From positions 1-34,667 of the forward strand of contig JAFLJX010000237.1 of the NCBI GenBank assembly GCA_022712785.1: 34,667 nucleotides of DNA, given 5' to 3'. The notes under the pieces are model-generated. The model worked only from the letters and a program-made list of their open reading frames with translations, was not told the origin of the DNA and searched no databases. Source of the stretch: Mycoplasmatota bacterium. GTDB taxonomy: Bacteria; Bacillota_I; Bacilli_A; Izemoplasmatales; Izemoplasmataceae. Positions 1-34,667 of this stretch are shown here, one piece after another (positions within the stretch are counted from its first letter, which is position 1; each line of letters begins with the position of its first letter). A program made the position numbers and the translations under genes.

Positions 1-150
1 TATCAAGTTAATAGTAGTTGTTTTCCCAGCACCGTTTTTACCAATAAAGCCATAAACTTCACCTTTTTTTACAGTAAGGTTTAAATTCTTTAATACGGCT
101 GTTTTTCCATAATATTTAGACAAATTAACAGTTTTAATAGCCTCCATCAT
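1..150 (-). CDS. ABC transporter ATP-binding protein (N-terminal part, runs off the window edge)
   Basis: Minus-strand translation [50 protein letters not shown] contains Walker [10 protein letters not shown]; start overlaps the upstream ORF stop (ATGA). Confidence 0.9.
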
Positions 151-353
151 TCATCCTTTCCAAAGATTAAATAAATTACCCAACCGAAGTTAACAACTAA
201 ACTTACTACTATCCAAATAATTTTGTTTCCACCTTTAACAACTCTTTCTTCCTTTAAGATATCTATAATCACGTAAATCTTAAAGAAAAGATCGATTATA
301 AAAAACGGTATGATTAATGGTAATAAATCAATTAAAAAGCTGAATTCTTCCAT
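147..353 (-). CDS. PLDc_N (phospholipase D-nuclease N-terminal)-like small membrane protein
   Basis: 68 aa, two hydrophobic segments with pattern ...[41 protein letters not shown]. Confidence 0.75.
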
Positions 354-362
354 GGTTGCCTC

Positions 363-803
363 CTAAATGCCGTCTCTAACATTTACCTTATCTTTTCTTC
401 CATTATAACCTTGAACTCCTGATACTAAATATAAAATCCCAGTAATTTGGTTAGACATTAACATAATCCCACCCCAAACTGCTTGATACAAGTATACGCT
501 CTTAGCCTTTTCTTCAGTATATTTTTCTTTAATTAGTCCTGGGAATATTACTAAGTTAACAATGAAGAATATTGTATAGACAATAGTCATGACGAAAATA
601 AAACTACCCAAATAACCCAAAAATTGTATAAGCTCAGCATATTCTTCCGGTGACATATTTGCTTCAGCTGCACTTCCTAAATTAGGCATTTTTTCAATAT
701 TCTTAAATAGTATTGATGCAGCAATTAAACCAAGAACAAAAATACCTTCAATAACCATTCCAATAATCGTGATTATCCTTGGTGTTCTTTCCATTTTATG
801 CAT
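363..803 (-). CDS. DUF4064-like multi-pass membrane protein
   Basis: 146 aa ORF, several TM segments, N-terminal RTPRIITIIGMVIEGIF pattern, RBS upstream. Confidence 0.6.
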   Translation of the reverse strand: MHKMERTPRIITIIGMVIEGIFVLGLIAASILFKNIEKMPNLGSAAEANMSPEEYAELIQFLGYLGSFIFVMTIVYTIFFIVNLVIFPGLIKEKYTEEKAKSVYLYQAVWGGIMLMSNQITGILYLVSGVQGYNGRKDKVNVRDGI

Positions 804-828
804 ATGAATTCCTCCTTATCGAAAAGTG

Positions 829-1155
829 TTATTTAAATATTACTGCAGTACCATAAGCAATTATTTCAGCTGCTCCACCCATAACTGCTGAAGTTTGTAA
901 TCTTAATCCTACAACTCCGTTAGCTCCAAGTTCCTCTGCATCTTTTAATAATCTTTCTGTTGCTACTTTTCTAGCTTCGTTCATCATGTCAGTATATCCA
1001 ACGATTTCTCCACCAACTATACTTTTAAGTCCAGCCATAAAATCTCTACCTATATTTTTAGTTTGTACTGTTGATCCTTTAACGTATCCTAACACTTCAG
1101 AAACTGTTCTACCTGGCACTTCATTTATAGTATATAAGTCTTTTCTAGTAATCAT
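829..1155 (-). CDS. YbjQ family (heavy-metal-binding domain-like) protein
   Basis: 108 aa; VPGRTVSEVLGYVKGSTVQTKNIGRDFMAGLKSIVGGEIVGYTDMMNEAR...ADELGANGVVGLRLQTS is YbjQ-like. Confidence 0.9.
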   Translation of the reverse strand: MITRKDLYTINEVPGRTVSEVLGYVKGSTVQTKNIGRDFMAGLKSIVGGEIVGYTDMMNEARKVATERLLKDAEELGANGVVGLRLQTSAVMGGAAEIIAYGTAVIFK

Positions 1156-1296
1156 ATTATTCTCCTTTTAAAAATTAAAGTATATGAATTTTACAACATT
1201 ATTCATATCTAATTATATTATACATTGAAATAAGTATAAATTCAAACAAATTATTTTAAATTATTTTTCATAACCAAAAGATACCTTTAGATTAAA

Positions 1297-1320
1297 ATAA
1301 GACACGTACACGTGTCTTAT
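1297..1320 (-). terminator. Hairpin terminator after the GltD-like gene
   Basis: ATAAGACACG-TACA-CGTGTCTTAT, 10-bp perfect stem, T-rich on the minus-strand 3' side, directly after the stop at 1324. Confidence 0.7.
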
Positions 1321-1323
1321 TCC

Positions 1324-2265
1324 TTATTTACTTAAATATTCCTCAATTGCTATAGCCGCCATTTTACCTTCTCCAATAGCATACTTAATTAAACTTTGAC
1401 CTCTTCTTGCATCACCACATATAAATATGTTTTCTTTATCTGTAGTAAAAATTTTTGTGTCTCTATTATGTTTAGTTTTATCAATTTCAATGTCGAAAGC
1501 ATTTAGCCCTTCTTCAATTGGTCCTAAGAACCCAATAGCGACAAATATTAAATCAGCGTCAATTTCTCCATATTGATTCTTGAATTCTAATTTTGATCCA
1601 TTTTCATCTCTTGTGAAGCCTACATTATCCGTAACTATTTTGGAAACACAACCATCTTTATCAATAAACTTAACGGCTGTTTTTTCATACAGTTTTACTT
1701 CATCTTCATCAAAATCATAAACGTTTTTCTTTCTCTCATTGTTCTTAGAATGAATTTCTAATTGCTTAACACTTAAGGCACCTTGGCTAATTGCGGTAGC
1801 TACACAATCATTTGATGTATCTCCACCACCAATAATAACCACATTTTTACCTTTAGCATCAATATCTAAAGGTGTTCCATCTAATAAATGTTTAGTATTA
1901 TCTTTCAAATACTCCATTGCAAAGAAGATATTGTTTAGTTGTCTTCCATCGATTGAAATATCTCTAGCATGTTCAGCACCTGTTGCTACTAGAACACAAT
2001 CAAATTCTTTTGATATTTTTGAGGCAATATTTTGTTTATCAATTTTTGTATTTAAAATAAACTCTACACCTAAATTTCTTAAAACATCAGCCTTTTTTAA
2101 AATATTATTCTTGTTTAATTTCATGTGAGGAATCCCATACATTAGTATTCCACCAGGTCTGTCAGCTTTTTCATACATTGTTACAGAATGTCCGTTAGTT
2201 GCTAAAGCTTGCGCTGCAGCCATACCTGAAGGACCGGTTCCTATAATCGCTATTTTAGGACTCAT
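1324..2265 (-). CDS. FAD-dependent NAD(P) oxidoreductase, glutamate synthase small subunit (GltD)-like, without the N-terminal Fe-S domain
   Basis: GTGPSGMAAAQALATNGHSVTMYEKADRPGGILMYGIPHMKL and VIIGGGDTSNDCV motifs; C-terminal GDARRGQSLIKYAIGEG. Confidence 0.85.
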   Translation of the reverse strand: MSPKIAIIGTGPSGMAAAQALATNGHSVTMYEKADRPGGILMYGIPHMKLNKNNILKKADVLRNLGVEFILNTKIDKQNIASKISKEFDCVLVATGAEHARDISIDGRQLNNIFFAMEYLKDNTKHLLDGTPLDIDAKGKNVVIIGGGDTSNDCVATAISQGALSVKQLEIHSKNNERKKNVYDFDEDEVKLYEKTAVKFIDKDGCVSKIVTDNVGFTRDENGSKLEFKNQYGEIDADLIFVAIGFLGPIEEGLNAFDIEIDKTKHNRDTKIFTTDKENIFICGDARRGQSLIKYAIGEGKMAAIAIEEYLSK

Positions 2266-2419
2266 AGTTTCACCCTTTCAATTTGTAATTCACTAAATAT
2301 TACTGTAATTATATCATAAACTATTATACATATATAATATCTTAGTAATATATTTATCTTCAATACTATTTTAACACAAAATATGATTAGTTCGTGTAGA
2401 AATTATTTACTCTAAATAT

Positions 2420-4759
2420 TTACTTAATTTCAACTTTAATTGAGATCAATTCTAGATTAATAGAACTTATATTAATAGTTGCAATACCTGTTTTTTGAAT
2501 AGTTTTAACAAAGAACCCTGTAGATCCACCAAGTAATGGTAAAGTATCTGGCCCAATAAGTTCTAATGGACCAGCAATTGAAACCTTTATAATCTCACTA
2601 CTATAATCCATAGTATTAGATAATTCATTAACATGTTTTACAACAACCCTTGTTGTTTGATAAGTATCTGTTTCTGTGATTACAGAATCATCAATTACTG
2701 CAGTTAATAAATGATTGTCTGTTGCACCTAATTTCTTAGAAGCTATAATCTCATTATTTTTATAGGCTTCAAAAGTATAAGTAATCGATTCAAGACCCCA
2801 TTTACCAACATATTTTTCATAAAACTTAGCTGCTTGATCCATACTTAATTTATGTTTTCTTAAGAATAACAACATTTTTATTTTCAATCGAAGTGGAATT
2901 TTCATACCGTGATGCATAATGGATAGCAATACCTCTTTCAAAGTATCACAGTCTTTCTTAGAGTATAATTCATTTTCATGTATAAGATTACCAATGAAGT
3001 CATCAATAATGACTGGTGGATTAGGTAAATCCTTATATCTATCCAAACTTGATGGATAAAAATCACCAATAACATCCTTGTTTATCTTAAAACGAACAAA
3101 ATCAGCATTTGTCATTACATAAACTTCTTTAATCTCTGAAGCTTCTTGTTCACCTATGCTTAAACTACTTAAAACCTCTAAATATGGAGATTCAATGTTC
3201 ACAGCGTAAACACTTGCTGCATATTTTGGTATTCTAAACATATCCATCACACCGTGGTAACAAATTCTGTCTCCACTTCCAAAATCTTTATGAGTATTAT
3301 AATCAAACATACACCACCCAATTGCGCCAATGATATCTTTTGAAGCATGATTATATTGTTGAGCATTTAAGTGTCTTTTAGTGTGTTCAACACGGTGAGA
3401 TTCATCATCGAATTTCTTAGTAGGATACATGTGTCCAAGATATTCAGTAACCATATAGGGAACATCTTTTTTTGTTACTTTCATTCGTGACTCTAATCCT
3501 TTATTAGAGCCTCTATGAACAAAGTCATTATAAGTATATACATCTTCATACATTGTACTTCCAGTAAAGTTTCGAACTCCCCCAGTTGGTCTGTATTTAT
3601 CTAATGATTTTGCAACCTCACCTGTTTTTTGATAAAACAAATCATTGTCAGGAGATTCATTTATACGAGTTCCCCATATAAATATTGAAGGATGATTATA
3701 ATCACGGTATATCATTTCATGTGTATTTTTAATTGCTACTTCTTGCCACGGGATATCTCCAATGTGTTGCCAACCAGGGATTTCATTGAATACAAGTAAT
3801 CCTATTTCATCACAACGATCTAAAAAATGTTTACTAGGAGGGTAATGACTGCTTCTAACAGTGTTCAATCCTAATTCAAATTTTAAGATGTCAGCATCTT
3901 TCTTTTGGGCATTACTAGGCATTGCATATCCTACATATGGATATGATTGATGTCTATTTAATCCTACAAGCTTTATATGTTTCTTATTTAAATATAATCC
4001 TTCTGTAGTAACTTCAATGCTCCTATTCCCAAATCTACTTTCATACAATAAAGTATCATCATTAAATATTCTAAGTGTGTATAATACAGGATTTCCTAAA
4101 GTCCATTCTTCTAAAGATACTTTTTTAGTAAAAACTGATTTTTCTTTAGTAAAGTCAACTGTGTTATTGAAAGAGTCTATTACAATATCATCTTTTACAA
4201 TTTCAAAACAACAATTTTTTTGTATTTTAAAATCACCTTTTAAAAACAATTGAAGTTCTAAAGTATCATTAATAACATCTAAAAAAACTTGATCAATGTA
4301 TTCTCTTTCATATTCGATCAAATAAACTTCTCTGTAAATTCCACCGTATGTTAGATAATCAATCACAAAACCATATGGGGGAGTATCACTTCTTTCAGTA
4401 CTATCTACTTTAACAAATAATTTGTTATCTCCCTCAACTATATGTTCACTTACATCTATTTTAAAAGGAGTATATCCACCTTTATGAGACATAACTAAAA
4501 CTTCATTAAAATATACTTCACTATAATTCATTACTCCGTCAAACTGTAAAACATATCTTTTTTGTTTATTTATTTTAATTTTAATGACTTTTTCATAACT
4601 ACTAATAAACTGAAAATCTTTTTCACTGAAATTATTGAAAGGTAGTTCTTTGTTAGTGTGAGGTATATTTACTAAATCTCCTATTGGGAATTTATTAACA
4701 TATTCCTCTTTAAAAGAATCACAATAATTCCAATTATAATTCAATGGAATCTTATGCAT
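2420..4759 (-). CDS. Glycoside hydrolase family 2 (beta-galactosidase/beta-glucuronidase type)
   Basis: GLNRHQSYPYVGYAMP, SIFIWGTRINESPDND (acid/base Glu) and YMVTEYLGHMYP (nucleophile Glu). Confidence 0.88.
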   Translation of the reverse strand: MHKIPLNYNWNYCDSFKEEYVNKFPIGDLVNIPHTNKELPFNNFSEKDFQFISSYEKVIKIKINKQKRYVLQFDGVMNYSEVYFNEVLVMSHKGGYTPFKIDVSEHIVEGDNKLFVKVDSTERSDTPPYGFVIDYLTYGGIYREVYLIEYEREYIDQVFLDVINDTLELQLFLKGDFKIQKNCCFEIVKDDIVIDSFNNTVDFTKEKSVFTKKVSLEEWTLGNPVLYTLRIFNDDTLLYESRFGNRSIEVTTEGLYLNKKHIKLVGLNRHQSYPYVGYAMPSNAQKKDADILKFELGLNTVRSSHYPPSKHFLDRCDEIGLLVFNEIPGWQHIGDIPWQEVAIKNTHEMIYRDYNHPSIFIWGTRINESPDNDLFYQKTGEVAKSLDKYRPTGGVRNFTGSTMYEDVYTYNDFVHRGSNKGLESRMKVTKKDVPYMVTEYLGHMYPTKKFDDESHRVEHTKRHLNAQQYNHASKDIIGAIGWCMFDYNTHKDFGSGDRICYHGVMDMFRIPKYAASVYAVNIESPYLEVLSSLSIGEQEASEIKEVYVMTNADFVRFKINKDVIGDFYPSSLDRYKDLPNPPVIIDDFIGNLIHENELYSKKDCDTLKEVLLSIMHHGMKIPLRLKIKMLLFLRKHKLSMDQAAKFYEKYVGKWGLESITYTFEAYKNNEIIASKKLGATDNHLLTAVIDDSVITETDTYQTTRVVVKHVNELSNTMDYSSEIIKVSIAGPLELIGPDTLPLLGGSTGFFVKTIQKTGIATINISSINLELISIKVEIK

Positions 4760-6158
4760 TTTCTAAACTCCTCCTTACTTCTAATTCTTTAATGATTTCT
4801 TTATATTTTTCTTCATTAATTATGTGATATTTATTAAAGATATATCTACTTAACAACATTCCGAAAATTGGCAGAATAAACATCAGGATGGAAATACCAA
4901 ATAAAGTTGAACTAGTTTGAGTTAAAAGCTGATCGCTATCTGCGTCTACTTTTAAATCTATTACCTCTAGACCAAATCCAACAACACCCATACTTAACCC
5001 TGTTGCTAGTTTAACCACAAATGTTTGAACACTAAACACTGTACTTTCACTTCTGCTTTTTGTTTTTAATTCTCCGTATTCAACAGTGTCACTTAAAAGT
5101 AAAGTTGTTAGTACCATACCAATACCTTGTCCAAAGAATACTAAAACACCTAATCCAAATACTAAGATGATATTATCATTTAAAATAAATGCATTTATGA
5201 ACAATCCAATAAAAGCGAATATCTGTAATAATATACTGTAGTTATACATCTGTTTTCTAGTGAATTTTTTACTTAATGTTGTATAAAAAGCAATACTTAT
5301 TAATTGGACAACTAATCCTAGACCTATAAATGGTAAAAATAAGTTTTCATTACCTAGGTTATAAGAAATATAATAAAACGCCATTGTACTAGTAATATAT
5401 AAAACAAAGTTTGTTACTACTACAACAATCATTACTACCATTAATTGATCATTATCAGTTAATAACTTCCACATTTTCTTAAGGGAAATACTTTCATGAT
5501 CTTCTGATACATTTTGTTCTTTAACATTAAACACCATAATAACTTGTGAAATAATAAAAACAATCGAGATGATTATAGCAAAGTATAAAAATCCATTACG
5601 TATTTCACTATTAGTAGCAGCTTGAACATCTATAGTTCCACCACCTAAAAATGCAGCTAAAAGCAAATATGGAGCACTTACAACAGCAAAACCAACAGTT
5701 GTAAAGAAACGAGTTATTGCACTAACGCTTTCTCGGTCCTCTTGATGTTTTGATAATGCAGGAATCATAGACCAAAATGGAATATCCATTAAAGTATAAC
5801 TCATTCCCCATAATGTATAGAATACAGTGATATAAATCATATACTCAATGCTTTTAGGAGCAAAACCTGGATTAATAAATACAAAGATAACAATAATAGC
5901 ATTTAATATAGTACCAGTTAGAATCCACGGTCTAAATTTACCCCATCTAGATTTAGTGTTATGGACTAGGTTACCCATTATTGGATCATTTACTGCATCC
6001 CATATACGAACTACCATAAACATTCCACCAACAAACCCTGCGCTCATACCAACATAAGTAGTTAGGTAAATAAACATGATTGTACTAAGTGCATACGCTG
6101 CATCTTTCCCTATCCCTGAAATCCCAAATATCCACTTATTCTTTTTACTTAGTTTCAT
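4752..6158 (-). CDS. GPH-family (glycoside-pentoside-hexuronide) cation symporter / MFS sugar transporter
   Basis: 468 aa multi-TM; VRIWDAVNDPIMGNLVHNTKSRWGKFRPWILTG is a GPH/MelB-type signature. Confidence 0.92.
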   Translation of the reverse strand: MKLSKKNKWIFGISGIGKDAAYALSTIMFIYLTTYVGMSAGFVGGMFMVVRIWDAVNDPIMGNLVHNTKSRWGKFRPWILTGTILNAIIVIFVFINPGFAPKSIEYMIYITVFYTLWGMSYTLMDIPFWSMIPALSKHQEDRESVSAITRFFTTVGFAVVSAPYLLLAAFLGGGTIDVQAATNSEIRNGFLYFAIIISIVFIISQVIMVFNVKEQNVSEDHESISLKKMWKLLTDNDQLMVVMIVVVVTNFVLYITSTMAFYYISYNLGNENLFLPFIGLGLVVQLISIAFYTTLSKKFTRKQMYNYSILLQIFAFIGLFINAFILNDNIILVFGLGVLVFFGQGIGMVLTTLLLSDTVEYGELKTKSRSESTVFSVQTFVVKLATGLSMGVVGFGLEVIDLKVDADSDQLLTQTSSTLFGISILMFILPIFGMLLSRYIFNKYHIINEEKYKEIIKELEVRRSLENA

Positions 6159-6159
6159 T

Positions 6160-8493
6160 TCATTTCTCCCTTTTTATATGAATTACCTTTGAACTATAAT
6201 CTCTTAACATCATTACATTATCATTAGTTCCTGTTCCTGTGAAAGAATGATGTAATAACAATTCACTATTTTCAAGTTGTGACTTAGTCATTATTTTATT
6301 TAATGTATCTTCTTTATACTTATAACGATTCGCAATAAAATTTAAAATTTGTCCATTCACTTTTAGTTTTATTGGTAATACATGATTTACTAAACTACCT
6401 GTGTCTCTAACATTTAAGTATTGTTCCCTACTTGTAATTTTATATATTCCATCTATTAAGCCTTTAATAGGTATTCTTATAAATGGTGCATTAGGTTTTG
6501 ACTGCACTTGATAATAAAGCACTAGTGCTTCATTTTTATCTTCATTCATAACCATCCATATACCAACATTACTATCATATATACTCTTTATACGATGAAA
6601 TTCTCCAAACTGAAATAGTGATCTATATTCCTTATAGTATTCAACTTGTTTTTGAATAACAAACGACTCAAAAGGAGTAATTTTACTCAGGTCTAATTCG
6701 TAACCTAATATGCCAAAACAAGCAACATTGAATCTACTTTCAAGTGGTGTATGTCTAAGTACTTGGTGACTAACATCACCACTGACATGATTACTAATAC
6801 TAGATAATGGATACAAGTAACTAGTACCTTCTTGTATCAACATTCTTTCATAACTATCTGTATTATCGCTTGTCCATGTTTGAGGCATGTAGTAAAGCAT
6901 ACCCATATCAAATCTATTCCCCCCACTACTACATGATTCAAATAACACATCTGGAAATTCAGTTACTAGATCTTCAAGTACATCATATAATCCCATTACG
7001 TATAAATGATTAAATTTACCTTGGTCTTCAACATCAAGGTATTGACTAAACACATCACTAAAATTACGATTCATGTCCCATTTTATATATCTTATGTTTG
7101 CGCTGTTTATTAGATCTCTTAGAACTGTTTTTAAATACATTATAACTTCTGGATTGGTTAAATCTAATATTAGTTGATTACGTCCTAACGAAGGTTTCAT
7201 ATTAGGGATTTCGATTGCCCAAGATGGATTTTTTTTATACAAATCACTATCCTTATTAATCATTTCTGGTTCAACCCAAATCCCAAAGTCTAATCCCATT
7301 TTATTTATTTTTTTACTTATGCCTTTTACTCCTCTAGGTAATTTTTTTCTATTATAATACCAATCACCAAGTGAAGAAAAATCATCGTTTCTTCTTCCAA
7401 ACCATCCGTCATCTATACAGAATAGTTCCATACCTAGTTTTTTAGCTTTCTTGGCGATTGTTAAGAGCTTTTTTTGATTAAAATCAAAATATGTAGCTTC
7501 CCAATTATTTATTAATATTGGTCTTGCTTTTTTATGTTGTTTTTTAATAATACTTTCTTCAATAAAGTTATGAAGATTATTACTAATTTTATTGAATCCT
7601 GAGCTACTAAAAGTCAATACAAGTTCTGGAGTAATCAATTGTTCATTTTTATTTAGCTTATAACGGAAATCAAATGAATTTATTCCCATTTGAATGCGTA
7701 CTAAATCATGTGTGCTAACTTCAATATTAGCTTCAAAATTTCCACTATAGATTAAAGCACATCCATATACATTACCATAGTCCTCTTGAGTTGTTTTATC
7801 ATGTACTAAGACAAAAGGATTATGATCACTACTACTAACTCCTTTTTTACTATCAAAAGATATTGTGCCTTTACTTAATTGATGTTTTGAAATGTGTCTT
7901 TCGCGAATCCAAGCACCATCAAATTTTGTTATTTCATAATCTTTATTTAAGAAATCTAATTGTCCACTCATTGCTTTATCAATAATGACTGGTCCTTGAT
8001 TATGATTTATTATTGTGTTGTTTCTAATAATTAAATCATTGTCTTCAAACACACTATAATATAATTTCACTTCAACATTATTGATCGTATCTAACAGTAT
8101 TATTTCTAGAGTAAGAGATTTCTTTGCTTGAGGCATTTTATCAAAGTGGAAATCAGAAATAACCTTATGTGATATATATAGCAAATCAAGTGTTCTATGT
8201 CCTGTTGGTAATTCTAAGTGTAAACTGGGATTTCTATAATCACCTTTTCCAAAGGTACTATATTCCAGCAATACGTGGTTAAGCTGATACCCCTTACTTT
8301 CCTCGCTATATGAAGTTGAGCTACCCAATTCAAATTGGTATCTCAAAATATGATCTTTTATATTAATAAAACGATCAATTTTTTTCCCGTAGTATACATG
8401 TTCTAAATGTTTATGTTCATTAATATAGAAGACATAACTTGTATTTTTTGTTTCTAAATAAAAAGTTTTATCTTCTTTATTATAGTTAATCAT
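6160..8493 (-). CDS. Alpha-galactosidase, glycoside hydrolase family 36
   Basis: LFCIDDGWFGRRNDD, IRYIKWDMNRNFSD (nucleophile Asp), SSGGNRFDMGMLYYMPQTWTSDNTDSYERM (acid/base Asp). Confidence 0.95.
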   Translation of the reverse strand: MINYNKEDKTFYLETKNTSYVFYINEHKHLEHVYYGKKIDRFINIKDHILRYQFELGSSTSYSEESKGYQLNHVLLEYSTFGKGDYRNPSLHLELPTGHRTLDLLYISHKVISDFHFDKMPQAKKSLTLEIILLDTINNVEVKLYYSVFEDNDLIIRNNTIINHNQGPVIIDKAMSGQLDFLNKDYEITKFDGAWIRERHISKHQLSKGTISFDSKKGVSSSDHNPFVLVHDKTTQEDYGNVYGCALIYSGNFEANIEVSTHDLVRIQMGINSFDFRYKLNKNEQLITPELVLTFSSSGFNKISNNLHNFIEESIIKKQHKKARPILINNWEATYFDFNQKKLLTIAKKAKKLGMELFCIDDGWFGRRNDDFSSLGDWYYNRKKLPRGVKGISKKINKMGLDFGIWVEPEMINKDSDLYKKNPSWAIEIPNMKPSLGRNQLILDLTNPEVIMYLKTVLRDLINSANIRYIKWDMNRNFSDVFSQYLDVEDQGKFNHLYVMGLYDVLEDLVTEFPDVLFESCSSGGNRFDMGMLYYMPQTWTSDNTDSYERMLIQEGTSYLYPLSSISNHVSGDVSHQVLRHTPLESRFNVACFGILGYELDLSKITPFESFVIQKQVEYYKEYRSLFQFGEFHRIKSIYDSNVGIWMVMNEDKNEALVLYYQVQSKPNAPFIRIPIKGLIDGIYKITSREQYLNVRDTGSLVNHVLPIKLKVNGQILNFIANRYKYKEDTLNKIMTKSQLENSELLLHHSFTGTGTNDNVMMLRDYSSKVIHIKREK

Positions 8494-8532
8494 TTAATCA
8501 CCTCTTTTATCATATTAAAAAAATCTATAAAC

Positions 8533-11500
8533 TTATTTAAGTAAGTCTCTAATTTTTCTCATTTCTTTATTAGGATCAGTGTACCAATTGGAAGCAAACA
8601 CTCTATATATTATCCAATTTCTCGCGTTTAAATATTTTTCTTGATGTAGTAGATCTCTTCTTGAATTTGATACTTTAGATTCGTTTACATCACATATTAT
8701 ACCTAGTTTAAATGATGAAGTTTCTTCATCATAAATACCAATATTTATACTATCTGATCCTATACCAAGAGAGGTTTTAACATTATAGTTATTCTTAACA
8801 AGTCTTTTTTGAATGTCTAGTACTAAATCAGATAACACTTCTTGATCGACTAGTTCTTCACTTGAATGAAGTCTTGATAGAACTTCTTTTGCCATTTCTG
8901 GTTTATTGTTAGAAATAAAGTAACAATATCTCATATAGTCTTTTAATAGTTTTGGACCAGTACTTTTTAAGTCTTCAACTTTTAATTCTTCAGGATATAA
9001 AGAAGATACAAAGTATATCTTTTGTTTAGCTCTACTGATAGCTACATTTAGTCTGTTTTGTCCGCCATCGTTGTTAAGCCACCCAAATCTTCTTCTGACA
9101 AAACCTTCAGGATCTCTTGCATATCCCATTGAAAAGATAATAATGTCTCTTTCGTCACCCTGAACATTTTCAATATTCTTTACGAATAAACTAGTATCTT
9201 CAGAGTCATCTGTTCTAAACAATTCTTTTTCAAATTGCTTTTGATATACGCTTCTTTTAAATAGTTCTTCATCTATATAATTTTCAATCAAGTCTCTTTG
9301 AGTACTATTAAAGGTTATTACGCCTATTGTCTCATTATTTTCTCTTTCTCTAAATACTTTTTTAAGTAATTTAATAACTGCTTTAGCTTCTTCAATATTT
9401 CTTCTATTATCGAATATTCCATCTTTAACATGGATGTATTCAATAGGTGGTTTTTTACTATTATATTGATTAGGTGAAACTATTAATCTACCTTCATAAA
9501 ATGCATGATTTGAAAATGCGATTAATTCTTCATATTTAGATCTGTAGTGATAATTAAGAATAGTTTCATCAAATCTATAACGTGCTAAATCTAGTAAACT
9601 CCTAGCATCCATAGAAATGTCTTTTAATATTGCGTCTTCATAAAACTCATCATCATCTTCTAGTCTACCTATACCTAGATTTGAGGGACGTAATTGTTTT
9701 GTGTCACCTGCGATAACTACTTTTTTGGCTCGATAAATTGCGGGGATTCCTTTTTCTACGTACATTTGAGATGCTTCATCAAAAATCACTAAATCGAACA
9801 TACCATAAACTAAAGGTATAATTGCACTAACAACTTCTGGAGTCATCATCCATACTTTTATGTTGTTCATTAGTTCAAGTTGGAAGATATCTATAAATGC
9901 TTTAACGCTTATTTTTCGTCCGCTTTCTAGAATCCTTTTTATATCCATAATTCTTTTTGAATTTGAGAAGTTTAATGCATTTTTATATAATTCCATTTCG
10001 AATGATTCATTTGTAACATTTCTTTTCTCTTCTATTAGTTTATTTAGTTCATTTATTTTTTCTTGATACTTATCGAATATATATAAATGCTTTTGATTCT
10101 TAGCTTTTATATCTTCTAAATACCCAGTGAAAAAGGCATCAAATAGATAGTGACGATGTTTTGATATATCTTTTATATTTTTCAACATTTGGTGGTTTTG
10201 AAGCATGTCTAAAAACTGAATTTCTATTTTAGTAAGTTTCTCATACTTTGCTTTTTGTTTATTCAAATTTTTAATGTTTTTAACTACGAAGTTATGAAGA
10301 GTGCCATCATTTAGCAATAACTTCATATACTTAATATCTATGGATTTCTTCTTAGTAAAGAATAAAATTCTTTTTGTGTTTTTTTCCAAAAATACTTTTT
10401 TGAGTTTTCTTTTTTTAAAGAACCCTGCTTTATTTCTTTTTAACAGGTATAGTTCATAGTCTTTAGTGAATTCTTCAAACTCTATTTTGTTACTTCTACT
10501 AATTTTAGTTTCCAGTTTAGATATTAGAGGATATTCTTCTTTAATAGTTTTGAAGTTAAGATATTCATTTAAATGATTATATTTATCAAATGTTTTTTCA
10601 ATAGCGTTTAAATTCTTAAATACCGGTTTCCCAAACACTGATACAAACATGTGGTGTACTCTTTTAGGACTCAACTCATTAATTACATCTTTATCTTTTA
10701 CATATCTACTGTATAGTTTATGAATTGGAACATCTTGTATTGCTTGGTTATATAATAAGTCTAATGATACATCCATGTCGTGAAGAATATCTTTAATTTC
10801 TTCTTCTAATTTATAGATATCATTATTTAGTGTTCTTTGCGGAGGTAAGGGATTAATGAACTCTTTAAGTTTATGATAGAAATCTTGTTTATTTTCAGCG
10901 TCATCAATGAACATAGCATACTTAGATGTGTTTTTAAGCCTTGAATAGATAACATCTAAAGCAACTTTCTTCTCAGAAACCACTAATACGTTACCCCCCT
11001 TTAAAACGCTAGAAGCTATTAGACTAGTTATTGTCTGGCTTTTACCTGTCCCTGGTGGACCCCAAATTACAAGCTTTTGATTCTGATTTATTAAATCAAT
11101 AACTTTTTCTTGGGAATAGTTTAGTTCATTTATATAAGATAGTTTAGTTTCATCAACTTTACTTGTTGAATCGTTATATACTATGTCTTTTTCTTTAGAA
11201 TAAAGATCAGATTCATCAATTAGACCTTCTAATAGTTCATTATATTTACTTGAGTCTAAAATTAAACTCATATCCTTTTGAATCATTGAAGAATACAATT
11301 TGTATCTACCAACAGTAATATATTCTTTTATGTCAAATATTCCTTTTCTTCTTTTCATAAATACATCTTTTAAATCCTTCTTATATGGCTCGAAGGACAA
11401 ATCAACAGGAGTATCAATTATGTTTATACCATTCATTTGATAGAAAGGTATTACAACATCTTTTAATACTTTCTTGTTGAAAGAACCAAGGTATGGTGTA

Positions 11501-12249
11501 TTTGAGTCTATTTCATTTTTTTCCATTTTTGATGTGGCAAGTAATAAGTCTCTATTGTATATAATGTCTTTTGCTTTATCTTTAACAATACTAAAATCCT
11601 GTTTTTTCCTTACTAATCTTACGGGAAAATACAGTAGTGGTGCTTTAATTGAGAAGTTGTCCTTTTTGAAAACACCTTCTATATATGGGTAAGCTATATA
11701 AAAATCGTATGACCCAGTTTCTTTTTCATCTTTATTTGTTTCTCTAAAAAGAGTTGTAATGTGTCTTTCAAGTAACTCTCCTTTTGAAGTGTCTTCAAAT
11801 TTCAAATCAAGTTTTTTTACTTTGGTGTTAGTTAAGAATGATACAATATCAATATCTAAATTAAGAACCGCTAAATCAAAACTAACTCTTTTAGTAGTTT
11901 TACCCATATATAGATTAGGGTTTCTTCTTGAGATGTTAGTTAGTCTATCTTTATAGTGATCTAAAACTTTATAGGCATTTTTAGATACCTTAACTTCTTT
12001 TACAGAAGCATTTTGATGTTTGAATATAATTTTTAAGAATCTAGATGCATATTCATCCATGAATAGTTTTCCAATTCCAGAAATCGCTAAAAAATCACTT
12101 GTTTTAAGTGGTTTTTTTGTAGAAATCTCTTTAAGAACATTATCAGAACATATAAGTCGTGTTTTCCCTGTTCTTTCAAATACCTCTTGTCTTATTAAGT
12201 CTCTTAGTCCATCTAATTCGATAAGTAGTTTATTTTTTATAAGTGCCAT
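8533..12249 (-). CDS. Large SF1 DNA/RNA helicase: N-terminal HRDC-like and DUF4011-like regions, AAA_11/AAA_12 core, C-terminal MTES_1575/Vsr-like nuclease-fold domain
   Basis: LVIWGPPGTGKSQTI (Walker A), FDLVIFDEASQM (Walker B), VQGDERDIIIFSMGY...NRLNVAISRAKQKIYFVSS (motifs V/VI); C-terminal KLGIICDV...RNWIIYRVFASNWYTDP. Confidence 0.88.
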   Translation of the reverse strand: MALIKNKLLIELDGLRDLIRQEVFERTGKTRLICSDNVLKEISTKKPLKTSDFLAISGIGKLFMDEYASRFLKIIFKHQNASVKEVKVSKNAYKVLDHYKDRLTNISRRNPNLYMGKTTKRVSFDLAVLNLDIDIVSFLTNTKVKKLDLKFEDTSKGELLERHITTLFRETNKDEKETGSYDFYIAYPYIEGVFKKDNFSIKAPLLYFPVRLVRKKQDFSIVKDKAKDIIYNRDLLLATSKMEKNEIDSNTPYLGSFNKKVLKDVVIPFYQMNGINIIDTPVDLSFEPYKKDLKDVFMKRRKGIFDIKEYITVGRYKLYSSMIQKDMSLILDSSKYNELLEGLIDESDLYSKEKDIVYNDSTSKVDETKLSYINELNYSQEKVIDLINQNQKLVIWGPPGTGKSQTITSLIASSVLKGGNVLVVSEKKVALDVIYSRLKNTSKYAMFIDDAENKQDFYHKLKEFINPLPPQRTLNNDIYKLEEEIKDILHDMDVSLDLLYNQAIQDVPIHKLYSRYVKDKDVINELSPKRVHHMFVSVFGKPVFKNLNAIEKTFDKYNHLNEYLNFKTIKEEYPLISKLETKISRSNKIEFEEFTKDYELYLLKRNKAGFFKKRKLKKVFLEKNTKRILFFTKKKSIDIKYMKLLLNDGTLHNFVVKNIKNLNKQKAKYEKLTKIEIQFLDMLQNHQMLKNIKDISKHRHYLFDAFFTGYLEDIKAKNQKHLYIFDKYQEKINELNKLIEEKRNVTNESFEMELYKNALNFSNSKRIMDIKRILESGRKISVKAFIDIFQLELMNNIKVWMMTPEVVSAIIPLVYGMFDLVIFDEASQMYVEKGIPAIYRAKKVVIAGDTKQLRPSNLGIGRLEDDDEFYEDAILKDISMDARSLLDLARYRFDETILNYHYRSKYEELIAFSNHAFYEGRLIVSPNQYNSKKPPIEYIHVKDGIFDNRRNIEEAKAVIKLLKKVFRERENNETIGVITFNSTQRDLIENYIDEELFKRSVYQKQFEKELFRTDDSEDTSLFVKNIENVQGDERDIIIFSMGYARDPEGFVRRRFGWLNNDGGQNRLNVAISRAKQKIYFVSSLYPEELKVEDLKSTGPKLLKDYMRYCYFISNNKPEMAKEVLSRLHSSEELVDQEVLSDLVLDIQKRLVKNNYNVKTSLGIGSDSINIGIYDEETSSFKLGIICDVNESKVSNSRRDLLHQEKYLNARNWIIYRVFASNWYTDPNKEMRKIRDLLK

Positions 12250-12343
12250 ATTTCCACTCCTAGTAAATTATTATAATATATATTCTAGTTTAGCATTTTT
12301 ACATAGAAAAATAAAGAAAACAAAAAACAGTTATTTCAATATT

Positions 12344-12373
12344 AAAGGGACTACCAAAGTTGGTAATCCCTTT
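12344..12373 (-). terminator. Terminator hairpin downstream of tnaA
   Basis: AAAGGGACTACCAA/TTGGTAATCCCTTT, 14-bp stem with one G-U-compatible position, just after the stop at 12381. Confidence 0.75.
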
Positions 12374-12380
12374 GTTATAA

Positions 12381-13769
12381 TTATTTTTTTATAGGTTTAA
12401 GTCTTGCGGTAAAGTGTCTTAACACTGGTGGTTCATAATCAAACTCCAGTCCTACTAAAATTTCTCTATTTTTATAAACTTCTATAACTGCTTCAGCAAC
12501 TACCTCTAAATGTGCATATGTGTAGGTACGTCTTGGAATTGTAAGTCTCATTAATTCTAATGGACTTTCTAGGTTTTCATGAGTATCTGGGTCTCTTCCG
12601 AGTAAGAACGAACCTATTTCAACAGGTCTAACTCCTGCTTCTAAATATAATGCGTTTGAAACCGACTGTGCTGGAAACTCAAAATAAGGTATATGAGGAG
12701 CAAACTTTTTACAGTCAACAAATACTGCATGTCCTCCAACAGGATATTGAATAGGGACTCCTGCATCTCTTAATTTATCTCCTAAGAATCTTACTTGATC
12801 CATTCTATGTTCTAGATAATCTAACTCTAAAGCTTCGTTTAATCCTACAGATAATGCTTCCATATCTCTACCAGTTAGACCTCCATATGTTGGGAATCCT
12901 TCCATAGGAACTATGTATGTACGACATTTATTATATAAATCAGTATCTTCCTTAATACAAATTAATCCACCAATATTACTAATACCATCTTTTTTAGCAC
13001 TCATTAAAAAGATATCAGCTAATTGGAATACTTCTAATGCTATTTCTCTTATAGATTTATTTTTATATTCTTCTTCTCTTTGTTTAACAAAATATGCATT
13101 TTCTGCGTATCTTGCGCCATCAATTAGTAAAGTAATATCATATTTGTTTGCTATTTTTTTAACTTCTTTCATATTTTCCATACTAACAGGTTGTCCACCA
13201 GCACTATTATTTGTGATAGTCATGATAATTCCTGCGATGTTTTCTTTACCTTTTCCTTCTATAATATTTACTAATCCTTTTAAATCAAAATTTCCTTTAA
13301 AAGGATGATAGTTCTCAGTATCAAAACATTCATCAATTACACAATCAAGTGCACGAGCTCCAGCTAATTCAACATGAGCTCTTGTTGTATCAAAATGCAT
13401 ATTAGAAATAAAATATAATCCTTCTCTATCTACAAGTTGTGGTAAAACAACTTGTTCAGCTCCACGACCTTGATGTGCAGGAATAATATATTTATAGTTT
13501 GTAATTTCTTTAGCTACTTTTTCTAACTTATAAAAACTACGAGATCCAGCATAAGCTTCGTCTCCCATCATCAATGCAGCCCATTGGAAATGGCTCATTG
13601 CTCCAGTTCCCGAATCTGTTAGTAAATCAATATATACATCTTCACTTCTTAAACTAAAAGGATTGTATCCAGCATCTTTTAGAAATCCAATTCTTTCTTC
13701 TTTTGTAGTAACTTTGATTGGCTCTACCATCTTTATTCTATAAGGTGGAGCCACATACTTTTTGTTCAT
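12381..13769 (-). CDS. tnaA: Tryptophanase (beta-eliminating lyase, PLP)
   Basis: IDLLTDSGTGAMS, HQGRGAEQ, ITNNSAGGQPVSMENM, MSAKKDGISNIGGL, VEIGSFLLGRDP, RLTIPRRTYTYAH. Tryptophanase-like rather than tyrosine phenol-lyase-like. Start placed at MNKKYVAPPYRIK (GGAGG RBS) rather than the ORF-track start at 13832. Confidence 0.92.
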   Translation of the reverse strand: MNKKYVAPPYRIKMVEPIKVTTKEERIGFLKDAGYNPFSLRSEDVYIDLLTDSGTGAMSHFQWAALMMGDEAYAGSRSFYKLEKVAKEITNYKYIIPAHQGRGAEQVVLPQLVDREGLYFISNMHFDTTRAHVELAGARALDCVIDECFDTENYHPFKGNFDLKGLVNIIEGKGKENIAGIIMTITNNSAGGQPVSMENMKEVKKIANKYDITLLIDGARYAENAYFVKQREEEYKNKSIREIALEVFQLADIFLMSAKKDGISNIGGLICIKEDTDLYNKCRTYIVPMEGFPTYGGLTGRDMEALSVGLNEALELDYLEHRMDQVRFLGDKLRDAGVPIQYPVGGHAVFVDCKKFAPHIPYFEFPAQSVSNALYLEAGVRPVEIGSFLLGRDPDTHENLESPLELMRLTIPRRTYTYAHLEVVAEAVIEVYKNREILVGLEFDYEPPVLRHFTARLKPIKK

Positions 13770-13833
13770 ATTATTCCTCCAAAGTGTAAAGTATTTTTCA
13801 TTATGTTTATATCTAAAATATAAGACCAACATT

Positions 13834-13862
13834 ATTATACAATTTTAAAGCGCTTACATCAA
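13834..13862 (-). promoter_or_regulatory. tnaA promoter, TTGATG-17-TATAAT, with cre-like box in the spacer
   Basis: Minus strand TTGATG (13862-13857), 17-nt spacer, TATAAT (13839-13834); TGTAAGCGCTTTAA at 13845-13858 matches TGWAANCGNTNWCA at 13/14. Confidence 0.75.
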
Positions 13863-13873
13863 CCTAATTGTAT

Positions 13874-13906
13874 AATAAAACCTGAGAATTTATCTCAGGT
13901 TTTATT
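13874..13906 (-). terminator. Terminator of the rsmH-like gene
   Basis: AATAAAACCTGAGA ATTTA TCTCAGGTTTTATT, 14-bp perfect arms starting at the stop codon. Confidence 0.85.
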
Positions 13907-14955
13907 TAAGCTTTTATTGCCCATCTCATTTTAGTTGAACGAGCACGTCTATTAATATTGCACTCTTCAAGAGTTGGTCTGATTATCTCAGAAGATATTT
14001 CTTTATAGATACCTTCTCTTAGTAATCTTTTAAATGATTTCTTAACAAGTCTATCTTCCCCCGAATGGAAAGAAAGTACTACAACTCTACCCTCTTTAGC
14101 TAAAACGTCAGGTAACTTTTCTAAGAAGTTATATATCGATTCGAATTCTCTATTCACATCTATTCTAAGAGCTTGAAAAGATCTTTGACATGATTTTTTT
14201 ATTTCATTATCTCTAGTACTTGGGTGAATAAACTGAAGTGCGCCTTTAATTATATTTTGCAGTTTTGTAGTTGTGTCAATATGAATACCTTTTCTGATTT
14301 CTTTTACTATAGCTTTAGATATAACTCCTGCATGAGGTTCATCAGCATTCTCAGTAAGCATACCTTCTATTGCCTCTTGAGAAAGCCTTCTTAGCCTAGT
14401 TGATGCGGGTATACCAATTCCAGGATTCATTCTTAAATCCAAAGGCCCATTTTTTTTATATGAAAATCCTCTTTCAGGATTATCTATTTGCATTGAAGAC
14501 ACTCCTAAATCCGCTAAAACAAAGTTTAGTAGTCCTGATTCTGGCACTACTTCATCTATGTTTGAAAAGTTTAGATGTTTAGTAGTTAATATATTTGAGT
14601 CATAGCCTAGATTTTCTAAGCGCTCTTTGGTTTTTGGTAATTCAATTGAATCTATATCCAATGAATACAAATGCCCTTTAGAATCAAGTTTTTTAAGCAT
14701 TTCTAATGTGTGTCCTCCATAACCTAAAGTTGCGTCTAATCCAACTTGGCCTGGTTTAATTTGTAGAAAATCTAGGATCTCATTTACCATTATAGGAATA
14801 TGCATCCCTGCGGGTGTACTTCCTTTTTGAATAACCCTGTCAATTGTTTTTGAGTATTTTTCAGGATTTAATTCTTTATATTTTTCTTTATAAGATTTAG
14901 GATATTTACCACTATATCTAACTCTTCTTTTATGTGGTTTTTCTTGTTCAGCCAT
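13906..14955 (-). CDS. rsmH2: 16S rRNA (cytosine-1402-N4)-methyltransferase paralogue, RsmH2 type
   Basis: VGLDATLGYGGHT, LADLGVSSMQIDNPERGFSYKKNGPLDLRMNP, FQALRIDVNREFE, VVVLSFHSGEDRLVKKSFK; basic ~55-aa N-terminal extension. Confidence 0.82.
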   Translation of the reverse strand: MAEQEKPHKRRVRYSGKYPKSYKEKYKELNPEKYSKTIDRVIQKGSTPAGMHIPIMVNEILDFLQIKPGQVGLDATLGYGGHTLEMLKKLDSKGHLYSLDIDSIELPKTKERLENLGYDSNILTTKHLNFSNIDEVVPESGLLNFVLADLGVSSMQIDNPERGFSYKKNGPLDLRMNPGIGIPASTRLRRLSQEAIEGMLTENADEPHAGVISKAIVKEIRKGIHIDTTTKLQNIIKGALQFIHPSTRDNEIKKSCQRSFQALRIDVNREFESIYNFLEKLPDVLAKEGRVVVLSFHSGEDRLVKKSFKRLLREGIYKEISSEIIRPTLEECNINRRARSTKMRWAIKA

Positions 14956-15072
14956 AATAATCTCCGCCTTTTGATATTCTAATATGTTATAATCTTAGTT
15001 TAACTCATACTGAGTATAAACTTATTATATAATATAATGCAAATAATTTCTCGTAAATATACGTTTAAACTC

Positions 15073-15109
15073 ATCAAAGCCCACTAATATTAAATTAGCG
15101 GGCTTTGAT
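15073..15109 (-). terminator. Hairpin at the 3' end of the 11-gene operon
   Basis: ATCAAAGCCCACTAAT ATTAA ATTAGCGGGCTTTGAT, 16-bp stem with one wobble-compatible position; weak U-tract. Confidence 0.65.
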
Positions 15110-15136
15110 ATATAAGGAGAATTCTGAAAAAACAAA

Positions 15137-16018
15137 TTAGTTAGTAAATTCCATAATGTAATTAGCAAGTGTATCAGGTAAATCAACTAATGGTGAGTGT
15201 CCAGAGTTTTTCAATACAATTTTTTTAGAATTAGTTATAGCTTCAATTGTTTCATCAACCATGTATTCTAAAACTACAGCATCGCTATCACCCCATAAAG
15301 ATAATACCGGACAAGTTACATCCTTAATTGTACCATCTCCTAAAGAGACACCATTTGAGAAATTAGACATATTGAATGTTGTTAATGCCCAATCTACATC
15401 AATTATATTTCGTTGTTTCATTGTTTCTGATAAATACAATTTGTTATCTTCTTCACTTGGTTTATTAACTGTGTATATAGCTTGATCCCAAATTGAATTC
15501 ATTATTTCTACACTATTAGTTTTGAAAATATTGTCCATAGGTTTTACTTGAACTGCATCTTCTGCTAATTCTTCAATACTGCTATAGAATTCACCGAGTT
15601 TTGGAGACCCATCATCATTCTTTTTATAGATTGGATATCCTCGGTATGAACAAGATTCAATCAAAATTAGCTTTTTTACTTGATCTTGTCTTTTTGATGC
15701 TATTTTCATACTTATAGCTCCGCCTGTACTCCAACCAGCTATATTGTATTTTTTAATGTTTAAAACATCTAGTAATTCACAGATATCATCTGAGAAATCT
15801 TCTAAACCTTTAATAGGGTTAATATATGATGAATCACCAAACCCTCTTAAGTCAGGTGCAATAACTCTATATTTGCGTCTAAGTCTTTCAATTAGCGGTT
15901 TAAAATGTAACCCACTACTCATGTTTCCATGAATTAAAACTAAAACTTCTTCTCTTGTACCTTTATCAATATAATGAATAGTTTCTCCATTACTTAATTT
16001 TAAATGTTTCTTATCCAT
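15137..16018 (-). CDS. Alpha/beta hydrolase
   Basis: HGNMSSG oxyanion region, GWSTGG nucleophile elbow, KNSGHSPLVDLP catalytic His. Confidence 0.9.
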   Translation of the reverse strand: MDKKHLKLSNGETIHYIDKGTREEVLVLIHGNMSSGLHFKPLIERLRRKYRVIAPDLRGFGDSSYINPIKGLEDFSDDICELLDVLNIKKYNIAGWSTGGAISMKIASKRQDQVKKLILIESCSYRGYPIYKKNDDGSPKLGEFYSSIEELAEDAVQVKPMDNIFKTNSVEIMNSIWDQAIYTVNKPSEEDNKLYLSETMKQRNIIDVDWALTTFNMSNFSNGVSLGDGTIKDVTCPVLSLWGDSDAVVLEYMVDETIEAITNSKKIVLKNSGHSPLVDLPDTLANYIMEFTN

Positions 16019-16029
16019 ATGTATTCCTC

Positions 16030-16860
16030 CTAAATAATTTTCGGTATATTTGTACTATTAATAAAACCAAGTATTATAGTTGTAAATAACTCAGGATCTT
16101 CGTACATAGATGCATGCCCTGCGTTAGGTAAATGTATTAATTTAGATCCTTTAATATTCTCATTCAAATACTTTTGTTCAAATGGTGGTGTTAAGAAATC
16201 ATATTCGCTACTTATAATAAGTGTATTTGCAGTAATAATATGTAATGAATTTGTAGTGTCATGTGTCTCAGCACTTTTTGTTAATCTAACCATTGAATCT
16301 AAGAATAATGGGTTACTAAATAATGGCACTAATATTTTTTTTCTTTCTTCCATCCATTCAATATTTTCTGTATAAAACTTTGGAGAATAAATGTAAGGAA
16401 TAGATATATTGTAGTACGCAAGTCCATTTCTAGATTCAGATACTTGATTCCATCCGTCTCCAATAGCTTTAAGCCAAGGACTAGTTTTAGCTACGCCATT
16501 AGCTAAAATTATTTTTTTAACTGTGGTTGGGTATTTAATACTGTATTTTAGTGCAATACTTGCTCCATAACTTATCCCTACCAAATTTACTTTTTCAAGT
16601 TTTAACTCGTTAATTAAACTGTTTAAAACTTCAACTTGTAGATCTAGTGTGTAGTTAGTATCAGATTTACTTGATTCACCTTGATCAACCATATCAAATC
16701 TAATCAAAGTATTGTTTTCACTAAGAGATTCTTTGAATATTTCCCAACTAAGAGTAGACATCATAATACCGTTTACTAAAATTATTATTTCTTTATCACT
16801 TTTTAAATCACCATCTACAACATATTTTATGTTAAAGTCATTGTGTTTTAAAAAACTCAT
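16030..16860 (-). CDS. Alpha/beta hydrolase
   Basis: GISYGAS nucleophile elbow, LPNAGHASMYEDPE catalytic His; 4-nt overlap with the upstream CoA-transferase gene. Confidence 0.9.
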   Translation of the reverse strand: MSFLKHNDFNIKYVVDGDLKSDKEIIILVNGIMMSTLSWEIFKESLSENNTLIRFDMVDQGESSKSDTNYTLDLQVEVLNSLINELKLEKVNLVGISYGASIALKYSIKYPTTVKKIILANGVAKTSPWLKAIGDGWNQVSESRNGLAYYNISIPYIYSPKFYTENIEWMEERKKILVPLFSNPLFLDSMVRLTKSAETHDTTNSLHIITANTLIISSEYDFLTPPFEQKYLNENIKGSKLIHLPNAGHASMYEDPELFTTIILGFINSTNIPKII

Positions 16861-18158
16861 TTAATATACCCGATTTCTAATGCTCTTTTTCTTAGTTCAT
16901 CTTTGAATTTAGGATGAGAAATACTAATTAATAATTCAACTCTTTCTTTTACGCTTGTTCCTCTTAATCTTACTGCACCATATTCAGTAACAATGTAGTC
17001 TACATCATTTCTTGATAAACTTACTCCTGCTCCTGGTTTTAAGAAAGGAACTATTTTACTGATTTCTTCTCTTATGCCAGTTTCTTTATTTCTAACATTA
17101 GCTGTTGAATATAACGCAATAAAGCTTCTACCATTTTTACTTCTTTGTGCACCTGTAGCTGTATCACTTTGTCCACCTGTACCACTAAACTGTACTGGAC
17201 CAATTGACTCACTGCAACACTGTCCTGTTAAATCTACTTCAATAGTAGTGTTTATCGATACTTGGTTATCGTTCTTCCCAATAACACAAGGATCATTAAC
17301 ATAATGTCCATCTAATATCATAATACTTGGGTTATCATCCATAAATTCATAGAGTTCTTTAGTCCCAAGTGCGAATGCCGCAACCATTTTTCCTGGATGC
17401 AATGTTTTCATACTATTATCAATTGCACCTGACTGTGCTAATTTCATTAATCCTGTGGTTAACATTTCAGTGTGAACACCTAAATGTTTTTTATCGCAAA
17501 GTGCAGCTGCAACAGCATTTGGGATTCCACCAATTCCTAATTGAAGAGAATCTCCATCATTAATTAGTTCCGCTATATGTTTTCCAATTAAAATATCTTT
17601 TTCATTTGGTTCAGTTTCAGGTAATACTGGTATATCATAGTCTACTTCAATAAAATAATCTATTAGACTTTCATGAACCTCTAAATCACCAAAAGTTCTT
17701 GGTAATTTGGGATTAATTTCTAAAATTACAGTTTTTGCTTTCGTAATCATTCCTTTTTCATATACATTTGACAATGATAATGAAACATATCCATGTTTAT
17801 CTGGTGGTGTGCAATTTCCAATATAGATGTCAGGAATTTTGTGTTCTAATCTTCTTACTCCAGCAAAGTTTAAATGATTTGGAATATAAGAGATATTTCC
17901 ATGTTTAAAAGCTTTTCTTAAGTCTCCACTAAAAAACCAACTATTGATAGTAAACTTTTCAGCTAAAGTCTCATCTAACATAAATTGATATTTTGATAAT
18001 GGTAAACAGTTATCAATTGTTACATGATCGATTTTATTCGCTATTTCATGTAAGTGAGCAAAAAACTCTCGTCCTTCACTTGCAGCCATACCGGCAACTA
18101 TGTAATCTTCATTTTTTACTAGGTTTAATGATTCTTGTAGTGTAATTAGTTTTGCCAT
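16857..18158 (-). CDS. Acetyl-CoA hydrolase/transferase family CoA-transferase (4-hydroxybutyrate/butyrate CoA-transferase-like)
   Basis: LQLGIGGIPNAVAAAL, INTTIEVDLTGQCCSESIG (catalytic Glu region), GTGGQSDTATGAQRSKNGRSFIALYSTA, TEYGAVRLRGTS. Confidence 0.9.
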   Translation of the reverse strand: MAKLITLQESLNLVKNEDYIVAGMAASEGREFFAHLHEIANKIDHVTIDNCLPLSKYQFMLDETLAEKFTINSWFFSGDLRKAFKHGNISYIPNHLNFAGVRRLEHKIPDIYIGNCTPPDKHGYVSLSLSNVYEKGMITKAKTVILEINPKLPRTFGDLEVHESLIDYFIEVDYDIPVLPETEPNEKDILIGKHIAELINDGDSLQLGIGGIPNAVAAALCDKKHLGVHTEMLTTGLMKLAQSGAIDNSMKTLHPGKMVAAFALGTKELYEFMDDNPSIMILDGHYVNDPCVIGKNDNQVSINTTIEVDLTGQCCSESIGPVQFSGTGGQSDTATGAQRSKNGRSFIALYSTANVRNKETGIREEISKIVPFLKPGAGVSLSRNDVDYIVTEYGAVRLRGTSVKERVELLISISHPKFKDELRKRALEIGYIK

Positions 18159-18182
18159 AATGTCCTCCTAAAGTATAAATGT

Positions 18183-18214
18183 TGTACAGGGAGATTTTAA
18201 AATCGCCCTGTACA
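18183..18214 (-). other. Intra-operon hairpin between the SBP and CoA-transferase genes
   Basis: TGTACAGGG..CCCTGTACA (9-bp arms) plus inner GATTTTAAAATC; no U-tract on the minus strand. Confidence 0.7.
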
Positions 18215-18238
18215 CATTTAAATTTAAATATTTTTTTA

Positions 18239-19465
18239 TTAGTTTCCTAAAATCTCATCAATTGGTTGAATAGGTCTTGTAACCACCCATGCATAAACTT
18301 CATCAGAACCTTCTAATTTAGTTAATGCCATAGATTGTGTACCAACTCTAGAACCATTTGAATAATCTAAGAATCCACCAAATGGATTTTGTATTGGAGC
18401 TGATTCCATTGCATCAATGAAATTTGGCCAAGTTAAATCATCTTCGCCAACTGCTTCTAATCCTGCAACAAAGAATGATGCAGCGATCCATCCAGTCATA
18501 GCATAAACGCTTGCTACATAATCAGGATTAAATTTAGTCATTTCTGCTACATATAAGTTATATGCTGCAGAGAAAGTAGTTCCATCTGCTTCAAAGAAAT
18601 CAACCCATGCACCTGCATAAACGTCAAATGATGGTAAAACATCTTTAACTAATGTACCAAATGATGGACTTGCATTTACATAAGAAGTAATACAATCAAC
18701 ATCACTACCTGCAAGTTGTAATGCTTTCATAGCAGTACCTGCACTTGATTGGTTAGCTGCAATAATGATAAAATCAACATCAGCTTCAACTATAGCTATT
18801 GCTGCTGCACTGTAATCTGAAGCTGCATATTCAACTTCTTGTACAACTAATTCAACACCTAAGTTAGTTGCTTCAATTTCAATACCTTGTAACATACTTG
18901 TTCCTGAATCATCATTTGAATAGATAACACCAATTTTAGCTGCATTAAAATCTCCAACAGCACGTGCAACCATTACTTGACCTTCAGCTGGATAAAGAGG
19001 TTGAACTGGGAATGAAGCTCTTTCGTTTCCAGTTGCTTCTTGGTTGAATAATGTCCCAACACCAGTAGCATAATAAACTCTAGGAATTCCAACTTCTTCT
19101 AAATATGATTCAGTAGCTCCAATAATAGGAGTTCCGAAATGTCCTACAAATGCAAATATTTCATCATCTTCAACTAATTTTTCTGCATAAGTAAGCCCTG
19201 TAGCTCCATTAAACTCATCATCATAATGAACAAATTCAATCATTCTACCATTTACTCCTCCATCGTTGTTAACCATTTCAAAATATGCTTCGATTCCCGC
19301 AACAAATGGTAAACCAACAAATGCTAACCCGCCAGATGTTGCAGCTGAGTTACCAACTAATACTGTTGTATCTGTGACACCTTGTGCTGATTCAGTTTCA
19401 TCTTTACATGCAGATAAAGTAAACACAGCAAATGCCAATGTCAATACTAATAATAATTTTTTCAT
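18239..19465 (-). CDS. ABC transporter substrate-binding lipoprotein, LivK/branched-chain amino acid-type
   Basis: Lipoprotein signal MKKLLLVLTLAFAVFTLSAC; periplasmic-binding fold type I pattern (VLVGNSAATSGGLAFVG..., VEDDEIFAFVGHFGTP). Start moved to MKK (GGAGG RBS). Confidence 0.9.
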   Translation of the reverse strand: MKKLLLVLTLAFAVFTLSACKDETESAQGVTDTTVLVGNSAATSGGLAFVGLPFVAGIEAYFEMVNNDGGVNGRMIEFVHYDDEFNGATGLTYAEKLVEDDEIFAFVGHFGTPIIGATESYLEEVGIPRVYYATGVGTLFNQEATGNERASFPVQPLYPAEGQVMVARAVGDFNAAKIGVIYSNDDSGTSMLQGIEIEATNLGVELVVQEVEYAASDYSAAAIAIVEADVDFIIIAANQSSAGTAMKALQLAGSDVDCITSYVNASPSFGTLVKDVLPSFDVYAGAWVDFFEADGTTFSAAYNLYVAEMTKFNPDYVASVYAMTGWIAASFFVAGLEAVGEDDLTWPNFIDAMESAPIQNPFGGFLDYSNGSRVGTQSMALTKLEGSDEVYAWVVTRPIQPIDEILGN

Positions 19466-19489
19466 AATTTCCTCCATTTTCTATTTTTT

Positions 19490-19510
19490 CTGATTTTTTA
19501 TTTAAATCAG
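19490..19510 (-). other. Intra-operon hairpin between livF-like and SBP genes
   Basis: CTGATTT-TTTATTT-AAATCAG, 7-bp stem, no U-tract on the minus strand. Confidence 0.5.
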
Positions 19511-19520
19511 CTTGAACCTA

Positions 19521-20354
19521 TTATTTACCTAAATACGCTTCTACTAATAATGGGTTATTCATCAACTCTTTTGATTCACCCTCCATTATTATTTCTCCGA
19601 CCTGTATAACATATACATAATCAGCAATCTTTAAAGTCTGTAGTGCATTTTGTTCCACTATTAAGACCGTAACTCCTTCTTTTTGAAACTCTTTAACAAT
19701 ATTAAATATATCTCTAACAATAAGTGGTGCAAGTCCTAAAGAAGGTTCATCAAGGACCAATAACTTAGGATCTGCCATCAATGCTCTTGAAATAGCTAGC
19801 ATTTGTTGTTCTCCACCTGATAAGGTATTTGCAATTTGTGATTCTCTTTCTCGAAGAACAGGGAAATACTTATACACTCTTTGTTTATTGTTATTAATTT
19901 TTTCTTTTCTTGTTAACATAATTTCTGGATCTTTACCTTCTAATCCAATTTTTGAATCATCAATTCTTTTTTGAATACTTTTTGTAATTACCTCTTTAAA
20001 TATCTTAGATAATTTAACTGGACCTTTTTTTAACTTGAAAGCTCCTATTCTTAAATTTTCCTCAACAGTTAAATCTGGGAAAACCTGTCTACCTTCAGGG
20101 CTTTGAATAATACCAGCAACAGCAATCTTTTCTACAGCTGTTTTAGTTATATCTTCACCTCTGAAAGTGATACTTCCTGTATCAGCTTTCATAAGACCTG
20201 AAATCTTTTTAAGCAATGTAGTTTTACCACCACCATTTGATCCAAGAATTGCTACAATACTTCCTTTTTTTACAGTGATATCTATTCCTCTTAAAGCCTT
20301 GATAGGACCATAACTAACACTTAAATCTTTTATTTCTAATAGGTTTTCAGCCAT
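19521..20354 (-). CDS. LivF-type ABC transporter ATP-binding protein
   Basis: GSNGGGKTTLLKKISGL, SPEGRQVFPDLTVEENLRIGAF, LSGGEQQMLAISRALM. Confidence 0.93.
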   Translation of the reverse strand: MAENLLEIKDLSVSYGPIKALRGIDITVKKGSIVAILGSNGGGKTTLLKKISGLMKADTGSITFRGEDITKTAVEKIAVAGIIQSPEGRQVFPDLTVEENLRIGAFKLKKGPVKLSKIFKEVITKSIQKRIDDSKIGLEGKDPEIMLTRKEKINNNKQRVYKYFPVLRERESQIANTLSGGEQQMLAISRALMADPKLLVLDEPSLGLAPLIVRDIFNIVKEFQKEGVTVLIVEQNALQTLKIADYVYVIQVGEIIMEGESKELMNNPLLVEAYLGK

Positions 20355-21184
20355 TATTCATCATCCCTTCCTAAGTAAGCTTCTTGTACATCGGGATGTC
20401 TTTTAATGTAGTCAGGAGTTCCTAAAGCTAGGAATTTACCAAAGTTTATAGCACAAATTCTATCACACACTCCCATAACAAATCCCATATCATGTTCTAC
20501 TAATAAGATTGAACATTTATAGTTTTCCTTAATTTGAATCATTAATTTTGATAACTCAGTTGTCTCTGTTTCGTTCAATCCGGCAGCTGGCTCATCTAAG
20601 ATAATTAATTTAGGATTACTCATTAAAGTTCTGGCGATACCTATCTTTTTTAATATTCCATAAGGTTGTCCAGCAACATATTGATCTTTAAGATAATCAA
20701 TTTTCATGAATTTTAAGATTTCTAAGGCTTTTGCTTTATAGAAAGTTTCTTCCTCGGATGCTCTTTTACTTCTAAATATATGACCTATGAAGTCAGATTT
20801 AAATAATGTGTGAGCGCCAATTAACAAGTTATCTATTACAGATAAATCCTTTATTAACTCAACATTTTGAAATGTTCTTACTAGTCCTTCTTTTATAATC
20901 TTTTCAACATGAATATCGTTTAAATTAATTATTTCGTTTTTCTTGTTATTAAATATAATTATACCATCTTTATCTTTATAGAATTGTGTTATACAGTTAA
21001 ATACTGTTGTTTTACCAGCACCATTTGGACCAATAAGTCCAAATATCTCATTTTCTTTTATATCAAAAGATAAATTATTTACTGCTGTTAATCCGCCAAA
21101 TCTCATTGATAAATTTTGAATATCTAATAATGTTCCAGGCTTTAGAACGTATGATTTATTAGTGTTATCACTCATCGCCATCAC
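20354..21184 (-). CDS. LivG-type ABC transporter ATP-binding protein
   Basis: [55 protein letters not shown]. Confidence 0.93.
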
Positions 21185-22262
21185 CTGCTTTTAATTTATT
21201 TTGTTTATGTATTTTATATTTATTATATAGTTTTTTGATATCATGAGTGACATGAATCATACCATATGGATAAAACATTACAACAACAATGATTAATATT
21301 CCTGAGAATAAATAAGCAACTCCACTTACGCTACTAAATAAATCTTCAAGATATAATTTAGGTATTCCATATATAATAAATACTCCTAAGAATGTCCCAA
21401 ATATTGATTTCATTCCTCCAACAACAACCATTGCTAGAATTAACAATGTTAACATTAAATTCCAATCAAGTGGTTGTACGTATCTATAGAATGATGCATA
21501 AAGTATCCCACCGATAGTTGCGTAAAGAATTGCAACAACAAAAGAGAATAATCTATATTTAGATATGCTAACACCCATTGCTTGAGCTGATGAGTTACTT
21601 CTACTCATAGCGAGCAGTGCTCTACCTGTTTTACTTTTGGTCAGATGGTACATAACAACCATCATTACTACCATGACGAAACTTAAAAAGATATATGTCA
21701 TATTTCTATCTAGTTCAATAAATCCCAACAATGTTGGATATTTATAGTGAACTCCACCATATGCATTTGTAAACCAAGTTACCCTTTTAAATATTTGACT
21801 AAATATTTCTCCAACTGCGAGTGTGGAAATTGCTAGATATACTCCCTCTACCTTTAAAGAGAATAATCCAACTGCAAGACCAATAAATGTTGCAATAACT
21901 ATTGTAATTAAACTAGATATTTCATATGGGAATCCTAAGGTTTCGAAATATACAACTCCGTAAGCTCCGAATCCTACAAAACCTGCAGTACCTAAACTCA
22001 TTAACCCTGAGAAACCTAGTAAAATATTAAGCCCTAAAGCAACGATTGTGAAAATTATGATATATGCATATAATGAAACTGTTGAGTAATTCATTATATC
22101 AAGCTCTGATAATAACAATATGACATTAAGTCCTACAAACAAATATACAAAACGTCTATACATAGCATCTGTTTTAACAGCTGAAACCATTCTTCTAAAT
22201 GAATCCTTTATATATATAGTTATTTTGTTAAAATAAGATAATACTTTTTTCATATTCATCAC
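21168..22262 (-). CDS. LivM-type ABC transporter permease
   Basis: GLNILLGFSGLMSLGTAGFVGFGAY and conserved EAA-type loop region; multi-TM. Confidence 0.93.
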   Translation of the reverse strand: MMNMKKVLSYFNKITIYIKDSFRRMVSAVKTDAMYRRFVYLFVGLNVILLLSELDIMNYSTVSLYAYIIIFTIVALGLNILLGFSGLMSLGTAGFVGFGAYGVVYFETLGFPYEISSLITIVIATFIGLAVGLFSLKVEGVYLAISTLAVGEIFSQIFKRVTWFTNAYGGVHYKYPTLLGFIELDRNMTYIFLSFVMVVMMVVMYHLTKSKTGRALLAMSRSNSSAQAMGVSISKYRLFSFVVAILYATIGGILYASFYRYVQPLDWNLMLTLLILAMVVVGGMKSIFGTFLGVFIIYGIPKLYLEDLFSSVSGVAYLFSGILIIVVVMFYPYGMIHVTHDIKKLYNKYKIHKQNKLKAGDGDE

Positions 22263-23156
22263 CTAGACCTTTCTAACAAGCTTCTTACCAATAATTCCAA
22301 CTGGTTTGAAGAATAAAAATACTAGGATAAGAACATATACTATTACTGTGCTCCAAACACTCCAAGTTGGTGGTAAATAATAAGCTGCCATATTACTAGA
22401 GAAAGCTATTATATAAGCTCCAATAACTGGCCCATAAAATGTTTGGAAACCTCCAAGCACACATGCAAAGAATGCACTAACTTGAATTGAACCCATCATA
22501 TTGATATCAACTTGTGTTTGAGGTGCAACAATAATCGCAGCAAGTGTTCCAAATGTTGCCGCTGTTGCCCAAGAAATCATTGTTACTGATTTTGTTGGTA
22601 CTCCCATAAGTCTTGATGTTATTTCATTTGATGCAGTAACTCTTATTGCGAGTCCCCAATCGGTAAATTGGATAAATAGGAACACTGCTCCCATTAATAA
22701 TAACGACATTCCTATAGTAAAGAATGAATTATAACCAATTGTTGCACCTAATATGGTAATAGTTGTAGTAGGACTATATGGAATGAATTGTGGTAAAGGT
22801 ATTGGTTCAACACCAAATAACCAAGGTATTATTCCTATAATAACTATAATCAATCCTAACGTAATTATCTGTTTACCTATGTTTCCAACTTTATTAGCCG
22901 GTCTAATAAATACTGTGTCTATAATAAATCCAGTAATTATTGCAGTAACCATAGCTGCAGGAACTACAGCCCATATAGACCATCCCCACTTCATTAATAA
23001 TGTGGCAGCAACAAATGCATTAAGAGTTCCAATTGAACCTTGTGCAAAGTTTGTTGTTTTAGATGTTCTATAAATTAATACTATCCCAAGTGAAGCAAGA
23101 GCAAATACACTTCCTGTTTCCAAACTTCTAAATAATAATTGTAGAAATACACTCAT
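22263..23156 (-). CDS. LivH-type ABC transporter permease
   Basis: GSVFALASLGIVLIYRTSKTTNFAQGSIGTLNAF; multi-TM. Confidence 0.93.
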   Translation of the reverse strand: MSVFLQLLFRSLETGSVFALASLGIVLIYRTSKTTNFAQGSIGTLNAFVAATLLMKWGWSIWAVVPAAMVTAIITGFIIDTVFIRPANKVGNIGKQIITLGLIIVIIGIIPWLFGVEPIPLPQFIPYSPTTTITILGATIGYNSFFTIGMSLLLMGAVFLFIQFTDWGLAIRVTASNEITSRLMGVPTKSVTMISWATAATFGTLAAIIVAPQTQVDINMMGSIQVSAFFACVLGGFQTFYGPVIGAYIIAFSSNMAAYYLPPTWSVWSTVIVYVLILVFLFFKPVGIIGKKLVRKV

Positions 23157-24176
23157 TTAGCCCCACCTCACTATACTAGATGCCCATACATATCCAATTC
23201 CAGCGGCTAGTAAACAAATATTATCGCCTTCTTTAATTGAGTTATTCTCATTTGCTAAATGCAAAGATAGTATTTGATCTATTTGGCCAATATGACCGTA
23301 TTCTTCTAAATAAATTGTTTGTTCATCTTTTAAATTCAGTTCATTCATCATTGCTTGATGACCAGATCTTTTAATATGTAGAATAGCTAGAAAATCTAAA
23401 TCTTTTCTTGCGATATGTGATTTTCTTAATGATTCATCTATACATTTTAACCAATTAGGAAAGCTTACTTTATTAAGTCTTTCTTTCATTTTTACAGGAT
23501 CTAATAATCTTAATGATTTATATGCTTCTTCAATATTGTCCTTAGTTATAGGATTACACGACCCACCAATTTCAACACCTGCAGTTCTTGCGAGTGTTCC
23601 ATCAGCCATAATATGTGAACCTAAAATTAAGTTTTTCGGATGGTTTTTGCGTAAAATCATTGCTCCACCACCAGCTGATAAATTAAACATCATTGACATG
23701 TTTTTATCTTTATAGTCAACAAAGTCACCATTTCTATAACCACCAGCAATCATAATTGTGTTTATATCAGGATCACTTATTAACATATCTTTTGCTATCT
23801 TTATTGCAGAAACAGTTGTACAACAACGATTTTGAAGATCTATACCCCATGCATTAGTTGCACCTATTTTACCTTGTACGTACAAAGCAGAAGTTGTCAG
23901 AGGATATTCTTTCCATTCTTCAGTAACTGACAACACTACATCAATTTCCAAAGGATCAACACCAGTATTTTTTAGGCAATCAATTGCGGCTAAATAAGAC
24001 ATTTCTTGAGATCCTTCTTCACTATTTGCAATTCTTTTTTGTTTTATCCCAAGTTTATCTATTACTGCTTCTTCAGTCCATACGCCCATTGTTTCAACTG
24101 AAATTTCTTTTGCTGTCATAATTTGTTTTGGTAAGTAAATCCCAGTCCCTACAATACCTACTGTTATTTGTGACAT
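23157..24176 (-). CDS. Ketoacyl-ACP synthase III (FabH)-like condensing/thiolase-fold enzyme
   Basis: KASIII-like GIVGTGIYLPKQIMTAKEI, WGIDLQNRCCTTVSAIKIA (Cys aligned to FabH nucleophile), FLAILHIKRSGH (His), YGHIGQ where FabH has YGNTS. Confidence 0.82.
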   Translation of the reverse strand: MSQITVGIVGTGIYLPKQIMTAKEISVETMGVWTEEAVIDKLGIKQKRIANSEEGSQEMSYLAAIDCLKNTGVDPLEIDVVLSVTEEWKEYPLTTSALYVQGKIGATNAWGIDLQNRCCTTVSAIKIAKDMLISDPDINTIMIAGGYRNGDFVDYKDKNMSMMFNLSAGGGAMILRKNHPKNLILGSHIMADGTLARTAGVEIGGSCNPITKDNIEEAYKSLRLLDPVKMKERLNKVSFPNWLKCIDESLRKSHIARKDLDFLAILHIKRSGHQAMMNELNLKDEQTIYLEEYGHIGQIDQILSLHLANENNSIKEGDNICLLAAGIGYVWASSIVRWG

Positions 24177-24207
24177 TGAATCACCTCTCTATATTTATTT
24201 AAAAATG

Positions 24208-24927
24208 TTATAATCTCATTCCACCATTAACACTTAAAGTGTGCCCTGTAATATATGAAGACTCATTGCTAGCTAAGAATAAAGCTACATTTGCAATTTC
24301 TTCAGGTTGTCCTAATCTTTTTAACATTGTAAGAGCTGCAAATTTTTGTAATAACTCTTCAGGTATAGTTTTTAAAATATCTGTCATTACATATCCAGGA
24401 GCAATTGCATTACATCTTACTGGTACACCTTTTCTTGCGAATTCTTTTGCCCAAGTTTTAGTTAATCCTAATAACCCAGCTTTTGTAGCTGCGTAGTTTG
24501 CTTGTCCAATATTTCCATATTCTCCAACAACACTACTAATATTAATAATAGATCCTCCACCAATGTTTTCCATTTGTGGTCCAATGTGTCTAACTAAGTT
24601 AAATACACCTTTAAGATTAACATCTATTACTAAGTTCCATTGTTCATCAGTCATTTTTCTAGTCATTGAATCTCTAGTGATTCCTGCGTTATTAACTAAG
24701 ATATCAATTTGTCCATATTCTGCGACTATTTCATCAAAGAATTTTTTACATGCTTCTGAATCAGTAACATTTAATAAAGACCCTTTAACATTTTTATGAG
24801 TATAAGATAACTCTTGCATATCTGCAGAGATTACTTTTGCTCCTTGATTCGCAAAGCTTAAACATATTTCTTTACCTATTCCGTTTGCTCCGCCTGTAAC
24901 AACGGCAACTTTACCTTCTAATCTCAT
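24208..24927 (-). CDS. SDR-family 3-oxoacyl-ACP/acetoacetyl-CoA reductase (FabG/PhaB-like)
   Basis: VTGGANGIGKEICLSFA, NNAG, ISSVVGEYGNIGQANYAATKAG, APGYVMTDI. Confidence 0.92.
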   Translation of the reverse strand: MRLEGKVAVVTGGANGIGKEICLSFANQGAKVISADMQELSYTHKNVKGSLLNVTDSEACKKFFDEIVAEYGQIDILVNNAGITRDSMTRKMTDEQWNLVIDVNLKGVFNLVRHIGPQMENIGGGSIINISSVVGEYGNIGQANYAATKAGLLGLTKTWAKEFARKGVPVRCNAIAPGYVMTDILKTIPEELLQKFAALTMLKRLGQPEEIANVALFLASNESSYITGHTLSVNGGMRL

Positions 24928-24930
24928 TTT

Positions 24931-26142
24931 CTAAACCTCCATATTTTTAAGGATTACAGCAGTACCCATACCGCCACCGATACATAAAGTAGCTAATCCA
25001 AATTTTACTTTTCTTTTTATCATTTCATGAATTAATGTTGTTGTGATTCTGTTCCCGCTTGCTCCAACAGGATGTCCAAGTGCAATAGCTCCACCATTAA
25101 CATTAGATCTTTCTAAAATTTCTTCTTTTGATAAATCATGTTCTTCAACTAAAGAAGCAATAACACCTAAACTTTGTGCTGCAAATGCTTCATTAAGTTC
25201 CATTAATCCCATTTCACTTAATTTCATGTTTGAATATTTTAATGCGCTTCTAATTGCAGGTACAGGTCCAAGTCCCATTACACTAGGTTCAACTCCACCT
25301 TGTCCAATTCCAACAACTTCTACTAATGGTTTTAAACTATATTCTTTTAAAGCTTCTTCACTTACAACTAACATAAAGCTTCCACCATCATTAATACCAC
25401 TAGAATTTCCGGCAGTTACGCTTCCACCTTTTTTAAATGCAGGTCTTAAAGAACCTAATTTTTCTAATGTTGTTCTTCTATTTGGATATTCATCTGTATC
25501 AAAGACAACTTCATCTCTACGTGATTTAACTGTAATTGGAACAATCTCATCTTTGAATTTCCCAGCATCGATAGCCTCTATAGCTCTTCGTTGTGATTCA
25601 ATTGCAAATTCATCTTGTTCTTCTCTTGTTAATTCAAATTGATCTGCGATATTTTCTGCAGTTATTCCCATATGAACATTATCAAATGGATCAGTTAAAG
25701 CATCAGCAATCATATGATCAGTTACAGTAAATCCACCCATTTTATATCCTTGTCTAACTCTACCAGGAATGATGTTTGGTGCCATACTCATAGATTCTAC
25801 ACCACCAACAATTACCATATTATGTATATCGGCTTTAATTGAAGTAAAAGCAGTCATTATAGTTTTCATACCACTACCACATACCATGTTAATTCCATAT
25901 GCTGGTACACTTACAGGAATTCCTGCCTTAAGTGATACTTGTCTTGCAACACCTTGCCCCAACCCTGCAGGTAAAATATTACCAATTACAACTTCATCAA
26001 TCATTTCTTTTGGAATTTTTGTTTCTTCTAAAATGTTTTTAATTACTTCACTACCATAAACCGAAGGATGTACTGTGCTTAATCCTCCAAGAAAGCTTCC
26101 TATAGCTGTTCTTTTTGCTGAAACAATAAATACTCTACTCAT
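24931..26142 (-). CDS. Acetyl-CoA acetyltransferase (thiolase)
   Basis: VCGSGMKTIM (nucleophile Cys), NEAFAAQSLGVI, NVNGGAIALGHPVGASG, LCIGGGMGTAVIL. Confidence 0.95.
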   Translation of the reverse strand: MSRVFIVSAKRTAIGSFLGGLSTVHPSVYGSEVIKNILEETKIPKEMIDEVVIGNILPAGLGQGVARQVSLKAGIPVSVPAYGINMVCGSGMKTIMTAFTSIKADIHNMVIVGGVESMSMAPNIIPGRVRQGYKMGGFTVTDHMIADALTDPFDNVHMGITAENIADQFELTREEQDEFAIESQRRAIEAIDAGKFKDEIVPITVKSRRDEVVFDTDEYPNRRTTLEKLGSLRPAFKKGGSVTAGNSSGINDGGSFMLVVSEEALKEYSLKPLVEVVGIGQGGVEPSVMGLGPVPAIRSALKYSNMKLSEMGLMELNEAFAAQSLGVIASLVEEHDLSKEEILERSNVNGGAIALGHPVGASGNRITTTLIHEMIKRKVKFGLATLCIGGGMGTAVILKNMEV

Positions 26143-26171
26143 AATTTTTTCTCCTTTACATTAAAATATAG

Positions 26172-26200
26172 ATTATAAATGCAATTTGCATTTCAGTAAA
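26172..26200 (-). promoter_or_regulatory. Candidate second (proximal) promoter of the thiolase operon, TTTACT-17-TATAAT, with a palindrome in the spacer
   Basis: Minus strand TTTACT (26200-26195), 17 nt, TATAAT (26177-26172); AAATGCAA-T-TTGCATTT at 26177-26193. Confidence 0.5.
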
Positions 26201-26257
26201 TATTTTAGTATACTATGTTAGTGAAATAGCAAGATAAATGAATAAGCTCTCATAACA

Positions 26258-26271
26258 TGAACACTTGTTCA
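26258..26271. promoter_or_regulatory. Candidate TetR operator
   Basis: TGAACA-CT-TGTTCA perfect palindrome (6-bp arms) at the predicted +1 of the divergent thiolase operon. Confidence 0.65.
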
Positions 26272-26273
26272 GT

Positions 26274-26302
26274 ATTATAGCATAAAGCGTTTACATTGTC
26301 AA
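26274..26302 (-). promoter_or_regulatory. Consensus promoter of the thiolase operon, TTGACA-17-TATAAT, with a cre-like box in the spacer
   Basis: Minus strand TTGACA (26302-26297), 17-nt spacer, TATAAT (26279-26274); TGTAAACGCTTTAT (26282-26295) matches the cre consensus at 12/14. Confidence 0.85.
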
Positions 26303-26331
26303 TTTACAATCCGTTATAAAAGGAGAAAAAT

Positions 26332-26931
26332 ATGGACTATGAGATAAACATTCCAACATCACGTAATGGTAAAGCCACTTTCAAATTACTTCTTGAAACA
26401 AGTATTAAAGTTTTTTATGAAAAAGGGTACCATAATACAACAATAAAAGACATAACAAACGAGGCTGGAGTTGCTGCCGGCACCTTCTATTTATACTTTA
26501 AAAACAAATTTGTTTTGTATAAATATCTACTATTAGAAATACACCATGATATTAGGAGAACAATATCACAAAAAGTTGCTCTTGTAGAAGGTCGTTTTGA
26601 TAAAGAAAGAGAAGGTCTTAAGACTTTTATTCAATATACAATAAAGAATCCTCATTCTTATAATATTATATGGGAGTCTTTATATATTGATAAACAGTTA
26701 TTTATAGATTACTACTCTGGATTTGCAAAGAGATATGAAAAGGGATTAAATCAATCCATCGTTGATGGAGAATTACACAATGTTGATACTGAGTTAGTTT
26801 CGTATATACTTATGGGTGTTGCCAACTTTATCGGTTTAAAAGTTATATTAAACCTAGGATCAAATAACGAAGATATTGAATTAGTTGTTGATAATGTTAT
26901 GAAAATTATTAAAACGGGAATATTTAAATAA
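26332..26931 (+). CDS. TetR/AcrR-family transcriptional regulator
   Basis: FYEKGYHNTTIKDITNEAGVAAGTFYLYFKNKFVLYKYLL helix-turn-helix; AAAGGAG RBS; divergent from the thiolase operon. Confidence 0.93.
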   Translation: MDYEINIPTSRNGKATFKLLLETSIKVFYEKGYHNTTIKDITNEAGVAAGTFYLYFKNKFVLYKYLLLEIHHDIRRTISQKVALVEGRFDKEREGLKTFIQYTIKNPHSYNIIWESLYIDKQLFIDYYSGFAKRYEKGLNQSIVDGELHNVDTELVSYILMGVANFIGLKVILNLGSNNEDIELVVDNVMKIIKTGIFK

Positions 26932-26935
26932 ATAG

Positions 26936-26988
26936 AACAAAAACACACAATTGATATTTAACATCAATTGTGTGTTTTTGTTTTTTTT
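26936..26988 (+). terminator. Strong intrinsic terminator of tetR
   Basis: Perfect 20-bp stem AACAAAAACACACAATTGAT/ATCAATTGTGTGTTTTTGTT followed by T-tract. Confidence 0.92.
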
Positions 26989-27127
26989 ATAATTATATGT
27001 CTATTTCTTTTTCAGTTCGAATTTGTATGCAACAAATTCAATAATAATCTAGAAAACCAAAAAGTGAATAAATATTTACTAGATATCTCACCAGATGTTC
27101 TTAAGATTGCTCCTACAATACAAAATA

Positions 27128-28561
27128 TTATAGGCTATAATACATTTCGAATTCTATTGGGTGAGGCATTTTATTTACCTTTAAGAAATCTTCTCTAATT
27201 CTTTTAATATGGTTTTTAATTATATTTTCTGTGAATACCCCTCCAGCTAATAAGAATTTATAGTCTTTTTCAAGCTCGTTAGAAGCTTCATATAAACTTG
27301 TTGGAAGTGAATCTAATTTTGCCTGTTCTTTTTCTGATAAGTCAAATAAATTAATATCATATGGTCCATAGCCTGCTTTAACAGGATCAATTTTATTAAG
27401 TATTCCATCAAACGCAGCCATCATTATAGCAGAGTATGCTAAATATGGATTAGCCGTAGCGTCAGGACTTCTTAATTCAAAACGTTTTTCATCAGCTGTA
27501 ATAGTATACCCTGGAATTCTTATAACTGCAGAACGATTAGCTGTTGCATACCCGATAGTTACTGGAGCTTCAAATCCTGGTACAAGACGTTTATATGAAT
27601 TAGTTGACGGGTTAGCAATAGCACTTATAGCTTTTGCATGTTTTAAGATTCCACCAATAGCGTAGTGCGCTAATTTTGATAATCCTGAATATCCTTTTTC
27701 ATCATACATAATATATTCATTATTCTTTTTCAATTGGATATGAACATGCATTCCATTACCACATTCATCAACAAATGGTTTTGGCATAAAAGTAACTGAT
27801 TTTCTTAATTTAAATGCAGTTAAATTCAATAAATTCTTTAACTTCATTGTTCTATCACCCATATCTTTAATTCCTGAAAAGTTTACTTCTATTTCAACTT
27901 GTCCTGGTCCACCATTTTCAGAATGGTGATATTTAATAGGTATATTTATTTTTTCAGCCTCAATTGCGACTTCAGTTCTAAACTCATAACTTGCATCAAA
28001 TGGAGAATCTAAATGATATCCACCATGATGTGGGACAGTGAATCCAATATTCTTATATGAATCATCACTTGAATTCCAATTAGCCTGAGCACTATCTAAT
28101 TTAACTTCCATGTGTTGATTAGTATTTTTATATGAAACATGATCTAAAACAAAGAATTCAAATTCTGGTCCTAAAAGACAAGTGTCTGCAATGTCTTTGT
28201 CTATCATATATGTTTCTGCTTTTTCAGCAATATATCTTGGGTCATCTTCAAATCTTCTAAGCTTGTTTCCGTCAATAACATAGATATTTGCAATCACAAC
28301 AATAGTCTTATGTACTTTACTAGAATCTATATAACATGTAGTAATGTCAGGAATCATAACCATATCAGATTTATCTACAGTTAAAAATCCATAACTTGAA
28401 CCATCAAATCCAATTCCTTTTATCATCAAGTCCGATGATAACTTTTGAGAAGTTATAGATAATCGATGCCATTTGCCTCTCATATCAATAACTTTTAGAT
28501 CAATTATTTCAACTTCTTCTTTATCACAATAATTAATCATTTCTTTAATGTTTTTAAACAT
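27128..28561 (-). CDS. glnA: Glutamine synthetase, type I
   Basis: GIGFDGSSYGFL, LGPEFEFFVLD, ENGGPGQVEIEVNF, FVDECGNGMHVHIQL, NRSAVIRIPGY, KRFELRSPDATANPYLA. Confidence 0.95.
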   Translation of the reverse strand: MFKNIKEMINYCDKEEVEIIDLKVIDMRGKWHRLSITSQKLSSDLMIKGIGFDGSSYGFLTVDKSDMVMIPDITTCYIDSSKVHKTIVVIANIYVIDGNKLRRFEDDPRYIAEKAETYMIDKDIADTCLLGPEFEFFVLDHVSYKNTNQHMEVKLDSAQANWNSSDDSYKNIGFTVPHHGGYHLDSPFDASYEFRTEVAIEAEKINIPIKYHHSENGGPGQVEIEVNFSGIKDMGDRTMKLKNLLNLTAFKLRKSVTFMPKPFVDECGNGMHVHIQLKKNNEYIMYDEKGYSGLSKLAHYAIGGILKHAKAISAIANPSTNSYKRLVPGFEAPVTIGYATANRSAVIRIPGYTITADEKRFELRSPDATANPYLAYSAIMMAAFDGILNKIDPVKAGYGPYDINLFDLSEKEQAKLDSLPTSLYEASNELEKDYKFLLAGGVFTENIIKNHIKRIREDFLKVNKMPHPIEFEMYYSL

Positions 28562-28584
28562 AATATCTCTCCTTATGAATTAAG

Positions 28585-28611
28585 TAATAACGCTTTCACA
28601 AAAACATTATA
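28585..28611 (-). promoter_or_regulatory. glnA -10 (TATAAT) with downstream cre-like box
   Basis: Minus strand TATAAT (28611-28606); TGAAAGCGTTATTA (28598-28585) matches the cre consensus at 13/14, spanning the expected +1 region. -35 is weak. Confidence 0.55.
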
Positions 28612-28661
28612 ACACATAATGTTTTAAAGAAAAGATAATTATACACAATTGCTTTTTTCCC

Positions 28662-28711
28662 ATAAAAAACACCTCCAAAGTTATACTGTCTACTTTGGAG
28701 GTGTTTTTTAT
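28662..28711. terminator. Bidirectional-type terminator between the Ig-like remnant and glnA
   Basis: Perfect 20-bp inverted repeat ATAAAAAACACCTCCAAAGT/ACTTTGGAGGTGTTTTTTAT with 10-nt loop. Confidence 0.85.
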
Positions 28712-28797
28712 ATCCAATACGGCTACTTATTTCTAAGCCTGTTTTTTACAATTAAATTATTAAAATCATTATTGTTTACTAGTTAATACTTCCCCAC

Positions 28798-29290
28798 TTA
28801 ATTAAAATTTGAAGTAGGAGCATTCTTGAACAATGTGGTAAAAATCAGTGACGAAAATGTTGTTTCATCTAAAGAAATAGTTGTCTCAAGAATATCAACC
28901 TCTGGTTCAACAACGGTTACTGTTCTTATAAGTTCTTGAATACTACCATTTATTGTTGTTGAGTATCTAATTTCATATACTCCTGTATTGCTTGGATCTA
29001 AATTACTTAAAACACTAACTTCAGCATCGGGATCGCCAGCTACATATGCTCCTGGATCTTCAAAAGTAGAATTAAGTTCTATTTCCATTTCAGCATTTCC
29101 ATTTAATATAAACATAACAATGCTACTTACTTTGCTATCTCCAAGATATAGTGTTTCTATAAGTGAATCAATTAATTCATCTTCATCATTAATTGAAACA
29201 GTAAAACCTAAACTATAACTACCATTTCCTACAACTTCAATGTTAACACCAAAGTCAGGAATTGCCTCACCCTCAATTATAATAAATCTT
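28798..29290 (-). pseudogene. Remnant of an Ig-like (DUF5011/HYR-type) surface protein
   Basis: Frame reads KRFIIIEGEAIPDFGVNIEVVGNGSYSLGFTVSINDEDELIDSLIETLYLGDSKVSSIVMFILNGNAEMEIELNSTFEDPGAYVAGDPDAEVSVLSNLDPSNTGVYEIRYSTTINGS...; no start codon at the real N-side, no signal peptide, internal ATG (29115) lies mid-domain, short out-of-frame coding-like piece upstream. Confidence 0.55.
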
Positions 29291-29454
29291 TTTCATAATT
29301 ATCTTCCCCAGTGTAGTAAATATATTCATTTTTAGAATATCATGTTCAACTTAATTACTCCAAAATACTTTTTATTGATTATGATTACTATAAGTAGTCT
29401 CTAACTTTTAGTTATTTTATATACTATATGTTAATATAAACATAGGTGATATAA

Positions 29455-30726
29455 ATGAATAAAAAAGTAGATTTTTATGATTCACATCTTCACTTATTAG
29501 GATTAGGATATAATGAGTCTTTAATAGATTTAAATACATACAAAAGTATTAAGTCAATTATTAAAATTAAATCTGATAAAGACCTGATATTAGGTAGAGG
29601 ATGGCATCAAAATAACTTTGAAGAAAAAAGATATCCAACCAAACATGATTTAAATAAATTATCATCAGAAAAACCAATAATATTCATAAGAGTTTGTGGA
29701 CATGTTTTAGTATGCAATGATAAAGCAATGGAACTTACTAAAATTAATAAATCATCATTGCAAATTGATGGTGGATCTTTTGATTTTAATACAGGTGTCT
29801 TTACCGAAGATGCACTTGGAATAATATACTCACTTATTCCAACACCGACAAAAGCAGATATAAAAGAAATGTTTATAAAAGGAAATAATATTTTACTTAA
29901 AAATAATATAACTCATTGTGCAAGCGATGACTTTTCTACTATACAAGTTCCATATGAACTTATCATAGAATGTTTAGAGGAACTATATAATAATGGTTTG
30001 ATGCAAGTAAGTCTTTATGAACAAGTAAATCTACCCTCTAAAGAATTATTACTTGATTATATAAATAAGGGATATCATAAGAAGAAATTTAATGGTTTCA
30101 GAATGGGTCCACTTAAATTACTCGCTGATGGTTCACTTGGTGGCCGTACAGCATACCTTAATGAACCATATGAAGACGATCCATCAACAAGAGGTATAAA
30201 AGTGTTTAAAGACAGTGAACTTGAAGAGCTAATATATATAGCTGATTCTAACTGTATGGATGTAGCTATTCACGCAATTGGTGACGGTATGATTGATATA
30301 GTATTAAATTCAATTGAGAAGTCTCTTATGAAAACAAAGAGAGTGGACCATAGACATAGTATTATTCATGCACAACTTGCGAATAGAAGACAGATTAAGA
30401 GAATGAAAGAACTTGGTGTAAGTGTTATAGTTCAACCAGTATTCTTAAATAGTGACATCCCAATAATTGAGAAAAGAATTGGTAAAAAAAGAGCAAATGA
30501 ATCTTACCTTTTTAAAACAATGTATAGGGAAGGTATTAGGGTAGGTTTTAGCACAGATTCTCCAGTAGAAGCTGTTAATCCGTTAGATAATATAAAAATA
30601 GCCATGACAAGAAAATCAATTAAGTTTCCTGAACTTGGTGAATTTTTACCAGGTGAGAAATTTACATATGAAGAATCTATTGAATGTTATACTATAAACA
30701 ATTCTTGGTTATCATACGATGAATAA
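29455..30726 (+). CDS. Amidohydrolase_3 (YtcJ-like) metal-dependent hydrolase, lacking the flanking beta-sandwich segments
   Basis: FYDSHLHLLGLG, GRGWHQNNF, GPLKLLADGSLGGRTAYL, AIHAIGDGMID, DHRHSIIHAQL, GFSTDSPVEAVNPL; AGGTGAT RBS. Confidence 0.88.
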   Translation: MNKKVDFYDSHLHLLGLGYNESLIDLNTYKSIKSIIKIKSDKDLILGRGWHQNNFEEKRYPTKHDLNKLSSEKPIIFIRVCGHVLVCNDKAMELTKINKSSLQIDGGSFDFNTGVFTEDALGIIYSLIPTPTKADIKEMFIKGNNILLKNNITHCASDDFSTIQVPYELIIECLEELYNNGLMQVSLYEQVNLPSKELLLDYINKGYHKKKFNGFRMGPLKLLADGSLGGRTAYLNEPYEDDPSTRGIKVFKDSELEELIYIADSNCMDVAIHAIGDGMIDIVLNSIEKSLMKTKRVDHRHSIIHAQLANRRQIKRMKELGVSVIVQPVFLNSDIPIIEKRIGKKRANESYLFKTMYREGIRVGFSTDSPVEAVNPLDNIKIAMTRKSIKFPELGEFLPGEKFTYEESIECYTINNSWLSYDE

Positions 30727-30857
30727 ATTTAAATCCAAATAAAAAACTACAGTATTGTTCATGAACTGCACCCTCTCTTTTTCATAGTTTCCTATGTCCA
30801 AGTTTATGGGTTCAGTGCATTCAGTTCACTGTAGTTTTTTATTTGGATTTAAATTTA
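30724..30857. repeat. Perfect 30-bp inverted repeat with 74-nt loop between convergent genes (terminator or MITE-like element)
   Basis: TAAATTTAAATCCAAATAAAAAACTACAGT (30724-30753) and its exact reverse complement (30828-30857); inner CATAG-TTTC-CTATG hairpin. Confidence 0.95.
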
Positions 30858-31787
30858 ATTATTATTACTAATATCAAAATATGCTTTAGCTAATTTAGCT
30901 CCAACTTTTGCGTTGTTATAAACTAACGCTAAATTCGCTATTAGACTTTTACCGTTTGTTCCTTCAACAATTGTTTTTAGTAAGTATGGTGTTACATCCT
31001 TACCCTCGATACCATCAATAAAACTTTGTTTAATCGCTTCGTCTATAATTCCGTTAATATAATCTGGATCTAAAGAATCTTCCTCTGGAATTGGATTAGC
31101 AACTAACACTCCACCTTTTAACTGAAGCTGGTCTTTTACATAAATCATTTCAGCTAGTTCTACTTCATCTTCAACAAAGTTTGTAAGTTTGATGTCAGAA
31201 GTTCTTGTGAAGAACGCTGGTAATACTTCTGTTTGATACCCCACAACTGGCACTCCATTTGTTTCTAAGTATTCCATTGTTCTTGGTAAATCTAGTATAG
31301 CTTTAGCTCCAGCGCAAATTACAGTTACATTTGTAAGAGCTAGCTCTTCTAAATCTGCGGATATATCAAGTGTATTTTCGAATCCTCTATGAACTCCACC
31401 AATTCCACCTGTTACAAAGAATTTAATTCCAGCCATTTCTGCACAAATCATTGTTGAAGCAACTGTTGTCGCTCCGAGAGATTTGTTTGCAACTATTTTT
31501 GCAACGTCACGTCTAGATACTTTTGCAACATAATCAGCTTTTGCTAATGTTTCTAAATCTTCATTTGATAATCCTATTTTGATTTTACCATCCATGATAG
31601 CGATAGTCGCAGGTACTGCTCCTTCTGCTCTGACAATTTCTTCAACTTTTTTTGCCATTTCCACGTTTTGTGGATATGGCATACCATGAGAAATTATTGT
31701 TGATTCTAGTGCAACTACTGGTTTGTTATTTTCTAGCGCTTCTTTAACCTCTTGTTTAATGTCTAAAAATCTTTTATATGTTTTCAT
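30855..31787 (-). CDS. psuG: Pseudouridine-5'-phosphate glycosidase
   Basis: PVVALESTIISHGMPYPQNVEMA, TIAIMDGKIKIGLS, SRRDVAKIVANKSLGATTVASTM, FVTGGIGGVHRG. Confidence 0.95.
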   Translation of the reverse strand: MKTYKRFLDIKQEVKEALENNKPVVALESTIISHGMPYPQNVEMAKKVEEIVRAEGAVPATIAIMDGKIKIGLSNEDLETLAKADYVAKVSRRDVAKIVANKSLGATTVASTMICAEMAGIKFFVTGGIGGVHRGFENTLDISADLEELALTNVTVICAGAKAILDLPRTMEYLETNGVPVVGYQTEVLPAFFTRTSDIKLTNFVEDEVELAEMIYVKDQLQLKGGVLVANPIPEEDSLDPDYINGIIDEAIKQSFIDGIEGKDVTPYLLKTIVEGTNGKSLIANLALVYNNAKVGAKLAKAYFDISNNN

Positions 31788-32877
31788 TTTTAGTTAACTC
31801 CCTTTTTATTAGGTTCATTGATAATTCTGGATTTACTGAATATGGTACTTGTATTGTTAAACTTGAGCTCATTGTTCCAATAATAACACTTTCTTTAAAA
31901 CTATGATCTGTGGTTAACGAGTAAATAAGTGCACTACTAAAAGAATCTCCAGCACCTGTAACATCAATGACTAAGTTATCTTCAACAACAAATGCATTTT
32001 GATGTTTTACTTGTTTTTTTTCACCATAATATGATCCAGCTGTTCCGGCAGTAACAACTGCTTTTTTAACGCCTTTTTCTAACCACATTTGACATAACTC
32101 TTCAACATTTTCATTATCTGTTTTGAAGTATGTTTGAGATTCATCTTTATTACATATAATGATATCGATACCTTTTATGTCTTTTGGAAGGTGTTTCATT
32201 TTTGGAGTTGATACTCCTATAATCCCAAGTGGTATATCTTCATTTCTAGTAAACTCTATTAATGATTCAACAGCTTCTTTTGAGATATTAAGATCTGCGA
32301 TAATCCACGAACTTAAATTCAAATGTCTTTTATGTTCTAATACCCAAGATCTGTCCATTGAACTGTTGATTGACATATCAGCATAACCAACATCCATATT
32401 CCCTTTTGGATTAATAATTGAATAGTATCCTCCAGTTGTTTTACCTTTCAATTTATCAACTGCGAATACTTCCATAAGTTTTTTAGATGACTGTATTAGA
32501 TTCTCGCCATATGCATCATCTCCAACTACGGACATGAGTGATACTTTACAATCGAGCCTCGCTAAGTTTTCAGCAACGTTTCTAATCACCCCACCAAATG
32601 ATGTATTAGAATTTATTGGATTTGATGTACCTAACTTCATTTCTTCTTCAAGTTTAAATGTATAATCAATATTAGCACTACCCACACACGTTATATATCT
32701 ATCCTGGCTTAGAACATACGGTTTACCTAAAATATGTCCCTTGTTTTGAAGACTTGATATAAGATTAGCAACAGCTGGTCTAGAAATTTCTAATATCTGA
32801 GCAATGTCTTTTTGACTGATATAAGGATTATCTTCTAAAATCTTTAATAACTTTTTTTCATTTCTATTAAGGTCCAT
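31774..32877 (-). CDS. Winged-HTH plus PfkB-family carbohydrate kinase (pseudouridine kinase-like)
   Basis: N-terminal LLKILEDNPYISQKDIAQILEISRPAVANLISSLQNKGHI (HTH), C-terminal VIDVTGAGDSFSSALIYSL (PfkB); overlaps psuG. Confidence 0.9.
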   Translation of the reverse strand: MDLNRNEKKLLKILEDNPYISQKDIAQILEISRPAVANLISSLQNKGHILGKPYVLSQDRYITCVGSANIDYTFKLEEEMKLGTSNPINSNTSFGGVIRNVAENLARLDCKVSLMSVVGDDAYGENLIQSSKKLMEVFAVDKLKGKTTGGYYSIINPKGNMDVGYADMSINSSMDRSWVLEHKRHLNLSSWIIADLNISKEAVESLIEFTRNEDIPLGIIGVSTPKMKHLPKDIKGIDIIICNKDESQTYFKTDNENVEELCQMWLEKGVKKAVVTAGTAGSYYGEKKQVKHQNAFVVEDNLVIDVTGAGDSFSSALIYSLTTDHSFKESVIIGTMSSSLTIQVPYSVNPELSMNLIKRELTKNENI

Positions 32878-32906
32878 TGTATTTCTCCCTTACTTTTGTT
32901 TGTTTT

Positions 32907-32920
32907 TAAACATTTGTTTA
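32907..32920. promoter_or_regulatory. Palindrome upstream of the HTH-PfkB/psuG operon, candidate autoregulatory operator
   Basis: TAAACA-TT-TGTTTA, 6-bp arms, ~30 bp upstream of the start codon. Confidence 0.4.
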
Positions 32921-32975
32921 CTTCATTAGTATACATCGCTCATAAATAAATGTCAAAGGTAATAATTTATCCAAT

Positions 32976-33014
32976 AAAAAAACCTCATATATCAAATTAT
33001 TTGAGGTTTTTTAA
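32976..33014 (-). terminator. Terminator of the arsC-like gene (also oriented for bidirectional use)
   Basis: AAAAAACCTCA ... TGAGGTTTTTT stem with T-tract, adjacent to the stop at 33018. Confidence 0.8.
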
Positions 33015-33017
33015 TAT

Positions 33018-33416
33018 CTATTCCTTGAATCTATTTATAAGATCCATAACTTTATCTTCGATAATGTCTCTTATTTCTTCAAAGCCACTTTTAGGTCCAT
33101 CACTAGGATCTTCAAGTCCCCAGTCTTCTCTGTGTTTTGTAGGGACAAAAGGACATTCAACTCCACACCCCATAGTAACTAGTATATCTAATTCTTGTGG
33201 TATATCTTTTAATAGTTTTGAATAAGCGTGACTCATATCTATACCAATGTCTGTCATAACTTCTAATGCCATATGCTTAGGAAAATCATACTTTTCTGTG
33301 CCTGCGGAATATACATCAAAAAAATCAGAACCTAACTGTTTCATGAATCCTTCTGCCATTATACTTCTACAACTATTATGGACACAAATAAAAGCTATTT
33401 TTTTTTTCATTATCAT
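33018..33416 (-). CDS. arsC: Arsenate reductase, low-molecular-weight phosphatase family
   Basis: AFICVHNSCRSIMAEGF (CX5R-type loop), VYSAGTE, LVTMGCGVECPFVP, WGLEDPSDG. Confidence 0.92.
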   Translation of the reverse strand: MIMKKKIAFICVHNSCRSIMAEGFMKQLGSDFFDVYSAGTEKYDFPKHMALEVMTDIGIDMSHAYSKLLKDIPQELDILVTMGCGVECPFVPTKHREDWGLEDPSDGPKSGFEEIRDIIEDKVMDLINRFKE

Positions 33417-33456
33417 TACCCCACTTAAAATTGTTTCTATATTTAAATTCTAATCT

Positions 33457-34485
33457 TTATATGAATAAATAACCAAACGCATTAAAAAGATATCCAGTGA
33501 TTATAATACCTATTGTTATTATCCCAACAAATGTGAATAATAGTTTAGGTTTTACAACTTTCTTTAATAGTATTATAGAAGGTAGACTTAGAGCTGTGAC
33601 TGCCATCATAAATGCGAGTACAGTTCCAATCCCAACTCCTTTTAGTACCAATGCTTCTGCGATTGGTAATGTCCCAAATATATCTGCGTACATTGGCACT
33701 CCTACTACTGTGGCTATAATTACTGAGAACGGATTGTTTTCTCCTAGTACAGTTTCAATAAACGATTGAGGGATAAATCCGTGAATCACAGCACCTATCC
33801 CAACACCAATAAAAATATACATCCAGACTTTTGATATTATTTCTTTAACTTGTTCAATCGAATATGTGTGACGTTCTTTCTTTGTCATTGAAAAATCTAT
33901 TTGATCATTAGAATTATTTTGTTTTCGATTCTTAAGAACAAAATCTTCAACATGTTTTTCCATTTTCAATGCACTTATAAGTGTTCCACCAATTACAGCT
34001 ATTACTAATCCTACAACCACGTAAGCTAAAGCAATAGGCCACCCAAATATACTCGCAAGTAATATTACTGATGCTAAATCAACAAGTGGTGATGATATTA
34101 AAAATGAAAATGTAACTCCTATTGGTAATCCCGCTTTTGTAAACCCTACAAAAATAGGGATTGAAGAACAAGAGCAAAAAGGAGTCACAGTTCCTAGTAA
34201 TGCTCCAATAATGTTGGCTGGAACCCCTTTTATGTTTCCTAATATTTTACTCGTTCTTTCTGGTGAGAAATATGATTGAATATATGATGATACATAAATA
34301 AGTACAATCAATAGTATAAAAATCTTTATAACATCAAAGAAAAAGAATGATACACTTTTGAATAAAAGACTTTCTGTATCAAGGTTGATTACATTTTCAA
34401 GAAATCTATTAACAATGTTTTCAAGCCATGTCATTTTTAAGAATATATCGTTTATTTGTATAAAAAACTCTTTTATAAACTGCAT
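33457..34485 (-). CDS. ArsP/DUF318-type permease
   Basis: GTVTPFCSCSSIPIFVGFTKAGLPIGVTFSFLISSPLVD and multi-TM; between arsR and arsC. Confidence 0.92.
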   Translation of the reverse strand: MQFIKEFFIQINDIFLKMTWLENIVNRFLENVINLDTESLLFKSVSFFFFDVIKIFILLIVLIYVSSYIQSYFSPERTSKILGNIKGVPANIIGALLGTVTPFCSCSSIPIFVGFTKAGLPIGVTFSFLISSPLVDLASVILLASIFGWPIALAYVVVGLVIAVIGGTLISALKMEKHVEDFVLKNRKQNNSNDQIDFSMTKKERHTYSIEQVKEIISKVWMYIFIGVGIGAVIHGFIPQSFIETVLGENNPFSVIIATVVGVPMYADIFGTLPIAEALVLKGVGIGTVLAFMMAVTALSLPSIILLKKVVKPKLLFTFVGIITIGIIITGYLFNAFGYLFI

Positions 34486-34667
34486 TGTTCTGCCTCTCTA
34501 TCTATCATTTGTTCAATAAAGAATTTAACATCTGTTAACATGTCTTTATTAATATAGTATTTAATCCAATTTCCTTCTCTAACTGACTTTGCAAGTCCAA
34601 CTTCACTTATCAACTTAAGATGATAAGAAAGTGTTGGCTGTGTAATCGGTAGCTTATCAATAAGTGT
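34473..34667 (-). CDS. ArsR-family transcriptional regulator (C-terminal part, runs off the window edge)
   Basis: TLIDKLPITQPTLSYHLKLISEVGLAKSVREGNWIKYYINKDMLTDVKFFIEQMIDREAEQCSL; overlaps the permease start. Confidence 0.9.
   Translation of the reverse strand, partial: TLIDKLPITQPTLSYHLKLISEVGLAKSVREGNWIKYYINKDMLTDVKFFIEQMIDREAEQCSL

Follow-up and report, generated by a model that had tools for sequence, protein, structure and literature searches.

The window, a 34,667-nucleotide stretch of DNA, carries a reverse-strand operon in which the gene for a KASIII-like protein, here called KAS3L, lies between thiolase and SDR genes on one side and the genes of a liv-type ABC importer, a CoA-transferase and two alpha/beta hydrolases on the other (Table 1). 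The hydrolase encoded by the last of these genes also matches the PHB depolymerase structure 8ynv (E 8e-67). Fold neighbours of the importer's binding lipoprotein are 4n03 (“fatty acid ABC transporter substrate-binding protein”) and then many amino-acid and aromatic-acid binders, which appears compatible with a hydroxyacid ester substrate but is not specific to one. As the original prediction had it, the operon contains no acyl carrier protein (ACP) gene: none of the ORFs is one, and the gaps between genes leave no room for it; the ACP genes of the host sit on other contigs. Elsewhere in the window, a short ORF at 28798-29115 apparently encodes a fragment, stray or truncated, of an immunoglobulin-like cell-surface protein, and an indigoidine-synthase-A-like gene beside a PfkB kinase with an N-terminal HTH (30855-32877) resembles a pseudouridine breakdown pair.

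Table 1. Features of the KAS3L operon and its control region in the window, and genes beside a second operator copy on host contig C222 (locus L109).
Feature	Coordinates	Strand	Remarks
Divergent TetR-family regulator	26332..26931	+	
Cre-like site TGTAAACGCTTT	26284..26295	-	Between divergent tetR and thiolase gene
TetR-type operator TGAACACTTGTTCA	26258..26271	.	Between divergent tetR and thiolase gene
Thiolase (acetyl-CoA acyltransferase)	24931..26142	-	First operon gene; TIGR01930 447 bits, cut-off 240
SDR, FabG/acetoacetyl-CoA-reductase-like	24208..24927	-	Directly upstream of KAS3L
KASIII-like protein KAS3L	23157..24176	-	339 aa, open ORF
KAS3L residues			Cys118, His267, His295, Glu87, Lys89, HIKRSGH 267-273, Asp300-Gln301
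livH-type ABC permease	22263..23156	-	Begins one base past the KAS3L stop
livM-type ABC permease	21168..22262	-	
livG-type ATPase	20354..21184	-	
livF-type ATPase	19521..20354	-	
Importer substrate-binding lipoprotein (livJ)	18239..19477	-	Nearest solved fold 4n03
CoA-transferase, butyryl-/4-hydroxybutyrate kind	16857..18158	-	TIGR03948 284 bits, under equivalog cut-off 675; 3eh7 E 2e-93
Alpha/beta hydrolase	16030..16860	-	
Alpha/beta hydrolase, intracellular short-chain PHA depolymerase family	15137..16018	-	NF050089 356 bits, cut-off 300
C222 alpha/beta hydrolase	2-445	-	
C222 acyl-CoA dehydrogenase	923-2056	+	
C222 putative etfB	2069-2860	+	Read from sequence
C222 putative etfA	2857-3849	+	Read from sequence

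KAS3L has the KASIII fold, with Cys118, His267 and, on the position of the FabH Asn, His295. Pfam assigns it KASIII domains only (PF08545, 48 bits; PF08541, 67 bits; both above cut-offs), and hhalign aligns the family profile with that of FabH at 100% probability (E 4e-43), setting YGH on YGN. The original prediction had placed the nucleophile Cys region of FabH at DLQNRCC and its His region at AILHIKR, which start at residues 113 and 264, and this is confirmed by hhalign, which pairs Cys118, the first Cys of RCC, with FabH Cys112 and, after realignment, His267 with FabH His244; without realignment the path is off by one residue, at His267 only. Its placement of a His codon at the FabH Asn also holds: codon 23292-23294 (read 23294-23292) translates as His295 within EEYGHIGQIDQ, and both hhalign and phmmer against PDB FabH entries (2ebd, 4nhd, 4dfe) pair the His of EEYGH with the FabH Asn. 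His295 thus corresponds to FabH Asn274, and the Cys-His-Asn triad of FabH is replaced by one with His. An AlphaFold model of KAS3L is of fair quality (pLDDT 77); it is unreliable in the Glu87 loop, where residues 88-93 fall below pLDDT 50, and at residues 149-166. A fold search with this model found FabH/KASIII enzymes as the nearest solved structures, and CerJ, ChlB3, OleA and BioZ also appear. The KAS3L profile gave no match and no usable alignment to E. coli FabF in hhalign, nor a usable alignment to the thiolase encoded in the same window. Thiolases have a second catalytic Cys in a C-terminal CxG loop; the C-terminal loop of KAS3L reads AAGIGYVW and contains no Cys. His295 is presumably equivalent to the GH histidine of FabF or thiolases.

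All 74 KAS3L relatives covering the His295 column carry His there, with Cys118 and His267 likewise invariant, whereas every FabH and HMG-CoA synthase row of a mixed alignment reads GN. The second KASIII of the host genome is a FabH with Asn, whose gene shares its contig with acpP and acetyl-CoA carboxylase genes; KAS3L is a different protein from this housekeeping FabH. Given the His in all members, the Asn of the host FabH and the GN of the FabH and HMG-CoA synthase rows, the exchange is not due to chance, and His295 is a family trait common to wall-less bacteria and haloarchaea, not a one-off mutation. Identity to KAS3L is about 62-78% for the bacterial relatives and ~33% for the plasmid-borne haloarchaeal ones (five haloarchaeal loci examined). 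Forty-five residues are conserved across the bacterial and archaeal members, among them E87, K89, R148, D151, K269, R270, S271, H273, D300 and Q301, none of which is present in the host FabH; C118, H267 and H295 are fixed across both domains as well. In a tree, the bacterial and archaeal proteins form one clade (99/100 support) on a long stem of 2.18 changes per column, apart from FabH and HMG-CoA synthase. The YGH motif, raised in the original prediction as a possible family mark, therefore does mark a family outside FabH.

This family already has a name in NCBIfam, where it falls under NF005308 / PRK06840 (“3-oxoacyl-ACP synthase”). KAS3L matches the model over its full length at 457 bits and a haloarchaeal member at 412 (cut-off 315), and all 26 aligned family members match it. 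The cut-off is exceeded by KAS3L in 40 of the 61 genomes searched, and in one of 14 control genomes. A literature search found no paper naming the family and no published test of its named function. Residues, genomic context and taxonomic spread all argue against the label, and fatty-acid synthase is probably the wrong description.

The operon gene set is conserved in about 25 Acholeplasmatales and related loci, and in a few relatives the CoA-transferase and hydrolase genes are placed between KAS3L and the importer. Among the bacteria with the operon are the cultured Peloplasma aerotolerans M4Ah and Paracholeplasma vituli. The SDR gene lies directly upstream of KAS3L in 66 of the 74 loci with enough flanking sequence. 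Downstream, 66 of 71 loci have a liv permease gene in the same orientation, and the loci with no liv match have only ~1.5 kb of flank. Both the CoA-transferase and the depolymerase homologue are found at every locus with at least 10 kb of downstream sequence (13/13). In haloarchaea, KAS3L comes immediately after liv permeases at four of five loci (the permeases are not annotated at the fifth), and four of the five have an AMP-dependent acyl-CoA ligase, a hydrolase and a MaoC-type dehydratase within about 13 kb; neither a thiolase nor an SDR gene is adjacent at the haloarchaeal loci. Since the liv linkage holds in both domains, KAS3L and the importer form the shared core. In Halobaculum marinum (L083), the stretch that separates KAS3L from the ABC ATPase genes (9543-12158), and that holds two liv permeases in other haloarchaea, has no annotated gene; a second KAS3L copy is present on the H. 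marinum plasmid. An ACP domain was not found in Haloferax volcanii, the haloarchaeal control, which is not among the 11 genomes with an ACP match.

The divergent tetR is present at most relatives' loci. The gap between it and the thiolase gene contains the operator inverted repeat TGAA(T/C)N4(A/G)TTCA at 23 of 23 loci (0.1 expected from shuffles) and the cre-like motif TGWAAMCGCTTT at 19 of 23 (0.01 expected); judged by its consensus, the latter is probably a CcpA site. A stricter operator pattern has only one other intergenic copy in the host genome, at 687-700 of L109 (contig C222), between the alpha/beta hydrolase gene and the acyl-CoA dehydrogenase gene that is followed by putative etfB and etfA. 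This second copy ties the regulon to short-chain acyl-CoA metabolism and suggests that the KAS3L operon and the C222 genes may be one regulon. Operator-like matches on contigs C180 and C265 lie inside coding genes and were treated as chance. Among relatives, one genome (L122, G044, around 1501) has the operator pattern ahead of an acyl-CoA dehydrogenase region that shares 64% identity with that of the host, and another (L125, G156, around 1501) has it ahead of a second livHM pair.

The gene content would fit an operon that takes up short 3-hydroxyacid esters and breaks them down in CoA-linked steps, with (oligo-)3-hydroxybutyrate as the simplest and leading candidate substrate, given the CoA-transferase, SDR and thiolase; the MaoC dehydratase of the haloarchaeal loci would also fit an (R)-3-hydroxyacyl-CoA. 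This substrate reading draws on one depolymerase homologue and on the general kind of the CoA-transferase and SDR. A role in mobilising the cell's own PHA was rejected, as no PhaC_N domain, and thus no PHA synthase of the classes that carry it, was found in any of 61 genomes. Without such a synthase the cell would make no granule for the depolymerase homologue to attack; the homologue's location beside an importer points to imported esters. Matches to PF10503, the domain of extracellular PHB esterases, are scattered over 6 of 41 genomes, and most are weak. Ralstonia PhaZ1 is reported to thiolyse PHB to 3HB-CoA (PMC3430594), so it is reasonable on chemical grounds that hydroxyacid units could enter by thiolysis. 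A literature search returned nothing direct on the KAS3L family, its operon or a link between Acholeplasmatales and 3-hydroxybutyrate.

Reading from residues and gene context, we tentatively favour a CoA-dependent, non-decarboxylative acyl transfer or thiolysis as the reaction of KAS3L. Under TetR and probably CcpA control, the operon would import short 3-hydroxyacid esters or oligomers and hydrolyse them, after which the CoA-transferase would load the acids on CoA, the SDR oxidise them and the thiolase cleave the product. KAS3L, with its Cys-His-His centre (Cys118, His267, His295) and invariant Glu87, would not start fatty acids; an acyl group would be taken onto Cys118 and passed to or from CoA with no decarboxylation, and His295 would have the role that the GH histidine plays in thiolases and in KAS I/II. 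The enzyme might convert imported ester units to acyl-CoA on entry, by thiolysis or transacylation, or it might perform a thiolase-like retro-Claisen step. We infer the substrate, the use of CoA, and the direction and type of the reaction alike. A reaction other than that of FabH is argued for by the catabolic operon, its regulation, the haloarchaeal occurrence and the family-specific charged residues (Glu87, Lys89, HxKRSxH and DQ), as well as by the lack of ACP in both the operon and the haloarchaeal control genome. Against the favoured reading, the operon makes biochemical sense with KAS3L left out, so that context does not dictate the KAS3L step; the two hydrolases and the thiolase already cover ester and C-C cleavage; the surrounding haloarchaeal pathway differs in lacking an adjacent thiolase and SDR; and, as to substrate, the importer binding protein fits many carboxylates. 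A bolder form of the favoured reading, to which we would give only a modest chance, is that KAS3L founds a functionally new class of the KASIII fold, Cys-His-His(-Glu), CoA-dependent, non-decarboxylative and coupled to a Liv-type importer in wall-less bacteria and haloarchaea; it might, for instance, thiolyse imported oligo-3-hydroxyalkanoate esters directly to acyl-CoA.

The original prediction of a different reaction on a CoA substrate is supported in part: a CoA-linked setting is likely, and the case for a different reaction comes from operon, regulation, haloarchaea and charged residues. Its argument that His in place of Asn in itself implies a non-decarboxylative reaction fails, because the KAS I/II enzymes FabB and FabF condense decarboxylatively with a second His that is the structural equivalent of FabH Asn274. 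Their triads are Cys163-His298-His333 and Cys163-His303-His340 (PMC10054515), so the Cys-His-His centre of KAS3L is compatible with decarboxylation. A decarboxylating ketosynthase of this type, with malonyl-CoA or else an imported acid of the beta-keto or malonate kind as its substrate, would also agree with the NCBIfam family name; however, that name rests on similarity and went unmentioned in the literature searched, the operon is of a carbon-catabolite type and has genes for neither ACP nor a malonyl-transferase, and members exist in haloarchaea, whose control genome lacks ACP, making this reading unlikely. An ordinary FabH paralogue starting fatty acids, with the Asn-to-His exchange tolerated, is barely credible: fold and about 22-25% identity are shared with FabH, but the FabH models score KAS3L at roughly half of their cut-offs or lower (TIGR00747, 125 bits against 292; NF006829, 128 against 249), the clade is separate, a normal FabH is present in the host and the surrounding genes are catabolic.

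Chemistry like that of HMG-CoA synthase or OleA is a further alternative. The Glu of the HMG-CoA synthase TES motif is catalytic, and MAFFT pairs it with Glu87, which is invariant in bacterial and archaeal KAS3L and absent from FabH. This residue or a neighbour could be a general base deprotonating a second acyl-CoA, with a C-C bond made or broken between two CoA-derived acyl groups; weak matches to archaeal-type HMG-CoA synthase models are seen in 26 of 26 members, and OleA gives a precedent, named in a title that PMC7064751 cites, of a non-decarboxylative Claisen reaction on the KASIII fold. However, hhalign pairs the TES Glu with Glu86, a one-residue disagreement that realignment leaves in place, and position 86 is Ser in the archaeal members; the Glu87 loop belongs to the stretches modelled with least confidence; and the HMG-CoA synthase models score far under cut-off (TIGR00748, 38 bits against 353; TIGR01835, 19 against 360; NF003274, 53 against 244). 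On balance we regard this alternative as doubtful. Transfer from an acyl-Cys to a non-CoA acceptor, either phosphate or an alcohol as in the CerJ and ChlB3 acyltransferases, appears highly improbable. CerJ and ChlB3 are structural neighbours, and 21 of 26 members have a weak match to NF040746 (glycine/sarcosine/betaine reductase component C beta, GrdC; best E 9e-8), GrdC being part of a complex that releases acetyl phosphate. The FabH matches are much stronger than the GrdC match, no glycine-reductase genes are nearby and the operon suggests no acceptor.

Taken together, KAS3L represents a real and well conserved family with a clear genomic setting that is probably mislabelled, its residues, context and spread indicating that a family listed as a fatty-acid synthase is probably something else. 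For annotation this matters in that the PRK06840 label suggests malonyl-ACP chemistry in archaea. Should KAS3L work with no decarboxylation, the KASIII fold would have gained another active-site layout, and small-genome anaerobes and haloarchaea a means of living on short esters of hydroxyacids, for example products of PHB breakdown, of which we found no report.

Compared with known systems, KAS3L shares with FabH the fold, the nucleophile Cys, the His at the PHQAN position and the YG motif. Unlike FabH, it has an invariant His for Asn, extra Glu and Lys residues, the HxKRSxH motif and a clade of its own, and its gene has no ACP or acc neighbours. The Cys-His-His centre is common to KAS3L and the KAS I/II enzymes FabB and FabF, but the sequence family differs, Pfam giving KAS3L no beta-ketoacyl synthase N or C domain. 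HMG-CoA synthase resembles KAS3L in its Cys and His, possibly in an active-site Glu and weakly in N-terminal sequence, but it keeps GN where KAS3L has GH, and model scores and clade set the two apart. OleA, CerJ, ChlB3 and BioZ are precedents for KASIII folds with other acyl chemistry, a likeness that comes from the fold search and not from a close sequence relation. KAS3L does belong to the named family NF005308 / PRK06840, but that name asserts a function that its residues and gene context argue against.
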